A stretch of 64,000 nt of DNA, taken from Flectobacillus major DSM 103 (GTDB lineage Bacteria; Bacteroidota; Bacteroidia; Cytophagales; Spirosomataceae). The notes under the pieces were generated by a model. The model was not told the origin of the DNA. It saw only the letters and a program-made list of their open reading frames with translations, and searched no databases. The translations under genes and the position numbers were made by a program. Positions within the stretch are counted from its first letter, which is position 1; every line of letters starts with the position of its first letter. Of this stretch, positions 1 to 64,000 are shown one piece after another. Where the stretch lies: positions 479,001-543,000 of the forward strand of contig NZ_KE386491.1 in assembly GCF_000427405.1 (NCBI RefSeq). The letters are read 5' to 3'.

Positions 1-2
1 CG

Positions 3-812
3 GCTACTGCTAAAATCAAAATTCCAGAATTTACAGGTATTAGCAATCCTTGGGTATTGAATTTTACCAAAGACATAGAAGAAGAACCCCGCTTACAACT
101 TCGTAAGGTGATTTCGGAATCAAAAGATAAAATCGACTGCCTTTTTAATTTAATATGTAATTTGGGGGCAGCACCTACGATTATATTTTGTAATCACCGC
201 GATGCTACCGAGCGTACTAGCGAACTGCTGTGGGAAATGGGTGTAGAAAATGCTTTTTTTCATGGAGGAATGGACCAGCTTGCTCGTGAAAAAACTTTAA
301 TACAGTTTCGTAATGGAAGTACCAACTTTTTGGTGGCATCTGATTTGGCGGCTCGTGGATTAGATATTCCTGCTGTAAAAAATGTAATACATTACCACCT
401 TCCTCTCAAAAATGAAGATTTTGTGCATAGAAACGGCCGTACTGCCCGAATGAATGCCGAAGGAAGTGCTTATATTGTTTTGCATAGAAATGAACATTTA
501 CCTATTTATTTGAATGAATCGCCTGAAGAGTTTGTCTTGACCGAAGACCTTTCGGCACCTAAAATGTCGGATTGGACTACTTTATATATTAGTGGTGGCA
601 AAAAAGATAAACTAAGCAAAGGTGATATTGTGGGCTTTTTGGCCAAAAAAGGGGAATTGGGAAAAGACGACATCGGTTTAATCGAAATTATGGATTTTAT
701 GTCGTTTGTGTCGGTGAAGAAAGACAAGCTTAAAGCATTATTATCGTTGATTCAAGCTGAAAAAATGAAAGGTAAAAAATACAAAATTGAAGAAACGGCT
801 CTGAATGGCTAG
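3..812 (+). CDS. DEAD-box RNA helicase, C-terminal part (5' end outside window)
   Basis: This is the C-terminal part of an ATP-dependent RNA helicase. The frame is open to the window edge (first full codon at base 3), so no start codon is called. It holds the second RecA-like domain with an FCN motif followed by a long helix, motif V (ASDLAARGLDI) and motif VI (HRNGRTARM, for the usual HRxGRxGR). The last 75 or so residues (from TTLYISGGKKDK) resemble the DbpA-type RNA-binding domain that targets helicases to 23S rRNA, so a role in ribosome assembly is likely but inferred. The gene converges on a lipoprotein gene on the other strand, with a hairpin between them. The family is certain; the DbpA subtype is probable. 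Confidence 0.9.
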   Translation, partial: ATAKIKIPEFTGISNPWVLNFTKDIEEEPRLQLRKVISESKDKIDCLFNLICNLGAAPTIIFCNHRDATERTSELLWEMGVENAFFHGGMDQLAREKTLIQFRNGSTNFLVASDLAARGLDIPAVKNVIHYHLPLKNEDFVHRNGRTARMNAEGSAYIVLHRNEHLPIYLNESPEEFVLTEDLSAPKMSDWTTLYISGGKKDKLSKGDIVGFLAKKGELGKDDIGLIEIMDFMSFVSVKKDKLKALLSLIQAEKMKGKKYKIEETALNG

Positions 813-833
813 AGGCTATTTTTTAGGGTGGGC

Positions 834-1027
834 TTATCATCAAACATGAGTCATCCCGAACTTTGGATTTATCCAAGTGTATATCAAAAAAGCGATCAAA
901 AATTGTTTTTCGATCGCTTTTTTGATATTATTTTTAGACACAAAATATTACGTCTCTATTGCTGCAGGGTAGATATAAAAAATAATCACTATTCTCTAAA
1001 TTTGGGATAACTCATGTTTGGTGATAA
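834..1027. repeat. MITE-like unit: 27-bp imperfect terminal inverted repeats around an inner hairpin
   Basis: Bases 834-860 and 1001-1027 are inverted copies of each other with 24 of 27 positions matching; the shared core is caaacatgagt-n-atccc. They enclose 140 bp containing the perfect hairpin at 881-928. A 15-base part of the left arm (846-860) recurs exactly, inverted, at 40938-40952. I see no clear target-site duplication and no coding capacity. It could be a small non-autonomous element or simply a large bidirectional terminator structure. Confidence 0.5.
881..928. terminator. Bidirectional intrinsic terminator
   Basis: A perfect 17-bp inverted repeat (881-897 with 912-928) has a 14-base loop, a GC-containing core gcgatc and runs of six A and six T. 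It lies between convergent genes, the helicase and the DUF4249 lipoprotein, so it can end transcripts from both sides. Confidence 0.8.
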
Positions 1028-1043
1028 CGCTGATACCAATTTT

Positions 1044-1973
1044 TTATCGAAGGCCAACTTGTGCTTTTTTAGCATCTACAACAGTTTGGCTAAAACTAAC
1101 GGCCGATGTACCAAACCACCCTGCTGCTTTTTTGGTAGAATTAGGGTTGATATTGACTACATTGGTAGGGATATTGGCCGCTGGACGCGAGAACAACCCT
1201 CCATTGTTAATTTCACTTCTGGCTTGATTCCAGAAATTGTAATGGCCTTCGGTAATAGAACGAAGCTCGACTTTGATGGTGTCTTTTTCTAAATAAAGCT
1301 CTGGCGAAATAGAGCCACGTACTGGTAACGAAAATACAATGCCGTCGGCAGCACCATTACTTTTCTGAATAGCAGCATCGTAGGCAATAGACACCGTATT
1401 GCTGAGCTCAAGAGCTTTCCCATTCTTGTAAGGAATAATACGATAGCAATCGCCAATACCCGTAAAATCGCGGGCATAAAATTGGGCATCGTATCCTTCT
1501 TTGGGTTTATTTTTATCGTCATCACGTTGGTTAAAACGGGCTTCGTCAAACTGATATGCAATAGAATCAATCACAGGTACACGTTTTAATTCAGAAATGG
1601 CTTGATACGTTTCGCCATTGGCCACAATTTTTAAGGTATAGGTTTTACCAACCACCCCAATTGCAGGAATATTGGCCGAAGGTTTCCATACATACTTTCC
1701 GTTGTTTTGTAAATCCTTAAATTCAAAAACCTTGCCTTCGTTGTCGGTTATGGTAACTGTAGCTCCCAAAATTGGCAGAACGGGTTTGCTACTGAAATAG
1801 TCTTGCGATTGTGTAAGGGTAATTACCTGATTTTCGGGTACAGTAGTTACGCTACCATCTACAATCAGAAGGCTTTCGCTGTTGATAATACCCTCCAAAT
1901 TAATTACATCTTCACAGCTTGTTAAGGAAAGTGTTGAAAGGGCAAACAAAATGCTTAAAATCTGCTTTTTCAT
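1044..1973 (-). CDS. DUF4249 family lipoprotein
   Basis: This is a 309-residue protein with a lipoprotein signal peptide (lipobox LTSC, Cys20), so it is expected at the cell envelope. The mature part begins with the EDVINLEG-type segment and the LLIVDGSVT strand typical of DUF4249 proteins, followed by a beta-rich domain. Family members are encoded next to TonB-dependent receptors, and here the gene follows such a receptor (2087-4459, same strand, 113-base gap). The function is unknown; a surface lipoprotein working with the receptor is an inference from that pairing. Confidence 0.85.
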   Translation of the reverse strand: MKKQILSILFALSTLSLTSCEDVINLEGIINSESLLIVDGSVTTVPENQVITLTQSQDYFSSKPVLPILGATVTITDNEGKVFEFKDLQNNGKYVWKPSANIPAIGVVGKTYTLKIVANGETYQAISELKRVPVIDSIAYQFDEARFNQRDDDKNKPKEGYDAQFYARDFTGIGDCYRIIPYKNGKALELSNTVSIAYDAAIQKSNGAADGIVFSLPVRGSISPELYLEKDTIKVELRSITEGHYNFWNQARSEINNGGLFSRPAANIPTNVVNINPNSTKKAAGWFGTSAVSFSQTVVDAKKAQVGLR

Positions 1974-2086
1974 ATTCTTATATCTTTATAATTACTAAGA
2001 GTGTAAATTCAGTTTAAAATCCAACTTCTACAATTGCTTGAAAATCAATTGATTATTTTTTTTTGAATCACTCTTGTTTAAGTATT

Positions 2087-4459
2087 TTAAAATTTAAAAT
2101 TGTAAGTAACCGATGGTACAAACGACCCAATGATAGATAATTTAACAGCTTCAGATTTTGTTGGGTCATTTTCGTTTGGACGAGTATAAATCGAGAATGG
2201 GTTGCGGCGGTTGTAAAGGTTGTATACCGAGAATACCCACTCAGATTCGCCTTTGCCAAAGAGTGCTTTTTTGTTCTTTTTGGTTGCCGAAATATCTAAA
2301 CGGTGATATGCAGGAACTCTAAAATTGCCTCTTGTGCCCGACGGAATATAAGGATAAACCCTACCCTCAATAACCATTTGTTGCGATGGCAATGTATAAG
2401 GTACACCTGTTACATAAGCAAAGTTAGCTCCAAACGACCATTTCTTGTTTAATTCATATTGCGTAACCACATTGAGCGTATGGGTACGGTCGTAACGATT
2501 ATAATACCATTCATTATTGTTTAGCAATTCGATTTTGCGTTCAGAGCGTTGTAAGGTATAACTAATCCAGCCCGTAAAAGCTCCTTTATTTTTCTTGACA
2601 AAAAGCTCAAGACCATACGCACGGCCTTTGCCAAAAATCAAATCTTTTTCAAATAAAGGATTCAAGAATAGGTTAGCACCGTCGGCATAATCAATTTGGT
2701 TCTGCATTTCTTTATAAAATACCTCGGCCGACGCTTCGTAGGTATTGTTGGCCAAGTTTTGGAAATATCCCAAAGCCACTTGGTCAGAAATTTGTGGTTT
2801 GATATTGTTGGTACTCGATGTCCATACGTCCAAAGGCGTAGAGGCTGCCGTATTTGACATCAAGTGGATATACTGCGAAAGACGGTTGTAACTTGCCTTG
2901 ATAGAACTAGCCTCGCCAGTAGTAATATTGGCCGAAAAACGAGGTTCAAAATTTTGATAGCTACTAATGGTTTTGCCTTTGGTATTAGGAATCAAATTGA
3001 GTGTGTAGCCCGACTGGTTGTCGGCCGAAATACCCACAAATTGTCTTTCATAATAATAATCTTCTTGGCTTGAATAATCATATTTCGAGAATCTCAAACC
3101 ATATTGGAGCGATAGCTTTGGAGAAACCTTCCATTCGTTGCCAATATAGGCCGAGTATTCAATACCATTTTTACGTTCTTGGCCAAAAGAGCGAACCTCG
3201 CCCTGCGAAGAAGCCGTTGCTGCACCTGGCTTGAAATTATAAGAAAGTACTTGTCCGCCAAAGGTTAAAGTATTGTTAGGCGAAATATAATAAGTAAAAT
3301 CAGGCTTGAAACTATAGTTGGTAATATTTGACGACCATTTGAAAGCATTGTTAGGACGTTTGTTTTTCAAATCTGAGTCCAAAGCATAGTCATAATTACT
3401 ATAGAAGGCAGTGGTATTTAAGAATAGCTTATCACTAAATACATGATTCCAGCGTGCCGAAAGGGTGCTATTACCCCAGTTAAAGCCAAACTCTTGGCCA
3501 AATACGTCACGACCAAAATAACCAGACAAAAAAACTGTATTTTTTTGATTGATATTATAGTTTACTTTGGCGGTTAGGTCATAAAAATTGAAAGACGCAT
3601 CGGCACTATTGCCTGTCAAAAAGGGTTTGGCCAGAATATCGATATACGAACGACGAGCCGCCACAATAAACGACGCTTTATCTTTTACAATAGGGGCTTC
3701 AATCGACAAACGACTAAAAATAGCTCCAATACCGCCATTTACTTCCAGTTTTTTGGCATTTCCTTCCTTCATTCTAACATCCAAAATAGAAGAAGCACGA
3801 CCGCCATATTGGGCTGGTATACCTCCTTTAATGAGTTTTACGTCTTTTACGGCATCGGGGTTAAATACCGAGAAAAAACCAAATAAGTGCGAAGAGTTGT
3901 ACACAGGGGCATCGTCCAATAAAATAAGGTTTTGGTCAACACCACCACCACGAACATTGAAGCCAGAAGCCCCTTCGCCGACCGTTGTAACACCTGGCAA
4001 AAACTGAATAGCCCGTACCAAATCTACTTCGCCCAATAAGGCTGGTATTTTTTTGATAGTTTTCATTTCCACCTTATTTACCGACATCTCGGTCGACTTT
4101 ACGTTGTCGTCGTCACGTTTGGCTGTTACTACTACTTCGTCTAGCTCTTGTCCATCTTCCTGAAGTTCTATATTGAGTGTTAAACTTTGCTCATTAAGCT
4201 TGATGTCTTTGAGGCTTTTGCGATAGCCAACCGAGGTTACTACCAAGGTATAATTGCCCTTGGGCAAGGTAAGCGAATAGAATCCATAAGTATTGGTTGT
4301 AGAACCAGTCATGAGTTCCTTTACAAAAACAGAAGCTCCAATAAGCCCTTCGCCATTCTTTGCGTCTTTGATATACCCGCTTACAGTAAGCTTTTGTGCT
4401 TGCAGACTTATAGGAAATAAGAAAAGTGCAACAAGTAAATGTTTAATATACGTTTTCAT
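2087..4459 (-). CDS. TonB-dependent outer-membrane receptor with carboxypeptidase-like N-terminal domain
   Basis: This 790-residue outer-membrane transporter is expected to be driven by TonB/ExbBD. In order it shows a signal peptide (ending near LQAQ), a carboxypeptidase-regulatory-like beta-sandwich (about residues 20-105), a plug domain (about 135-220, with VRGGGVDQNLILLDD) and a 22-strand-type barrel ending in the aromatic NFKF. I chose the internal ATG at 4459 because it gives a clean signal peptide (MKTYIKHLL), whereas the reading frame upstream of it codes for unlikely residues. It is paired with the downstream DUF4249 lipoprotein. The substrate cannot be read from the sequence. It is not SusC-like and has no SusD partner. 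Confidence 0.88.
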   Translation of the reverse strand: MKTYIKHLLVALFLFPISLQAQKLTVSGYIKDAKNGEGLIGASVFVKELMTGSTTNTYGFYSLTLPKGNYTLVVTSVGYRKSLKDIKLNEQSLTLNIELQEDGQELDEVVVTAKRDDDNVKSTEMSVNKVEMKTIKKIPALLGEVDLVRAIQFLPGVTTVGEGASGFNVRGGGVDQNLILLDDAPVYNSSHLFGFFSVFNPDAVKDVKLIKGGIPAQYGGRASSILDVRMKEGNAKKLEVNGGIGAIFSRLSIEAPIVKDKASFIVAARRSYIDILAKPFLTGNSADASFNFYDLTAKVNYNINQKNTVFLSGYFGRDVFGQEFGFNWGNSTLSARWNHVFSDKLFLNTTAFYSNYDYALDSDLKNKRPNNAFKWSSNITNYSFKPDFTYYISPNNTLTFGGQVLSYNFKPGAATASSQGEVRSFGQERKNGIEYSAYIGNEWKVSPKLSLQYGLRFSKYDYSSQEDYYYERQFVGISADNQSGYTLNLIPNTKGKTISSYQNFEPRFSANITTGEASSIKASYNRLSQYIHLMSNTAASTPLDVWTSSTNNIKPQISDQVALGYFQNLANNTYEASAEVFYKEMQNQIDYADGANLFLNPLFEKDLIFGKGRAYGLELFVKKNKGAFTGWISYTLQRSERKIELLNNNEWYYNRYDRTHTLNVVTQYELNKKWSFGANFAYVTGVPYTLPSQQMVIEGRVYPYIPSGTRGNFRVPAYHRLDISATKKNKKALFGKGESEWVFSVYNLYNRRNPFSIYTRPNENDPTKSEAVKLSIIGSFVPSVTYNFKF

Positions 4460-4531
4460 TTTGGAATAATGGAATAAGTAAAATGATTTTAATGATATAA
4501 CTTGATAATAGGGGGTTAGGTTTGAAAAGTA

Positions 4532-4539
4532 CAAATTTA
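4532..4539 (-). promoter_or_regulatory. Candidate -7 element for the TonB receptor
   Basis: Read on the minus strand this is TAAATTTG, an exact match to the Bacteroidota -7 consensus TAnnTTTG. It would give a leader of about 65 bases before the ATG at 4459. No well-spaced -33 TTTG is visible. Confidence 0.4.
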
Positions 4540-4915
4540 GCCTAGTCAATCGGGATACCCTACTCAAATTTGTTGAACGGTGTTTAGTAATTGACAAACG
4601 AAAAATACAATCCCCCTACGGGTCTTACCAATGATTTGTAAAATTCATGATGTCTTAATGTGATTCGTGAAATATCTGTATTTAGGCTTAATATGAATTG
4701 TGTTGTAGGTAATATATTGCTTCTTTTTGAATTTTCTACTCTTTGAGAAATCAAGTTCAGAACTATAATACCTGAAAAGAAAACTTTTTTTGAAAATCAT
4801 GATTTTTCCCTCTGAAAAAAGAAGCGTTTAAATACGATTTAGAGGGTTTTATCGAAGATTTATCGAAAACTGTAAATTATTTTTAATAAATCGGAAATAT
4901 AATGCCGAATTAAAA

Positions 4916-4945
4916 TTTGTAATTCAAAATAAAGAATTATATTTG
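4916..4945 (+). promoter_or_regulatory. Bacteroidota-type promoter of the XRE repressor gene
   Basis: A TTTG at 4916-4919 and TATATTTG at 4938-4945 match the -33 and -7 consensus with an 18-base spacer. The start codon follows 31 bases after the -7 element. Confidence 0.65.
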
Positions 4946-4976
4946 CATAAAAATAAGTAATATATTTCCCAAAAAT

Positions 4977-5183
4977 ATGAACTTTGAACAACTAGGGCAT
5001 ATCATCCGAGAAAGAAGAAACGAACTTTCTTACAGTCAAGAGATACTCAGTGATAAAAGTGATGTTGCAATCAAAACAATTCACTCTATCGAACTTGGCA
5101 AAGCCAATCCTTCTCTCAAAACCTTATCGAAGGTGTTAGGGGTATTAGGGTTAGAACTCATTGTAGTGAGCAAGAAGGAATAA
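4977..5183 (+). CDS. Small XRE-family (HipB-like) DNA-binding protein
   Basis: This 68-residue protein consists almost entirely of a helix-turn-helix of the Cro/C1 type (about residues 5-60). The recognition segment IKTIHSIELGKANPSLKTL and the tail LGLELIVVSKKE are characteristic of HipB-type antitoxin/repressors. No hipA or other toxin gene lies beside it; the next gene, 86 bases downstream, is a sugar-phosphate enzyme. It may be an orphan repressor, possibly autoregulated and perhaps acting on the nagB-like gene, but that is inference. Confidence 0.82.
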   Translation: MNFEQLGHIIRERRNELSYSQEILSDKSDVAIKTIHSIELGKANPSLKTLSKVLGVLGLELIVVSKKE

Positions 5184-5269
5184 TATTACTTGCTTTTTCA
5201 AACAGTATTCAAACAAATAGTATATAACCAAGATTGTGTGCCCTTTAGGACACATATTTTCAAACAACT

Positions 5270-7171
5270 ATGGAACAAGCCATTAGCTACGAACGTATCC
5301 CAACACGAATCTATTCAAATTCAGATGAAGCATCTCGTTCTGTTGCTCAAGAGATTGCTTCAATTATTCGCCAAAAGGCCAACGAAGATAAACCTGCTGT
5401 ATTAGGTCTTGCAACGGGGTCTTCTCCTAAAAAGGTGTATGCCGAACTTATCAGAATGCACCGTGAAGAAGGTTTGAGTTTCCAAAATGTGGTAACTTAT
5501 AACCTCGACGAGTATTATCCGATGGAACCCGATGCGGTACAAAGTTATGTACGCTTCATGCGTGAGCAACTTTTCGACCACGTTGATATTCCTTCGGGCA
5601 ATTGGCATGTACCAGACGGAACGCTTCCTTTAGAAAAAGTAGCTGATTTTTGTCGTACTTACGAAGAACAAATCGAAAAGTACGGTGGTTTAGATTTCCA
5701 ATTGTTGGGTATTGGTAGAAATGGCCACATTGGGTTTAACGAACCGGGTTCGTTGGTTAACTCAAAAACTCGTTTGATGACCCTCGACCTTACTACTCGT
5801 ATCGATGCTGCTGCTGATTTTGGTGGTTTGGCAAAAGTATCGAAAAAGGCCATTACCATGGGTATCAACAAAATCATGGAAGCCAAACGAGTTGTATTGC
5901 TAGCTTGGGGCGAGCACAAAGCGGCCAATGTTGCTAGAGCGGTCGAAGGTTCGGTGTCGGCCGATGTTCCTGCGTCTTACTTGCAATTGCACAACAATGC
6001 CGCTTTTGTAATTGATACTTCTGCTGCAGCCGACTTAACTCGTATTAGTACGCCTTGGCTTGTTGATGCAGTCAATTGGGATAGACCAATGGTGAAAAAA
6101 GCTGTCACACATTTGGCTTTGCAAGTGAAAAAACCTGTATTGAAGTTGACCAATGCCGACTACAACGAAAATGGTTTGTCCGACCTTCTAGCTTTGTATG
6201 GTCAGGCTTATGATATTAATATTGAAGTATTTAATTATTTACAACATACTATTACAGGTTGGCCAGGTGGTAAACCAAACGCCGACGATTCTAACCGTCC
6301 TGAGCGTGCTTATCCAGCCAAAAAACGTGTAATAATCTTTAGCCCACACCCAGACGACGATATTATTTCGATGGGTGGTACTTTCCAACGTCTTGTAGAC
6401 CAAGGGCACGATGTACATGTGGCTTACCAAACTTCGGGTAATATTGCTGTAGCCGATGACGAGGCATTGCGTTTTGCAGAATTTGTGGTAGATTTCAACG
6501 AGAAATTTGAGGCCAATAATCCAAAAGCCAACAGAATTTATCGTGAAGCCGTAAAATTCTTGAAAAACAAAAAAGATTCGGAAGTAGATACAGCCGAAGT
6601 ACGTTATATCAAAGGTTTGATTCGTAGAGGTGAAGCCAAAAACACTTGTCGTTATGTAGGGCTTCCAAAAGAAAATGTACATTTCTTGGATATGCCTTTC
6701 TACGAAACGGGCATGGTACAGAAAAACCCTATCGGTGAAGCAGATATTTTGGTAGTAATGGATTTGATTGAAGAAATTAAACCTCACCAAATTTATGCTG
6801 CAGGTGACCTAGCCGACCCACATGGCACGCACAAAGTATGTTTGGATGCTATCATGGAAGCTGTAACTCGCTTGAAACACCGTGAGTATATGAATAGCTG
6901 TTGGGTATGGTTGTACAAAGGTGCTTGGCAAGAGTGGGACATCGACCAAATCGAAATGGCTGTGCCTATGTCTCCAGACCAAGTGTTGAAAAAACGTTAT
7001 GGTATATTCAAGCACCAATCACAAAAAGATGGTGTGCCATTCCAAGGAACAGACTCGCGTGAATTCTGGCAAAGAGCTGAAGATAGAAATAGCAATACCG
7101 CCGACCTTTATAACCAGTTGGGTTTGGCCGAGTACGAGGCTATGGAAGCTTTTGTTCGCTGGAGATTCTAG
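5270..7171 (+). CDS. nagB: Glucosamine-6-phosphate deaminase fused to a PIG-L/LmbE deacetylase-like domain
   Basis: This is a 633-residue two-domain cytoplasmic protein. Residues about 20-300 form a NagB deaminase, which converts glucosamine-6-phosphate to fructose-6-phosphate and ammonia. It has the phosphate loop ATGSSPKKVY, the NLDEYYP catalytic segment (Asp near residue 80) and GIGRNGHIGFNEPGS. Residues about 345-620 form a PIG-L-type fold with the zinc motif HPDDD (near 359) and a DPHGTHK segment, a family that includes N-acetylglucosaminyl deacetylases. Fused NagB proteins of about 630-660 residues are known in Bacteroidota. Together the domains suggest processing of amino sugars from chitin or peptidoglycan. 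The second domain's activity in this fusion is not established. Confidence 0.9.
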   Translation: MEQAISYERIPTRIYSNSDEASRSVAQEIASIIRQKANEDKPAVLGLATGSSPKKVYAELIRMHREEGLSFQNVVTYNLDEYYPMEPDAVQSYVRFMREQLFDHVDIPSGNWHVPDGTLPLEKVADFCRTYEEQIEKYGGLDFQLLGIGRNGHIGFNEPGSLVNSKTRLMTLDLTTRIDAAADFGGLAKVSKKAITMGINKIMEAKRVVLLAWGEHKAANVARAVEGSVSADVPASYLQLHNNAAFVIDTSAAADLTRISTPWLVDAVNWDRPMVKKAVTHLALQVKKPVLKLTNADYNENGLSDLLALYGQAYDINIEVFNYLQHTITGWPGGKPNADDSNRPERAYPAKKRVIIFSPHPDDDIISMGGTFQRLVDQGHDVHVAYQTSGNIAVADDEALRFAEFVVDFNEKFEANNPKANRIYREAVKFLKNKKDSEVDTAEVRYIKGLIRRGEAKNTCRYVGLPKENVHFLDMPFYETGMVQKNPIGEADILVVMDLIEEIKPHQIYAAGDLADPHGTHKVCLDAIMEAVTRLKHREYMNSCWVWLYKGAWQEWDIDQIEMAVPMSPDQVLKKRYGIFKHQSQKDGVPFQGTDSREFWQRAEDRNSNTADLYNQLGLAEYEAMEAFVRWRF

Positions 7172-7211
7172 TTGAAATAATATCAAAAGGAATTGATTAT
7201 AGTGTTTGATT

Positions 7212-7262
7212 ATCAGGCTATTAGCCTGATGTGGGTTAGCCGTTAGACGTTGTCTGGCGGCT
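7212..7262. terminator. Double hairpin between convergent genes
   Basis: Two hairpins lie side by side: atcaggc/gcctgat (7212-7230) and an 11-bp stem with G-T pairs (7238-7248 with 7252-7262). The second overlaps the stop codon of the leftward permease gene. They sit between the nagB fusion and the symporter and can end both transcripts. Confidence 0.55.
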
Positions 7263-8187
7263 ACTTTGTTTTATGCCAATAATTGGCTAATAACGAGCCA
7301 GTTATATTCATAATAGGCCCAAATAAAGCAGGTGCTAAGCCTACTGTAGCTACTTTGCCCATTTGTAGGGCTATCCCCGAAGCTAATCCGCCATTTTGTA
7401 AGCCTACCTCAATAGCCACTGTTCTACAATCTTGCTCTGGTAATCCCGCAAGTTTTGCTCCGCCATAACCAAGCAAGTATCCCGATAGATTGTGTAATAA
7501 AGTACACAAAATTAGGGCAAAACCGATACTTAAAAGGCTATCTCGTCCAGTGGCTGTAATAATACTAATAATGATAATGATACCCGCCATCGACACCAAA
7601 GGCATTATGCGATGAAGAATATGAATATATTTCCTGAAAATCCAGTTGATTAGCAAACCTAAAAAAATAGGAAGTAATATCATCTTGGCAACGTCTAGCA
7701 TCATGGTACTTACCGAAACCTCAATGAATTGGCCAGCTAATAGCTTCATCAATAAAGGGGTTAGAATAGGTGCTACAAGGGTAGCAATAGACGTAATCGT
7801 GATAGATAAGGCTACATTGGCTTTGGCAATATAGGCCATAACGTTTGAAGCCAAACCACTTGGCGAACAGCCTATCAGTATTACTCCTGCGGCAACTTCG
7901 GCAGGAAAGCAAAACACATGAACAAGGGCAAATCCTACTAAGGGCATAATACTAAACTGACATACCAAACCCACCAAAACTGCTTTGGGCATTTTGAGTA
8001 CGCCCCTAAAGTCTTCGAGCGACATCGTTGTACCCATTCCAAACATAATCACCTGAATAAGAGGTACAATCAGTTTTTTGAGAGGAAACCCATTTATTGA
8101 AAGAAAAAAAGAAGGAAATATCAGTGCTAAACCTGCCGAAATAAGAATAAAAAGGGTAAATAAATAATTTTTTAGCGTTTGTTTCAT
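7261..8187 (-). CDS. Bile acid:sodium symporter (BASS) family permease
   Basis: This 308-residue inner-membrane protein has about nine to ten hydrophobic segments. The family fingerprint is visible in FGMGTTMSLEDF (near residue 45) and GCSPSGLASNVMAYIAKANVALS (near residue 95; the sodium-binding core), and in EVGLQNGGLASG near the C-terminus. Members move organic anions such as keto acids, pantoate or sulfated compounds with sodium; the substrate here is unknown. I start at the ATG at 8187, which places a short basic segment (MKQTLKNY) before the first helix. It stands alone between a convergent and a same-strand gene. Confidence 0.87.
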   Translation of the reverse strand: MKQTLKNYLFTLFILISAGLALIFPSFFLSINGFPLKKLIVPLIQVIMFGMGTTMSLEDFRGVLKMPKAVLVGLVCQFSIMPLVGFALVHVFCFPAEVAAGVILIGCSPSGLASNVMAYIAKANVALSITITSIATLVAPILTPLLMKLLAGQFIEVSVSTMMLDVAKMILLPIFLGLLINWIFRKYIHILHRIMPLVSMAGIIIIISIITATGRDSLLSIGFALILCTLLHNLSGYLLGYGGAKLAGLPEQDCRTVAIEVGLQNGGLASGIALQMGKVATVGLAPALFGPIMNITGSLLANYWHKTK

Positions 8188-8428
8188 GATAAAAGCTAGT
8201 TTCTGATAAGAAATATACAAAAAAAGCTTGTAATATAAATAAAACTCAACGAAAACAAACATATTCAAAACTCAATCAAGCAGATAAGTAAAAATGCTAA
8301 AAAGGAGTATTAAAGAACTAGTGCGAAGTGCTAAGGTTTAGCCATAGGCTATCAGGAGAATACTTTAAAAAGAAGGCTTAATTTAATCTTACAAGAACAA
8401 CCAATAAAATCAACAATCACGAGCCAAC

Positions 8429-8572
8429 TCACTTACCTATCACCCCTTTAGCAATTAAATAAGGAATAATAAGCCATAACAGCCCCTTTATCAAGAAGAA
8501 AAAGAAGCCAGCCCATCCTAATTTTTTGAGCCAAACAGCAAATGATTTTTTGGGTTTTTCAGAAGAATTCAT
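8429..8572 (-). CDS. Small single-span membrane protein
   Basis: This 47-residue protein has a basic amphipathic N-terminal part (KKSFAVWLKKLGWAG), then one hydrophobic helix (FFFFLIKGLLWLIIPYLIA) and a short GVIGK end. The ATG at 8572 is chosen because upstream codons in the same frame look non-coding. I do not recognise a named family. It could be a regulatory small membrane protein. It is divergent from the YfhO gene and may share the palindromic region at 8718-8744. Confidence 0.6.
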   Translation of the reverse strand: MNSSEKPKKSFAVWLKKLGWAGFFFFLIKGLLWLIIPYLIAKGVIGK

Positions 8573-8717
8573 AGAATAAAAAAGGCAAGCTGTTTCCTTA
8601 AAACGGCTGAAACCAGTAGAATGTTCCTTGTTTAAGTAAAAATTGCAAAAAAGAGGTTCGACTAAATACTCCAATGCTATTATATTGCTGTGCAAAATAG
8701 TAATTTCAAAGGTAAAG

Positions 8718-8744
8718 TTGCCAAATTTGGCATAAATTTGGCAA
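8718..8744. promoter_or_regulatory. Operator-like perfect palindrome upstream of the YfhO gene
   Basis: Perfect 11-bp arms (ttgccaaattt at 8718-8728 and its complement at 8734-8744) flank a 5-base spacer. A TAAATTTG (8733-8740) matching the -7 consensus overlaps the right arm. Binding here would block a promoter for the gene starting at 8783. A clear -33 element is lacking. Confidence 0.5.
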
Positions 8745-8782
8745 TATATTTTACAAAAGTACATGTAAAACGCAACCCCCTA

Positions 8783-11224
8783 ATGGCAAAGTCAAAACCC
8801 TCTAATCAAACGTCAAAACCACATCAACCTATTGTTGATGTAAGCCAAAAAAAGCAAGAAATCACGCCCTTTTTTGAAAAACTGTCCGATCCCAAGGCCT
8901 TATTTATGCTTTGGGCTTGTGTATTGCTGATTTGTTTGGCTATTTTCAAAGATTATATTTTTCACAAAAAATACTACCTCTTTCTCGATTTAGGGGCAGA
9001 TTCTATCAATATTATCTATACCAACCTAATGTACTATGCCGAATATTTCCGTACCGAAGGCTTTCCTGCATGGTCATTCAAGGCTGGTTTAGGGCAAAAT
9101 ATCAACCCTTTTTGGCTCGACCCTATTGCTAGTATCTTGTTATTATTTGGTAAAGAAAATATAGCAGGCGGATTGGTATTTGTGGTGATAACGGAGATTT
9201 TTTTAGCAGCCACTTTCTTTTTCTTGTTTTTAAGAACCTTGCTTGTCAATCGTTTTTCGGCTATTGTTGGAGCTATCAGCTATTCATTCTGTGGTTATTT
9301 AGTAGTTTGTAGTACATGGGACTTAAACAAATACCCTACCGAAGTATATCAGGCTGCTTTTTTATTATTTGCCTTAGAGTATTTTCTTAGCAAAGGGCGT
9401 TGGTATTACTTACCATTGGCTATTGCCCTAGTTAGTATTCACCAGCCATTCTATTTGTATTTATATGGTGTTTTGATATTGGTTTATACCTTAGTCCGAA
9501 GCCTCGAAAAGAGTAGTGAGGTATTGCCGATGGTATTACAATTGGGTAAAATTGCTATTTTAGGAGTGATAGGAGTGGGTTTAGCATCATTTATTTTACC
9601 AATCAATATTTTACAAATCATAGAAAGTCCGCGTGTAGCAGGTGGCGTATCGTATTTTGATACACTATCGTCGGTTTCGGCATTCGATATGTCCGATGGT
9701 ATTCAGATGGGGTCGGCTTGTTTGCGTTTTTTCTCAAACGACCTACTAGGTACAGGCTCGGACTACAGAGGTTGGCAAAACTATGTTGAAGCACCCTTGT
9801 TTTATTGTGGCTTATTAACACTGGTGGCTGTTCCGCAAGCATTTGCGTTGGCCTCACGCCGTCAAGTAATGCTATATGGTGTACTAGCATTTCTGTGTTT
9901 TTTGATTGTTGTATTTCCTTATTTCAGATATGCTTTTTGGCTATTTTCGGGCGATTATTACCGTACAGCAGGTTTTTTTGTAACCATTTTATTATTGTTT
10001 TTGGGCTATCGTGCCGTTTCTATTATTACTCAAGAGTCCAGAATCAATTTGGTAGTACTAGGGGCTACTCTGGTGGTGCTGTTATTTCTATTATTTGGCC
10101 CTTATGATATTCCCAAAGAAAATATCAATGTTCGTTTACGTACAGCAATTGCTTTTTTTGTGATTTTGCAAAGCTTGATTTTGTGGGCATTGAGTCGAGT
10201 ATCTATCAAAAATATAGCTCAGGTAGGAGCTGTTATTTTGATAGTGATTGAGGTGATATTCTTGGAAGGAACAGCCGTAAACAAACGTAATGCCGCTTCG
10301 GTAAGTGAATATGCCGAAAAAAGTTCGTTGTTTGAAGACAACACCAACATAGCCGTAGCCAAGCTACAAGAGCAAGACAAATCTTTTTATAGAATTGATA
10401 AAGATTATGCTTCGAGTCCAGCCATATTTGCAGGCTTAAACGATGGAAAACTACAAGATTATTATGGTACAACGTGTTATTCGTCGTTTAATCAGGTCAA
10501 TTATGTTCGCTTTTTGTTGGGGATGGGACTTATCAAAAAAGGAGATGAGTTTGCTACTCGTTGGGTAAATGGGCTAGGGGGCAATACCTTACTCGAAAGT
10601 ATATGTGGGGTCAAATATGTATTGGTAAAAAATGCGTTGGATCTGCGATCGCAAGGCTTTACGGCTGTTGATACCGTGGGCGATATAAAGATTTTTAGTA
10701 ATAATAATGTTTTGCCATTGGGTTTTACCTACAATCAGTACATTGATGAAAAGGAATTTACCAGCCTCCCTCTTTTCCCTCGTCAGAAGGCCCTTTTACA
10801 TGCTTGTGTACTAAGTGCCGAAAGGGGTAAAAAGCTTGGTTTGAAGCCTTATAGCCAGATAGATACCACAGGAATATTAAATGGCGAAGAATATAATACC
10901 AGTATTGCTGCTCGCAAAGCCGACGCTTTTCAGATAACCTCTTTTAAGCAAAATGATATTCAAGGCGAAATCACGGCTAAACAAAGCCAATTACTATATT
11001 TTAGTATTCCTTTTGATCAAGGTTGGCAAGCTACTGTAGACAATAAGCCAGTTGATTTAGAGCAAGTTAGCTTTGGGTTTATGGGTTTGTCATTACCACA
11101 GGGTAGGCATAAGGTAGTCTTGCATTATACCGTTCCATATCTGAAAATAGGTATAATCGTTTCGTTATCTACATTGCTGGTATATTTAGTTTTGTTGGGA
11201 CTATTTAGGAAAAAGAGTTTTTAG
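8783..11224 (+). CDS. YfhO family membrane protein
   Basis: This 813-residue polytopic membrane protein has a cytosolic basic N-terminus, then about a dozen transmembrane helices over residues 50-510. A soluble C-terminal domain follows (about 520-780), with a last helix near the end. The LDLGADSINIIYTNLMYYAE loop after helix 1 and the C-terminal FDQGWQATVDNKPV segment are typical of YfhO proteins, a GT-C-fold family linked in Gram-positives to glycosylation of lipoteichoic acid. In Bacteroidota the acceptor is unknown. The start at 8783 (MAKSKPSN) is preferred to the upstream in-frame ATG at 8690, which would place coding sequence across the palindrome and promoter. A terminator follows directly. 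Confidence 0.88.
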   Translation: MAKSKPSNQTSKPHQPIVDVSQKKQEITPFFEKLSDPKALFMLWACVLLICLAIFKDYIFHKKYYLFLDLGADSINIIYTNLMYYAEYFRTEGFPAWSFKAGLGQNINPFWLDPIASILLLFGKENIAGGLVFVVITEIFLAATFFFLFLRTLLVNRFSAIVGAISYSFCGYLVVCSTWDLNKYPTEVYQAAFLLFALEYFLSKGRWYYLPLAIALVSIHQPFYLYLYGVLILVYTLVRSLEKSSEVLPMVLQLGKIAILGVIGVGLASFILPINILQIIESPRVAGGVSYFDTLSSVSAFDMSDGIQMGSACLRFFSNDLLGTGSDYRGWQNYVEAPLFYCGLLTLVAVPQAFALASRRQVMLYGVLAFLCFLIVVFPYFRYAFWLFSGDYYRTAGFFVTILLLFLGYRAVSIITQESRINLVVLGATLVVLLFLLFGPYDIPKENINVRLRTAIAFFVILQSLILWALSRVSIKNIAQVGAVILIVIEVIFLEGTAVNKRNAASVSEYAEKSSLFEDNTNIAVAKLQEQDKSFYRIDKDYASSPAIFAGLNDGKLQDYYGTTCYSSFNQVNYVRFLLGMGLIKKGDEFATRWVNGLGGNTLLESICGVKYVLVKNALDLRSQGFTAVDTVGDIKIFSNNNVLPLGFTYNQYIDEKEFTSLPLFPRQKALLHACVLSAERGKKLGLKPYSQIDTTGILNGEEYNTSIAARKADAFQITSFKQNDIQGEITAKQSQLLYFSIPFDQGWQATVDNKPVDLEQVSFGFMGLSLPQGRHKVVLHYTVPYLKIGIIVSLSTLLVYLVLLGLFRKKSF

Positions 11225-11238
11225 TTATTTATTTTGCC

Positions 11239-11280
11239 AAAACAAGCCCGTAGGTATTGCACTTACGGGCTTGTTTTTGT
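11239..11280 (+). terminator. Intrinsic terminator after the YfhO gene
   Basis: A perfect 14-bp stem (11239-11252 with 11264-11277), GC-rich at its top (agcccgta), is followed by a T run. It lies 14 bases after the stop codon. Confidence 0.88.
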
Positions 11281-11346
11281 GTCAATATCTCTAAAAAAGG
11301 GTAAAATATCATGTTTTGATACTTTTATCCAAAAAACAATTATTCT

Positions 11347-12270
11347 ATGAAGTCTATTTTATCTATTTGTGCAGGGCTGGTTTCGTTGGCCACATTTGCC
11401 CAGCAAGTCCCCAAACCTATCTTGCCCGATGTGTATGCCGACCCGCATATTGCTGTTTTCAACAAAACATACTATATCTACCCAACCACCGACGGTTTTG
11501 AAGGTTGGGGTTCTGACAAATTTACCTGTTGGTCGTCAAAGGATTTGGTTACATGGAAAAACGAAGGTGTTATACTTGACCTAAAGAAAGACCTTACTTG
11601 GGCAAAAGAAAGAGCATGGGCTCCAGCTATTGCTGAAAAAAACGGTAAATATTACTACTATTATTCGGCCGATACTAATATTGGTGTGGCCGTATGCGAT
11701 AAGCCCACTGGGCCCTTCAAAGACCCTCTTGGTAAGCCATTGATAGCCAAAGGGCAATACCAAGCTCAGAGTATCGATCCAATGGTATTGGTTGATGACG
11801 ATGGTCAAGCATATCTGTATTTTGGTCAGGGCCGATGTTATATTGTCAAACTAAATGCTGATATGATTTCTTTTGACCCTAACAATGTCATTTCTTATAA
11901 ACCTGAAGGCTATAATGAGGGTTCATTTGCGTTTAAAAGAAAGGGGAAATATTATTTGATGTGGTCGGAATACGATACTCGTGACCCTCGCTATTCGGTA
12001 GCTTATGGTGTATCTGATTCACCAATGGGGCCGTTTGTGAAAGGTGATAAAAATCCAGTCTTGAAAGGCTCTGGCGAAGTAAAAGGAGCAGGGCATCATT
12101 CGGTTGTAAAAGTGCCTAATAAAGACGAATGGTATATTGTATATCACCGTTTCAAAATACCCGATGGTAATGGCTATAATCGTGAAACATGTATTTCGTC
12201 GATGTATTTTGATAAAGATGGTAATATTTTACCTGTAGATGTTTTTGAGGTAGTTAAAGGGAGGAAATGA
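11347..12270 (+). CDS. Secreted glycoside hydrolase, family GH43
   Basis: This 307-residue exported enzyme has a signal peptide (residues 1-19, ending ATFAQ) and a single five-bladed beta-propeller domain. The three catalytic acids can be placed: the base Asp in VYADPH (near residue 32), the pKa-modulating Asp in QSIDPMV (near 141) and the acid Glu in YNEGSF (near 191). GH43 enzymes remove arabinose or xylose from arabinan and xylan side chains, and some are galactanases. The exact specificity cannot be told. No SusC/D pair or other polysaccharide enzyme is next to it. The stop codon lies inside a simple-sequence repeat. Confidence 0.9.
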   Translation: MKSILSICAGLVSLATFAQQVPKPILPDVYADPHIAVFNKTYYIYPTTDGFEGWGSDKFTCWSSKDLVTWKNEGVILDLKKDLTWAKERAWAPAIAEKNGKYYYYYSADTNIGVAVCDKPTGPFKDPLGKPLIAKGQYQAQSIDPMVLVDDDGQAYLYFGQGRCYIVKLNADMISFDPNNVISYKPEGYNEGSFAFKRKGKYYLMWSEYDTRDPRYSVAYGVSDSPMGPFVKGDKNPVLKGSGEVKGAGHHSVVKVPNKDEWYIVYHRFKIPDGNGYNRETCISSMYFDKDGNILPVDVFEVVKGRK

Positions 12271-12410
12271 AAATAATGAAATAATGAAGAAATGAAAATA
12301 ATGAAATAATGAAGGAAATGAAAATAATGAAAAGAATGAAGTTTTGGGAAATCCTTCATTTCTTCATCCCTTCATTGTTTTCATCCCTTCACTTCTTCAT
12401 TATTTTCACT
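12263..12410. repeat. ATGAA-type simple-sequence inverted repeat
   Basis: A purine-rich arm built from variants of (a)atgaa(a/g) runs from 12263 to 12341. After a short spacer (gttttgggaaatcc) comes its pyrimidine-rich counterpart, from 12352 to 12410. The arm starts in the last codons of the GH43 gene and ends 11 bases before argH. It shares a 16-mer (12326-12341) and a 15-mer (12387-12401) with the element at 54.4-55.0 kb, in the same order and orientation. Confidence 0.75.
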
Positions 12411-12421
12411 CCTTATATTTA

Positions 12422-13759
12422 CTAGCTTAATAAAGCAATTGTAGCTTTTTCTACTTTTTCAAAACCAAATTTATCTACAACCTGAGCCATCATTTGTTTG
12501 ATTTCGGTATTACATAAATTACCTATACTTCCTTCGTGGGTATGTTGTAAGTTACGATTAGGCGAATAACTTCCCGAATTGATTTCGTTGCCAATAATTT
12601 TATAGGCTTCACGGAATGGAACACCTTGAAGTACTAATTCGTTGACACGTTCTACCGAAAATAATAAATCATATTTAGGGTCATCCAAAATACCTTCTTT
12701 TACTTCTATACCTGACAACATAAAGTGTGTCATGTCGAGACAAAGGAGTATTTCATCGAAAGCAGGCATCAAAATTTCTTTCAAAATCTGCATTTCTCGG
12801 TGGTATCCAGATGGTAAGTTGCTCATTACAAGCATAATGTCGTTGGGGAGTCCTTTGAGTTTATTGGTTTTTCCACGCAATAATTCTGCTACATCTGGAT
12901 TTTTTTTGTGTGGCATAATCGAGCTACCTGTCGTCATTTCGTCTGGTAATTTGATAAAGCCAAAATTTTGCGAGTTATATAAGCAAATATCCATGGCCAA
13001 GCGAGATAACGTAGACGCAATTTGGGCAATGGCAGTAACGGCAAATAATTCGGTTTTACCACGCGACATTTGAGCGTATACCACATTGTAATGCAGGTTG
13101 TCGAAGCCCAACAGCTCGGTAGTCATGGTACGGTTTAGTGGAAACGACGAACCATAGCCAGCACCTGAGCCTAGTGGGTTTTTGTTGGCCAACCGATATG
13201 CTGTTTGTAGCATTTCCATGTCATCGACTAAGCCTTCGGCATAAGCCCCAAACCAAAGCCCAAAACTAGAAGGCATGGCAATTTGTAAGTGCGTGTAGCC
13301 TGGCAATAGTACATCTTTAAACTTGTCGCTAAGTTCTGTCAATAGCTCAAATAAATGACTGGTCGATTCGGCCAATTCTTGGAGTTTTGAGCGGGTAAAA
13401 AGTTTTAGGTCAACCAACACTTGATCGTTGCGAGAACGCCCTGAGTGGATTTTTTTACCAGCTTCGCCCAATTTACGAGTAAGCATAAGTTCTACTTGTG
13501 AGTGAACATCTTCAATGCCATCTTCAATCACAAAATGACCCTGCTGAATACCTTTATAGATATTTTTTAGCTCGGCCTGTACTTGCTCAAGTTCGGTTTG
13601 TTCTAATAAGCCAATACTTGCCAACATTTTGGTATGAGCCAAAGAACCTAACACATCGAACTCGGCCAACAGAAGGTCAAATTCGGGGTCACGGCCTACG
13701 GTAAATTTCTCGATTTTCTCGTTAACAGAAGTATTATCTTTTTGCCAGAGTTTGCTCAT
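12422..13759 (-). CDS. argH: Argininosuccinate lyase
   Basis: This 445-residue cytoplasmic enzyme splits argininosuccinate into arginine and fumarate, the last step of arginine synthesis. The fumarase/aspartase superfamily signature GSSIMPHKKNP lies at residues 278-288 with its catalytic Ser, and HSGRSRNDQV (105-114) and GYTHLQIAMP (154-163) are also intact. The length is close to the 440-470 usual for ArgH. It is the last gene of a leftward arginine cluster and follows the argE-like gene by 30 bases. Confidence 0.96.
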   Translation of the reverse strand: MSKLWQKDNTSVNEKIEKFTVGRDPEFDLLLAEFDVLGSLAHTKMLASIGLLEQTELEQVQAELKNIYKGIQQGHFVIEDGIEDVHSQVELMLTRKLGEAGKKIHSGRSRNDQVLVDLKLFTRSKLQELAESTSHLFELLTELSDKFKDVLLPGYTHLQIAMPSSFGLWFGAYAEGLVDDMEMLQTAYRLANKNPLGSGAGYGSSFPLNRTMTTELLGFDNLHYNVVYAQMSRGKTELFAVTAIAQIASTLSRLAMDICLYNSQNFGFIKLPDEMTTGSSIMPHKKNPDVAELLRGKTNKLKGLPNDIMLVMSNLPSGYHREMQILKEILMPAFDEILLCLDMTHFMLSGIEVKEGILDDPKYDLLFSVERVNELVLQGVPFREAYKIIGNEINSGSYSPNRNLQHTHEGSIGNLCNTEIKQMMAQVVDKFGFEKVEKATIALLS

Positions 13760-13789
13760 GGGAGTAAATTTTTGCTTGTAGGTATTAGC

Positions 13790-14863
13790 CTAAATAATGG
13801 TTTTGTTCAACATTTTAATGTACAGATCTATGCCCTCTTCGATTTCGCTTAGGTAAATAAACTCGTCGGCTGTATGCGAGCGTTCGGAGTGGCCAGGGCC
13901 TAATTTAAGCGATTGGCAGTCTAGTACAGCTTGGTCGGAAGTTGTGGGCGAGCCATAAGTTGTGCGTCCTAAAGCCAAGCCTGCTTGTACGATTGGGTGC
14001 TCGTGGGCTATTGCCGAAGGCTTTAACCGAACAGAGCGAGGAGTGGCCTCCGAACCAATGTTTTCACGAATCGTTTGTAATACTTCCTCTAATGTATACT
14101 GCTCAGTTACACGGCAGTCGATAGTAAAGGTACAGCTATCGGGTACAACGTTGTGTTGCTTGCCAGCATTAATTACTGTTACCGACATTTTGATAGGGCC
14201 AAGTACTGGCGAAATTTTGGGGAACTGATAATTTTTGATCCACTCTATGTCCTTGAGGGCTTTATAGATAGCATTGTCGCCTTCTTCTCGGGCGGCGTGT
14301 CCTGCTTTTCCATGAGCTACACAGTCTACTACCATCAAGCCTTTTTCAGCTACAGCAAGGTGCATTTGGGTAGGTTCGCCTACAATGGCAAATTCTATTT
14401 CGGGTAAATCATTTTCCTTGAGGAGCAATTCCAAGCCATTGACTCCCGATATTTCTTCTTCGGCCGAAGCCACAAATAAAACATTATATTTGAGGTCGGT
14501 ACGATGATAATAGTAGCAAAACGTAGCCAATAAGCTTACCAAACACCCTCCAGCGTCGTTGCTTCCCAAACCGTACAGAATTCCGTCTTTTACTAATGGT
14601 GTAAAGGGGTCGAGTGTCCATTTGGGATTAGGCTTTACTGTATCATGATGAGAGTTTAGTAAAACCGTTGGAAGTTCGGGGTTGAAATACTGGTTTCTAG
14701 CCCAGATATTATTTATTTTTCTACGAAAAGGAATATTTCGTTCTCTAAAAAACTCTTCTAGGATATTTCCTGTGTTGTTTTCTTCTTTGCTAAATGATTG
14801 TGTAGCAATCAGTTGCTTCAAAAGCCCAATAGCATCTTGGGTAAGTTGTTGTTGTAGGGTCAT
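13790..14863 (-). CDS. M20-family N-acyl-ornithine/citrulline deacylase (ArgE-like)
   Basis: This 357-residue metallopeptidase-fold enzyme is predicted to remove the N-acyl group from acylcitrulline or acylornithine. Metal ligands are visible: His73-Asp74 in NSHHDTVKP, Asp103 in GSNDAGG, and the catalytic and ligand glutamates in ASAEEEISG. A dimerisation (lid) domain follows in the middle, with GKAGHAA. I start at the second candidate (MTLQQQLTQ), because a 17-residue extension from a TTG codon has no counterpart in the family. Lying between argH and an ADP-ribosylglycohydrolase gene in a cluster with ArgF' supports acylcitrulline as substrate, since ArgF' makes that compound. Confidence 0.87.
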   Translation of the reverse strand: MTLQQQLTQDAIGLLKQLIATQSFSKEENNTGNILEEFFRERNIPFRRKINNIWARNQYFNPELPTVLLNSHHDTVKPNPKWTLDPFTPLVKDGILYGLGSNDAGGCLVSLLATFCYYYHRTDLKYNVLFVASAEEEISGVNGLELLLKENDLPEIEFAIVGEPTQMHLAVAEKGLMVVDCVAHGKAGHAAREEGDNAIYKALKDIEWIKNYQFPKISPVLGPIKMSVTVINAGKQHNVVPDSCTFTIDCRVTEQYTLEEVLQTIRENIGSEATPRSVRLKPSAIAHEHPIVQAGLALGRTTYGSPTTSDQAVLDCQSLKLGPGHSERSHTADEFIYLSEIEEGIDLYIKMLNKTII

Positions 14864-14969
14864 CGTATATTCGACCGTTTTGTGAGTAATACAATTGGGA
14901 AACGCTCTAACCAATCAATATATTTGACGAGGATTGTTTTTGGAGAAATCAATACTAATAATACCTAAA

Positions 14970-15902
14970 CTATTTATCAAATTTTTGGCTGAATCGTTGA
15001 CAAAGTTCTTCAATATCTTGTTGCCTTGCTATTTGTTGAATCCATTCGTTCGGTATTTGTTCAAATCCATAATACAAACCAGCGATAGCCCCCGTAACGC
15101 TACCAATGGTGTCGGTATCGTCGCCTAGGTTGATTCCTTTCAGAACAGCATCTTTAAAGTTATCGGTTATCAAAAATGCCCAAAGCGAGGCTTCTAATGT
15201 ATGTAAGATATAACCCGAAGAAAAAATTTCGCTCTCATCAGTTTTTGAAATATCATCAAATAAAATGCGGCTGTATAGTTCTAATTCGGCATGTTTGGTT
15301 TGAATAGACAACAAATAATCACGAACTGTATTTTGAGTAGTGCTGTATGCCTGAAATTTTTCTTGTTTTTGTAACAAATTCAAGAGGTATTCAATCGCAA
15401 AAAAACAACCAATAATTGTACGGGTATGTCCATGTGTAATCCCCGAAACCGCCTTGATAATTTTGAAGCGTTCGTCGATTGGTTTATTTTGAACGTAAAA
15501 TGCCAAAGGTAAAATACGCATCAAAGAGCCATTGCCATTAGAATATTCGTCGCACTCGCCCGAATTTAAGGGCGAAACATCCTTCAGAAGTCGATCTATG
15601 GCATTACGTGTAGCAATACCTACGTCGAACATAGCCCCATGTGCAGTCCAGTAACCTTTGTCGTACCAGTCACAAATACGAGCACTTAGCTGGTTTAGGT
15701 CAAAACCCTCGATAAGTTGCTCTACCAAACAGAGAGATAAGGAGGTATCATCCGACCACGTACCTGCTGGCTGGTGATGTGTACCATAAGCACGCATACC
15801 TACTACGGGATTGGTTTTAAGATGTTTTCGGCTCATAAATTCAACTGGTACACCAAGTGCATCACCAGTTGCTATGCCAAAAATTAATCCTTTACTTTTC
15901 AT
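14970..15902 (-). CDS. ADP-ribosylglycohydrolase family protein
   Basis: This 310-residue all-helical protein begins with the family's GIATGDALGVPVEF segment and has the metal-binding WSDDT (near residue 49) and the C-terminal GDDTDT (near 260) that bind the two magnesium ions, so the catalytic site looks complete. Such enzymes remove ADP-ribose from proteins or from small molecules such as ADP-ribosyl arginine. The gene sits between argB and the argE-like gene on the same strand, with gaps of 106 and 152 bases, so it may be co-transcribed with them. A link to arginine metabolism is suggestive only. Confidence 0.9.
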   Translation of the reverse strand: MKSKGLIFGIATGDALGVPVEFMSRKHLKTNPVVGMRAYGTHHQPAGTWSDDTSLSLCLVEQLIEGFDLNQLSARICDWYDKGYWTAHGAMFDVGIATRNAIDRLLKDVSPLNSGECDEYSNGNGSLMRILPLAFYVQNKPIDERFKIIKAVSGITHGHTRTIIGCFFAIEYLLNLLQKQEKFQAYSTTQNTVRDYLLSIQTKHAELELYSRILFDDISKTDESEIFSSGYILHTLEASLWAFLITDNFKDAVLKGINLGDDTDTIGSVTGAIAGLYYGFEQIPNEWIQQIARQQDIEELCQRFSQKFDK

Positions 15903-16054
15903 GTGTATTTGATTTTAACGAATAGCGTTTTTTGTGCCTAATTATCGAGTAATACTGAATATGGGTTGATTTTAGCTCAATTTTATTGGGGCGGTACTAT
16001 CTGAAAAGGCTAATAATAATGATTAATGCTATATCAAATTTAGTATTTATAAGC

Positions 16055-16840
16055 TTATTCGTAGCTCAATTTTGTACCAGCATTCCCTATATTCACGGCC
16101 TCGATTACCTCTTTGGCATGGCATATTGTTACTTGAGCTACACCCTGGGCAAGAGCCTTAAATGCGTTGTCCAATTTTGGAATCATACCTTTATTGATAG
16201 CCCCACTAGCCTTATAAGAGGCATATTCGGCAGGTTTTAATGCTGGAATCACAGAGTCGTCGTCATCGGGATTGGCGAGTACCCCTTTTTTCTCAAAACA
16301 ATACACCAAGTTTACTTCAAACAACGAAGCCATGGCTGTGGCCACTGCCTGAGCTTGTGTATCGGCATTGGTATTGAGCATATTTCCCTCACGGTCGAAA
16401 GTAAGTGGTGCAAAAACTGGCGTAAGCCCTTGGGCTAGCATTCCAGCAATTTGTTGTGTATCTACCTTTTCGATATCGCCTACAAAGCCATAATCAATGT
16501 CTTTGACAGGGCGTTTTTGTGAAAGAATTACACCTCCATCGGCACCTGTTAAGCCAATGGCATTGGTATTGAATTTTTGTAACTGTGCTACCAATGACTT
16601 GTTTACCAAGCCACCATACACCATTGTTACTACATCGAGCATAGCTTGGTCGGTAATACGTCGGCCTTCTACCATGACGGTTTCGATGCCAAGCTTTTCG
16701 GCAATCTGTGTAGCGATTTTTCCACCACCATGCACCAAAATCTTAGGAGATGGGATTTGGGCAAAGTCTGCTAAAAATTGTGTACAAAATGATTGATTAT
16801 CAATAACATTTCCCCCAATTTTAACAACTGTTAGTTTCAT
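16055..16840 (-). CDS. argB: Acetylglutamate kinase (possibly succinylglutamate kinase)
   Basis: This 261-residue amino-acid-kinase-fold enzyme phosphorylates the side-chain carboxylate of N-acylglutamate. It shows KIGGNVID at the N-terminus (Lys7), VHGGGKIATQ (near residue 36) for the phosphates, GLTGADGG, and the C-terminal GAINKGMIPKL segment. The length fits the short, arginine-insensitive type. In Bacteroidota the acyl group may be succinyl rather than acetyl, and the neighbouring ArgF' (Ala90) points that way. It lies 57 bases downstream of argF', with a hairpin between them. Confidence 0.93.
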   Translation of the reverse strand: MKLTVVKIGGNVIDNQSFCTQFLADFAQIPSPKILVHGGGKIATQIAEKLGIETVMVEGRRITDQAMLDVVTMVYGGLVNKSLVAQLQKFNTNAIGLTGADGGVILSQKRPVKDIDYGFVGDIEKVDTQQIAGMLAQGLTPVFAPLTFDREGNMLNTNADTQAQAVATAMASLFEVNLVYCFEKKGVLANPDDDDSVIPALKPAEYASYKASGAINKGMIPKLDNAFKALAQGVAQVTICHAKEVIEAVNIGNAGTKLSYE

Positions 16841-16855
16841 AGTAATATAAAATTG

Positions 16856-16887
16856 AAGGCTAACTATTTAGAAAAACAGTTAGCCTT
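16856..16887 (-). terminator. Hairpin between argF' and argB
   Basis: A perfect 10-bp stem (aaggctaact, 16856-16865, with 16878-16887) has a 12-base loop. On the minus strand it is followed by AATTTTATATT. It may end part of the argF' transcripts or protect their 3' ends while some transcription continues into argB. Confidence 0.6.
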
Positions 16888-16897
16888 GTGGAGTATC

Positions 16898-17872
16898 TTA
16901 GAATAAATATGGGCTTTCTGCACGAATCACATTTAGCAGAATTTGTTTGAGTACCACCTGTGCCGACCACACTCGGTTGCCAGCTTGTTGTACTACTACC
17001 GAGTTGGGCGAATCCAAAACAGCATCTTCTACCACAATATTACGTCTTACCGGCAAACAGTGCATAAACTTAGCATTGTTGGTCAGCTTCATTTTGTCCA
17101 TAGTTACCATCCATGAAGGGTCTTGGCTAAGGATTTGGCCATATTCTGTGTATGACGACCAGTTTTTGGCATAAATAAAGTCAGCACCTTCAAAAGCTTC
17201 TTCTTGGTTGTAAGTTACTTTGGCATTGCCCACAAACTCGGGGGCAAGCTCGTAGCCTTTGGGGTGTGTAATCACAAAATCCACATCGGCAGCGTTCATC
17301 CATTCTGCAAACGAGTTGGGTACGGCCTGTGGTAAAGCTTTTACGTGAGGTGCCCAAGTAAGTACAACCTTTGGGCGAGGTTTGGTTTTTAATTCCTCAA
17401 TTGTAATTAAATCGGCCAAAGACTGAAGTGGGTGACGCGTCGACGACTCCAAGCTTACTACAGGTTTGCCAGTATATTTTACAAATTGGTTCAAAACAGT
17501 TTCGGCATAATCTTCCTCACGGTTGGTGAGGGTAGGGAAGCTACGGATACCAACAATATCACAATATTGACCAATAACAGGGGCAGCCTCTTTGATGTGT
17601 TCGGCCTTGTTGCCATTCATGATTGCACCATCCTCAAACTCTAAGCCCCAGCTGTCTTGTCCAACATTCATTACCATCAATTCGAGTCCAAGATTTTGGG
17701 CAGCCCTTTGTGTACTCAATCGTGTTCGTAAACTTGAGTTGAAGAACAATAACCCCATTGTCCTATTTCTTCCTAGATGCTTATCAGCATAAGGTGTTTT
17801 CTTATATAACAAGGCTTCCTTAACAAGGGCCTGAACATCAATAGCATCTTTAACCGAAAGAAAGTTTTTCAT
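16898..17872 (-). CDS. N-acyl-L-ornithine carbamoyltransferase (ArgF'), probably succinylornithine-type
   Basis: This 324-residue enzyme transfers a carbamoyl group to N-acylornithine, giving N-acylcitrulline. The carbamoyl-phosphate motif appears as FFNSSLRTR (43-51), and RHPLQSLADL, TWAPH and MHCLPVRRN match the acylornithine class rather than ordinary ArgF. The residue that sets acyl specificity is Ala90, in NGNKAEH. By recall of the literature, the equivalent is Pro90 in the Bacteroides fragilis succinylornithine enzyme and Glu92 in the Xanthomonas acetylornithine enzyme, and small residues there favour succinylornithine. It is the first gene of the leftward arginine cluster. Confidence 0.93.
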   Translation of the reverse strand: MKNFLSVKDAIDVQALVKEALLYKKTPYADKHLGRNRTMGLLFFNSSLRTRLSTQRAAQNLGLELMVMNVGQDSWGLEFEDGAIMNGNKAEHIKEAAPVIGQYCDIVGIRSFPTLTNREEDYAETVLNQFVKYTGKPVVSLESSTRHPLQSLADLITIEELKTKPRPKVVLTWAPHVKALPQAVPNSFAEWMNAADVDFVITHPKGYELAPEFVGNAKVTYNQEEAFEGADFIYAKNWSSYTEYGQILSQDPSWMVTMDKMKLTNNAKFMHCLPVRRNIVVEDAVLDSPNSVVVQQAGNRVWSAQVVLKQILLNVIRAESPYLF

Positions 17873-17964
17873 TTTCTAAATTATGTGATAGCGGTTCGTT
17901 GCAAATTTTAATGAAAGATTGATTTAAACTACCCTTCGCCCGCTGGCTGTAAGGGTTGAAACTA

Positions 17965-17972
17965 CAAAGTTA
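17965..17972 (-). promoter_or_regulatory. Candidate -7 element of the arginine cluster
   Basis: Minus-strand TAACTTTG matches TAnnTTTG and would give a leader of about 85 bases before argF'. A -33 TTTG at normal spacing is not evident. Confidence 0.38.
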
Positions 17973-18130
17973 TTCCTAATTGTTAAAATCACTATACGAT
18001 TTTTGTAAAAGAATCATAATCTCAAGAAGCTTTTGTGTTGATTTATGGACAATCGCCATAATTTATAGTTTAGTATAGGCTATTGGGGCAATGAATCGAA
18101 ACCTATTTTTGAGAATGGTATATAAAAAAT

Positions 18131-18157
18131 TTGGCGAACTCTACTAGAGCTCGCCAA
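18131..18157 (-). terminator. Intrinsic terminator, minus strand
   Basis: A 12-bp stem with one mismatch (18131-18142 with 18146-18157, arm ttggcgaactct) is followed on the minus strand by ATTTTTTAT. It would end transcription coming from the GNAT gene. Confidence 0.7.
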
Positions 18158-18483
18158 GATTGTATCACTAACACACCAAAATATAGTTTTGCTAATTAGA
18201 ACGATTAAAATACTATTTCACAAAACCTATTTCTACTATGAAAACTAGAATTAATACGCAGGTACAATTCCGAAGTCACAGTATTCTGTAATATTTTGTA
18301 TTAATTACCATTTGTTAATTTTCCTTATGCAAATAGTGGAGAAAATACGGCCTATTACACATTTAAGATACCTACGGAATAAAAGTTTTTTTGGATTGTA
18401 AAAACTGAGATTTTTATTAAAAACTCTATAAAGCAAATACTAGGAGGTTAAAAACAACCAGAAGAGGGTGGGGGTAGTCACTT

Positions 18484-19035
18484 TTAGCGAATAGACAAAT
18501 GCCAGTGTTTTACTTTTAATAATTCTATATGTTGGACTTCGTCGATTAGGCCAAATGTTGAAAAACCACATTTTTTAAGAACTTGTTGTGACGCAATATT
18601 ATCGAGGGGTGTATCGGCCAAAATAGTTTTTAGGTTAATGTCGGTCGATGCCCAATCAATCAGGCATTGAAGAGCCTCAGACGCAAATCCCTGTTGGCGA
18701 AAGGGCATATCTATACAATAACCTACCATAGTAGCTCCGTGCTTGTCGGGTAGTCCCGACAAGCCGATACCTCCAATAGAAAGGTTTTTTTCGACCAGTA
18801 CAATTTCCCAGTTGGTATACCAAAAGAAATCAACAAGGTATTCGTCGGTCATCGGAATCCAATAGTTAGCCAAGGCTTCTTGTGTTTCGGTCTGAAAAAA
18901 ATCTTCAATTTGCCAGTTTGAGGGATTAAGCCCTAGCTTAGCCTCCATGGCATTGCGGCCTTGCTGGTGCCATATCTGTAAGAGGTAATTGTCGAGAGGA
19001 ATAAGTTTGAGACGTTCAGAAGATATATCTATCAT
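18484..19035 (-). CDS. GNAT-family N-acetyltransferase (RimJ/RimL-like)
   Basis: This 183-residue enzyme is predicted to move an acetyl group from acetyl-CoA to an amine. It opens with ISSERLKLIPLD, typical of the RimJ/RimL-like Acetyltransf_3 group. It carries a CoA-binding motif A in the form DMPFRQQGFASEALQ (about residues 108-122) and ends with the N-IASQQVLKKCGF segment. The substrate is unknown; these enzymes modify ribosomal proteins, antibiotics or small metabolites. It is monocistronic, with its own terminator downstream. Confidence 0.88.
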   Translation of the reverse strand: MIDISSERLKLIPLDNYLLQIWHQQGRNAMEAKLGLNPSNWQIEDFFQTETQEALANYWIPMTDEYLVDFFWYTNWEIVLVEKNLSIGGIGLSGLPDKHGATMVGYCIDMPFRQQGFASEALQCLIDWASTDINLKTILADTPLDNIASQQVLKKCGFSTFGLIDEVQHIELLKVKHWHLSIR

Positions 19036-19626
19036 TGCTTGAATTTAGTTATAAAAATGGGCGGAAGAATAGAGCAGCGTTGTTGTACAGACGCCCGCTG
19101 TGGTGTTAAAATGTACTAAAAAATATAACAAAGATACAGATACTTTTGAAAATTTTGGGCAGCATTGGTAGTGGTAATAGTATGATTCAGGGTGTGAGGG
19201 CTTCTCTTAATGTTAGGTTGTAGAACCTTGCATTGTTTTTGTGTCAATTTTATTGTTCAAACAAATACCGTTTGAACAATACCTTGCAAAAGCAGATAGG
19301 AACGCTAAAAATTAGTTGCTAATTTGCCTTTTAGTCCAAAGTTTAAACAAATTTTGAGTACAAAAAAAGTCTATCTGTTATTCATATCTTCTAATTCTTG
19401 TTATTCACCGACGAAATGTTTGGTTTGGTCGAAAATTGGAAAATTCTCACATCAAACCTTGCAACATTTGTGTTCATAAGTAGTCATTTGGCTGATTTGG
19501 AGGCTTTTTCCACTCATCTTAGAAACAAACCATTTGTACTTTTTATATTATTAAAAATAAAATTTATCTGGAATTTTACGTCCAAGTTGAACTAACTCGT
19601 TCAGAAAGTTTTCCAAGAAAATCATC
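19036..19626. other. Divergent intergenic region (591 bp)
   Basis: This region lies between the leftward GNAT gene and the rightward outer-membrane protein gene. It contains the palindrome at 19251-19281 and a repeated accttgca nearby. No exact TAnnTTTG element was found, and a 65-codon frame at 19398-19595 has no protein-like features. Confidence 0.45.
19251..19281. promoter_or_regulatory. Perfect 12-bp inverted repeat, operator or terminator
   Basis: Arms tattgttcaaac (19251-19262) and its exact complement (19270-19281) flank a 7-base loop. There is no T run on either side, so an operator or RNA stability element is more likely than a terminator. It is 345 bases upstream of the outer-membrane protein gene. 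Confidence 0.45.
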
Positions 19627-22218
19627 ATGAAAAAATTTTTATTATTATCAGCATTAAGCTTAGTAGGATTTAACCTTTGGGCTCAATTTCCAGGAGTACC
19701 GGGTATGGGAGGTGGACAAAATCGTCAGCAGCAAGCTATTCCGGGTACAGCACAGGCCGCACCAAAAGGCTCTGCAAAAATTGTAGGTTATGTAATAGAT
19801 TCGGCAGCTACCAAGGCTGTTGAGTTTGCAAGTGTGGCACTTATCAATAAAACTACCAACAAGCCAGTTGATGGTACCGTAGCCGATGAAAAGGGTAAGT
19901 TTACATTGGCGAAAGTTGCTACAGGAGAATATATCGTTTCGGTATCATTTTTGGGCTATCAGTCAAAAAAAATGACAGTAAATATTGTCAACAAAAACGA
20001 TGAAATAGATTTGGGTGTGATTCGCCTTTCGCAAAGTACACAGTTGTTACAAGAGGTAACAGTAGAAGGTCAGAAAGCTGTAATTGAAGATAAAGTAGAC
20101 CGTTTGGTGTACAATGCCGAGCGTGATGCTACATCACGTGGAGGCGATGCGTCGGATGTACTAAGAAAAGTACCTATGCTTTCGGTAGACTTAGATGGTA
20201 ACGTGTCGTTACGTGGTAGTTCAAACGTAAGAGTATTGATTAACAACAAGCCTTCTACAATTGTGGCTACGAGTGTTGCCGATGCCTTGAAGCAGATTCC
20301 TGCCGATATGATTAAAACTGTAGAGGTGATTACTTCGCCATCGGCCAAATACGATGCAGAGGGGTCGTCGGGTATTATCAATATCATTACCAAAAAGAAT
20401 ACTTTGCAAGGCTTAACCCTTAACTTGGATTCAAGTGTAGGTATTCGTGGAGGTAACTTGTCGTTGAATGGTAATTATCGCAAGAAAAACATGGGCTTCT
20501 CGTTGGGAGGTTTTGGTCGTGCCAACTACAATATCAATGGTACTTTTGAAAACCAACAAATTACAACAGCCAATAATATACAAACTATCAACAAACAGTT
20601 TGCCGATACTCGTAGCAATGGTATGTTTGGCAGTTACCAATTAGGATGGGACTGGGATATTAACAAACACAACTCGGTAACAGCTTCGGTACGTTATGGG
20701 GTTCGTAATCAACGTAACTACCAAGATGGGCTGTTGAACGAACGTTTTTCTGGAACAACGTTGTTGAGCCAAAATTTAAGAGATGTAGATGTGAAAGATT
20801 TGTCGGGGACAATCGATGCTAATATTGATTATACTCATACTTTCAAAAAACCTCAGCAAGAGTTTAGTTTATTGACACAGTTTAGCCGTAATAACCGTAC
20901 AAACGACTTTATTAACAATAACTTGAATATAAGTGATTTGTCGATTTTGAGCCGTTTGAAAAACAATAACGATAGCTATAACCAAGAAGTAACTGTACAG
21001 GCCGATTACCAAACACCTTTATCAAAAACACAATTGGTTGAGATTGGAGCAAAAGGTATTTTTCGTACTGTCAATAGTGATTATAAGTACTTTTCGGCAC
21101 AAGGTGCTACAGGTGAATACACCGAGTTGAATAATAGCTTGGCTTCGTCAAACGTATTTAGCTATAACCAAAACATTGTAGCGGGGTATTTATCATATAC
21201 AGCCACTTTGAGCAAAAAATATACGTTGAAAGTAGGCGGCCGTTATGAACATACCGATATTAATGCCAACTTCAAAACAGGCGAAACTAGCTTGTCGATT
21301 CCTTCGTATGGTGTTTTGGTACCAAGTTTGAATATCTCAAGAAAACTGAAAGGTGCAAGTACGCTCAAGTTTGCTTATAACCGTCGTATTCAACGCCCTT
21401 CTATTCAGTTTTTGAACCCGAACGTAAATGCGTCGAACCCTTTGAGTATTTCTAGCGGTAATCCCAACTTGAGTCCTGAATATACCAACAACTATGAGTT
21501 GACATTGAATACTACTGTTAAAAGTACATTCTTGACAGTAGCAACATTTGTAAGAAATACAACAGGTAGTATTGAAAGTGTAAGAGATGTAAAAGGTGAT
21601 ACAATTCGTACCAACTTCCAAAATATTGGTAATCAAGATGCGTATGGTATGAATGCTTTTGCCAACGTAAGCTTATCGAATAAATTGATGATCGGCTTAG
21701 GCGGTGATGTGTATTATGCCAAACTGAACAACAACGTAGCAAATCCATTGTACAATGCTTCAAACTCTGGATGGGTAGCCAACTACCGTATTTTTGGTAG
21801 CTATAACCTTGGTAATAACTGGGGTGTTCAAGCATTCGGTTTTTATCGTTCTACTCAGGTGCAGCTACAAGGTTTCCAAGGAGGATTTGGTATTTATAGT
21901 TTGAGCTTGAAGAAGGATTTCAAAGATAAAAAAGGAAGTATTGGCTTTGGTGCTGAAAACTTCTTTACACCAAATGGTTTCAAAATTAACAATGAAATCA
22001 ACTCGCCAATTATTGCTCAGAACAGTACAACTACCTTACGTAACATGAACTTTAAAGTTAACTTTAGTTACAGAATTGGTAAAATGTCATTCGATGCTCC
22101 AAGTAAAAGAAAGAAATCGGTTAATAACGATGACTTGAAAGAAGGTGGCGAAGGCGGCGGTGGCGGTCAGCAACAAGGCGGAGCAACTCCTGCAGCAGGT
22201 GGAGGCCGTCCAAGATAA
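19627..22218 (+). CDS. Outer-membrane beta-barrel protein (carboxypeptidase-like domain, plug, OMP_b-brl_3 barrel) with Gly/Gln-rich tail
   Basis: This 863-residue exported protein has a signal peptide (1-19, ending LWAQ), a Gly/Gln/Pro-rich linker, a carboxypeptidase-regulatory-like domain (about 50-135), a plug-like domain (about 150-260, with LRGSSNVRVLINNKPS) and a large barrel of the outer_membrane_beta-barrel type. The barrel seems to end at FSYRIGKMSF, and a hydrophilic tail of about 40 residues follows, with EGGEGGGGGQQQ and a basic GGGRPR end. A tail after the final strand is unusual for an outer-membrane protein. The substrate or role is unknown. It is transcribed alone and ends at a clear terminator. 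Confidence 0.87.
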   Translation: MKKFLLLSALSLVGFNLWAQFPGVPGMGGGQNRQQQAIPGTAQAAPKGSAKIVGYVIDSAATKAVEFASVALINKTTNKPVDGTVADEKGKFTLAKVATGEYIVSVSFLGYQSKKMTVNIVNKNDEIDLGVIRLSQSTQLLQEVTVEGQKAVIEDKVDRLVYNAERDATSRGGDASDVLRKVPMLSVDLDGNVSLRGSSNVRVLINNKPSTIVATSVADALKQIPADMIKTVEVITSPSAKYDAEGSSGIINIITKKNTLQGLTLNLDSSVGIRGGNLSLNGNYRKKNMGFSLGGFGRANYNINGTFENQQITTANNIQTINKQFADTRSNGMFGSYQLGWDWDINKHNSVTASVRYGVRNQRNYQDGLLNERFSGTTLLSQNLRDVDVKDLSGTIDANIDYTHTFKKPQQEFSLLTQFSRNNRTNDFINNNLNISDLSILSRLKNNNDSYNQEVTVQADYQTPLSKTQLVEIGAKGIFRTVNSDYKYFSAQGATGEYTELNNSLASSNVFSYNQNIVAGYLSYTATLSKKYTLKVGGRYEHTDINANFKTGETSLSIPSYGVLVPSLNISRKLKGASTLKFAYNRRIQRPSIQFLNPNVNASNPLSISSGNPNLSPEYTNNYELTLNTTVKSTFLTVATFVRNTTGSIESVRDVKGDTIRTNFQNIGNQDAYGMNAFANVSLSNKLMIGLGGDVYYAKLNNNVANPLYNASNSGWVANYRIFGSYNLGNNWGVQAFGFYRSTQVQLQGFQGGFGIYSLSLKKDFKDKKGSIGFGAENFFTPNGFKINNEINSPIIAQNSTTTLRNMNFKVNFSYRIGKMSFDAPSKRKKSVNNDDLKEGGEGGGGGQQQGGATPAAGGGRPR

Positions 22219-22248
22219 TCAGAGTATAAATTGATGTTAGTAATAAGT

Positions 22249-22286
22249 AAAATCCCCCAGTCTTTCGGCTGAGGGATTTTTATTGT
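22249..22286 (+). terminator. Intrinsic terminator after the beta-barrel gene
   Basis: A 12-bp stem with one mismatch (22249-22260 with 22269-22280), core tcccccag/ctgaggga, loop tctttcgg, is followed by TTTTTATTG. Confidence 0.88.
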
Positions 22287-22379
22287 TAGTAGCCCTCTAA
22301 TCTCTATGAAAGTTCTATTGTCCTATTAGTTTTATTCGTCAGTTACAAAAGTTGAAATGGCTAGCTAGAATACCGAATC

Positions 22380-24935
22380 CTATTTTCCAATTTTTGCCGA
22401 AATACTCATATAATAAAACCCGCCGACACTTGGCCCTGCTAAGAAATTATAATAGTACTGATTGGTAATATTGGTGCCACCTAGTTTTATCAATATATTT
22501 TGTAGAGGCAGTAAATAACTTACCTGAGTATCGAGCGAAGTATATGCGGGTACAGTGCCAGTTGCCAATGATGATTGCCAAACAAAAGCATCTTGCCATT
22601 TTAGGTTTATACTAAAGCCTAGCCGTTCGGTGAGCTTTCGGTTAGCAATACCAACATTAAGTATCCATTGAGGGGTATTGAATGCCTCTTCGAGGCCGTC
22701 GTTGGTATCTTTTCGGTCGAGGTTTGCCAACGAAACATTGCTATTGAACACAAATTGTTGGAAGAAACGATAACGAACACCCCAACTTGCTCCGTAATTA
22801 TAAACCTTACTTTTTGAATTGGTCCACAAGCGATAGCGGTCTTGTTGGGTTCTATCATTCAAGTAATAGGCTAATGAATCTGGATTTTTTAATGAGGCTT
22901 TCGGAATAGACACTTCAACTTGTGCCATAAAGTTTTGGTAGGCATTGTAGTAAAAATCTATGTCTATCAATAGCTTTTTGTCAAACCAATTGCCTTTATA
23001 GCCCAATTCAAAGCTATTCACTTGCTCAGGTTTAATATAGGAATAATCATTTTTTACTAATAGCTTTTTGTTTTGCTCGATAGCCTGATTGGTACTAATG
23101 CCTTGGGTATTTACATCATTGGTTACAGCTGCCTGAAAGGCATCTATGGAGGTTTTGAAATAGGAGTTTTCAAAAATACCTTGCGACATACTAGGCAAGC
23201 CTCCAACTCGTTTTACGCCACCACTATTTACATTGGAAAATGCCTCAAATAAACTAGGGAAACGATACCCATTTTGGTAAGAAATACGAATGCTATGCTC
23301 GTTAGTAGGCGAGTACACGACTGCTACTCGTGGATTCCATCGCCAATTAAAATACTGGTTTTTATCGGCTCTTATAGTAGCGTTGATTTGAATTTTTTCG
23401 TTGAGCAGTGCTTTTTCCAACTGTACAAAAGCACCATATTTGTAATAATTCAAGTTCTTGCCTGCTTCGGTCGGATTAATGAAGTAGTTGCCATCTGGAT
23501 ATACTTCGTAGTTGCGAAAATCAAAACCTGAAAGTACCGAAAGCCCCCAGTTATCATTCAAAGACTTTATCCAATTTTGGGTCATATTCCATTGCCCTTC
23601 GGTGTGGTACATCCACGATTTTACCCGAAGTGCCGCCCCAGTATCCCAGTTGTTGATATCTCCTAGTTTTTTGATTAAAGCATCAAATTCGGCAGTATGA
23701 GGCTGAGGTCGGCCTGCATCGGCTTGGGTTCTGGCCATAGCCAAAGCCTCCTGAATATTTTTACCAGTACCGATACTTTGGTTAAACTGTGTTGTAAAAT
23801 CCTTGAACCACTGGTCGTCTGATTTGAAGGTTCTATCGATATTTTCGGCCATAGAACGGATATTATAAGACTCGCCCGTATTCTCTTGGGTTGTATATGC
23901 CTTTATAATTAGCGAAGGACTTTTGAATGTGAGGCTATGCTGACTAATTTGGTAATTATTGAGACGAAAGCGGTTGGTTCGTTGGTATAGATTGTCCAAA
24001 CCTCCGATTCGATATGAATATTGAATTTCGGTATTGCTACTTGGGCGATATGCCAACGTAAAGTCTGCTTTGATATTCTGTAAACTAAAGTCGGCAAGGT
24101 CTTTTTCATAATATCCTGTACGAGCTACCGAATAACGTTTGCCTCCTAAGGTAATGGTTTTTCGGTTTGACGACTCGTTGCCGTACGAGTTGATAGCATC
24201 GTAAGCGGGATTGTCTTGTCCTGTTAGGCCCAGCGAAACATTTCCATTGGGGTTGAGGTTTTGCTGATTATCCGAAATCCAGTCGTAGCCTGTCAAGTAC
24301 GAAAAGTTGGCCTTAAATGCCCATTTATTTTGCCATGCCTTTGCCCAACGGATACTACTTTCGCTAAACAAATGTGCCGATGTGTTGGCATCTGATAGAT
24401 GATTGACACCTGTTTTTTGCTGAATTTCTAATCCTTGAAAATCAAATGGACTTTTTGATAGAATATTGACCATGCCATTCAACGAATTCATCCCATAAAG
24501 AGCCGAGGCTGTACCTGGAATTAACTCGGCTCGGTCAATATCCAAATCGGAAGGAGTAAGGGCACTTCCAATAGGGGCACCAATATGAGGTGCTTGGTTG
24601 TCGATACCATCTACCAATTGTACAAAACGAACATTGGTAGGATTGGCAAAACCACGGGTATTGTACACTTTGAACCCCAAGCTAGAAGTAAGCAACTGTA
24701 CTCCTTTGATATGCTCAATGGCATCGAAATAACTTGGCGCAGGCGACTGCTTGATGGCTTTTGCGTCTAATAGCTCAATACTTACTGGCGACTTCATGAT
24801 ATTGAGAGGCAGGCGAGAAGCCGTAATTACTACCTCCGACAGTACCGTAATCGTATCTTTTTGGGTGTGCTGTACTTGTGCCATAACTGTAATAGATAGC
24901 GTGAACAGACCCAATGAGAGTAAAGGTTTTTTCAT
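22380..24935 (-). CDS. TonB-dependent outer-membrane receptor of the putative molybdate/oxyanion cluster
   Basis: This 851-residue receptor has a signal peptide (ending VMAQ), no carboxypeptidase-like domain, a plug (about residues 35-160) with SEVVITASR as TonB-box-like start and the NGMVNILSK end, and a barrel finishing with YMSISAKIGK. Its gene starts 47 bases after a molybdopterin-fold protein gene, which itself follows a TauE/SafE permease gene, all behind a ModE-like regulator. The substrate would therefore be expected to be a molybdenum, tungsten or sulfur compound taken across the outer membrane. That is inference from context; the receptor sequence itself does not reveal its ligand. 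Confidence 0.88.
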   Translation of the reverse strand: MKKPLLSLGLFTLSITVMAQVQHTQKDTITVLSEVVITASRLPLNIMKSPVSIELLDAKAIKQSPAPSYFDAIEHIKGVQLLTSSLGFKVYNTRGFANPTNVRFVQLVDGIDNQAPHIGAPIGSALTPSDLDIDRAELIPGTASALYGMNSLNGMVNILSKSPFDFQGLEIQQKTGVNHLSDANTSAHLFSESSIRWAKAWQNKWAFKANFSYLTGYDWISDNQQNLNPNGNVSLGLTGQDNPAYDAINSYGNESSNRKTITLGGKRYSVARTGYYEKDLADFSLQNIKADFTLAYRPSSNTEIQYSYRIGGLDNLYQRTNRFRLNNYQISQHSLTFKSPSLIIKAYTTQENTGESYNIRSMAENIDRTFKSDDQWFKDFTTQFNQSIGTGKNIQEALAMARTQADAGRPQPHTAEFDALIKKLGDINNWDTGAALRVKSWMYHTEGQWNMTQNWIKSLNDNWGLSVLSGFDFRNYEVYPDGNYFINPTEAGKNLNYYKYGAFVQLEKALLNEKIQINATIRADKNQYFNWRWNPRVAVVYSPTNEHSIRISYQNGYRFPSLFEAFSNVNSGGVKRVGGLPSMSQGIFENSYFKTSIDAFQAAVTNDVNTQGISTNQAIEQNKKLLVKNDYSYIKPEQVNSFELGYKGNWFDKKLLIDIDFYYNAYQNFMAQVEVSIPKASLKNPDSLAYYLNDRTQQDRYRLWTNSKSKVYNYGASWGVRYRFFQQFVFNSNVSLANLDRKDTNDGLEEAFNTPQWILNVGIANRKLTERLGFSINLKWQDAFVWQSSLATGTVPAYTSLDTQVSYLLPLQNILIKLGGTNITNQYYYNFLAGPSVGGFYYMSISAKIGK

Positions 24936-24982
24936 AAATCAATGCGATATATTTTGAGGAATATAGCGAATACCAAAAAAAA

Positions 24983-25483
24983 TTAAAGCTCAACGACTTG
25001 TATCTCCGATAACCATTTTACATGTCTAGCACCCGTAATTTTATCGGTAGCAGAAATAAGCAAGAAAGGGCCATCTTTGGCAATAGGTCTATTATCGATT
25101 TCAAAAAGTACCAATACTTGTTCGCCAGTAGGGTTATTGAATAATTCATGATAACTAAAGGCAGTTGTATAATTGTCGGTAGCCTTAACAAGAACTATCA
25201 ATTTGCCCTTTTCTTTAGGGTTATTTACCTTTATTTGAGCTTTGTCCAAAATGTTTGTCAACAAAACGCCTTGATAGGTTTTAAATTCTTTCCGAATATC
25301 GCCTGATGTACTTATCACTTTAAAATTTTTACCCGAAACGACTGGTAATGTTTTTAGGTCATCAAGTGTCAGTGTAAGTTCGTGTTCAACTTTTCCTGCA
25401 ATATGGATTGTTGTAGTATTTTGGCCAAAAGTGGTGAATGTTCCCCAAAAGAACATCAGCATGAGTATATATTTAGCTTTCAT
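24983..25483 (-). CDS. Periplasmic molybdopterin-binding-fold protein (Oxidored_molyb-like)
   Basis: This 166-residue protein has a signal peptide (1-20, ending TFGQ) followed by a domain like the sulfite-oxidase/YedY molybdopterin fold. TLTLDDLKTLPVV, YQGVLLTNIL and KDGPFLLISATD match the conserved strands. There is no cysteine at all in the protein, so the Cys that ligates molybdenum in true enzymes is missing, and catalysis by the usual mechanism is unlikely. A binding or sensing role in the periplasm is plausible. It lies between the permease and the TonB receptor with gaps of 46 and 47 bases, which argues for one transcript. Confidence 0.82.
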   Translation of the reverse strand: MKAKYILMLMFFWGTFTTFGQNTTTIHIAGKVEHELTLTLDDLKTLPVVSGKNFKVISTSGDIRKEFKTYQGVLLTNILDKAQIKVNNPKEKGKLIVLVKATDNYTTAFSYHELFNNPTGEQVLVLFEIDNRPIAKDGPFLLISATDKITGARHVKWLSEIQVVEL

Positions 25484-25529
25484 AAAAAGAATAATTACAC
25501 TAAATGAGCAATGTGCCTGAAAGGAGCAG

Positions 25530-26270
25530 TTATGTGAAAATGAGTTTTAGGCAAGCAATACCAAGACCAAGTGCCAGCAAATAACGCAAGGTTGGAATAT
25601 TGAATCGATGACTTCCGAAATAAGCACCAATAGCCCCCCCTACAATGGTTGCCAACACGGCAAAAATCAAATCTTCACCAAGTACCAATGTGCCTTTTGA
25701 AACGGCTCCAATAAGGCCAGATACAGAGTTGACAAAAATAAATAGAGCCGATACGGCAGCCGTTTCTTTGATTTTGGCCCAACGCATTAATAACATAATA
25801 GGACTTAGTATAATACCGCCACCAATGCCAATCATACCCGAAATAAGCCCAATTGCACTACCTGTACCAAGGGCTGCCCAAAGAGGAATAGGGCGATTAG
25901 GCTCATCGTTTCTTTCAAATTGAAATAGCATACGAGCTATCGAAATCAGAATACACATCGCTAATATTTTTTTATAAATGCTGTCGGGAAGTACAAACGT
26001 TGCCCCTAAAAAAGACATCGGAATACTGGCCAAAGCAAAAGGCCAAAATAGCTTTAGCTTGAAATAGCCAGCCCGATAAAAACCTATAAATGAAAATAAG
26101 GATACCGCCAAGTTCATGACCAACGCCGAAGATTTCATCAATACAGGGGCTACTCCTAACAAGGCCATTACGGCCAAATAGCCACTAGCACCACCGTGTC
26201 CTACCGAGGCATAAAGAAATGCTACCGCCGCCAATAAGATAAGCATTAAGACTAATGAGGAAGAAATCAT
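25530..26270 (-). CDS. TauE/SafE (TSUP) family anion permease
   Basis: This 246-residue inner-membrane protein has about eight hydrophobic segments in two homologous halves. The GHGGASGYLAVMALLG (N-half) and GMIGIGGGIILSPIMLLM (C-half) repeats are the TSUP family mark. Members carry sulfite, sulfonates, thiosulfate and related anions. Here the ModE-like regulator and molybdopterin-fold neighbour suggest molybdate, tungstate or a sulfur oxyanion. I use the ATG at 26270 rather than the in-frame TTG two codons upstream. The predicted operator at 26282-26309 begins 12 bases upstream of it. Confidence 0.87.
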   Translation of the reverse strand: MISSSLVLMLILLAAVAFLYASVGHGGASGYLAVMALLGVAPVLMKSSALVMNLAVSLFSFIGFYRAGYFKLKLFWPFALASIPMSFLGATFVLPDSIYKKILAMCILISIARMLFQFERNDEPNRPIPLWAALGTGSAIGLISGMIGIGGGIILSPIMLLMRWAKIKETAAVSALFIFVNSVSGLIGAVSKGTLVLGEDLIFAVLATIVGGAIGAYFGSHRFNIPTLRYLLALGLGIACLKLIFT

Positions 26271-26281
26271 AATCAATAAGA

Positions 26282-26309
26282 TTCGTTATTTTTGTAAAAA
26301 TATAACGAA
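26282..26309. promoter_or_regulatory. ModE-box-like operator
   Basis: Arms ttcgttat (26282-26289) and ataacgaa (26302-26309) are separated by 12 bases. CGTTAT-N12-ATAACG is the layout I recall for the Escherichia coli ModE site upstream of modA. The site lies just upstream of the permease start and overlaps a near-consensus -7 (TATTTTTA, minus strand). The ModE-like gene is the next gene upstream. Confidence 0.6.
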
Positions 26310-26317
26310 ACGCTGTG

Positions 26318-26349
26318 TTTGAGAAAAAATAACGCTATTTTTTCTCAAA
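26318..26349. terminator. Perfect 14-bp hairpin between the ModE-like gene and the permease operon
   Basis: Arms tttgagaaaaaata (26318-26331) and the exact complement (26336-26349) enclose a 4-base loop. The right arm carries its own T run in either direction. It probably ends the regulator transcript, but it could also act as an attenuator. Confidence 0.6.
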
Positions 26350-26436
26350 TAAGATAATCCAAAGACCAATACGGAGGAATACAAACGTTACTATAGCACA
26401 ATATTGTACAGATTTGTTTTTCTGAATCAACCCCTC

Positions 26437-26814
26437 TTAGTAGGTTAATGCTTGGAGATTGTGGCTTTCTTCTGCCAAAAAGTCTTTGAAGCGTAATTGT
26501 AGGTTTTTATAAGCTTCAATAGCCTTGAGGCCATTTTCGGTGACGAGTGCTCCGCCTCCTTTTTTGCCCCCAACTTGGGTGATTACAAAAGGCTTCGACG
26601 ACTGAGTATTCATCGAATTGATTAGCTCCCAAGCTCTTTTATAAGACATATTCATGGCTTTGGCTGCTTGCGAAATAGAACCATGCTCAATAATCAACTC
26701 CATCAACTGAATCCGTCCTTTGCCTAAAAAACGTTCAGAACCATCTTTTTTCTCTATCCAAATAGCTCCAACAACTGCGTATTCTTGAGCGTTTACTAAA
26801 ACCGAATCTTTCAT
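26437..26814 (-). CDS. ModE-like winged-helix transcriptional regulator
   Basis: This 125-residue protein carries the N-terminal DNA-binding domain of ModE: GKGRIQLMELIIEHGSISQA followed by AAKAMNMSYKRAWELINSMN and the wing VTQVGGKKGGGALVTENG (about residues 28-95). The C-terminal MOP-type molybdate-binding domains of full-length ModE (about 260 residues) are absent, as in other short ModE-like proteins. How it would sense its signal is therefore open; it may read the state of the periplasmic partner or bind the anion differently. It is encoded upstream of the permease/receptor cluster, 160 bases away, with an operator-like site between them. Confidence 0.85.
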   Translation of the reverse strand: MKDSVLVNAQEYAVVGAIWIEKKDGSERFLGKGRIQLMELIIEHGSISQAAKAMNMSYKRAWELINSMNTQSSKPFVITQVGGKKGGGALVTENGLKAIEAYKNLQLRFKDFLAEESHNLQALTY

Positions 26815-26963
26815 ATTTTACCAAAATTGAGCAATAAAAAAATAAAGTTATGCCAGAATTTCTAATTTATAGATACTTCTCTACAAAATCAGCTTTTTCA
26901 CTATTGACTCCTTTCTCTTTTTAGGGGCTATCCTGTATCTGTCCTGATATAATTGTATTTTAT

Positions 26964-27046
26964 GTAGGTAAAGTATGGTTTATATTTTGTTTTGTCAAAA
27001 CAAGTTGCCATTTTTACATAAAAATTACCTACCAGTACCTACCAGT
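26964..27046 (+). promoter_or_regulatory. Regulatory region of the GntR/fucosidase cluster with repeated TACCTACC motif and palindrome
   Basis: Two perfect tandem copies of acctaccagt lie at 27027-27046, just before the start codon. An inverted copy (gtaggtaa, 26964-26971) lies 53 bases upstream, and a perfect 8-1-8 palindrome (ttgttttg-t-caaaacaa) occupies 26987-27003. These are good candidates for binding sites of the GntR protein encoded next. No exact -7 consensus is present. Confidence 0.45.
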
Positions 27047-27053
27047 TGTAATA

Positions 27054-28061
27054 ATGATTCAGTTATTTGATATAGATAGCCAAAGCAAAGAACCCATATA
27101 CCGTCAATTGATAAATTCGGTAAATAATGCCATTTATGACAAACACATCAGCCTAGGCGACCAAATGCCGTCGGTTAATGAAATTGCCAATCATTTTTCG
27201 TTATCTCGCGATTCGGTATTTAAGGCTTTCAACGAGCTACGTGCTACAGGAGTATTGGCTTCAGTGCCGGGCAAGGGCTATTTTGTAAGTAGTGTCGAAA
27301 ATACCGATAAACTAAAAATATGTTTGCTGTTTGACCAACTCAATCAATTCAAGGAACATATCTATACCGCTTTTAAAGAAACTATATGCGAGGCAGGCAC
27401 AATTGATATTTACTTTCATCATTTCAACCCCAAAGTCCTAGAAACTCTTTTGCGTGAAAATGTAGGTAATTATAATGCTTTTGTGGTGATGCCTATTATC
27501 GACGAAAAAACGAAGGATATTCTAGCGTTGATTCCGCCCAAAAGGCTTTATATTCTTGATTTGGGCTTAGAGGAATTTGGACATGAATACCCATCTGTAT
27601 GTCAGAATTTTGCCAAAAGCACCTACCAAAGCTTGATAGAAGCTTGGGATTTAATAGCCAAATACCGAAAAATGGTATTGGTAATTCCCGACAAAATTCG
27701 GTTTATACAGGGTATCGAGCAGCAAGCAGCTCGCTTTTGTCAAGAAAAAGGACTTGATTTTGTGATTACAGACCAAGTAATAGGGCAGCCCCTGACACCC
27801 GAAACAGTGTATTTGCTGGTAGAAGACGATATGATGGTAGAAGTAGTAGAAATGGCCCATGAACAAAACCTTACTATAGGTAAACAAATAGGGATTTTGT
27901 CGTATAACGAAACCTCTTTCAAACGAGTAATAGCAGGAGGTATTACCACTATCTCTACCGATTTTGCTTATATGGGGCGGAGTATTGCCGAAATGATTTT
28001 GAAAAAAGAAGTAAAACACCTCGAAAACCCATTTACATTAATCAGAAGAGCCTCTCTTTGA
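27054..28061 (+). CDS. GntR-family regulator with LacI-type sensor domain
   Basis: This 335-residue DNA-binding protein has a GntR winged helix (about residues 8-75, with SKEPIYRQLINSV and GDQMPSVNEIANHFSLSRDSVFKAFNEL). A periplasmic-binding-like domain of the LacI/sugar-sensing type follows (about 85-330, from LKICLLFDQ to the GGITTISTDFAYMGRSIAEMIL end). In Bacteroidota this architecture controls sugar-use genes, with fucose among the known effectors. The next gene starts 42 bases downstream and a GH29 fucosidase gene lies in the cluster, so fucose or a fucosylated glycan is the likely signal (inferred). Confidence 0.88.
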   Translation: MIQLFDIDSQSKEPIYRQLINSVNNAIYDKHISLGDQMPSVNEIANHFSLSRDSVFKAFNELRATGVLASVPGKGYFVSSVENTDKLKICLLFDQLNQFKEHIYTAFKETICEAGTIDIYFHHFNPKVLETLLRENVGNYNAFVVMPIIDEKTKDILALIPPKRLYILDLGLEEFGHEYPSVCQNFAKSTYQSLIEAWDLIAKYRKMVLVIPDKIRFIQGIEQQAARFCQEKGLDFVITDQVIGQPLTPETVYLLVEDDMMVEVVEMAHEQNLTIGKQIGILSYNETSFKRVIAGGITTISTDFAYMGRSIAEMILKKEVKHLENPFTLIRRASL

Positions 28062-28103
28062 ATAAATTAGCCCAATTATCTAACGAAAATAAACCTAAAA
28101 ACA

Positions 28104-30893
28104 ATGAATCTTACCAAAATACTCGCTTCAACGGTTGTGCTTACTGTGGCAGGATACGGTATCTATCTGCTCAGAAATGGCGACCAAGTTGACTATAGCA
28201 CCGAGGTAAAACCCATTCTTAATAAACGCTGTATTTCGTGTCATGGTGGTGTAAAAAAACAAGGAGGTTTTAGCGTATTGTTTAAGGAAGAAGCCTTGGC
28301 TGTTACGGAGTCGGGCAAGCCGTCTATTATTCCGGGTGACCCCGACCATTCTGAGTTTATTACCAGGCTTACCAGTAAAGACCCCGAAGAGCGTATGCCT
28401 TACAAAGAGGAGGCTATGCCCCAAGAAGAGATAGAAATCCTAAGAAAATGGGTAAAACAAGGAGCTAATTGGGGCGAGCATTGGGCTTTTAGCCAGCCTC
28501 AAAGGCCCGACGTACCGGGCAAAAGTATGTTTGCTAGTGTTTTTAATTGGTTTTCTTCGTCGGCATGGGAAAAAAATGATATAGATTATTTTGTGTCCGA
28601 CCGTTTAGAAAAAGAAAGTATCAACCATGCCAATCAGGCCGAAAAGGCTACGTTACTTCGTAGAGTTTGCTTAGACCTGACGGGCTTACCACCTACAAGC
28701 CAGCAATTAAACGAATTTTTAGCTGATAACTCGGCCAATGCTTATGAGAAAATGGTGGATAAATTACTCGCTTCTCCTCGATATGGCGAACGCTGGGCGG
28801 GTATGTGGCTCGATTTGGCACGGTTTTCAGATACCAAAGGCTATGAAAAAGACGAAAAACGCAATATCTGGAAATACCGTGATTATGTGATTGAGGCTTT
28901 CAACAAAGATTTACCTTATAATCAGTTTATTAAAGAACAGCTAGCTGGCGACTTGTTGCCTAACCCTACCGACGAGCAGTTGATTGCTACGGCTTTTCAC
29001 CGCAACACCATGAATAACGACGAGGGAGGAACCGACGACGAAGAGTTTAGAAATGCAGCACTGGTAGATAGGGTAAATACCACATGGGAGGTACTTCAGG
29101 GTACAACATTTGCCTGCGTACAATGCCATTCGCACCCTTACGACCCTATTCGCCATGAAGAATATTACCAATACATGGCCTTCTTCAATAATACTCGCGA
29201 CGAAGATGTACCCGATGACTCGCCTTTTTTAAGGCAGTTTAAGCCTGAAGAAAAAGCCCAGTATGAACAATTGAAAAACTGGATTAAAACCAATGTTTCG
29301 GCCGAATCGGCTCATAAGTTTGGCGATTTGGTGAGGTTTCTCGAACCCAAAGTTCACCCTCATTGGGGCGACCAATTTATCAATGGCTCACTGGCCGATA
29401 ACAAATATTTAGGAATTAGAAATGGCGGTTCGGTACGTTTTAAAGAACTGCCTTTACAAAATAAAACACAACTCCTGATTGCTTATGGCAATAAAACAGG
29501 CAGTGCCACCACTCTGGAAGTACACAGAGGTGCTGTAAATGGCCCTATCGTAACGACAATTAGGCTAGATACTACACAAAAAGGTGGCTGGACAAACTCT
29601 TGGGATTATAAAATCGTGCCGTTACCAGCAGGTTTACCTGCCAAAGAAGATTGGTTTTTGACCTTTAAAAACCCCAAAGTAAAACCCGACCAAAGTACTT
29701 GTATTGTTGGGTATTTTATATTCATGGAGGATTTTCCAGGAAAAGGAAAAGCAGGATATGCCGAAAATCAAGCTCGATTTATTAGCTTGTTGCGTGCCGA
29801 ACCCGAAAATACAACGCCTATTTTGCTAGAAAATCCTACAGAATATTATCGTAAAACACATTTGTGGGAGCGTGGTAATTGGACAGCCAAAACTACCGAA
29901 GTGCATCCTGCTATTCCTGCTATTTTTGGAAAACTACCCGACAATGCCCCCAAGAATCGTTTGAGCTTGGCTACTTGGATGGGTAGCAATCAAAATCCAT
30001 TAACGGCTCGTGTGGCTGTAAACCGCTTTTGGGAACAGCTATTTGGAACAGGTTTGGTAGAAACTCAGGAAGATTTTGGCACGCAAGGATTTACTCCTTC
30101 TTATCCCGAACTAATGGACTATCTGTCGGTGAAATTTATGGATGATTTTGATTGGCAACCCAAAAAACTCCTCAAATATATAGTGATGTCGGCTACTTAT
30201 CAGCAAGATTCTAGGGTAACTCCAGATTTACGAGAAAAAGACCCTATGAATCGCTTATTAGCCCGCGGGCCAAGAGTACGCCTTTCGGCCGAGCAAGTGC
30301 GTGACCAAGCGTTGCTGGTGAGTGGTTTGCTGAGTGATAAACTATTTGGCCCAAGTGTAATGCCTTATCAGCCCGAAGGGTTATGGGCCAATCCTTATAG
30401 CGGACTGAGCTGGAAAATAAGTAACTACGAAGACCAGCACCGTCGAGCTTTATACACTTTTTGGCGAAGAACTAGCCCGTATCCATCTATGATTACCTTC
30501 GATGGAGCTAGCCGAGAGGTTTGTTTGGCAAGGCGAATCCGTACCAATACACCTTTACAGGCTTTGGTTACAATGAACGACCCCGTGTATGTAGAATGTG
30601 CTATTAACTTGGCCAAAAAAATGGAGGTATCAGGTAATCAGATAGATACAAAAATAGAAGATGGCTATCGATTGGCATTGTCCAAAGAAATATCGCCTGA
30701 TAAAAAGGCTATTTTACTAAAACTCTATCAAACAGCATTAGCAAATTATCGCAAGTCACCAAACGATGCTAATAAGCTACTAAATGTATGTCCCGACGAC
30801 AGAATCAAGCCCCACGATTCGCCACAACTAGCGGCAATGACAATGGTGGCTAGCACGATTCTTAATTTGGACGAATTTATTACAAAAGAATAA
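28104..30893 (+). CDS. PSCyt1-DUF1549-DUF1553 protein (planctomycete-type cytochrome C protein)
   Basis: This 929-residue exported protein has an N-terminal membrane anchor (about residues 7-23). A planctomycete cytochrome C domain follows, with haem motif CISCH (Cys43, Cys46, His47). Next comes DUF1549, with a second CxxCH (CVQCH, near residue 337), then a carbohydrate-binding-like beta domain (about 425-550) inserted before DUF1553 (about 620-900). Proteins like this abound in Planctomycetes and Verrucomicrobia, where they co-occur with sulfatases and fucosidases in loci for sulfated or fucosylated glycans. The role in redox-linked sugar breakdown is inferred and unproved. It is followed 32 bases later by its usual partner DUF1501. 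Confidence 0.9.
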   Translation: MNLTKILASTVVLTVAGYGIYLLRNGDQVDYSTEVKPILNKRCISCHGGVKKQGGFSVLFKEEALAVTESGKPSIIPGDPDHSEFITRLTSKDPEERMPYKEEAMPQEEIEILRKWVKQGANWGEHWAFSQPQRPDVPGKSMFASVFNWFSSSAWEKNDIDYFVSDRLEKESINHANQAEKATLLRRVCLDLTGLPPTSQQLNEFLADNSANAYEKMVDKLLASPRYGERWAGMWLDLARFSDTKGYEKDEKRNIWKYRDYVIEAFNKDLPYNQFIKEQLAGDLLPNPTDEQLIATAFHRNTMNNDEGGTDDEEFRNAALVDRVNTTWEVLQGTTFACVQCHSHPYDPIRHEEYYQYMAFFNNTRDEDVPDDSPFLRQFKPEEKAQYEQLKNWIKTNVSAESAHKFGDLVRFLEPKVHPHWGDQFINGSLADNKYLGIRNGGSVRFKELPLQNKTQLLIAYGNKTGSATTLEVHRGAVNGPIVTTIRLDTTQKGGWTNSWDYKIVPLPAGLPAKEDWFLTFKNPKVKPDQSTCIVGYFIFMEDFPGKGKAGYAENQARFISLLRAEPENTTPILLENPTEYYRKTHLWERGNWTAKTTEVHPAIPAIFGKLPDNAPKNRLSLATWMGSNQNPLTARVAVNRFWEQLFGTGLVETQEDFGTQGFTPSYPELMDYLSVKFMDDFDWQPKKLLKYIVMSATYQQDSRVTPDLREKDPMNRLLARGPRVRLSAEQVRDQALLVSGLLSDKLFGPSVMPYQPEGLWANPYSGLSWKISNYEDQHRRALYTFWRRTSPYPSMITFDGASREVCLARRIRTNTPLQALVTMNDPVYVECAINLAKKMEVSGNQIDTKIEDGYRLALSKEISPDKKAILLKLYQTALANYRKSPNDANKLLNVCPDDRIKPHDSPQLAAMTMVASTILNLDEFITKE

Positions 30894-30925
30894 GCTCTAT
30901 TTTAACCTTAAACAATAAAATAGCC

Positions 30926-32407
30926 ATGAAAATATTACAAGAACTTCAGAATGAAGCCTTACAATATGAAACACGTCGTCATTTTCTCAAGCAGTGTACA
31001 ACAGGATTGGGAATGATGGCTTTAGGTTCATTTTTACAAAGTTGTGGTTTAGGTGGTTCAGAAACAGCCACTAATGAGCAGGTAGGTAACCCACTTTTTC
31101 CTAAAATACCTCAGTTTCCAGCCCGAGCCAAGTCGATTATTTATATTCACATGGCGGGTTCGCCCTCGCAGTTGGAGCTGTTTGATTATAAGCCCGAATT
31201 ACAAAAAATGAATGGACAAAAGTGTCCGCAGTCTTTTTTGGAAGGGAAAAAATTTGCCTTTATTCGTGGTGTACCCAGTATGCTAGGCCCACAGGCCAAT
31301 TTCAAGCAAAATGGGCAGTCGGGAGCATGGATTTCAGATAATTTACCTCATCTTCAGCAGGTTTCCGACGAGCTTACGTTCTTAAAAGCCATGTACACCG
31401 ATCAGTTTAACCATGCGCCCGCTCAGTTGCTAATGCACACAGGTTCTGCCCGATTGGGTCGTCCTAGTATTGGCTCGTGGGTAACGTACGGTTTGGGTTC
31501 AGAAAACCAAAATTTGCCTGGTTTTGTAGTCTTGGCTTCAGGTGGCAATAACCCCGACGCAGGAAAATCTGTTTGGGGAAGTGGGTTTTTACCTTCGGTA
31601 TATCAAGGGGTGCAGTGTCGAAACCAAGGCGATCCTGTTTTATATATTTCAGACCCTGAGGGTATTAATCGAAACTTGCGGAAAAGTGCTATTGACGCTA
31701 TCAATGATATTAATAAAAAACAATACGAGGAGTTTCAAGACCCCGAAACCTTGGCTCGAATTTCGCAGTACGAAATGGCTTTTCGGATGCAAATGACAGT
31801 ACCCGAAGTTATGAATATCAATACCGAACCCGAATATATTCATAAAATGTATGGTACAGAGCCTGGCAAAGCGTCGTTTGCCAATAACTGCTTGTTGGCT
31901 AGAAAATTGGTAGAAAATGGCGTTCGATTTGTACAATTGTTTGACTGGGGATGGGACAATCATGGAGGACAAGCCGAAAACTCGGTGATTCAGGGTTTGC
32001 AAAACAAATGCCGTGAAACCGACCAGCCTGTTGCAGCTTTGTTACAAGACCTACAACAGCGAGGGCTACTCGACGAAACGTTGGTAGTTTGGGGAGGCGA
32101 ATTTGGTAGAACACCCATGTCTGAAAACCGAGAAGGGAAAGAAACACCCTTTAAAGGTCGTGACCACCACACCGAAGCCTTTACTGTTTGGATGGCAGGC
32201 GGAGGCATGAAAAAAGGCTTCTCGCTGGGCGAAACAGACCCTATTGGTTATACAGGAATCAAAGACCGAACATCGGTGTATGACCTTCAAGCTACTATTT
32301 TGCATGCTTTAGGATTTAATCATGAAAAATTCACCTATCCGTTCCAAGGAAGAGATTTTAGATTGACCGATGTACATGGAAAGGTGATAAATCAGGTATT
32401 TGCTTAA
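30926..32407 (+). CDS. DUF1501 family protein (sulfatase-fold, Tat-type signal)
   Basis: This 493-residue protein has a twin-arginine-like signal (TRRHFLKQ, residues 13-20) and a possible lipobox (LQSCG), so it is probably exported folded. It has the alkaline-phosphatase/sulfatase-like fold of DUF1501, with SIIYIHMAGSPSQLELFDYKP near the start, an FDWGWDNHG segment, and GGEFGRTPMSE followed by GRDHH near the C-terminus (candidate metal ligands). It is regularly encoded next to DUF1549/DUF1553 proteins, as here. The activity is unknown. Confidence 0.9.
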   Translation: MKILQELQNEALQYETRRHFLKQCTTGLGMMALGSFLQSCGLGGSETATNEQVGNPLFPKIPQFPARAKSIIYIHMAGSPSQLELFDYKPELQKMNGQKCPQSFLEGKKFAFIRGVPSMLGPQANFKQNGQSGAWISDNLPHLQQVSDELTFLKAMYTDQFNHAPAQLLMHTGSARLGRPSIGSWVTYGLGSENQNLPGFVVLASGGNNPDAGKSVWGSGFLPSVYQGVQCRNQGDPVLYISDPEGINRNLRKSAIDAINDINKKQYEEFQDPETLARISQYEMAFRMQMTVPEVMNINTEPEYIHKMYGTEPGKASFANNCLLARKLVENGVRFVQLFDWGWDNHGGQAENSVIQGLQNKCRETDQPVAALLQDLQQRGLLDETLVVWGGEFGRTPMSENREGKETPFKGRDHHTEAFTVWMAGGGMKKGFSLGETDPIGYTGIKDRTSVYDLQATILHALGFNHEKFTYPFQGRDFRLTDVHGKVINQVFA

Positions 32408-32521
32408 TCTATTCGGCAATCTTTTACTTGAAAAAGTTTAATAAAAAAGAGGATAAGTATAATTTGAGCAAACTACCTTTTATTAGTTGAAAGTATCTCA
32501 ACAATTAAAATCAACTGTAAT

Positions 32522-33847
32522 ATGAAAAAAGTAAGTGTACTATCTGTACTGTTAACTTTACTATTGGTAGTCAATTTGTTTGCTCAAACTTATACGCCTA
32601 CAGCCGATAACCTCAAGGCTCGTGAGGAGTTTGACCAAGCGCGTTTTGGTATGTTTATTCACTGGGGGGCATCGAGTGTCTTGGGCGATGGCGAATGGGT
32701 CATGAACAACAAAAATATCAAAGTTGTTGATTACCATAAATTACAAAGAGCCTTCAACCCCGTCGATTTTGATGCTAAAACATGGGTAAGTATTGCCAAA
32801 AATGCAGGAATGAAATACATTACCCTTATTACAAGGCATCACGATGGCTTTAGCAATTTTCATACAAAATACTCTGATTGGGGCATTGCCAATACACCCT
32901 TCAAAAGAGACATTGTAAAAGAAATTGCAGATGAATGTCATCGTCAAGGTATCAAAATTTGCCTTTATTATTCGCTCCTTGACTGGTATCGCAACGATTA
33001 TCCTTACGAAACAGGCAAAACAGGAAAAGGAACTGGACGTACCCAAAAAAGTGATTATGCTAGCTATTTGCAGTTTATGAAAAACCAATTGACAGAATTG
33101 TTGACCAACTATGGCGAGATTTCTACGATTTGGTTTGATGGCCACTGGGATCAACTCGACAACGACCATGATAAAACCTTACAATCAAAAATTGACTGGA
33201 AATATGATGAAATATATGGATTGATTCACAAACTACAACCTCGCTGTTTGATTGGTAATAATCACCATTTGTTGCCATTGCCAGGAGAAGATTTCCAAAT
33301 GTTTGAAAGAGATTTGCCAGGGGAAAATAAATCGGGATTGAGCGGACAAGAAATAGGTCGTTTGCCATTAGAAGCCTGTGAAACCCTCAACGGTGCTTGG
33401 GGATTTAATATTAAAGATAACAATTATAAATCACCCAAAGAGTTGGTCGACTATTTGGTAAGAGCCGCAGGTTATGGGTCTAATTTCTTGTTGAATGTTG
33501 GGCCAATGCCCAATGGCGAAATTCAACCCGAATTTGTTGAGCGTCTAGCCAAAGTAGGTGACTTTATGAAGGTATACGGCGAAACTATCTATGGTACAAA
33601 AGGAGGTTTTGTTCGTCCGCAAGAGTGGGGGGCAGTTACCGAAAAAGGAAATAAAGTATATGTTCACTTACTCAACCAAAAAGAAGATAAATTTTTATTG
33701 AAAGTACCTTTTGCTATCAAATCAGCCAAATACTTTAAAGGTGGCACTGCCGTAAAGTTTCAAAAACTAGACAACGGTTTTTATGTGTTTGATATAAATT
33801 CAGCCCAACGTGATAGTTTAGACACGGTAATTGAATTAGAAAAATAG
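32522..33847 (+). CDS. Secreted alpha-L-fucosidase, family GH29
   Basis: This 441-residue enzyme is exported (signal peptide 1-21, ending LFAQ) and cleaves terminal alpha-L-fucose with retention of configuration. The (beta/alpha)8 domain shows RFGMFIHWGASS (near 39), ITRHHDGFSNF (near 103) and the nucleophile Asp in STIWFDGHWD (near 206). A small beta-sandwich domain ends the protein. It follows the DUF1501 gene by 114 bases and is followed by a hairpin terminator. It is the gene that gives the cluster its likely substrate class. Confidence 0.93.
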   Translation: MKKVSVLSVLLTLLLVVNLFAQTYTPTADNLKAREEFDQARFGMFIHWGASSVLGDGEWVMNNKNIKVVDYHKLQRAFNPVDFDAKTWVSIAKNAGMKYITLITRHHDGFSNFHTKYSDWGIANTPFKRDIVKEIADECHRQGIKICLYYSLLDWYRNDYPYETGKTGKGTGRTQKSDYASYLQFMKNQLTELLTNYGEISTIWFDGHWDQLDNDHDKTLQSKIDWKYDEIYGLIHKLQPRCLIGNNHHLLPLPGEDFQMFERDLPGENKSGLSGQEIGRLPLEACETLNGAWGFNIKDNNYKSPKELVDYLVRAAGYGSNFLLNVGPMPNGEIQPEFVERLAKVGDFMKVYGETIYGTKGGFVRPQEWGAVTEKGNKVYVHLLNQKEDKFLLKVPFAIKSAKYFKGGTAVKFQKLDNGFYVFDINSAQRDSLDTVIELEK

Positions 33848-33854
33848 TGTTTTT

Positions 33855-33895
33855 CAGAGCGTAAATACAGCTAGATACTTTACGCTCTGCTTTTA
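33855..33895 (+). terminator. Hairpin terminator after the fucosidase gene
   Basis: A perfect 11-bp stem (cagagcgtaaa, 33855-33865, with 33879-33889) is followed by CTTTTACT. It lies inside the cluster, so it may reduce rather than abolish transcription of the two downstream genes. Confidence 0.72.
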
Positions 33896-33924
33896 CTATA
33901 CCCAAATCTGAAAAACTAATAACT

Positions 33925-34992
33925 ATGAATAATCAATTGAACCGAAGAGAATTTATGAAAAATACAGGTGTTTTGGCTGGTGCAGGCATGATAAGAGGCA
34001 CCTCTAAGCCTGTAATGCCCAAAGTGGGCGAAGTGATTATTGGGCACAACTCGCATCGCTACAAGGTAGTGGCAGGATGGGGTATACTAGACGCTGGCAA
34101 AAATCCCGTAAACGACTGTCATGAAATGGTCGAAGATGCCAAGGGGCGTTTGATTATGTGTACCAACGAAACCAAAAACAATATCGTGATTTATGACAAA
34201 TCGGGTAAGCTATTAGACACTTGGGGCACTACTTACCCAGGAGCACATGGCCTTACTATTTTTAATGAAGGGGGCGAGCAGTTTTTACTGATATGCGACA
34301 ATGCTCGACATCAGGTAATCAAAACAGATTTGAAAGGAAAAGTGATTTTCAAAATTGAATATCCCAAAGAAACGGGTGTTTACGATGCTCCTAACCAGTT
34401 TGTTCCAACCGAAACGGCCGTCAATCCTAAAAATGGCGATATTTATGTAGCCGATGGATATGGCTCACAATATATTATTCAGTACGATGCCAAAGGACGC
34501 TATATTAGGCATTTTGGAGGTGCTTCTAATGAATACACCGACGATAAATTTAATTGCTGTCATGGGGTTTTGGTAGATACCCGTGACAAGGCAAATCCAA
34601 CCTTGCTTATTACCGACCGCATGAATAACTGTTGGAAACGGTTTACGCTCGATGGAAAATTCTTGACGGTATATCATTTGCCCGGTACTTATATCTGTAG
34701 GCCAGTATTGCATGGCGACTATGTATTTGGGGCAGCATTTAGAAGTGGCGATAGCTCGTGGAATAATTCGGGATATATACAGGTACTAGATAAAAACATG
34801 AAGGTGGTGTCTACGCCTGGTGGGTCAGTGCCTACGTATAAAGATGGCGTTTTGCAACGTCAACACAAAGATGACCCCCATAATGTATTTATGCACCCCC
34901 ATGACGTATATGTAGATTCCGACGAAAATATCTATATTCCTCAATGGAATTCTCAAAAAACATATCCCATCAAGCTTGAAAGATTAGCATAA
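33925..34992 (+). CDS. Tat-exported six-bladed beta-propeller (NHL-like) protein
   Basis: This 355-residue protein has a twin-arginine signal (NRREFMKNTGVLAGAG, residues 6-21). The rest consists of repeated blades with recurring segments such as NIVIYDKSGKLLDTWG, GDIYVADGYGSQYIIQYDAKG and HPHDVYVDSDENIYIPQW, as in NHL and six-bladed propellers. Conserved His residues (NDCHEMV, CCHGV, HPHD) may bind metal, as in the peptidyl-glycine-lyase-like propellers. Its exact role is unknown; in this cluster it could bind or cleave a sugar or act with the cytochromes. Confidence 0.8.
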   Translation: MNNQLNRREFMKNTGVLAGAGMIRGTSKPVMPKVGEVIIGHNSHRYKVVAGWGILDAGKNPVNDCHEMVEDAKGRLIMCTNETKNNIVIYDKSGKLLDTWGTTYPGAHGLTIFNEGGEQFLLICDNARHQVIKTDLKGKVIFKIEYPKETGVYDAPNQFVPTETAVNPKNGDIYVADGYGSQYIIQYDAKGRYIRHFGGASNEYTDDKFNCCHGVLVDTRDKANPTLLITDRMNNCWKRFTLDGKFLTVYHLPGTYICRPVLHGDYVFGAAFRSGDSSWNNSGYIQVLDKNMKVVSTPGGSVPTYKDGVLQRQHKDDPHNVFMHPHDVYVDSDENIYIPQWNSQKTYPIKLERLA

Positions 34993-35030
34993 TAGTATTT
35001 ACTTATTTTCAAATTGTAATTAGCATATCA

Positions 35031-36491
35031 ATGATTGTATTACAAACCACTGCCCCGTCCGACTGGGCAATGTTTTTTGGTCATTTTCATCCAGTAGTTG
35101 TGCATTTGCCTATTGGTATATTAATGATAGCCGCTATTTTAGAATACCTATCACGCCGTAAAGGGCTTGAGGCTCTTCAACCAGCCATTATACCGATTCT
35201 ACTTTGGGGAACGGCCTTTGCTATTATTTCGTGTATTTTTGGTTGGTTATTATCGCTATCAGGCGAATACGATGAAAATACCCTCTTTTTACATCAGTGG
35301 ATGGGTATAGGTGTAGCCTTAACGGCCTTGGCGGCTTGGTATATCAAAAAGCATTGGATGAGCGACCACACCATGCAAAAAACCTATTATCCTGTTTTAG
35401 CTCTTATTGTTATTCTTCTTACTGGTACAGGACATTTAGGAGGCAATATGACACATGGCGAAGACTACCTCTACGCATACACCCCTGAGCCATTTAGAAG
35501 CTTGGCGGGTTTGCCACCACGAAAAAACGCTGGCCCCAAGAAAATTGAGAATATCAACGAGGCTTTGGTGTACCAAGATGTAGTAGCCCCTATTATGGAA
35601 CAAAAATGCTGGTCATGCCATAATGCCAATAAAATAAAGGGTGGTTTGCGTATGGATAAAGAAGATTTGTTGATGAAAGGTGGCGAACACGGTGCTATTA
35701 TCAAAGCAGGAAATCCTACAGAAAGCGAGTTGCTCAAACGCCTCTTGTTACCCGCCGAAGATGAACATCACATGCCTCCAAAAGGAAAAACACCTCTTAC
35801 CGAGCAGGAAATCGCTTTGGTACATTGGTGGATTCAAAATGGTGGAGGTTTTGATAAAAAGGTTGCACAAGTAAAATCGGATGAGAAAATAAAACCTATT
35901 TTGGCTGCTTTGGCTGGTGGTGGGCTGTCTGAAGAAAATACCGCAAGTGGCGAAAGTATCTCGGCTGTTTTTCAAGAAAAAGTAGCAAAGCCAGACCAAA
36001 ATATCATTAAAAAACTCAACGAGTTGGATGTATTGGTAATGCCTGTTGCCAAAGACCAAAATTTCCTAGAAGTTAATTTTGTGAATGCCAAAAATTTCAA
36101 CTTTGCCCAAATAAATCTACTATCAGACTTAACTGAGCAGGTTATCTGGCTAAAATTGAGCCGAACACAAGTGACAGATAAGGAGATGACCGAAATAGCT
36201 AAAATGAAAAACTTGGTTCGTCTTAATTTAGAATATACCCAAGTATCGGATGTTGGTATTGAAAAACTCCAAAATATGAAATATTTGGAATATATCAATT
36301 TGGTAAATACCCCTATTACGGATGCAGGATTGAAAAAACTAACGACTCTGAAAGGTTTAAAACGTATTTACTGTTGGCAAACCAAAGTAACACAGGCAGG
36401 CATTGACGCTCTTAAAAAAGCCTTGCCTCAAGTAGAGGTCGATAACGGCTGGAAAGAAACTCCTGTAGCTGAAAATAAGCTGACGAAATAG
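35031..36491 (+). CDS. DUF2231 membrane protein with planctomycete-type cytochrome domain and leucine-rich repeats
   Basis: This 486-residue multidomain protein has four transmembrane helices in the first 140 residues, in a DUF2231-like module (GHFHPVVVHLPIGIL, which has conserved His residues). A PSCyt1-type cytochrome domain follows, with CWSCH near residue 193. A C-terminal set of leucine-rich repeats of the type LVRLNLEYTQVSDVGIEKL runs over about residues 370-470. The arrangement suggests a membrane-anchored electron carrier with a periplasmic binding surface. It is the last gene of the cluster and repeats the cytochrome type of the first gene, which hints that the products form one redox complex. 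Confidence 0.85.
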   Translation: MIVLQTTAPSDWAMFFGHFHPVVVHLPIGILMIAAILEYLSRRKGLEALQPAIIPILLWGTAFAIISCIFGWLLSLSGEYDENTLFLHQWMGIGVALTALAAWYIKKHWMSDHTMQKTYYPVLALIVILLTGTGHLGGNMTHGEDYLYAYTPEPFRSLAGLPPRKNAGPKKIENINEALVYQDVVAPIMEQKCWSCHNANKIKGGLRMDKEDLLMKGGEHGAIIKAGNPTESELLKRLLLPAEDEHHMPPKGKTPLTEQEIALVHWWIQNGGGFDKKVAQVKSDEKIKPILAALAGGGLSEENTASGESISAVFQEKVAKPDQNIIKKLNELDVLVMPVAKDQNFLEVNFVNAKNFNFAQINLLSDLTEQVIWLKLSRTQVTDKEMTEIAKMKNLVRLNLEYTQVSDVGIEKLQNMKYLEYINLVNTPITDAGLKKLTTLKGLKRIYCWQTKVTQAGIDALKKALPQVEVDNGWKETPVAENKLTK

Positions 36492-36509
36492 CAGTGAAGT
36501 GTTTTATTT

Positions 36510-36560
36510 ATGCTTATTCTATTGGCACAAAAACCATGGGGCTACTAATAGAATAAGCAT
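36510..36560 (+). terminator. Inverted repeat ending the fucosidase/cytochrome cluster
   Basis: A perfect 14-bp stem (atgcttattctatt, 36510-36523, with 36547-36560) has a 23-base loop, and a weak T/A-rich stretch follows. It lies 18 bases after the last stop codon. Confidence 0.6.
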
Positions 36561-36714
36561 TATTATTAAAACATATTCGGGCAAACGTGATTGAGTAACA
36601 AATACCCATCTACCTATTCACAGAATTATGGAAAGGCTATTGATATTCAAATATTTAATGGCTAAATTACTCGTTGTAATCAACGAAAGGTCTATACTTA
36701 ATTAGTGAATCAAT

Positions 36715-37992
36715 ATGCAAGAAGTGTTTTTACACCATGTTTGGCGATTTCAGAAATTTGCCTCTCTTCAGCTTTTTACCAGTAACCACGAATCTATCCA
36801 AGTCCTGAAAGTAGGAACATACAATACCCATGCAGGGGCAGACTTCCAAGATGCTCATATTATTATTGGCGATGTAGAATGGGTTGGCAGTGTCGAAATA
36901 CACCTCAAAGCCTCAGACTGGGAACAGCACGCTCATCAGCACGATACGGCGTACCAAAATGTGATTTTACATTTTGTTTGGGACAACGACCGCCTTATTC
37001 TGAGAAAAGACGGAACACCGATTCCTACGTTGGTTGGCAAAGATATTATTGCTCAAGGGTTATGGCACAAATACCAACAGCTTTTCCAAAGCTCGCATTC
37101 AATGCCATGTGTCGAAAGTTTTGGGCAGGTAGAACGCATCAAAAAATTGATGATGCTCGACAAAGCCTTGATGAATCGATTAGAACGAAAAGCCCAAGAT
37201 ATACTGCAATTATTGTCCGAAAAGAAACTCGACTGGGAAGAAGTGGCGTATTTGTCGTTGGCCAAAAACTTTGGTTTCCATGTCAATGCCGAGCCATTTA
37301 TGCGTTTGGCAAAATACTTACCTATTAAAATTATCCAAAAACACCGAAATAGCCTTTTCCAAATAGAGGCTCTTATTTTTGGAATAGCAGGCTTTTTAGA
37401 AGAAGAGCCTATTGATGAATATCAAAAAAAACTAAAAAGTGAATTTAAGTTTTTAGCCCAAAAATATCAATTAGAACAGGGCGTTATCAAGCAACACGAA
37501 TGGAAGTTTATGCGAATGCGACCTGCCAATTTTCCAACGGTTCGGCTGGCTCAGTTTGCTACCTTATTATATCACAATATCAACCTGTTTTCTTTATTTA
37601 TTCATTTTGAAGAAAAGAAAACCCTTATCCATCTCCTAAAAATCGAACAATCTGGTTATTGGCGAACACACTATGTTTTTGGAAAAACAGCCACTACGCA
37701 AGTACCTACACTGGGGCTTAGCTCTATCGAAAATATGCTTATCAATACCATTGTGCCTTTGATGGCCAGTTATGCAACTTATCGAAAAGAGGCTGATTTT
37801 ATGGATAAAGCCATAACGCTTTTGGAAAGTATGAGTGCTGAAACAAATACTATCATAACCCATTGGCAGCGTATAGGTTTACCAATACAAACAGCCTTCG
37901 ATTCGCAAGGGGCCATAGAATGGTACAATAATTATTGCTCTGCCCAAAAGTGTTTGGAATGTCACGTTGGCTTGGCTATTTTAAAGGAATAG
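36715..37992 (+). CDS. DUF2851 family protein
   Basis: This 425-residue soluble protein matches DUF2851, a family of Bacteroidota proteins of unknown function. Its start (EVFLHHVWRFQKF), the VLKVGTYNTHAGADFQDAHI and GDVEWVGSVEIHLKASDW segments, HDTAYQNVILHFVWD, and the C-terminal cysteine motif CSAQKCLECHVG are recognisable. The C-terminal Cys/His cluster could bind a metal or an iron-sulfur cluster. The first 130 residues look nuclease-like to me (acidic residues on adjacent strands), but this is speculative. It is encoded alone and converges on the PAS protein gene with only 5 bases between. Confidence 0.86.
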   Translation: MQEVFLHHVWRFQKFASLQLFTSNHESIQVLKVGTYNTHAGADFQDAHIIIGDVEWVGSVEIHLKASDWEQHAHQHDTAYQNVILHFVWDNDRLILRKDGTPIPTLVGKDIIAQGLWHKYQQLFQSSHSMPCVESFGQVERIKKLMMLDKALMNRLERKAQDILQLLSEKKLDWEEVAYLSLAKNFGFHVNAEPFMRLAKYLPIKIIQKHRNSLFQIEALIFGIAGFLEEEPIDEYQKKLKSEFKFLAQKYQLEQGVIKQHEWKFMRMRPANFPTVRLAQFATLLYHNINLFSLFIHFEEKKTLIHLLKIEQSGYWRTHYVFGKTATTQVPTLGLSSIENMLINTIVPLMASYATYRKEADFMDKAITLLESMSAETNTIITHWQRIGLPIQTAFDSQGAIEWYNNYCSAQKCLECHVGLAILKE

Positions 37993-37997
37993 CTATG

Positions 37998-38978
37998 TCA
38001 AATCTGAGAAGATTTGTACACAACGTTTCGGATAAGGCTATCGAGCTGTTCGGCACTTTCACGAATCATCATGACGAAGTTATGGGCATTTTCAGAAATA
38101 CCTTCTCGTTCAAGCAACATCACCAAACCTAAAATATTGGTAAGTGGGTGCCGAATAATATGCGACTGCGTAAAAGATATTTCTTTGAGCTTCCTATTTT
38201 GCTCTAAAATAATTTGTTCTTTTTCCTTGATAGCAGAAATATCCTGAATAATAGATACGATATAGCTATTGCCTGATTTATCGTAAAAAATTCGTCTGTG
38301 TAAAAGAACCGAAATGGTGTGTCCATCTTTATGAAGACATCTTTTTTCAAATGGACCAAAAACACCTTTCTTTTTTAGTGTTTCTAAATGCTCTTCTATG
38401 GTTGCTATTTCGTTTTGAGGTGTTAAAACTCGGTAGTTCAATTGAAGAATTTCATCGTTTGAGTATCCTATTATGTTAGCGAATGCTTGATTAACCTCAA
38501 AAAACTGCCCATCCATGGTATTTAGTGCAATACCAACTGGCGACAATTCAAAGATATTACTATACTTTTCTTGATTTTCGAGCAGCATTTTTGAAATAAC
38601 ATTAGTCTTTATCGCTAGCTCTTCGGTATGCGTAATATCATGACCAATACAAAGGATTTCAGAAGGGTTGCCTGTTTCGTCTAATTGTAATGAAAACTCC
38701 CATTGGGTCGAAATAAATTTTTTATTCAAATAAGGTTTTCTCAGAACCACAGGGATTGGCTTAGTAGGCTGCTCAAAGCATTTTTCAACGGCATCTCGGC
38801 ATTTTTGATGGTCTTCTATGCACACCGTGTCGAGGCTTGGAATACCTACTAAAGGATGACCAAGATAACCGAATTTCGCCTGGAATGCACTTGATGCAAA
38901 AGTGATGATACCTTCTAAATTGATGGTAACAACATAAACAAACTGAGAGTCGAGCAAACTCTGAGGAATATTGGGCAT
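37998..38978 (-). CDS. PAS-domain protein with histidine-kinase dimerisation helix but no ATPase domain
   Basis: This 326-residue cytoplasmic protein has two PAS domains with PAC segments (about residues 10-120 and 130-250; FGPFEKRCLHKDGHTISVLLHRRIFYD is the second PAC). A long helix and an H-box-like region follow (TQSHIIRHPLTNILGLVMLL, with a candidate phospho-His at HPLTN). The protein stops about 30 residues later at YKSSQI, so the HATPase domain is missing. The stop is a normal one and no remnant lies downstream, since the next 5 bases lead into a convergent gene. It probably accepts a signal and works with another kinase, or acts as a scaffold. Confidence 0.85.
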   Translation of the reverse strand: MPNIPQSLLDSQFVYVVTINLEGIITFASSAFQAKFGYLGHPLVGIPSLDTVCIEDHQKCRDAVEKCFEQPTKPIPVVLRKPYLNKKFISTQWEFSLQLDETGNPSEILCIGHDITHTEELAIKTNVISKMLLENQEKYSNIFELSPVGIALNTMDGQFFEVNQAFANIIGYSNDEILQLNYRVLTPQNEIATIEEHLETLKKKGVFGPFEKRCLHKDGHTISVLLHRRIFYDKSGNSYIVSIIQDISAIKEKEQIILEQNRKLKEISFTQSHIIRHPLTNILGLVMLLEREGISENAHNFVMMIRESAEQLDSLIRNVVYKSSQI

Positions 38979-39313
38979 ATAATTTTTAGTAAGGATATGA
39001 AAAGAGTAAATAGATATTTGTCAGCTTGGCCAAATCCTACGGGTTAGTAAATAAATATCTGATAGTTGGTAAGATATATTTTTATATTGGCGGTATTTTA
39101 CTAATAATAAATGGATTATTAATTACTTTATGATGGTATTGTGAATCTAGCTAAAGCTATATTTTGCTCAAAAAAGCATCAATTTAACCAAAACTACTCA
39201 GCTTATAAATAATGCTATTCAGTAGTTAGCGAATCATTGAAAAGCTTCAGTATTGGCCTTATTCTACATTTGTAAAGAGGCATAACGTCATTTTAACCAA
39301 TATCTACTGCTAA
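38979..39313. other. Intergenic region (335 bp), no clear content
   Basis: This AT-rich sequence lies between two leftward genes. A short inverted pair (ttagtaaa...tttactaa, around 39046-39110) is the only structure seen. No TAnnTTTG element or reading frame stands out. Confidence 0.4.
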
Positions 39314-39877
39314 CTAAGATTCGTTGATTTCAAATTGTTTAGGGATTTTCAGTTCTTTGGCATAAAATGCAGAGGCATATTGATGTAGGTAGGTAAGAAG
39401 AGTATTGAGGTCTTCGTAAAAATCAAATTGGATGTCGGGGTGTAGCTTAACTACCTTTTTGAGGAGTATTTCGGTTCGTTTAGCAACATAGAGAGCCAAC
39501 GAATCGGACTTAGATGTGTATTTTTCGATCCATTTAAGCTGTTTTTCAAAACATTCTTTGAGTAGTTTTAGGGGCAACTCTACCTCGCCATATTTATCTT
39601 TGGTGATTTTGAAGTGTTTGGTGATCTGAGCATTAATTTCTCGCATATCCATCATCAAATAGCCTGATGAATAGGCACTTAAACTATAAAGACGGTCGAT
39701 ATTTTTTCGTATTTCTTCTCTTCTCGACTCAGTGGTTGATTGTGCTTCTAGTAATTCAAATTCTAATCGTTGTATTAGGATGTCGTCTTTGGCAACAAGG
39801 CGAAGTAATAATTTGTCTTTTTCTTTTTGAGACATTTCAAGGATAGCTCCCTGTAAGGCTTTTTCAATTTTGGCCAT
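39314..39877 (-). CDS. Conserved hypothetical helical protein
   Basis: This 187-residue cytoplasmic protein is mostly helical and rich in Lys, Glu and Leu. The N-terminal KALQGAILEMSQKEKDKLLLRLVAKDDILIQRLEFELLE resembles HEAT-like or coiled-coil pairs of helices; no signal peptide or catalytic motif is visible. I do not recognise a named family. It is divergent from the carotenoid ketolase gene, with candidate -7 elements for both genes only 3 bases apart. Confidence 0.7.
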   Translation of the reverse strand: MAKIEKALQGAILEMSQKEKDKLLLRLVAKDDILIQRLEFELLEAQSTTESRREEIRKNIDRLYSLSAYSSGYLMMDMREINAQITKHFKITKDKYGEVELPLKLLKECFEKQLKWIEKYTSKSDSLALYVAKRTEILLKKVVKLHPDIQFDFYEDLNTLLTYLHQYASAFYAKELKIPKQFEINES

Positions 39878-39931
39878 GCTACTGGTTATGCTTTTAAGAT
39901 ATAATTGGATGATTAGATATATATTGAAACC

Positions 39932-39939
39932 TATATTTG
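39932..39939 (+). promoter_or_regulatory. Candidate -7 element of the carotenoid ketolase gene
   Basis: TATATTTG matches TAnnTTTG; a TTG at 39905-39907 lies 24 bases upstream. The start codon is 33 bases downstream. Confidence 0.52.
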
Positions 39940-39942
39940 TAA

Positions 39943-39950
39943 CAAAGTTA
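39943..39950 (-). promoter_or_regulatory. Candidate -7 element of the divergent hypothetical gene
   Basis: Minus-strand TAACTTTG matches TAnnTTTG, 65 bases before the ATG at 39877. No good -33 element was found. Confidence 0.38.
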
Positions 39951-39972
39951 CAGATATACTTGTTTTAAATAT

Positions 39973-40689
39973 ATGGAATGGATTGATAAAAATAAGGGTA
40001 TCTTAATAGCGATAGGAGTTATTTCGCTTTGGGGAAGCAGTTTATGGTATTTATTAAACAGCACAGTGTCGTTTTCAGACCCTTGGCTATATGTATTTAT
40101 ACTATTACAAACACACTTGTATACAGGCGTTTTTATTACGGCACACGATTCAATTCATGGGGTTGTTGCTCCTCAATATCCTAAGCTCAATTATTTTGTA
40201 GGCTGGCTTTGTGCCACATTATTTGCTTTTAATAATTTTAAAAAGCTGAGTCAAAAACACCATTTACACCATCGTCATGTAGTATCCGACGACGACCCTG
40301 ACTATTTTAATGGAAATTTCTTTCGTTGGTATCTCAAATTTGCCCTAGAATATGTAACCATTTGGCAAATTGTACTCATGGCCGTTACTTATAATGTATT
40401 GAAATTGGTGTTTCCGATGTGGAATCTGATTCTATTTTGGGAAATACCCGCTATTTTGAGTACGCTTCAATTATTTTATTTTGGTACTTATTTACCTCAT
40501 CGTGGCGAGCATCCTACCGACGACAAATTCAAATCTCGTAGTCAAAAGCTAAATCACTGGGCAGCTTTTTTGAGTTGCTATTTCTTTGGATATCACCACG
40601 AACATCACGCATATCCCTATTTGCCTTGGTGGAAACTCGCCAAAGCAAAAGAACAAACTGAGCATATTGGTAAAAGTACAGGTTTTTGA
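39973..40689 (+). CDS. crtW: Beta-carotene ketolase (CrtW-type membrane di-iron enzyme)
   Basis: This 238-residue inner-membrane enzyme of the fatty-acid desaturase/hydroxylase superfamily has about four to five hydrophobic segments. The three His clusters of CrtW are intact: HDSIHG (His58, His62) preceded by the family's LYTGVFITAHD, then QKHHLHHRH (96-102), and YHHEHHAYP near residue 213; TYLPHRGEHP is also typical. CrtW adds a 4-keto group to carotenoid end rings, as needed for flexixanthin-type pigments of Cytophagales. No other carotenoid genes are in the window. It is 238 residues against about 240-260 for the family. Confidence 0.82.
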   Translation: MEWIDKNKGILIAIGVISLWGSSLWYLLNSTVSFSDPWLYVFILLQTHLYTGVFITAHDSIHGVVAPQYPKLNYFVGWLCATLFAFNNFKKLSQKHHLHHRHVVSDDDPDYFNGNFFRWYLKFALEYVTIWQIVLMAVTYNVLKLVFPMWNLILFWEIPAILSTLQLFYFGTYLPHRGEHPTDDKFKSRSQKLNHWAAFLSCYFFGYHHEHHAYPYLPWWKLAKAKEQTEHIGKSTGF

Positions 40690-40844
40690 AGGATATGTAT
40701 CTGATTGTCAGGTGGTTGATTAGTAGGGTGGCTTTGTACGAAGACAGAGGAGGAGAGATGCTAGGGTGGAAACCTTAGAAACACTGATACTGTGTGATGA
40801 TTTACAATCGAGACCTCTTGTTATTGGGATTTAAGAAGTAGATC

Positions 40845-40907
40845 CTTTTGTGTTTTTCTGAATAGGGTACGACTTAAGTCACACCCTATTCAGAAAATAC
40901 ACAAAAG
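40845..40907. terminator. Bidirectional terminator hairpin
   Basis: A 24-bp stem with a single bulged base (40845-40868 with 40883-40907) has core gaatagggt/accctattc and A/T runs at both ends. It lies between convergent genes. Confidence 0.8.
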
Positions 40908-40937
40908 ATAGGCTTTTATTGACTATTAATCAAAAAA

Positions 40938-40952
40938 TTCGGGATGACTCAT
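40938..40952. repeat. 15-base dispersed repeat, second copy
   Basis: ttcgggatgactcat is the exact inverted copy of bases 846-860 in the left arm of the unit at 834-1027. Both copies sit beside a bidirectional terminator between convergent genes. Confidence 0.6.
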
Positions 40953-41004
40953 ATTAATATTGAAACTTTTGTGATGATGCTATTAAAGGCTAAGCAATTA
41001 TAAT

Positions 41005-41979
41005 TTACTTAGTTCTTTCTATGGTAAACTGCACCAAACCAGCCAACGACTGGCGATAAGGAGAGTTGGGGAAGCTGTCTAAAATAGCCAAAGCCTCTTT
41101 CACGATATTCTGCATCACCTCAGTAGCATATTGCAAGCCTCCCGATTTTTTAACAAAATCAATTACTTCAGCTACTTTTTTAGGGTTTTCCGACTCATTT
41201 TTAATCATATTGATAATCTTCCGTTTGGTATTCCAGCCAGCCTGATTAAGGGCATAAATCAGCGGAAGCGTCATTTTTTTCTCTTTGATGTCTATTCCCA
41301 AAGGTTTGCCGATTTCGGCATCACCGTAGTCAAATAAATCATCTTTTATTTGAAATGCTATTCCTACTTTTTCGCCAAAAAGACGAGCTTTTTCTACGGT
41401 TTCGGCATCGGCTCCAGCCGACGACACACCCGTGGCACAACAAGCCGCAATAAGAGTAGCAGTTTTTTGACGAATTATTTCAAAATATACATCTTCGGTA
41501 ATATCGAGCCTACGAGCTTTTTCGATTTGTAATAACTCTCCTTCCGACATCTCACGCACGGCTGTAGATACAATTTTGAGCTGTTCAAAATCACCGTGGT
41601 CGATAGACAGTAATAGTCCTTTCGATAACAAATAATCGCCAACCAATACTGCAATTTTATTTTTCCAGAGGGCATTTACCGAAAAGAAACCTCGGCGATA
41701 ATTAGAGTCATCAACAACGTCGTCGTGGACAAGAGTAGCAGTATGAAGGAGTTCGATAAGGGCAGCTCCACGATACGTTTTTTCCGTAATTTCGCCATAA
41801 ACACCTGCCGAAAGAAAGACAAACATAGGCCGTAATTGCTTACCTTTTCGCTGGACAATATAATTCATAATAGTGTCCAGTAGCATTACTTTGGTTTTCA
41901 TGAATTGCCGAAACTTTCCCTCAAAGGCCTCCATCTCAGCGGATATTGGAGCTTGTATTTCTTTAATTGATAGAGACAT
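41005..41979 (-). CDS. Trans-polyprenyl diphosphate synthase
   Basis: This 324-residue cytoplasmic prenyltransferase condenses isopentenyl units into a long all-trans chain, most likely the side chain of menaquinone (octaprenyl/solanesyl type). The first Asp-rich motif is HDDVVDDS (86-91), the second is KDDLFDYG (near 217), and GKQLRPMFVFLSAG and the QKTATLIAACC helix are conserved. The long-chain assignment rests on overall similarity to IspB/HepT-type proteins and on the absence of bulky residues just before the first motif. It converges on crtW but is probably unrelated to pigment synthesis. Confidence 0.9.
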   Translation of the reverse strand: MSLSIKEIQAPISAEMEAFEGKFRQFMKTKVMLLDTIMNYIVQRKGKQLRPMFVFLSAGVYGEITEKTYRGAALIELLHTATLVHDDVVDDSNYRRGFFSVNALWKNKIAVLVGDYLLSKGLLLSIDHGDFEQLKIVSTAVREMSEGELLQIEKARRLDITEDVYFEIIRQKTATLIAACCATGVSSAGADAETVEKARLFGEKVGIAFQIKDDLFDYGDAEIGKPLGIDIKEKKMTLPLIYALNQAGWNTKRKIINMIKNESENPKKVAEVIDFVKKSGGLQYATEVMQNIVKEALAILDSFPNSPYRQSLAGLVQFTIERTK

Positions 41980-42214
41980 TGTATATAATTGCTTCGTGCC
42001 GATTATTTTCTTTGAGAATGCTTAAAAACAAAACCTTGTTTTGTGCATAAAAATCCGAAGTCTAAGCACCTTTCTAAATTTGAACGCAAATTACTTTATT
42101 TAAAGAAAAAACAGGTAACTTACTCTAACTTTATAACACAAAAAACATATTTTAGTTTGAGCTATAAGTAAAGAGTTCAGGAATTGACAACATACAAAAC
42201 TAATCTCGGAGTAA

Positions 42215-43150
42215 ATGAGTAGAATATTGGTGCTGGCAGGTGGGTCTGTAAAGGGGGCTTACCAAACAGGTGTTATCAGGAGTATTTTTGAGGCTGGGTT
42301 TCGTCCTGATGCTATTTATGGGATTTCGGCAGGAAGCATGAATGCCTCGTATTTAGTCGATAATTTTGGGCGACAGTTTTTAGAAACAGGCGTGATTGAT
42401 TTTGTACAAACATCTTTAGATTTATGCGACTTTTGGCGTAACAATATCATTAACCCCGAATCGTTGGCTTTGCGGCGTGGTACTTACGAGCTTGGTTTGA
42501 GTGCTATTCGCCGCAATTTTGAAGGATTATTGGACACCACACCACTACGAGAAATCTTGGTCAACAACATTTTTATGCGAAACCTCAATTCTAGTCCGAT
42601 AGGGCTAAAGGTTGGGGCTGTCGATATTATCAATGGCAATATTGTATATGCCGACCCATCTTACGAGCATTTTTTAGACTATGTAATGGCATCATCGGCT
42701 ATTCCGATTTTGATGCCTGTAGTGAATATTGGTGAGCATAAAAAAATGGCTTTTCTGGATGGCGGTATGCGAGACGTAGCTCCTGTAAAGCGGGCTATTC
42801 AAGACGGTGCCGACGAAATTATTTGTGTGGCCTGCCACACCCGCAATATTGATGGAGGGTATTTTCCTTATGGTAATTTGCTAGCTTTGGTCGACAGAGT
42901 AATGGATATTGCTGTAAATGAATGTCTTAATGCCGACTTGGACTGGGCCGAATTCAGAAATGAATGCTTGCCCGACGATGGGTCTGAAGCTGTAACGGGT
43001 ATTTTGAAAGGACAAAAAAGAATTAAGTTAAAAATTATCCGTCCGCATCAGCCACTCAATATAGATATTCAATCGTTTGATAAGGACGATATAGAGCGAT
43101 TAATATTATTGGGGTATCAGCAGGGGCGAGACGAAATGAGGCATTACTAA
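42215..43150 (+). CDS. Patatin-like phospholipase family protein
   Basis: This 311-residue lipid acyl hydrolase has a Ser-Asp dyad. The oxyanion loop GGSVKGAYQTG (9-19), the nucleophile elbow GISAGS (Ser38 in 36-41) and the DGGMRD motif (Asp near 182) are all present, so the enzyme looks active. There is no signal peptide, so it is probably cytosolic or membrane-associated. It is transcribed alone. The substrate (phospholipid or lysophospholipid) cannot be told. Confidence 0.9.
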   Translation: MSRILVLAGGSVKGAYQTGVIRSIFEAGFRPDAIYGISAGSMNASYLVDNFGRQFLETGVIDFVQTSLDLCDFWRNNIINPESLALRRGTYELGLSAIRRNFEGLLDTTPLREILVNNIFMRNLNSSPIGLKVGAVDIINGNIVYADPSYEHFLDYVMASSAIPILMPVVNIGEHKKMAFLDGGMRDVAPVKRAIQDGADEIICVACHTRNIDGGYFPYGNLLALVDRVMDIAVNECLNADLDWAEFRNECLPDDGSEAVTGILKGQKRIKLKIIRPHQPLNIDIQSFDKDDIERLILLGYQQGRDEMRHY

Positions 43151-43180
43151 GGGGCAGAGTTCACTTATTGAGAAATTTTA

Positions 43181-43212
43181 CATTAGCTGACAAATAAACC
43201 TGCCAGCTAATG
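43181..43212. terminator. Hairpin between convergent patatin and frr genes
   Basis: A perfect 9-bp stem (cattagctg, 43181-43189, with 43204-43212) is flanked by A/T-rich sequence on both sides. Confidence 0.6.
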
Positions 43213-43229
43213 CGAAAATAACTTCATTA

Positions 43230-43790
43230 TTAAACCGACATAATATCTTTTTCTTTATCGGCAAAAATACTGTCAACTTTTACGATATAGCTATCGGTAA
43301 GTTTCTGGACGCGTTCTTCGCCAGCTTTTACGGCATCTTCTGAAACACCATCATTTTTCAATTTTCTGATAGAATCATTAGCTTCTTGGCGTACCTTTCT
43401 TACGTTTACTTTTGCTACTTCAATTTCAGCTTTAGCTTTTTTTACTAATTCCTTTCTACGCTCTTCGGTAGTAGGAGGAATATTCAACCGAATTACCTCG
43501 CCGTCGTTCATTGGTGCAAGCCCAATATTTGAATTACGGATGGCTTTTTCAACCTCAGGAATCATTTTTCTTTCAAAAGGTTTTACCACAATGGTACGAG
43601 CTTCAGGAACGGTAATAGAAGCAGCACCTGTTAGCGGAGTCATCATTCCATAATAATCAACCTGAATACCATCTAACATTGCTGGAGTAGCCTTGCCTGC
43701 ACGTATTTTAGATAACTCGATGGTTAGGTGCTTCAGTGCCCCATCCATAGTTTCTTTAGCAGCATCGATATAAAATTCTATTTCTTCCAT
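43230..43790 (-). CDS. frr: Ribosome recycling factor
   Basis: This 186-residue factor splits post-termination ribosomes together with EF-G. The typical sequence LSKIRAGKATPAMLDGIQVDYYG (about 27-49) and NIPPTTEERRKELVKKAKAEIE (about 104-126) are present, and the length is that of the family (about 185). It follows pyrH on the same strand, the standard bacterial order, but with a strong hairpin between the two genes. Confidence 0.97.
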   Translation of the reverse strand: MEEIEFYIDAAKETMDGALKHLTIELSKIRAGKATPAMLDGIQVDYYGMMTPLTGAASITVPEARTIVVKPFERKMIPEVEKAIRNSNIGLAPMNDGEVIRLNIPPTTEERRKELVKKAKAEIEVAKVNVRKVRQEANDSIRKLKNDGVSEDAVKAGEERVQKLTDSYIVKVDSIFADKEKDIMSV

Positions 43791-43846
43791 TTGTGTAATG
43801 AGTGAGTTTTGAATTCAAAATATGGGTATGTGAAGTCAAAAAAAAT

Positions 43847-43887
43847 CGGATAGCAACAAAGAGGTAAAAACGTCTTTGTGCAATCCG
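43847..43887 (-). terminator. Terminator between pyrH and frr
   Basis: A 15-bp stem with one bulge and one mismatch (43847-43862 with 43873-43887) is followed on the minus strand by GATTTTTTTTG. It would end most pyrH transcripts before frr. Confidence 0.75.
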
Positions 43888-43905
43888 AAATTCACATTTC
43901 CTTGA

Positions 43906-44616
43906 TTAACTAATCAGGGTTCCTACGTCTTCACCTTGTACAATCTGCGAAAGATTACCGGGCTTGTTCATATCGAATACGATAATAGGAACTTTATTTT
44001 CTTGACAAAGTGTGAAGGCTGTGGCATCCATAATTTTCAAGCCTTTGTTCAATGCTTCGCTGAAAGATAAAGTTGAATAACGTGTTGCTGTTGGGTCTTT
44101 TTCTGGGTCGGCGGTATAAACACCGTCTACGCGTGTTCCTTTCAGTACTACGTCTGCTTCAATTTCGATAGCTCTTAGGGCAGCAGCCGAATCGGTTGTA
44201 AAATAAGGGTTACCAGTACCAGCACTCAAAATAATAATACGACCTTTTTCGAGGTGTCTGATAGCACGACGACGAATCATTGGCTCGCATACTGCCTCGA
44301 TTTTGATAGCTGTCATAAGGCGAGTAAACATACCATGTTTTTCGAGCGAAGCCTGAATAGCCATACCGTTAATTACAGTAGCTAGCATACCCATGTAATC
44401 GCCTTGAACACGGTCGATACCAACCTTTGCGGCACTTGCTCCACGAAAAATGTTACCACCTCCGATAACAATGGCAACTTCAATGCCTAAATCGTGGATT
44501 TTTTTAATTTCTTGGGCGTACTGCTCCAAAATAGAAGGTTCGAGCACTTCGCCATCAGAACTGAGGGCTTCACCTGAGAGTTTAAGAAGAATTCTTTTGT
44601 ACTTGGGTTTGTCCAT
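43906..44616 (-). CDS. pyrH: UMP kinase
   Basis: This 236-residue amino-acid-kinase-fold enzyme phosphorylates UMP to [15 protein letters not shown] at the start, [10 protein letters not shown] (about 56-65), [17 protein letters not shown] and [11 protein letters not shown] are the PyrH signature. I use the ATG at 44616 (MDKPKYKR); the in-frame upstream start would add eight residues absent from the family. It is the gene upstream of frr on the same strand. Confidence 0.96.
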
Positions 44617-44759
44617 GAGAATTTTTTTTTTCGGTCGCAAAGATAAAGAAAGTTTTTTAGTTTGGAATATTTACCTGTTTTGAAGTTTTACAAAATAGGA
44701 TAATTTCCTGCCAACACTATGCTTAAAAACTAACTTAGGAGATGGTATATCCACAAAAA

Positions 44760-44790
44760 TAGCCCAATAAATAAAAATTTAGTTGGGCTA
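44760..44790 (-). terminator. Intrinsic terminator after the biotin-carrier gene
   Basis: Stem tagcccaa/ttgggcta (44760-44767 with 44783-44790) is extended inside by taaat/attta, with TTTTTG following on the minus strand. Confidence 0.82.
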
Positions 44791-44866
44791 GTTAATATTT
44801 AGCTATGGATATTATTAAACGGTCATTTTTGGGTTATTCCAAGTATAGTCACTTACCAGAAAAGTA

Positions 44867-45364
44867 TTATTCAAATTCAATCATCACTTGGTTTTTGTCA
44901 ACATTCTCTTTGGCATTTACCTTGATAGCTTTCACTTTGGCATCGCCTTGGGCTTTAAGAACGTTCTCCATTTTCATGGCTTCCAGAATCAATAAGGTAT
45001 CACCTTTTTTGATAATATCTCCTACCGAAACCTTGATGTCTACTACCAAGCCTGGCATTGGTGCTTTTAGGTCATTTACTTTTTTGGCTGTTGCGTTACC
45101 CATGCCCAGTTGGTCAAGCAAAATATCGAATCGGTCTTTTACCGCTATCGAATATACATTATTATTGATTTTGATTAAAAATGCTTTCGATTGGTAATCG
45201 GCCTCTAATACTTCGGCATTGTACGAGCGATTGTTGTAAAGAATATGAAATTGTCCGTTGCTGGCCACTGCAATATCCCAATTGAAATTTTGGCCATTGA
45301 TAGTGGTTTCCGACGAAGCTTGTTGAATATCGAAAGTTTTATTATTGACACTGGCTTTTAACAT
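44867..45364 (-). CDS. Biotin carboxyl carrier domain protein of an acyl-CoA carboxylase
   Basis: This 165-residue protein ends in a biotinyl domain (about 92-165) with the biotinylation motif EAMKMEN (Lys131) and the PMPGLV start. The first 90 residues form the beta-rich linking domain seen in carriers of propionyl-/methylcrotonyl-CoA-type carboxylases of Bacteroidota, rather than the Ala/Pro-rich linker of AccB. The carboxylase and transferase subunits are not in the window. It follows the EamA transporter gene by 21 bases. Confidence 0.9.
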   Translation of the reverse strand: MLKASVNNKTFDIQQASSETTINGQNFNWDIAVASNGQFHILYNNRSYNAEVLEADYQSKAFLIKINNNVYSIAVKDRFDILLDQLGMGNATAKKVNDLKAPMPGLVVDIKVSVGDIIKKGDTLLILEAMKMENVLKAQGDAKVKAIKVNAKENVDKNQVMIEFE

Positions 45365-45385
45365 GGCTGCTTGTATTTTGTTTTG

Positions 45386-46297
45386 TTATGAACTTTTATT
45401 GACCAAATATACACCAACTAAAATAATTGACATACCTAAATAATGCTCAATAAGTATAGCTTCGCCATCTAATACTCCCCAAATGATGGCTACAATCGGA
45501 ATTAGGTAAGTAACCGAGCTGGCTAGTACTGCTGAAGTAAGCTGAATAAGCTTGTTGAACAACACCATAGCAATAGCCGAACCCATTACGCCCAACAGTA
45601 CAGCATACGATAAGGCTTCTAAAGCATCGGGCTTTTGGAGTTTATTGATAAATTCACCTGAAAACAGTACCACACCAGCTATAGGGCCTACTGTCATAAA
45701 AATACAACTTGTAATTAGAAACGAGTCGATGCTAAGGTTGGTAAGATATTTTTTGGTGAGATTGAGGTTGATCCCATAACACACCGTAGCCAATACCACC
45801 ACTAGGGCGTATGCATTGAGGCTAAAGCCGTTTTTCCCAGCCAAAACAAGTAATAATGCTCCAATAAAGCCTAAGAAAATACCAATGGCTTGTCGTTGTG
45901 AGATTTTATTATGAAAAAACAATGCTCCTATAATTAGCGTAAATAGGGGAGTCGTAGAATTTAAGGCCCCCGAAATACCACTGGCCAGCTTTGAACCTGC
46001 CAATGAGAATAAAAATGCAGGGAATAAATTACCCAAACAACCCACTAGCAAAAAATGAAACCATTTTTGAAATGGTATTTTTTGGAGATTATACAAGAAG
46101 AATGGTAAGAAAAAACAAAAAGCCGAGAAGATACGCAAAGAACCTACTTCTGAAGGACTAAATACCATTAAACTCTTTTTGACTAAGATAAAAGAGCTTC
46201 CCCAGATGAGTGCTAATAGCCCAAGTAATAGCCAAGCAATAAGTGGTTTTGATGGAGTGATACTTTTGGGGGTTGCAGCGGTAGAGTGTTTTGTCAT
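45386..46297 (-). CDS. EamA/DMT-family transporter
   Basis: This 303-residue inner-membrane protein has ten predicted helices in two EamA repeats. LLALIWGSSFILVKKSL opens the first repeat and YLIPIVAIIWGVLDGEAI lies in the second. DMT transporters export or import small metabolites such as amino acids and nucleosides; the substrate is unknown. It is probably co-transcribed with the downstream biotin-carrier gene, but a functional link is not obvious. Confidence 0.9.
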   Translation of the reverse strand: MTKHSTAATPKSITPSKPLIAWLLLGLLALIWGSSFILVKKSLMVFSPSEVGSLRIFSAFCFFLPFFLYNLQKIPFQKWFHFLLVGCLGNLFPAFLFSLAGSKLASGISGALNSTTPLFTLIIGALFFHNKISQRQAIGIFLGFIGALLLVLAGKNGFSLNAYALVVVLATVCYGINLNLTKKYLTNLSIDSFLITSCIFMTVGPIAGVVLFSGEFINKLQKPDALEALSYAVLLGVMGSAIAMVLFNKLIQLTSAVLASSVTYLIPIVAIIWGVLDGEAILIEHYLGMSIILVGVYLVNKSS

Positions 46298-46464
46298 TAT
46301 AATGAAGTTGAAAAGCTAAAAGAACGAATATATACTTTTTTAACACACCGATGTAGCCTAAAGTTCAGTATACGTTACTAATAAAAGAGGAGGCAAAGGA
46401 ATAGATAGAAACCTCTTTATAAAGATGTTTTGAAAAACAACAGAGAACCTACAAAGGTATATCT

Positions 46465-47022
46465 CTAAAATTTGGGGCATCGAGTATTTCTATGTTTGGG
46501 GCTAAACAATTTTGTGCCAGAACCTATACAACTTGTCATACCAAATTGTACAAAAGCACTGTTATTGTGTGAGGAAGAGCTAGACCCGATTTCTGCATGA
46601 ATACCAAAACAGGGGTGAAGCATAATCCGCATACCAACCAATGCTCCAAGAGCGAGTTGGGCATTTCCCTGAAAAGAATCTATTCCCATAAAGCCAGCAA
46701 GATAAGGGTCGATATTACCAGATGAAATATTATTGATAGTGCCAAAATGCTGATAACCCCTTACCGAAAAATGATTATAATTGCTAAATTCTGTAACAAA
46801 ACGACTGAAGTGAATACCTAGTCCATAGAATTCGCTTTGAGGAAGGCGTTTTTCTAGGCTTATACTCGTAGACTTTGGGTGGGAGTCTAGTACACGAAAA
46901 GCTTTTTCTCTGCTGAGGTCTCTGCCCGACGAAAAACTAAGGTATATGGGCTTGAGTCCTTGGGCATACGTCAACAAGGGCATACTCATAAATACAAGAA
47001 ATATGATAATTCCTGCTTTCAC
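46465..47022 (-). CDS. Small secreted beta-rich protein, hypothetical
   Basis: This 185-residue protein has a signal peptide (1-20, ending LTYAQ) and alternating beta-strand-like segments with many Gly, Ser and aromatic residues (YGLGIHFSRF, ALGALVGMRIMLHP, FVQFGMTSC), as in small outer-membrane barrels. It ends with a basic tail and a final Phe. No family is recognised. It is monocistronic, with a terminator of the upstream dusB gene before it. Confidence 0.65.
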   Translation of the reverse strand: MKAGIIIFLVFMSMPLLTYAQGLKPIYLSFSSGRDLSREKAFRVLDSHPKSTSISLEKRLPQSEFYGLGIHFSRFVTEFSNYNHFSVRGYQHFGTINNISSGNIDPYLAGFMGIDSFQGNAQLALGALVGMRIMLHPCFGIHAEIGSSSSSHNNSAFVQFGMTSCIGSGTKLFSPKHRNTRCPKF

Positions 47023-47083
47023 TACAACTACTTAGTTTAGGACAATCTTTTTGTGCTATTGCTACAACATTTTACAAAAACAC

Positions 47084-47122
47084 AAAAGGCAACATTATTG
47101 TTGTACAATAACCTTGCCTTTT
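47084..47122 (-). terminator. Terminator after dusB
   Basis: A two-part stem (aaaaggcaa with ttgcctttt, and inside it ttattg with caataa; 47084-47122) is followed on the minus strand by GTGTTTTTG. Confidence 0.72.
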
Positions 47123-47175
47123 ATAGTATGTAGGATAATTTTTTGAAGAAAATCCTATAAAATAAAAAATAACAC

Positions 47176-48174
47176 TTATGCAAAAGAGGGTTCAGCTTGT
47201 AGATAAAACTGATGAACATCTGCTAAAATTTCAAGAATATCATCGTAGCTCGACGACGTAACCAAACGCATCCTAAATTCTTTAAAATGTGGTATTCCTT
47301 TGAAATAATTGGCATAATGACGACGCATCTCTACAATACCAACATGATTCCCTTTCCATTGAATACTAAAGTCAAGGTGTTTTTTACAAACATCTATTCT
47401 ATCCTGAATTGTTGGTGCTGCCAAATGTTCGCCAGTTTGGAGGAAATGTTTGATTTCGTTGAAAATCCACGGATAGCCGATAGATGCCCTACCAATCATG
47501 ATACCATCAACACCATAGCGATTTTTATATTCTAAGGCCTTTTGTGGAGAATCAATATCGCCATTGCCAAAAATAGGTATTTTGATACGAGGATTATTTT
47601 TTATTTTAGCAATTAAAGTCCAGTCGGCTTCGCCTTTATACATTTGTACACGGGTACGTCCATGAACCGTTAAAGCCTCAATACCAATATCTTGAAGGCG
47701 TTCGGCTACTTCTTCAATATTTTTGGTAGACTCGTCCCAGCCCAAGCGTGTTTTTACTGTAACAGGCAAGTGCGTCGATTCTACGACGGCTTTGGTCATG
47801 GCTACCATTTTAGGAATATCCTGCAACAACGCTGCTCCCGCACCTTTGCAGGCTACTTGTTTTACGGGGCAGCCATAGTTGATATCAATCAAATCTGGAT
47901 TGGCTTTGGTGGCAATTTCGCCACAGGCTCGCATGGTTTCAATATCTGACCCAAAAAGTTGAATACCAATAGGGCGTTCATATTCAAAAATATCAAGTTT
48001 TTGAATAGATTTGGCCGCATCACGAATGAGTCCTTCCGACGAAATAAACTCGGTGTACATCAAATCAGCACCGTTGGCTTTGCATACGGCACGAAACGGA
48101 GGGTCTGAAACGTCCTCCATAGGAGCTAATAAAAGAGGAAAGTCTCCTAATTCTATATTTTTTATCTTTACCAT
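47176..48174 (-). CDS. dusB: tRNA-dihydrouridine synthase
   Basis: This 332-residue flavin enzyme reduces uridine to dihydrouridine in tRNA D-loops. It has an FMN-binding TIM barrel with APMEDVSDPPFRAVCKANG near the start, the catalytic Cys in NYGCPVKQVACKGAGAALL (near residue 105), VKTRLGWDES, HGRTRVQMYKG and GIMIGRASIGYPWIF. The DusB subtype is chosen from overall similarity. It is transcribed alone. Confidence 0.94.
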   Translation of the reverse strand: MVKIKNIELGDFPLLLAPMEDVSDPPFRAVCKANGADLMYTEFISSEGLIRDAAKSIQKLDIFEYERPIGIQLFGSDIETMRACGEIATKANPDLIDINYGCPVKQVACKGAGAALLQDIPKMVAMTKAVVESTHLPVTVKTRLGWDESTKNIEEVAERLQDIGIEALTVHGRTRVQMYKGEADWTLIAKIKNNPRIKIPIFGNGDIDSPQKALEYKNRYGVDGIMIGRASIGYPWIFNEIKHFLQTGEHLAAPTIQDRIDVCKKHLDFSIQWKGNHVGIVEMRRHYANYFKGIPHFKEFRMRLVTSSSYDDILEILADVHQFYLQAEPSFA

Positions 48175-48278
48175 AATATATTCTCAATGAATGCGGTAGG
48201 CTTAGTATTATTTTCCTACAACAAACAATCAGTTAGAATCATCAAACTCACGATTTTTGCTGTAAATTTACAACCAAT

Positions 48279-49199
48279 ATGGCACAATTTGATACATTTT
48301 CGAGACAAACTGAAAAACCGCTATTTGCTAAGTTTTTGATATTGCTGGGTTTAACCCTCGTTTTTTTGGCAATAGGGTCGTCTATTGGCTTGGTGGTTTT
48401 TACTTCAATGACAGGAATTCCGATTGATAAGTTCCCCGAATTTCAAAGTAATCCTACCCAAAATCCTAATGCTTGGTATGGTATGATGGTGCTACAAATG
48501 CTAGCAACGCCTTTACCTTTTATTGGGGCTGCTCTATTTTATTGGAAATATGTCGAGAAAAGTAATATTCAGTCGTTACAAATAAAAGGTTTTGCTAGCG
48601 ATGCCTTGTTGGCGGTAATACTATTGGTTATAGGCTTTATGCCTTTCGATAGTTTGTTTATAGAATGGAACAAAAATATTCACTTGCCCGAAGCCCTGCA
48701 CGGAATAGAAACTTGGATGCAAAAAAGTGAAGAAGCTGCCAAAGAGTTAACCTTGTTTTTAACTAAATTCAATTCTTTGTCACAATTTATCGTAGCTATT
48801 TTGGTAGTAGCTGTGGCGGCGGCTATTAGCGAAGAGTTGCTGTTTAGGGGTGTTTTGCAGAATATTATTTTAAAAAAATGGAATAACCCTCATTTAGCTG
48901 TCTGGATTGCCGCTTTTGCATTTAGCTTTATTCATTTTCAATTTTATGGCTTTGTTCCTCGTATGTTGTTGGGGGCTATTTTTGGGTATTTATATATTTG
49001 GAGCAACAACCTTGGTGTAGCTATGTTTGCTCATTTTGTGAATAATGGTTTTACGTTATTAATGGCGTATCTTCACCAAATAGGCATTGTCGAAACCGAT
49101 ATTGTTGAAACCGAATCTGTACCTTGGAGCGGGATATTAATTTCGTTTGTATTAAGTTTGTTTTTGTTAAGATGGTTTTATTTGCGTCGAAATACTTGA
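48279..49199 (+). CDS. CPBP-family intramembrane metalloprotease
   Basis: This 306-residue protein has seven to eight membrane segments. The motifs of the CPBP/Rce1 family are complete: SEELLFRGVLQ (glutamates at about 185-186), FAFSFIHFQFYGFVPRMLLG (His near 215) and AHFVNN near 255. Members cleave membrane substrates or process peptides. The next gene starts 14 bases downstream, so the two are probably co-expressed. Confidence 0.92.
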   Translation: MAQFDTFSRQTEKPLFAKFLILLGLTLVFLAIGSSIGLVVFTSMTGIPIDKFPEFQSNPTQNPNAWYGMMVLQMLATPLPFIGAALFYWKYVEKSNIQSLQIKGFASDALLAVILLVIGFMPFDSLFIEWNKNIHLPEALHGIETWMQKSEEAAKELTLFLTKFNSLSQFIVAILVVAVAAAISEELLFRGVLQNIILKKWNNPHLAVWIAAFAFSFIHFQFYGFVPRMLLGAIFGYLYIWSNNLGVAMFAHFVNNGFTLLMAYLHQIGIVETDIVETESVPWSGILISFVLSLFLLRWFYLRRNT

Positions 49200-49213
49200 G
49201 TTAATGATAGGAT

Positions 49214-49429
49214 ATGAATGATTGGAAAAAAATTTATGAGTCGGATAATCCTTTTAAAACGGATTTGGCCAAGGCTTATTTAGTAGACGAACACCAAATC
49301 GAGGCGATAGTAGTAAACAAAAGGGATAGCTCTTATTTGATGGGACTTTGCGAACTTTATGTACCCGCCACAATGGCAACACTGGCCAAGTTTCTGCTCG
49401 AAAACGAAGGAGGATTTAAACAATTATGA
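49214..49429 (+). CDS. DUF2007 family small protein
   Basis: This 71-residue soluble protein has the DUF2007 pattern: WKKIYESDNPFKTDLAKAYLVDEHQIEAIVVN followed by a short beta strand and LYVPATMATLAKFLL, a ferredoxin-like putative signal-transducing fold. It is encoded 14 bases after the CPBP protease. The function is unknown. Confidence 0.85.
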   Translation: MNDWKKIYESDNPFKTDLAKAYLVDEHQIEAIVVNKRDSSYLMGLCELYVPATMATLAKFLLENEGGFKQL

Positions 49430-49571
49430 GGTACACAGGCTCTTTTGCATAGAAATATATGTGAAAGTATTTTGTTAATGTTTAGCGATTTGTGCTTGGT
49501 GGTATTGGGTTGTTTTTGCAAACCTCATAATCATAAATAGAACAATAGGTAATTAATAATTATAAACCAGA

Positions 49572-50408
49572 ATGAAGGAAAAATTACAAGGGATGTCTAA
49601 CCTGCAACAGCGGGTAATTGCGGCGGTGGTAGCTATACCATTTCTATTATTTTGTATTATTTATAGTGATTGGACATTTTATGGCCTCTTTGCACTTATT
49701 TCTGTGTTGGCACAATTAGAGTTTTATAAATTGTTGGGGCTAGATGGCAACGAGCCTTTAACCTATTATGGTACATTTTGTGGATTTGTGTTGGTAACAG
49801 TTACGTTTTTGATTGAAAAAGGAATTGTTCCTTACGAAGATTATTATGTGTTGTCGCCTTTAATGGCTTTGATATTTTTTATCAAACTTTATAAAGCCGA
49901 CGACGAAAAACCTTTCAAAAATATTGCTTATACTTTTTTAGGGGTGATTTATGTGGCTTTGCCTTTTGCCTTGATTATTATTTTGGCATTTTTAACACCC
50001 GATTATCGTTTTAGCTGGCAACGTCCTTTGGGCTGTTTGTTTTTGTTGTGGGCTAGCGACACAGGGGCGTATTTTGCAGGAACAAAATTTGGGAAAACGA
50101 AGCTATTTGAACGAGTTTCTCCAAAAAAATCGTGGGAGGGTAGCGTTGGTGGCTTTTTGGCAGCTATGGGGGTAGCCTCTATTTTAGCTCATTATTTCAA
50201 CGACCTACAGGATTGGCAGTGGTATATTTGTGGAGCTATTATTGTAGTAGCTGGTACGTATGGCGACTTGGTGGAGTCGTTGTTCAAGAGGAGTATCAAA
50301 ATAAAAGACTCAGCGTCGACTATTCCTGGGCATGGGGGCTTTCTCGACCGTTTTGATGGCCTTTTGTTGTCTGTACCATTTATTATTACGTTTTTAAAAC
50401 TTTTTTAA
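49572..50408 (+). CDS. cdsA: Phosphatidate cytidylyltransferase
   Basis: This 278-residue inner-membrane enzyme makes CDP-diacylglycerol from phosphatidic acid and CTP. It has about seven hydrophobic helices and the C-terminal CDS signature SLFKRSIKIKDS followed by PGHGGFLDRFDG, whose Asp residues bind magnesium. An in-frame ATG seven codons later is an alternative start. It lies in a run of rightward genes (protease, DUF2007, cdsA) but has a 142-base gap before it. Confidence 0.95.
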   Translation: MKEKLQGMSNLQQRVIAAVVAIPFLLFCIIYSDWTFYGLFALISVLAQLEFYKLLGLDGNEPLTYYGTFCGFVLVTVTFLIEKGIVPYEDYYVLSPLMALIFFIKLYKADDEKPFKNIAYTFLGVIYVALPFALIIILAFLTPDYRFSWQRPLGCLFLLWASDTGAYFAGTKFGKTKLFERVSPKKSWEGSVGGFLAAMGVASILAHYFNDLQDWQWYICGAIIVVAGTYGDLVESLFKRSIKIKDSASTIPGHGGFLDRFDGLLLSVPFIITFLKLF

Positions 50409-50486
50409 GATAGAATTGTATATATTAGAAAAGTTAAAAACTGTTAAACCTCACATATATTCGAGTGTCCAAATCATTAAAATGTA

Positions 50487-50494
50487 TAAGTTTG
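50487..50494 (+). promoter_or_regulatory. Candidate -7 element
   Basis: TAAGTTTG matches TAnnTTTG and lies 40 bases before the ATG at 50535. No -33 TTTG is evident at normal spacing. Confidence 0.45.
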
Positions 50495-50534
50495 CATATT
50501 CAATTCGTTGAATCAAAATAATAAATACTTAAAG

Positions 50535-51269
50535 ATGCCGCTAACACTCAGATATTTTGCTTTATTTTTCACCCTTGCAGGTCTGTTTTCTTTTCAATCA
50601 TTTGGACAAGGGCAGGACAAAAGCGTGATTTTTTCAGGAAGGGTAGTTGCCGAGCGTAACTCTGAGTTCCTTCCGAGTGCTTATGTCTTCAACCCTCATT
50701 CGGGAAGAGGTACTTTGACCGATAACTTCGGTAATTTCTCGATATATGTATATCCAGGCGATAGCATCATGTTTTCGTATGTGGGTTACAAAAAGAAATT
50801 TTACCTTATTCCTAGAGATGTAGAACAAACTCATCAGGCTTTTGTACGCATGGCCGAAGAGTCGAGGGTATTGGCAGAGGTGAAGGTTTTTCCTTATAAT
50901 ACTGAGGAGGCTTTTAAAAAGGCTTTTCTGGAAATGAAGCTAGATAATGAAGCGGGTAGAAATGCTTTGGCCAAAAACCTAGAGCAGTCCAAACTGAATA
51001 TATTGTCGTTGCAGGCAGGCTTGAGTGGAGCTGGTAACTTCCGTAATTTCTCAGACCAAATGACCTACAATATGGCCAATAGAGGCTTCTATCAGAGTCC
51101 ATTGATGGCCTTTACAAATCCTTTTGCATGGGCTCAGTTTATTCAGTCTATCAAAAGAGGAGATTTGAAAAGAGATGATTACAAAAAGGCATTTGAGGAC
51201 GCTCCGAGCGAAGGCGTAAGCCGACAAAAAATATTGAAAGAAATAAAAAGTGGTGGTAGTAGCCAATAG
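50535..51269 (+). CDS. Carboxypeptidase-like regulatory domain protein, secreted
   Basis: This 244-residue protein has a signal peptide (ending SFGQ) and one carboxypeptidase-regulatory-like beta-sandwich (about 30-115), recognisable from FSGRVVAE..LPSAYVF and RGTLTDNFGNFSIYVYPGDSIMFSYVGYKK. A helical C-terminal part without a known domain follows. I prefer the ATG at 50535 to the in-frame TTG nine codons upstream. Stand-alone proteins of this kind are common in Bacteroidota; the function is unknown. It ends at a strong terminator. Confidence 0.82.
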   Translation: MPLTLRYFALFFTLAGLFSFQSFGQGQDKSVIFSGRVVAERNSEFLPSAYVFNPHSGRGTLTDNFGNFSIYVYPGDSIMFSYVGYKKKFYLIPRDVEQTHQAFVRMAEESRVLAEVKVFPYNTEEAFKKAFLEMKLDNEAGRNALAKNLEQSKLNILSLQAGLSGAGNFRNFSDQMTYNMANRGFYQSPLMAFTNPFAWAQFIQSIKRGDLKRDDYKKAFEDAPSEGVSRQKILKEIKSGGSSQ

Positions 51270-51274
51270 ATACA

Positions 51275-51310
51275 AGAGGTTGTCAAGAAAATGACAGCCT
51301 CTTTTTTTTG
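51275..51310 (+). terminator. Intrinsic terminator
   Basis: An 11-bp stem with one G-T pair (agaggttgtca, 51275-51285, with 51292-51302) is followed by a run of T. It also lies just after the end of the leftward RND gene. Confidence 0.9.
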
Positions 51311-51336
51311 ACTAGCCATAAAAAATACTAAGTAGT

Positions 51337-54300
51337 CTATGGGGAGTGATTTTTCAAACGATAAATAAACCAATAAATCAAAGGAATAAAAGAAAGTGAA
51401 ATAAATAAGCCTAGGCACATACCACCAATAACAGAAAGAGCTAAGGGTTTTTGAAGTTCGGCTCCGAGTCCAGATGAGAATAGTACTGGCAATAACCCCA
51501 AAATAGTAGTTAAAAAGGTCATTAACTGTGATTTCAACCTACGTTTTCCCGATAGTTTGATCGCATCAATCAACGACATGCTGTCTTTTGAACGGTTCAT
51601 GGTATCTATTTTCAGGATAGAATCATTATCCAAAATCCCAATTAGCACTATCATGCCAATAGCCGACATAATATTGATACTATTTCCTGCCAAAAACAAT
51701 AAAACCATTGCTCCTGTGAGGCCAAAGGCTATGGTTAGCATTACGATTAAGGGCTGTACCAAAGACTCAAATTGAGCCGCAAGAATGAAATATAGTAATG
51801 CTATTGCTACCAAAATAATAATTCCCAATTCTTTTACAAAACCTATATTTCGGAAATATCCTCCCGTAAAACTTACACTTAAATGAGGGTTTTTTATAAT
51901 CGTTTTTTGAATATCGTTTTGGGCTTTTGGTATTTGTGGGCTGGCCAAATAAAAATCAAAAGGGATAAAGTCTCCATTTTTTCCAGAAAAGAAAGACTTG
52001 TAATCTTGCTGTTTAGTAACATGGATGAGCTCTTTTAGCGGTAAGATTTGTCCTTTATTGCTGAGTACTGTAGCGTTTTGGAGTAGGGTATCGAACGGCT
52101 GAGCAGTACTGCCCAATAAAATGGGAATATACTTCTGTTCGGCTTGTAGATTGCCTAGGTTGTTTTCGTTGAAAATAGTTTTCAATACCTCTACAATTCG
52201 CTCGTAGTCAACATTATAATATAATATTTTTTCGCTTAAAATCTGAATATAAATCCTACTTTGTTGGGCTGGTAAAGACGTGGTAAACCCTTGCTGATGT
52301 AGCCGATGAGATACTTCTGTTATTGTTTGAATATCAGGTACTTCTGCTTTGTTGTTGCTTACAATACGGGCTTGAAGTGGAGCATCGGAGGTATTGAATA
52401 GGGCTTCAAAAACATTTTTTGCTGCCCCAAAAGAGGTAAGTGCATTGGGATATTGGGTTTTTAGAAGGTCTTTTATTTGTTGTTTGGTTTGTTCAAATTC
52501 TTGGTTGGTTTTTACCTTAATACTCAACAACGACTCGTTGAAGTTTTGTTGTAATTCTCGATTTAGTAAAAATTGCTGTTGCCCAACAAAGGCACTAATC
52601 ATCAGATTGTTGTGGGGGTTGGGGGCAAGTTGACTAATAATTTGATTGACTCTACGGTTGTTCTCTTCTATGGTAATAGCCTCGTTCCAATCAATTTTAG
52701 CTTCTAATTCTGTTCTACTAATAATGGGCATTCCACGTTTTTCAAGGTTTTTGAAAACAGGAATAGCAATAATTATCAGGAAGATAAAAAATGCCAACAT
52801 CAGTATCTTTTGCCTAAATACCAAACCTAATAGGCTATCATATACCCGTTCGGATTGACGCATAAGCCATGTGATTTTTTTGGGTACAAAACCTTTCAAC
52901 CGCTCTTCTTTTAGATAAAACAACCGATACAAAACGGGAATCAGTGTATAAGAACATAATAAGGAAATACCTAGAGATAGTGAAACGGCAATGGCTTGGT
53001 CAAAAAATAATGCTCCAGCAATACCACTGATAAAAATGAGAGGTAGAAATACTGCAGAGTTGGTAAGGATAGAAGTAAACAAAGGTATGATTACTTCTTG
53101 TGTTCCGTCAATACAGGCTTTGTCGAGCGGATGTCCTTCTTCACGGTATTGTTCAATATTCTCGATAACAATAATGGCAGAATCTATGATTTCTCCGATA
53201 CCTAATACCAAGCCCGCCAACGAAACGATATTGATAGAAATATGAAATAAGTAAAAACAAAGAAATGTAATAACCAATGAAACAGGAATAACAATACCAA
53301 TAAGAATAGGTGTTTTGAGGTCGTTCATAAAGAAAAATATCATCACGAATGTACATAAACCCCCAAATAAGATATTGCCAATGAGGTTATTAATCGACAA
53401 ATCCAGTAATTCTGTTTGGTCTTGGGTAATACTAAATTCTAATTGAGGGTAATCTTCTTTAAAATGGTTTATTTGTGTATTCAGCTCTTTTTTGAGCTTG
53501 AGTAGTTGGGTATCAGATTGTTTAATAATAGAAAGGCAGATTGCTCTTTTACCATTGAATGTGTAGAGTCCTCGGAGTTTTTGTTCTTGAATACTAACCT
53601 TGGCAAGGTCTTTCAACTGCAAAACCCTTTCACCTTCCTTTTGAATACCTCCAATTTTGAGGTAAATATTTTCTATATCGGTTTGTGTTTTGAGGGTTGA
53701 AGCAAAGCGAATATTATATTGATACTGACCATCTTTGACTAATAAATTTCCTAATTCAATATTGTTTTTTTGTAAAGCCTGTGTCAATATTTGTTCGGTA
53801 ATACCAAGGCTTTGGAGTTTAGGGCGGTCGGGAATAATGATTACTTCGGGCTTTGAAAGCCCTGTCATATCTACCAACGCCACTTCTTTCATTTGTTCAA
53901 TTCTTCTGCGAAGTACATTCTCACAAAATTCGGAAAGAGGTAGAGCCGAGCCATTTTGTTGCCCTTTTTCTGTAACATTGAGGTTGAAAACAGGAATATC
54001 ACCAGCACCTGCTTTGATTACTTTGGGCCGTTCTATTTCACGGGGTAATTGCCCCATGATTCCATCTATTTTCTCATTCGTTTCAATATAGGCTAGGTTG
54101 ATATTAGTACCAAAATCAAAGCGAAGTTTGATAACCGCCAAACCGTCTTGGGTTTCGGCTTCGAGATCTGAAAGATGATTTACTTGTTGTAATTGGTTTC
54201 TGAGGGGTTTTATGAGGTTTTTTTGTAGCTCACGTGCAGAAGCATTTGGATAACTTACTTGTACCGTAATTTCAGGAATAGCAATATCTGGCAGTAACGA

Positions 54301-54396
54301 AACTGGAATTTGATTAAAAGTAACTAACCCCAATGCCATCAATGCAATGGTAGTAATCAGTACAGCTATAGGGCGATGTAATAGGAAACGAACCAT
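51337..54396 (-). CDS. RND-family efflux permease
   Basis: This 1019-residue inner-membrane pump has twelve helices and two large periplasmic loops. It opens with the usual LLHRPIAVLITTIALMALG, and the helix-4 segment reads GEIIDSAIIVIENIEQ. The first Asp of the AcrB-type DD pair is kept and the second is Ser, as in some metal-type RND pumps that have a single Asp. The second half repeats the fold (GLTGAMVLLFLAGNSINIMSAIGMIVLIGILDNDSI). Its adaptor is encoded upstream at 54966-56048, separated by the S23 gene. No TolC-like gene is present. What it exports is unknown; the peptide cluster upstream makes a peptide possible. Confidence 0.92.
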   Translation of the reverse strand: MVRFLLHRPIAVLITTIALMALGLVTFNQIPVSLLPDIAIPEITVQVSYPNASARELQKNLIKPLRNQLQQVNHLSDLEAETQDGLAVIKLRFDFGTNINLAYIETNEKIDGIMGQLPREIERPKVIKAGAGDIPVFNLNVTEKGQQNGSALPLSEFCENVLRRRIEQMKEVALVDMTGLSKPEVIIIPDRPKLQSLGITEQILTQALQKNNIELGNLLVKDGQYQYNIRFASTLKTQTDIENIYLKIGGIQKEGERVLQLKDLAKVSIQEQKLRGLYTFNGKRAICLSIIKQSDTQLLKLKKELNTQINHFKEDYPQLEFSITQDQTELLDLSINNLIGNILFGGLCTFVMIFFFMNDLKTPILIGIVIPVSLVITFLCFYLFHISINIVSLAGLVLGIGEIIDSAIIVIENIEQYREEGHPLDKACIDGTQEVIIPLFTSILTNSAVFLPLIFISGIAGALFFDQAIAVSLSLGISLLCSYTLIPVLYRLFYLKEERLKGFVPKKITWLMRQSERVYDSLLGLVFRQKILMLAFFIFLIIIAIPVFKNLEKRGMPIISRTELEAKIDWNEAITIEENNRRVNQIISQLAPNPHNNLMISAFVGQQQFLLNRELQQNFNESLLSIKVKTNQEFEQTKQQIKDLLKTQYPNALTSFGAAKNVFEALFNTSDAPLQARIVSNNKAEVPDIQTITEVSHRLHQQGFTTSLPAQQSRIYIQILSEKILYYNVDYERIVEVLKTIFNENNLGNLQAEQKYIPILLGSTAQPFDTLLQNATVLSNKGQILPLKELIHVTKQQDYKSFFSGKNGDFIPFDFYLASPQIPKAQNDIQKTIIKNPHLSVSFTGGYFRNIGFVKELGIIILVAIALLYFILAAQFESLVQPLIVMLTIAFGLTGAMVLLFLAGNSINIMSAIGMIVLIGILDNDSILKIDTMNRSKDSMSLIDAIKLSGKRRLKSQLMTFLTTILGLLPVLFSSGLGAELQKPLALSVIGGMCLGLFISLSFIPLIYWFIYRLKNHSP

Positions 54397-54401
54397 TTTT
54401 T

Positions 54402-54985
54402 GAATGAAGTAATGAAAAATGAAAGTAATGAAGTAATGAAAAATGAAAAGAATGAAGGAATGAAATAAGTGACAAAATGGTTTTCTGTTTTTCTTCTACT
54501 TCTTCATCTTTTTACCTCTTCTATTTTTTCTTTTCCTTCATTCCTTCCATTTCTTCTTTCTTTTCATTTCTAAGATTTTCTTTAGTTGTTTTCAAAATAG
54601 ACTGAATAATTCTGATAATTTCTTGGCAATCATTGAGTAGAGAATTGGCTAAAGGTGGTTTAATGTATCCAGTTTCTTCCAAAAGTCGTATCCAGTATTT
54701 AGTTTCTTTAGCCTCCTTATAGCTTATTTGGCATTTAGCGATGAAGTCAGCTTTTGATTGGCCACCATCGGCTTCTTCGATATTTGCTCCTATGCTCATA
54801 CCACTTTTTATTATCTGTCTTGACAAAATAAATTCTTTCTTTTCATTCGTCAAAAACTGTCCTAATTTCATGATCCTAACAGCAAATCGAAAACTCTTTT
54901 CAGCAATTACATTTTCCTTCATAAGATTACAATTTTACTACTCATTCTTTCATTCCCTCATTTCTTCACTTCTTCATTCCTTCAT
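54402..54985. mobile_element. Simple-repeat-bounded element carrying an S23 (four-helix-bundle) gene
   Basis: A purine-rich ATGAA-type arm (54402-54475) and a pyrimidine-rich arm (54934-54985) are inverted relative to each other and enclose one gene, the S23 protein. The right arm runs into the last codons of the adaptor gene, and the left arm ends 5 bases before the pump's start codon. A 16-mer (54442-54457) and a 15-mer (54964-54978) match the repeat at 12263-12410. Mobility is inferred: no recombinase and no clear target duplication are seen. Confidence 0.5.
54521..54922 (-). CDS. Four-helix-bundle (S23/intervening-sequence) protein
   Basis: This 133-residue protein belongs to the S23 family, first known from intervening sequences in 23S rRNA genes and related to the Avd protein of diversity-generating retroelements. 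The core (1-115) shows FRFAVRIMKLGQFL, ILSRQIIKSGMSIGANIEEADGGQSKADFIAK and ETKYWIRLLEETGYI. The last 18 or so residues (RNEKKEEMEGMKEKKK) are encoded by the flanking simple repeat and are probably not functional. It interrupts an adaptor-pump pair. The family forms pentameric helical barrels in known structures; its role outside rRNA and retroelements is unknown. Confidence 0.87.
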   Translation of the reverse strand: MKENVIAEKSFRFAVRIMKLGQFLTNEKKEFILSRQIIKSGMSIGANIEEADGGQSKADFIAKCQISYKEAKETKYWIRLLEETGYIKPPLANSLLNDCQEIIRIIQSILKTTKENLRNEKKEEMEGMKEKKK

Positions 54986-56048
54986 CTATAATAACCTTTG
55001 CATCATGTCCCAAATTCAAATTACCCTCAATAATCACTTTTTGTCCAGCCTTTAAACCCTCCGAAATAGACACTTCCTGACTATTTTCATGAGCAACTGT
55101 TACATAATTCCATTTGGCAAGACCATTTTCATAGACAAAAACCACTTTTTTCCCCGACCGTTCTACTACAGCTTCTTTGGGAATAACGATTTGCGGTGGC
55201 AGGTTTTTCTCAATAATCACTTGGGCATTCATACCGTCCAATAAATATTGGTCAGGATTTTGAATTCTAACTTTGATAAAAACCAAACCTTGCTCATTGA
55301 CGACGGGGTTAATCTCAGCTACCTTACCCATGTAATTCCTTTCAGAATAGGCCAATGGCTTTACATTAGCCATTTGTCCTAAGCTAACAACACTCAATTC
55401 AGATTCTAGCACTGATACTTCTACAACCATACCTTCACGGCTGAGAATAGTACAAAAAGGCTCGTTGGTAGGTGAGGGGTTATGGGCTTTGGTTTTGAGA
55501 TTGGCAATTACGCCAGTATATGGAGCTTTCAGATAGGTATTTTCTAGCTTCAATTGGGCATCTTTTACACTCGTAAGGGCTTTGGTAAAACCACTTTTGG
55601 CTTTGATGTTTTCCATAATACGATTAGATACCGATGTAGTATCACGGTCTTTACCACCAAACTCTAATAATAGTTTGTTCAATTCAACCTTTGTGTCCTG
55701 TAAATGGTCTTGGGCTTGTTGTAGGGCAATACGTTGTTGTTCGTTGTCCAAAATTGCCAAGATTTGCCCTTCTTTTACAGAAGCACTATTCGTGACCATG
55801 ATTTTCGCAATAATCCCTGTTGTTTTAAAATTGATTTTTGCCTGAGTAAGAGCCGTCACCTTACCTGTAGCCATTATTTGTAAGGGAAAAGATTTACGTT
55901 GGCTTTCTGCCAATTTAACAGTTACAACATTTTCGGTAATAGGAGAAACGCTTGCTTTTGCTTCATCTTCCTTTTGTTGTTGGCTATGGCTGGGTTGGCA
56001 TGCTGTTAGCGTAAATAGTAGATAAATTATGGGTATTATTTTATTCAT
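54966..56048 (-). CDS. RND efflux periplasmic adaptor (membrane fusion protein)
   Basis: This 360-residue periplasmic lipoprotein (lipobox LTAC, Cys17) connects an RND pump to an outer-membrane channel. It has a split lipoyl-like domain (IMVTNSASVKEGQILAILDN and LKAPYTGVIANLKTKAHNP), a short helical hairpin (about 110-165) and the beta-barrel and membrane-proximal domains. Its last residues (EGMKK) and stop codon are written in the flanking simple repeat, so the original C-terminus may have been altered. It lies 60 bases after the DUF6734 gene stop and may share its transcript. Confidence 0.9.
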   Translation of the reverse strand: MNKIIPIIYLLFTLTACQPSHSQQQKEDEAKASVSPITENVVTVKLAESQRKSFPLQIMATGKVTALTQAKINFKTTGIIAKIMVTNSASVKEGQILAILDNEQQRIALQQAQDHLQDTKVELNKLLLEFGGKDRDTTSVSNRIMENIKAKSGFTKALTSVKDAQLKLENTYLKAPYTGVIANLKTKAHNPSPTNEPFCTILSREGMVVEVSVLESELSVVSLGQMANVKPLAYSERNYMGKVAEINPVVNEQGLVFIKVRIQNPDQYLLDGMNAQVIIEKNLPPQIVIPKEAVVERSGKKVVFVYENGLAKWNYVTVAHENSQEVSISEGLKAGQKVIIEGNLNLGHDAKVIIDEGMKK

Positions 56049-56108
56049 AGGAGTAAAGATGGCAAAACTATTGGTTGGAGTAATAGAGATAAATATACAG
56101 ATATTTTT

Positions 56109-57659
56109 TTATTGGCATTCTAAAATACCTTGATAAAGTAAAAACCGAATTTTGGCTAGGATATTGGTTTTGAGCTCGTTCAAAGTAATCGTTTGGTTGA
56201 ATAGATAAATTTCCTGTGCTACATTTTCAAGAATTTCTTGAATCGTTAGTGTATAGCTCTCAATTTGTTGCAAAGTATCAATAATCATAATTGTAAAAGT
56301 GTCTGATAATTGCTCTTTTACGGTCATAGATACAGGATACCCAAATAAAACAACTTGAAAATAGGAAGGCTCTTGCCCTAAATTTAAGGTATAATCAATG
56401 TCACTATCTTGTCCTGTAAATTCATTAATTTCTGCCCATTTCCATTCACTTTCAATGAAGGTAACGTACTCTCCGAAAGTTACAGAACTCAATAAAATTT
56501 CTTTATCCGTTTTTGACAATCTCTCATTGACTTTCAAAGATTGGCGTTTTCTATACTGTACATAATCATCGACACAAGGTAAACCTTGAATAAAGTGGTA
56601 TTTTTCTAATTCGTATTGGAAAGCATCTCTCAGAATGGTATTCTGAGGATTCTCTGGATATATGTTGATTTGTTCGGTTAAGGACTCAAGAGAATTTTGT
56701 AAATTGAGGTTTAGTCCTATTTGTTGACTTATCAAATTGGTTCTATAAAAGAATACCTCTAATGTTTGTGCTTTATTTTCAATAAACATCGAGACTTTTG
56801 TTGCCTCCAACTCATTGGAGACATTCACTACTCTTTCGTATAATTCAGGGCTTTCAATGTAGAGCCTTTGAGCCATTTTTTCGCAAATAGTTTGATTTTT
56901 CTTGTAATTCATTACATGGATATAATCACAAAAATTAGGTAAATCCCAAAAACGGTCTAATTGGTAGTTGTGTGGGTATCCTATTTGTTGGCTCATTTGA
57001 TAACAAATCGAGATTTGTGATGTATCTGCTAATTTTTTAAACCAAAATTGTTCCAAAAAAATATTAAAACAAAACGGGTCTAAGTGATTCAAATAGTCTT
57101 TGTTTTTTTCTAAAAATAATGTTACATCTAGGTAAAGTCGTTTGAAAAAATCAGTATCAGAACCACCCATAATACCCGCATTAACGGCTGCTATCTTTTC
57201 TTGGTTATCTTGTTTGAGATAATTGGGAACTTGAATGCAAGTATTCATTACTTCCTTAACCCCCTGTAAATAATAAGGATGATTGTATTCATAATTTTGA
57301 GCAACGAGTTGAGCATTTAAAAACTCCTTATCAAAAGGCTTGAAAAGATAAGCATCACCGTCTATATGTATGAAAGGTTCATCTTGTATAGTATATGAGT
57401 ACAATTTACGCAATACCCATAATGAAGGCAGTAAAGGGTTAAAGTTTTCTTGAGCCAAAGAAATAGAAGAATAAGGCAACTGTAACTTATCAATCAGAAT
57501 CTCTTTTCCTAAGTTATTAGTAATCAATTCAATATTGGGATAATATTTTTGAATTGAAACGGCACTTAGTGCCCAACTCATAAAATGGAATTTAGAGGAA
57601 AACCAACCTGCATCTAATTTTGTGAGGTTGTTGACCCAGCAGGTTTGTAGTATTTTCAT
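56109..57659 (-). CDS. DUF6734 family protein with glycosyltransferase-like N-terminal part and extra C-terminal region
   Basis: This 516-residue protein resembles DUF6734 in its first 300 or so residues: MKILQTCWVNN, WFSSKFHFMSWALSAV, and EPFIHIDGDAYLFKPFD. The DGD at 100-102 looks like the metal-binding DxD of GT-A glycosyltransferases, and MNTCIQVPNY..AAVNAGIMGGSD resembles an acceptor/sugar site. The C-terminal 200 residues are helical and acidic; I do not recognise them. I use the ATG at 57659, 4 bases after the thioredoxin-like gene's stop; an upstream in-frame start would overlap that gene. Modification of the small peptide of this cluster is a possible role (inferred). Confidence 0.75.
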   Translation of the reverse strand: MKILQTCWVNNLTKLDAGWFSSKFHFMSWALSAVSIQKYYPNIELITNNLGKEILIDKLQLPYSSISLAQENFNPLLPSLWVLRKLYSYTIQDEPFIHIDGDAYLFKPFDKEFLNAQLVAQNYEYNHPYYLQGVKEVMNTCIQVPNYLKQDNQEKIAAVNAGIMGGSDTDFFKRLYLDVTLFLEKNKDYLNHLDPFCFNIFLEQFWFKKLADTSQISICYQMSQQIGYPHNYQLDRFWDLPNFCDYIHVMNYKKNQTICEKMAQRLYIESPELYERVVNVSNELEATKVSMFIENKAQTLEVFFYRTNLISQQIGLNLNLQNSLESLTEQINIYPENPQNTILRDAFQYELEKYHFIQGLPCVDDYVQYRKRQSLKVNERLSKTDKEILLSSVTFGEYVTFIESEWKWAEINEFTGQDSDIDYTLNLGQEPSYFQVVLFGYPVSMTVKEQLSDTFTIMIIDTLQQIESYTLTIQEILENVAQEIYLFNQTITLNELKTNILAKIRFLLYQGILECQ

Positions 57660-57663
57660 GAGA

Positions 57664-58176
57664 TTATTTTTTAATAAAATTATCAACGTAATTGAAAACA
57701 CTATCAGCATTTGAAAATGTAACCTCTTTAATATCAACTATTTTATTTTCTCGACATAAATAAATTTTAGGATGTCCAATACCGATTAATTTTTTGTGAA
57801 CACCAATTCTTATTGAATCAAAAATAAGATTTGGACTTGTTAATATTTTTTTGGTAAAAAAGATATTAAGTTTCTTTTTAGACTCGCCACTTATGATAAA
57901 GGACATATTCGGATTTTCGCTATTTTTCTCAATAAATTTTATTGTGAAATCTAAACACGCTCCGCAGCCATCCAATTCTGTTATTAAATATAATTTCTTT
58001 TTTAACACAGGGGAATTAGTGTAATGGTAGTTTAAGGATTCCAACCCTGTTTGTATCACTTCAAAGTTATCAGTTTGCACACTACAATTTTCAGTACCAC
58101 AAAAGAAAATTAATAATATAACATAATTATTAATTTTCTTGAATAGTGAATAGCGTAAAATATGAATGTTCGTCAT
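57664..58176 (-). CDS. Thioredoxin-like protein with CxxC motif, membrane- or lipid-anchored
   Basis: This 170-residue protein has a hydrophobic N-terminal segment (about 15-26, ending IFFCGTENC) and then a thioredoxin-type beta-alpha unit, KLYLITELDGCGACLDFTIKFI, with the redox pair Cys71-Cys74. A short strand-rich remainder follows, with a cis-Pro candidate in GIGHPKIYLCRENK. It is shorter and more divergent than ordinary TlpA/ResA proteins. Its start codon overlaps the end of the DUF4221 gene by 47 bases in another frame, so the two are translationally coupled. With a four-cysteine secreted peptide encoded upstream, disulfide formation or reduction is a natural guess. Confidence 0.7.
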   Translation of the reverse strand: MTNIHILRYSLFKKINNYVILLIFFCGTENCSVQTDNFEVIQTGLESLNYHYTNSPVLKKKLYLITELDGCGACLDFTIKFIEKNSENPNMSFIISGESKKKLNIFFTKKILTSPNLIFDSIRIGVHKKLIGIGHPKIYLCRENKIVDIKEVTFSNADSVFNYVDNFIKK

Positions 58177-59299
58177 CTTTTTTATAGTGTTTAATGTAAA
58201 TACCTTTTTCGGTTACAAACAGATTGCTGGATTGGTAGTTTTCATCGAGCTTGGTTTCCCCTACTTTTTCAAAATTTTCGTTTAGAATAATAACAGAATA
58301 GATAAACCATACTTTATCATCATATTCACTTTTTTTGTTTTTGTTTGGTGTTCCTGCAAACCTTAAATACATTTTGCGGTATTTGTCATAGTAGATGCTT
58401 GAGTAATGAGGTTGAGATGTTACATAGTTAAACTCGTCGTTTACATCGTGCTGAACAGCCTTACTTTTTTTATACCATGGTATTTCGCCAAAAAAACAAC
58501 TATTAGCCTGATATGATTTTGTGTTTTTTGTGTTCATATCTACTTCATAAATCGATTCATCTACATTGTATGATATTACACATTTGCCTTTTTCTGTATT
58601 ATAAGTCTGGCTTAATTCGGTTTGGATGCCAGTCAAAGCATATCCTTCATCGTACGTTTTTAGCCACTTTTCGGGCAATGTTGTCAAAAAATCAGCTTTA
58701 CCACTTAACATATTCAATACCAAAGACGCATTTGCTTTGTTATAATACCTTCTGAGGGTAGGGTCGTCGAATGGGCTTGCTCCTGCGTAAAGGAAGTTAT
58801 CTTTAACCATCATCTGATTAGCATCATTTCCATAGCTTATCAAGCCATTACCGAGCCTCTCTTTTCCTGTATCATTGAACAGGTACGAGTACTTTCGTTG
58901 TAGTTTTCCATTGGCATTAATAAGAGATACTGAATATTGAAAAGTAGCAAGAACAAAAATAGAATCGGGCGATTTTACAAAAAAGTTGCTCGCGATACCG
59001 ACACCATTGGGGCCTTCTTTTTCAAGTTTTATTCTTTTTATCAAATCTCCCTTGATAGAATATAGGTCAATAGAGTTGTTTAGTTTATTTAAAGCGTAAA
59101 TGGATTCTTCTTTTTTGTCGGTGACAAAGTAGAATATTTTACAATCATTAGGAGAACTTAGAGAATCATGTTTAATCACTATAGAATTGTCATGAGCTAC
59201 TAGAGAGTAGGTATCAATACAGGTTTTTTTTTCATTATTACAGCTACTTTCCCAAAGTAGGATAAGTACAAAAAGTAGATAGTAGGATTTCTTAAACAT
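58130..59299 (-). CDS. DUF4221-type lipoprotein (beta-propeller-like)
   Basis: This 389-residue surface or periplasmic lipoprotein (lipobox ESSC, Cys20) is built of repeated beta units. It shows the segment SIDLYSIKGDLIKRIKLEKEGPNGVG, typical of DUF4221/BF3164-like six-bladed propellers, then DSIFVLATFQYSVSLINANGKLQRKY, and ends with GIYIKHYKKDDEHSYFTLF. In Bacteroidota such lipoproteins occur next to small NVEALA-type peptides, as here. Binding of the peptide or of its target is a reasonable but untested idea. A 30-bp hairpin lies between it and the peptide gene. Confidence 0.78.
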   Translation of the reverse strand: MFKKSYYLLFVLILLWESSCNNEKKTCIDTYSLVAHDNSIVIKHDSLSSPNDCKIFYFVTDKKEESIYALNKLNNSIDLYSIKGDLIKRIKLEKEGPNGVGIASNFFVKSPDSIFVLATFQYSVSLINANGKLQRKYSYLFNDTGKERLGNGLISYGNDANQMMVKDNFLYAGASPFDDPTLRRYYNKANASLVLNMLSGKADFLTTLPEKWLKTYDEGYALTGIQTELSQTYNTEKGKCVISYNVDESIYEVDMNTKNTKSYQANSCFFGEIPWYKKSKAVQHDVNDEFNYVTSQPHYSSIYYDKYRKMYLRFAGTPNKNKKSEYDDKVWFIYSVIILNENFEKVGETKLDENYQSSNLFVTEKGIYIKHYKKDDEHSYFTLFTIQEN

Positions 59300-59407
59300 T
59301 TTATATACCGTTAATTTTATAAAAAGCGTGATAATTAGTATAGATATTATTTACATTAAGTTATGATTGAACAAAAAGATAGTTTCTAATTAATTTTCGA
59401 TTTAAGA

Positions 59408-59477
59408 AAACTATGATTGAAGTTGAGGATTTAATAGCTGGTCTCAACTATTAAACCCTCAATTTCAATCATAGTTT
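59408..59477 (-). terminator. Very long hairpin downstream of the peptide gene
   Basis: Arms of 30 bases (59408-59437 with 59448-59477) pair at 28 positions and leave a 10-base loop; on the minus strand a short T run (gttttctt) follows. It lies about 100 bases after the peptide stop and 109 bases before the DUF4221 start. It can act as a terminator or 3' stabiliser that makes the peptide message far more abundant than the rest of the cluster. Confidence 0.68.
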
Positions 59478-59579
59478 CCCCAAAATAAGTAATAAGTAAA
59501 CTACATTCAGTTTATAACAATACTATAGGACTTATTAATTTTTAATTTGTTGAGGGGAACAATATTTTTTGAATATTCG

Positions 59580-59795
59580 CTAACTACAACTACTTTTTTG
59601 TGAGCAATTACTTATAGATGAGGGCGTACATTGATAATTATTCCAACTACCATCTTTATAACATTTAGATAAAATATATCCGCCACCACCACCAGTTGCT
59701 TGCACCTCATTAAAAATGCTATCTATACCAACAGTCCCAGCTGTCAATGATGCCATTAATAGAGCCTTTTTGGCAAATTTTTTGTTAATTTTCAT
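59580..59795 (-). CDS. NVEALA-like small Cys-rich secreted peptide
   Basis: This 71-residue precursor has a basic start (MKINKKFAKK), a hydrophobic stretch (residues 11-28) and the segment IFNEVQAT (27-34), which resembles the NVEALA leader end of small Bacteroidota peptides. Then come five glycines and a mature region of about 32 residues with four cysteines (45, 56, 64, 70), rich in Ser, Asn and aromatic residues. Cleavage after the NEVQA segment would release a peptide able to form two disulfides. I start at the ATG at 59795, because a 36-residue upstream extension in frame has no leader character. The function (signal, toxin or pilus-like) is unknown. Confidence 0.7.
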   Translation of the reverse strand: MKINKKFAKKALLMASLTAGTVGIDSIFNEVQATGGGGGYILSKCYKDGSWNNYQCTPSSISNCSQKSSCS

Positions 59796-59940
59796 TTTCT
59801 TAAATAGTTTAAACAATAGAACATCGTTGCTACCCTCCAATACAATTATCTGCGTCCAGTGTATTAAATTCGGCGTTTTTGAATAACGTTTTTCATGATT
59901 CAAATTTTTGTATTAAAATCCACAAAATCAAGGCTGTTGA

Positions 59941-59979
59941 TTGGACTTAATTGGACATTATTGGACTTAATAGGACACG
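59941..59979 (-). promoter_or_regulatory. Four 10-bp-phased direct repeats upstream of the peptide gene
   Basis: On the minus strand the units read GTCCTATTAA, GTCCAATAAT, GTCCAATTAA and GTCCAATCAA; GTCC recurs exactly every 10 bases (plus-strand GGAC at 59943, 59953, 59963 and 59973). One helical turn per unit suggests cooperative binding along one DNA face. They lie 145 bases upstream of the peptide start and just after a small helix-turn-helix gene. Confidence 0.6.
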
Positions 59980-59981
59980 AT

Positions 59982-60158
59982 TTAGTCGCCATGATATTTT
60001 TGGATTATCAAAGATGCTAATTTGGGTTTTAGTAGTGAACGAGGAGTAATCGCAATGCCTTGAGTTTTGATAAATCGTGTAAGGGTTTTGGTACTAATAC
60101 CAAGCGATGCAGCAACTTGCTGGCGAGTCATGGGTTTTAATTGTGTAGGAGTTGTCAT
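59982..60158 (-). CDS. Small helix-turn-helix protein
   Basis: This 58-residue protein has MTRQQVAASLGISTKTLTRFIKTQGI (about 10-35), a compact helix-turn-helix of the excisionase/MerR-like or Fis-like kind, followed by a basic tail with SLLKPKLASLIIQKYHGD. The start at 60158 avoids a hydrophobic extension in frame upstream. It sits immediately upstream of the phased repeats and the peptide gene on the same strand, so it is a candidate for their regulator. It is small, with no sensor domain. Confidence 0.7.
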   Translation of the reverse strand: MTTPTQLKPMTRQQVAASLGISTKTLTRFIKTQGIAITPRSLLKPKLASLIIQKYHGD

Positions 60159-60357
60159 GTTTAAAAAGGCTAAGAATGGGCAAATTGACAAGGCTAATAT
60201 TTGAAAATTTAATGCAATTTTGGAAAAAAGAAATAGAGCTTTATCTCCCCAACTACTTTATTTATTGAACTAATAGACAAATCAATCCGCCAGCTAACAG
60301 CAGTTTGTTGTCTTAATTATATCAAATATAATTTATTTAATAAATTTTATCAAAAAT

Positions 60358-63300
60358 ATGCAAAATAAATCTTATGCTATTCTTATTATTTTTGTTGTTC
60401 TCACTATAGTTGGCATTGCACTTATTCCCAAATTATCTATTCAGCTCAATCCTTCTAAAAACTCGGGGAGTCTAACTGTATCTTATTTTTGGGGCAATGT
60501 TTCGCCAGAAGTACTTGAACACCAGGTTTCTGCAAAGCTGGAGGGAGCATTTAGTACATTACAAGGAATTAAAAAGTTGAGTTCAGTGTCGGGTTATGGC
60601 AATGGATACATTACTATCGAAATGGATAAATCGGCTAATCTTGACCAATTGCGTTTTGAAGTTGCAACACTCATAAGACAACTGTACCCTCAACTCCCCA
60701 AAGAGGTAAGCTATCCCGTTATTAGCCTCAATTCGCCCGACCAAGAAATGCAACAAAAACCCTTGATTTCTTTACAGCTTAATGGACAAGCACGTTTGAG
60801 TGATTTGAAGGTATATGCCGAAGAGCAGTTGAAACCTCAATTGGCCCAAATCGAAGGAATCTACACTGTAAATGTCTATGGTGGAAATCGTCAAGAATGG
60901 GTTTTGATGTATGATAGAAAGCAATTGGAGAGTTTGCAAATAACTGAAAATGAAATTGTTAAGGCTATATCTGTACAATATCAACAAAGTAGCATAGGCT
61001 TGGCTCGTGATGTTCAGGGCCAACAAATGAATGTTATATTAAGTCCAAAATCGCAGGATATTTTCACCAAAAAATCAGCCGAAGAAGTTAGGGAAGATTT
61101 AGGGAAAATAGCCTTGCCTTTAAGAGAAAAAGGCGATTTGCAGAGAATAATTCACCTTTCAGATATATTGAAAGTAAAGCGTAGCGAACAGCCTATCGAA
61201 GAGTTTTATAGAATAAATGGTAGAAATGCCGTTACACTGGTTATACAAGCCGACATAGGGGCCAACCAACTGGCTTTGTCCAAGGCTATTCGATTAAAAT
61301 TAGCAGAAATTTCAAAAACACTTCCGCCAACCTACCAAACCAATATTGAATATGATGCAACTGAATATATCAAAGAAAACTTAGATAAAATCTGGGTACA
61401 GTCGGGCTTGGCTATCTTGATTTTATTGGCTTTTGTGTGGCTTTCTACCCGTAGCTGGCGATATACCATAGTGATTTTATGGAGTTTAGTGATTAATTTG
61501 GCTTTATCGTTTATTGTCTTTTATTTCCTCAAAATCGAAATACATCTGTATTCTCTGGCTGCTATTACAACGTCTTTGGGTATTTTGATTGATAATACAA
61601 TTGTTATGATTGACCATTATCGCCGATACAGAAACCTAAGTGTTTTTATGGCCTTATTGGGTGCTACCTTAACTACTATTGCTGGGTTGACAATTATTTG
61701 GTTTTTGCCCGAAGAGGCTAAATTAGACTTGTTAGACTTTGCCATAGTGATGATGGTGGTATTGGGAATATCCTTGGTGATTGCCTTATTTTTTGTTCCA
61801 GCATTGATAGAAAGAATAGGTTTTTTTGCTGAAAATCAGCGGATTATGAATGGTGCTAGTCGGCGGAGAATTGTTGGGGGTAGTCGAGTGTATACAAGGG
61901 TGGTACTTTTTCTTATGCGTTTTCGCAGAACATCCTTTGTGTTGATATTGCTTGCCTTTGGCTTGCCTGTATTTATGTTGCCCAATAAGATAGACGACTC
62001 AAAGCCTTGGGCAAGGTATTATAATGCTAGCTTAGGAAATGAATATTACCAAGAGAATATCCAACCAACGATTAATAAGGTATTGGGAGGGAGTTTGCGG
62101 TTGTTTGTGAACTATGTTTACGAAAAATCTTATTATACAAAGAATGAACGTACATGTCTATATGTCAATGCTGGATTGCCCAATCAGGCTACTATCGAAC
62201 AAATGAATGATTTGTATTTACGAATAGAAAGTTATTTAGGCCAATTTAAGGAAATAGACCGATTTATTACTCGGATTTATAATGGACAGAGTGGAAGTAT
62301 GGCTATTTATTTTAAACCAGAATATGAAAGTAGTTCGTTTCCTTATGTCCTAAAAAATAAAATGATTGTACTTTCAACCGAAATGAGCGGTATCCATTGG
62401 GATATTTATGGCGTAGGGCAAGGGTTTAGTCAGCATTTGGACGAAAATAGTACGCCTACTTTTAATGTAATGATGCACGGGTATAATTATAATGAATTGG
62501 AACGCCAAGCCAATATATTGAAGAAGCACTTGGAAATACATCCTAGAATTCAGGAGGTAAATATCAATAGGAATATGGATTTTTGGAATAATAAAAGCCT
62601 ATACGAATATGTATTAGAAACCGACCCCAAGTATTTAGCCCTGTACGGACGAACCAATGCCGAAGTGTACGATTACTTACAACGTCAAAATGTACGCTCA
62701 CGCCCAGATATTTATCAATTTATGTATGGCGAATACGAACAGGTTAAAGTTGTGCCAGACGATAGTAAAAACTTTGACGTGTGGTCATTAATGAATCAGT
62801 CGGTAAAAATGGATAGTACTACTGTAAAACTGGCTAATTTTGCCAAGTCTACCAAGCAAAAAATCAGTTCTGAAATTCATAAAGAGAATCAGGAATATCT
62901 TAGAATGGTAAGTTTTGAGTATTTTGGGAGTCAAAATTTTGGAGATAAATTTTTAGATAAAACCTTAGCTGATTTCAAAACAGTACTTCCGTTGGGTTAT
63001 ACCGCCAAAAAAATAGGCTATGATTGGTACAGCTATGAGGCCAAAAAGCAATATTGGTTGATAGGCTTGGTCATAGTGCTAATTTATATCATTTGTGCCA
63101 TTATTTTTGAGTCGTTGTTACAGCCTTTGGCATTAATCATGCTAATACCAATTTCGTTTATTGGTGTTTTTCTAACATTTTATTGGTTCGACTTTAACTT
63201 TGACCAAGGGGGCTATGCTTCTTTTATCTTACTGAGTGGCAATGTAGTGTGTGCCGCTATTTTTATTATTGCAGAGTTCAATAATTTACGAAAGTTATAC

Positions 63301-63525
63301 CCTTCTACAAAGCCGTTTAAGTTGTATATCAAAGCCTATAATCACAAAATTATTCCTATTTTCCTTACGGTACTTTCAACGGTAGTAGGCTTAATTCCAT
63401 TTTTGATTTATGGACAAAATGAAGTTTTTTGGTTTGCTCTTGGCATAGGCACAATAGGAGGGTTAATGATGTCATTAATAGGGATTATTTTGTATTTGCC
63501 TTTGTTCTTAAAAATAGATAAATAA
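60358..63525 (+). CDS. RND-family permease without a nearby adaptor
   Basis: This 1055-residue inner-membrane transporter has the duplicated RND architecture. It starts directly with helix 1 (SYAILIIFVVLTIVGIALIPKLSIQLNPS). The first porter region includes VSAKLEGAFSTLQGIKKLSSVSGYG, and helix 4 reads LGILIDNTIVMIDHYRR, where the second Asp of the AcrB DD pair is Asn. The C-terminal half ends with LIGIILYLPLFLKID. Unlike typical pumps it has no adaptor or outer-membrane factor gene beside it. It is divergent from the small HTH gene and the peptide cluster, so a shared regulatory region is possible. The substrate is unknown. Confidence 0.9.
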   Translation: MQNKSYAILIIFVVLTIVGIALIPKLSIQLNPSKNSGSLTVSYFWGNVSPEVLEHQVSAKLEGAFSTLQGIKKLSSVSGYGNGYITIEMDKSANLDQLRFEVATLIRQLYPQLPKEVSYPVISLNSPDQEMQQKPLISLQLNGQARLSDLKVYAEEQLKPQLAQIEGIYTVNVYGGNRQEWVLMYDRKQLESLQITENEIVKAISVQYQQSSIGLARDVQGQQMNVILSPKSQDIFTKKSAEEVREDLGKIALPLREKGDLQRIIHLSDILKVKRSEQPIEEFYRINGRNAVTLVIQADIGANQLALSKAIRLKLAEISKTLPPTYQTNIEYDATEYIKENLDKIWVQSGLAILILLAFVWLSTRSWRYTIVILWSLVINLALSFIVFYFLKIEIHLYSLAAITTSLGILIDNTIVMIDHYRRYRNLSVFMALLGATLTTIAGLTIIWFLPEEAKLDLLDFAIVMMVVLGISLVIALFFVPALIERIGFFAENQRIMNGASRRRIVGGSRVYTRVVLFLMRFRRTSFVLILLAFGLPVFMLPNKIDDSKPWARYYNASLGNEYYQENIQPTINKVLGGSLRLFVNYVYEKSYYTKNERTCLYVNAGLPNQATIEQMNDLYLRIESYLGQFKEIDRFITRIYNGQSGSMAIYFKPEYESSSFPYVLKNKMIVLSTEMSGIHWDIYGVGQGFSQHLDENSTPTFNVMMHGYNYNELERQANILKKHLEIHPRIQEVNINRNMDFWNNKSLYEYVLETDPKYLALYGRTNAEVYDYLQRQNVRSRPDIYQFMYGEYEQVKVVPDDSKNFDVWSLMNQSVKMDSTTVKLANFAKSTKQKISSEIHKENQEYLRMVSFEYFGSQNFGDKFLDKTLADFKTVLPLGYTAKKIGYDWYSYEAKKQYWLIGLVIVLIYIICAIIFESLLQPLALIMLIPISFIGVFLTFYWFDFNFDQGGYASFILLSGNVVCAAIFIIAEFNNLRKLYPSTKPFKLYIKAYNHKIIPIFLTVLSTVVGLIPFLIYGQNEVFWFALGIGTIGGLMMSLIGIILYLPLFLKIDK

Positions 63526-63640
63526 GTGTTGAGCCTACTTCTAATATTTAGGAGTAAAGCTAGGTTGTTTCAACAACAATTTCGGAAATAGTATTTTTAG
63601 GATTCCAAATGTAACCCTGTACTATTCTCCAAACGTATTA

Positions 63641-64000
63641 TTAATAAAACTTCACTTCAATGCGTCGGTTAAGTTTTCGATTTTCTTCCGATGTATTTTC
63701 TACAAACGGACGACTCTCTCCGTACCCTTCTGCTTTGATTTTGAGGGGATTAATTCCTTTACTAACAAGGTAATCCATGACCGATTTAGCTCTTTTTTGA
63801 GATAATATCAAATTGTCAGAATCCTTTCCTACGTCGTCGGTATGGCCTGATATTTCTAGCATCAATTGCGAATTGGCCTTGAGTAACGTTACCAGTTTAT
63901 CGAGTTCTAGGGTCGATTCGGGTTTTAACTCCCATTTACCAACCTCAAAGAAAATATTGTTTAGAACCTCCTTGGCATTTTTTTGAATTGGTTCGAGGGC
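63641..64000 (-). CDS. OmpA-family C-terminal domain (5' end outside window)
   Basis: This is the end of a protein with a peptidoglycan-binding OmpA/MotB domain. The frame is open to the window edge and reads NIFFEVGKWELKPES, then LEISGHTDDVGK (the Asp and the following region bind diaminopimelate), LSQKRAKSVMDYLVSKGI and the NRRIEVKFY end. It would anchor an outer-membrane protein or lipoprotein to the cell wall. What precedes the domain cannot be seen. Confidence 0.92.
   Translation of the reverse strand, partial: ALEPIQKNAKEVLNNIFFEVGKWELKPESTLELDKLVTLLKANSQLMLEISGHTDDVGKDSDNLILSQKRAKSVMDYLVSKGINPLKIKAEGYGESRPFVENTSEENRKLNRRIEVKFY

Follow-up and report, generated by a model that had tools for sequence, protein, structure and literature searches.

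A Flectobacillus major locus combining a cysteine-rich peptide, a DUF4221 lipoprotein and an RND pump suggests a so far undescribed small-peptide secretion route

We analyzed a 64,000-nt stretch of the genome of Flectobacillus major DSM 103 (contig NZ_KE386491.1, positions 479,001 to 543,000; hereafter the window), in which five leftward genes had initially been annotated as a candidate peptide system bounded by positions 56109 and 60158. Reading of the sequence confirmed all five genes within this interval, on the minus strand and with the sizes, the 47-nt overlap and the 4-nt gap originally given. The proposed limits of the unit were not upheld: the five genes lie between RND1 and the MFP-RND2 gene pair (51337-56048, minus strand), as the middle part of a larger locus, which contains the following features (window coordinates).

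60358..63525, plus strand: RND1, divergent RND permease subunit, the anchor gene (ACR_tran, E 2.3e-96)
59982..60158, minus strand: HTH protein, 58 aa, ATG start (HTH matches all below the curated cut-off)
59940..59979, no strand: possible operator, made up of 10-bp direct repeats that adjoin the end of the HTH gene
59580..59795, minus strand: precursor peptide, 71 aa, ATG start (leader 59697-59795, core 59583-59696)
59401..59484, minus strand: stem-loop in the gap that separates the peptide gene from the DUF4221 gene (4-nt loop, arms of 40 nt each)
58130..59299, minus strand: DUF4221 lipoprotein, 389 aa (PF13970, E 3.9e-34)
57664..58176, minus strand: predicted Trx-fold CxxC envelope protein, Cys71-Cys74 (overlaps the DUF4221 gene by 47 nt)
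56109..57659, minus strand: DUF6734 protein, 516 aa, ATG start, 4 nt past the stop of the Trx-like gene (PF20508, E 1.5e-87)
54966..56048, minus strand: MFP, periplasmic adaptor of the RND pump (RND_mfp, E 4.4e-50, above the cut-off)
51337..54396, minus strand: RND2, second RND permease subunit (ACR_tran, E 6.1e-169)

The same eight genes are present in Arcicella aurantiaca, RND1 being followed by HTH-peptide-DUF4221-Trx-DUF6734-MFP-RND2. Conservation of gene order in related genomes was the test set in advance for the proposed system, and this result does not refute it. Since the identical order extends to the overlap of the DUF4221 and Trx-like genes (44 nt in A. aurantiaca), the set in the window is not a chance assembly. 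RND1 was matched at E 1e-100 in 14 of 150 genomes of the same family, its own included. The four genomes of the same genus among the 150 gave no match to RND1, the DUF4221 lipoprotein, the Trx-like protein or the peptide.

The 71-aa ORF has the features of a precursor with a leader, a glycine tract and four cysteines: a hydrophobic, Sec-like leader of 33 aa, with a predicted end at EVQA, precedes a 38-aa core that carries four Cys residues and begins with a TGGGGG tract. Peptides of the NVEALA family (PF14055) resemble the window peptide in the A-x-A-like site that closes their leader and in having Cys residues in the tail; the label "NVEALA-like" is nevertheless not supported, as the peptide gave no match to PF14055 at E 0.01 or even at E 1, and no Pfam match above the curated cut-off. 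One of 24 aligned peptides of these loci matched PF14055 (E 1.6e-4), and there was no match at E 0.001 in any of nine Bacteroidales RND1 genomes searched, a set that left out the genome of locus L088. A single-sequence search with the window peptide yielded matches in 14 of the 150 genomes at E 0.1 (own genome included); those in G052, G005 and G120 fall in related loci, and the remaining ones, weak and most of them containing stops, were taken as chance matches.

The lipoprotein belongs to the DUF4221 family (119.1 bits, gathering score 23.4) and is the only DUF4221 match in its genome. Among the 150 genomes, DUF4221 occurs in 12, of which 11 are RND1 genomes (Fisher p 3e-13, relatedness ignored). 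The association of peptide and lipoprotein proposed at the outset is borne out on a wider scale, small Cys-bearing ORFs with a Sec leader being located upstream of 45 of 97 propeller-type lipoprotein genes as against 11 of 326 other genes. We propose that peptide and DUF4221 lipoprotein are cognate partners.

The third product, annotated from its Cys71-Cys74 motif as thioredoxin-like, has no Pfam family match. Its AF2 model (mean pLDDT 86) is predicted to adopt a Trx fold, the best Foldseek match being ResA (1st9; E 1.1e-4, TM 0.44-0.52), and the CxxC motif is invariant among 12 aligned sequences (of 13 sequences retrieved, two from L104 were omitted). The gene had no match in the plasmid collection searched. 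An even number of Cys residues was found in 40 of 47 peptides (9 of 19 in the control). This parity, together with the predicted Trx fold, makes it likely that the peptide is disulfide-bonded, as was first suggested.

The small HTH protein, also part of the initial annotation, extends over 58 aa from an ATG codon, is 64% identical in A. aurantiaca and is probably a local regulator. The 10-bp repeats may constitute an operator; a shorter version is visible by eye in the equivalent stretch of A. aurantiaca. Several other loci contain a LuxR-type HTH gene at the equivalent place (GerE confirmed for L029). The stem-loop between the peptide and DUF4221 genes (arms 85% complementary, -50.3 kcal/mol, z -11.7) is probably a partial terminator or stabilizer. 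Stem-loops of different sequence occupy the equivalent place in all five other loci examined, and of 36 gaps behind a peptide ORF, 25 contain a stem of at least 12 pairs, compared with 46 of 315. A repeat element was considered and rejected, a second full copy of the hairpin being absent from the genome. The promoter scan found 24 candidates against 21.5 expected.

The last of the five genes encodes a member of the DUF6734 family (294.1 bits, gathering score 27), comprised of an N-terminal DUF6734 domain with a DxD motif and a C-terminal region of approximately 230 aa. D100-x-D102, a GT-A metal-site motif, is invariant in 25 aligned sequences (of 35, window included). The C-terminal region is 79% identical to that of A. 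aurantiaca, compared with 55% for residues 1-285. The protein could not be assigned to the known glycosyltransferases by sequence or fold: a sequence search of the PDB gave nothing at E 1, its low-confidence AF2 model (mean pLDDT 58 from only 5 sequences; residues 1-115 and 222-297 below 50) gave no Foldseek match at E 0.001, and hhalign with one GT8 protein was negative. The leading guess for its activity is still sugar transfer. In the C-terminal part, strands are predicted at 436-451 (block pLDDT 53-55, up to 74) and helices at 454-509 (pLDDT 74-92); a PqqD Pfam match is absent in the 25 members, and hhalign with one PqqD-like protein gave E 0.087 and a probability below 1%. Outside RND loci, 16 of 25 DUF6734 loci contain RiPP-type genes, a count biased in favor of such loci by queries and HMMs built from the loci under test. 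The neighbors include GG-leader peptides, C39-ABC exporters, LanB/LanC, radical SAM and VKOR-Trx proteins (one of two LanC-like-labeled proteins of locus L033 has no Pfam match). This agrees with the link to peptide modification suggested earlier, and DUF6734, present in only 4 of 80 RND1 loci, appears from its gene neighborhoods to be an optional, RiPP-linked enzyme of the locus.

Annotation assigns the pump genes of the locus to drug or metal efflux, and the window contains both the RND permease and the adaptor of a tripartite HAE-1 RND pump; the solved sequence nearest to RND1 is MdtB. The proton relay of AcrB is formed by Asp-Asp/Lys. Neither permease retains this HAE-1 relay: RND1 has Asp-Asn and no Lys in 79 sequences (Asp-Asn being partly selected by the scan pattern), and of 48 RND2 sequences, 47 have Asp-Asn or Asp-Ser and 47 have Asn in place of Lys. 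No gene within 51337-63525 encodes an outer-membrane factor; elsewhere in the genome one query found a single homolog, placed in an ABC-type cluster.

A total of 80 related RND1 loci, originating from Cytophagales, Flavobacteriia and Bacteroidales, were compared, again with queries and HMMs built from the loci under test, which favors these loci in the counts. An MFP gene was found in 49 of them (3 of 24 control loci), RND2, labeled by the best phmmer query, in 52, and an outer-membrane factor gene in 23 (one member confirmed). The RND2 HMM count of 80/80 was discarded because this HMM also matches RND1. A propeller-type lipoprotein gene of the DUF4221 or DUF5128 class, both confirmed by Pfam, is present in 52 of the 80 RND1 loci and in none of the 24 control loci. 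Addition of a third class, PROPb, raises this to 65 of 80 against 0 of 24; both counts are given as PROPb is unconfirmed, the member tested having no Pfam family match, and only 1 of 26 PROPb genes is preceded by a peptide ORF. Fourteen of the 15 loci without a propeller-type gene are shorter than 20 kb, the other (L116) being 23.7 kb. Locus L069, in contrast, contains three peptide-DUF4221-Trx sets.

The pump proteins of the window and A. aurantiaca are 81-90% identical (RND1 83%, RND2 90%) and the peptide leaders 67%, as opposed to 22-26% for the peptide core (22%), DUF4221 lipoprotein and Trx-like protein. The A. aurantiaca DUF4221 protein shares 49% identity with that of Pseudarcicella and 23% with that of the window, the reverse of the pattern of the pump genes. 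From the conserved pump and leader and the divergent core, DUF4221 and Trx-like proteins, it seems that a cargo cassette has been exchanged within a fixed chassis. On this reading, the five genes make up the exchangeable cargo of a larger locus, found in many Bacteroidota, in which, to judge from the loci compared, the RND pump is the constant part, and DUF6734 and the window-type HTH gene are variable.

We consider that there is about an even chance that this is a peptide-secretion locus, encoding a disulfide-bonded peptide, its cognate lipoprotein and a dedicated RND pump. The 71-aa precursor would leave the cytoplasm via Sec and be cleaved behind its leader (EVQA/TGG), after which the Trx-like lipoprotein would pair the four cysteines in the envelope, and a heteromeric RND1+RND2+MFP pump would expel the mature 38-aa peptide through a TolC-type outer-membrane factor that is shared or encoded elsewhere. 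The DUF4221 lipoprotein, as cognate partner, would most likely be an immunity protein or a receptor. In the minority of loci with DUF6734, this protein may modify the precursor in the cytoplasm, and its C-terminal region may grip it. The hairpin behind the peptide gene would allow the peptide to be overproduced, under regulation by the HTH gene. A more tentative proposal, which we regard as somewhat short of an even chance, is a pathway extending across Bacteroidota: heteromeric RND pumps would secrete peptides that are ribosomally made, delivered by Sec and disulfide-bonded, every peptide being paired with a propeller lipoprotein of its own, while cassettes are exchanged on a constant chassis and RiPP enzymes (DUF6734) are optional additions.

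Several known systems resemble parts of the locus. MdtABC-type RND pumps are heteromeric, with two different permeases and one adaptor as here, but the window locus is linked to peptides and lipoproteins and its proton-relay residues are altered. In glycocins of the sublancin type, a peptide, a glycosyltransferase and a thiol-disulfide oxidoreductase occur together. The window has a comparable set, although glycosyl transfer by DUF6734 is putative, and the transporter genes that adjoin it are of the RND type, not a peptidase-ABC exporter. Bacteroidetocins are likewise small four-Cys peptides of Bacteroidota with an adjoining thiol oxidoreductase gene and a dedicated exporter, but have a GG leader of 15-16 aa and a peptidase-ABC exporter (PMC6671954). 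The window peptide differs from such class II bacteriocins in its 33-aa Sec-type leader ending in EVQA, its RND neighbors and its DUF4221 lipoprotein. The table rows for Bacteroides thetaiotaomicron BT0662-BT0669 place a 6-bladed beta-propeller (BT0664), signal peptidase I (BT0667) and an RND adaptor (BT0669) close together, a likeness drawn from these rows only (PMC10434189).

The secretion model has to be weighed against three other explanations. The DUF6734 protein, the peptide and the thiol-disulfide protein might by themselves form a glycocin-like or other RiPP cluster, with an ordinary efflux pump as neighbor. The company that DUF6734 keeps outside RND loci speaks for this, as does an [ST]G directly after the leader Ala at five of six DUF6734-bearing RND loci and in none of 19 other aligned peptides; this count is qualified by a further peptide of locus L070 without [ST]G, by the GG-leader peptide of the sixth locus (L125), kept out of the alignment, and by the relatedness of several of the species. 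We find this explanation quite improbable, given that propeller-type genes and peptide ORFs accompany RND1 in many loci without DUF6734, and that the window set adjoins RND genes, not a C39 exporter, with a leader that is not of the GG type. Scarcely more favored is a stress or detoxification locus, whose pump exports small molecules and whose Cys peptide is retained by the cell as an envelope sensor or pump modulator. Small proteins that bind RND pumps, such as AcrZ, are known, the pump genes are constant and the cargo genes variable, and RND1 occurs without a visible peptide in G009 (nor is a propeller visible on this 9.1-kb contig) and in G011 (propellers present). A modulator should, however, co-vary with its pump, contrary to the divergence of the core, and several different peptides are found within one locus. 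A signal peptidase cluster (S26) in 12 of the 80 RND1 loci, one member confirmed, also argues against this explanation, which is improbable.

Peptide signaling, in which the propeller lipoprotein would sense the exported peptide at the cell surface and report to a LuxR/HTH regulator, with no killing, is possible though rather unlikely. HTH or LuxR-type regulators lie inside the locus in several cases, lipoprotein genes are found that have a peptide ORF of their own, and co-diversification would be expected of a peptide and its receptor too. No transmembrane relay from lipoprotein to regulator came up, though there was no dedicated search for one, and the sequence data do not separate killing from signaling.

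If the secretion model is correct, pumps annotated for drug efflux, DUF4221/6-bladed propeller lipoproteins and overlooked small ORFs would belong to one peptide-secretion system. The system would also contribute a highly varied family of Cys-rich peptides, give DUF4221-type lipoproteins a function and point to DUF6734 as a peptide-modifying enzyme. A literature search on NVEALA, DUF6734 and DUF4221 found no paper for any of them, and no description of a peptide-lipoprotein-RND locus was found (for two of the queries, among the best 20 of 530 and of 60,962 publications). One of the loci compared, L094, belongs to a Bacteroidaceae MAG obtained from the rectum of an animal.

The five leftward genes reported in the initial annotation (56109-60158), encoding an HTH protein, a 71-aa precursor composed of a leader and a four-Cys core, a DUF4221 lipoprotein, a thioredoxin-like (Trx-like) protein and a DUF6734 protein, are present as described. 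The boundaries of this set had to be redrawn, as genes of an RND (permease and adaptor) system adjoin it on both sides:

51337-54396, minus strand: RND2, RND permease, downstream of the five genes, same strand
54966-56048, minus strand: MFP, periplasmic RND adaptor, downstream of the five genes, same strand
60358-63525, plus strand: RND1, second RND permease, upstream of and divergent from the five genes

The Pfam matches of DUF4221 and DUF6734 were far over the cut-offs, those of the peptide and the HTH protein were all below them, and no Pfam family was found for the Trx-like protein. A gene for a 23S rRNA-intervening-sequence protein (54521-54922, minus strand; PF05635, E 2e-27), located between MFP and RND2, is probably a hitchhiker; ORFs resembling it by motif occur in two other RND loci (L075 and L106). 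Phased 10-bp direct repeats directly 3′ of the HTH gene (59940-59979), apparently shorter in Arcicella, are a possible operator.

Conservation of the gene order in related genomes, the check named in the initial annotation, was observed in Arcicella aurantiaca (loci L028/L068), a member of another genus of the same family, which carries the identical arrangement RND1 / HTH - peptide - DUF4221 - Trx-like - DUF6734 - MFP - RND2. The locus of Pseudarcicella hirudinis has the same order, with a LuxR-type HTH gene and without DUF6734. Among 150 genomes of the family, including that of the window, RND1 was matched (E 1e-100) in 14, DUF4221 in 12 and the Trx-like protein in 6. RND1 is present in 11 of the 12 DUF4221 genomes (Fisher p 3e-13, kinship ignored), the exception being an assembly that is 71% complete (G067). 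Ten of the 15 DUF4221 matches lie within 10 kb of RND1 on the same contig, and the remaining five are on contigs that lack RND1, their assemblies being split into 80 to 890 contigs; the whole genome of the window contains a single match. At the thresholds used, no RND1, DUF4221, Trx-like, peptide or DUF6734 match was obtained in the four same-genus genomes. Neither a peptide nor a propeller was seen near RND1 in G009, whose contig is only 9.1 kb long, and the RND1 region of G011 has propellers with no peptide seen. Contig ends interrupt the loci of G112, G118 and G137, and those of G120 and G127 are each divided between two contigs.

Comparison of the window with Arcicella revealed very uneven divergence. 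Protein identity is high for the pump (RND1 83%, RND2 90%, MFP 81%), intermediate for the HTH protein (64%) and the peptide leader (67%), and low for the peptide core (22%), DUF4221 (22%) and the Trx-like protein (26%); at the DNA level, the HTH-peptide gap is 77% and the core 43% identical. DUF6734 shares 66% identity overall (55% over residues 1-285, 79% over the rest). The Arcicella DUF4221 protein is 49% identical to that of Pseudarcicella and 23% to that of the window, the opposite of the pump genes (52-64% and 81-90%, respectively). The core, DUF4221 and the Trx-like protein therefore seem to act as one exchangeable cargo within a fixed chassis, a pattern that, judged from sequence, resembles that of a peptide with its cognate immunity or receptor protein.

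A scan of genome contigs with an RND1 alignment yielded 285 relatives, the best 80 of which were retained as loci (mean length 18.8 kb) and compared with 24 DUF6734 loci from the family of the window (15.5 kb). A gene of one of three lipoprotein classes (DUF4221, DUF5128 and PROPb) was found in 65/80 RND1 loci, including 49 of the 50 that are at least 20 kb long, and in 0/24 controls, counts that favour the RND1 loci because the HMMs were built from the very loci tested. Fourteen of the 15 loci lacking all three classes are below 20 kb. Pfam searches with single members confirmed DUF4221 and DUF5128 (6-bladed beta-propeller) and did not confirm PROPb; the two confirmed classes alone account for 52/80 loci (36/50 of those of at least 20 kb). 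Less frequent were an outer-membrane factor (23/80) and an S26 signal peptidase cluster (12/80), each with one member confirmed, Trx-like relatives (13/80) and DUF1573 proteins (6/80).

Within the RND1 loci, a small Cys-bearing ORF with a Sec leader precedes 45 of 97 three-class genes, compared with 11 of 326 other genes (contig-edge genes, 7 and 39 respectively, were left out). Such ORFs precede 23/39 DUF5128-type, 21/32 DUF4221-type and 1/26 PROPb genes, and there is thus no tie between PROPb and peptides. Thermoflexibacter ruber (L069) carries three DUF4221 genes, and every one of them is preceded by a peptide ORF and adjoined by a Trx-like gene.

Apart from the start Met, the leader Ala and two Cys, no position reaches 90% conservation across 24 hand-picked candidate peptides. 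The label NVEALA-like, initially given to the window peptide, was abandoned: this peptide has no NVEALA match, and the one match among the 24 is another peptide. In an automatically selected set, 40/47 ORFs have an even number of Cys after residue 22 (p 5e-7), compared with 9/19 control ORFs, an excess that fits the expectation for disulfide-bonded peptides. We infer that the precursor would be exported by Sec, cleaved, disulfide-bonded, modified and transported by the RND system, and that it would act with a partner protein. Six of the RND loci analysed carry DUF6734 (window, L068, L070, L074, L125 and L035); in five of these, an aligned peptide has [ST]G directly after the leader Ala, compared with 0/19 others. 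We regard this link as a lead only, because the GG-leader peptide of the sixth locus, L125, was left out of the alignment, [ST]G is missing from another L070 peptide, and several of the species are related.

In the window, the gap between the peptide and DUF4221 genes contains a hairpin whose arms are each 40 nt long (-50.3 kcal/mol, z -11.7). Stem-loops of unrelated sequence occupy the same gap in 5/5 other folded loci; against mononucleotide shuffles, z ranges from -2.9 to -5.4 over the six loci, window included. Stems of at least 12 pairs occur in 25/36 peptide-lipoprotein gaps of at least 40 nt (9 shorter ones were dropped, and a few of the ORFs look spurious), compared with 46/315 other same-strand gaps and 29/228 length-matched ones. 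The hairpin is likely a partial terminator setting the level of the peptide above that of the lipoprotein, in which case the small ORF would be a transcribed gene.

The predicted structure of the Trx-like protein (pLDDT 86) is similar to ResA/TlpA-type thiol oxidoreductases, and its CxxC motif is invariant in 12/12 aligned sequences. The glycosyltransferase look ascribed to DUF6734 holds as far as the DxD motif is concerned (invariant in 25/25 aligned sequences), but no known glycosyltransferase was matched. RiPP-type genes (C39-ABC, LanB, LanC, radical SAM, VKOR-C39-Trx or PqqD; representatives confirmed by Pfam) are found at 16 of 25 DUF6734 loci outside RND loci and at 2/80 RND1 loci, a comparison favouring the former because the queries were drawn from seven of them. 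Two further DUF6734 copies in the genome of the window lie beside LanB and LanC in a RiPP cluster (L033, C6:2630000-2649999, positions 8112-19496) that also encodes an unassigned 615-aa protein and a GG-leader peptide; the core of this peptide includes a nine-glycine tract. The Cecembia lonarensis locus L125 (2078-6734 onward) is a bridge linking the RND-type and RiPP-type DUF6734 loci: alongside MFP-RND2-RND1 and a DUF4221 lipoprotein it encodes DUF6734, a C39 peptidase and a Cys-rich peptide with a GG leader. At three loci (L059, L060 and L064) the neighbours of DUF6734 include radical SAM, C39-ABC and glycosyltransferase-like genes, which suggests glycosylated RiPPs; of the glycosyltransferase-like genes, Core-2/I-Branching and DUF6625 were confirmed at L060. 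Recognition of the conserved leader by the C-terminal region of DUF6734 would fit the better conservation of that region. Its model comprises helices (block pLDDT 74-92) preceded by strands mostly at 53-55; a search for PqqD homology in this region gave no supporting match.

MdtABC consists of two permeases with one adaptor and is in this respect like the window locus; MdtB is also the nearest solved sequence to RND1. No outer-membrane factor gene is present among the genes of the window locus. When aligned to solved pumps, both permeases deviate from the Asp-Asp/Lys relay, whose positions we take from AcrB. RND1 has Asp-Asn and lacks the Lys in 79 sequences, the Asp-Asn (but not the missing Lys) being partly an artefact of the scan pattern; RND2 has Asp-Asn or Asp-Ser in 47/48 and Asn replacing the Lys in 47/48. 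The altered relay residues, a conserved change, are at 412-413 and 962-965 of RND1 and 405-406 and 922-929 of RND2.

Literature searches with the names NVEALA, DUF6734 and DUF4221 returned no papers, and there was no account of this locus among the matches listed. In the portions of the literature retrieved, the closest described peptide system is that of the Bacteroidetocins. By term search, RND, lipoprotein, DUF, beta-propeller and HlyD are all absent from a RiPP survey of Bacteroidales (PMC10352776). Table rows for B. thetaiotaomicron place a propeller (BT0664), a signal peptidase (BT0667) and an RND adaptor (BT0669) near one another (PMC10434189), which suggests that a similar locus may exist in that species.
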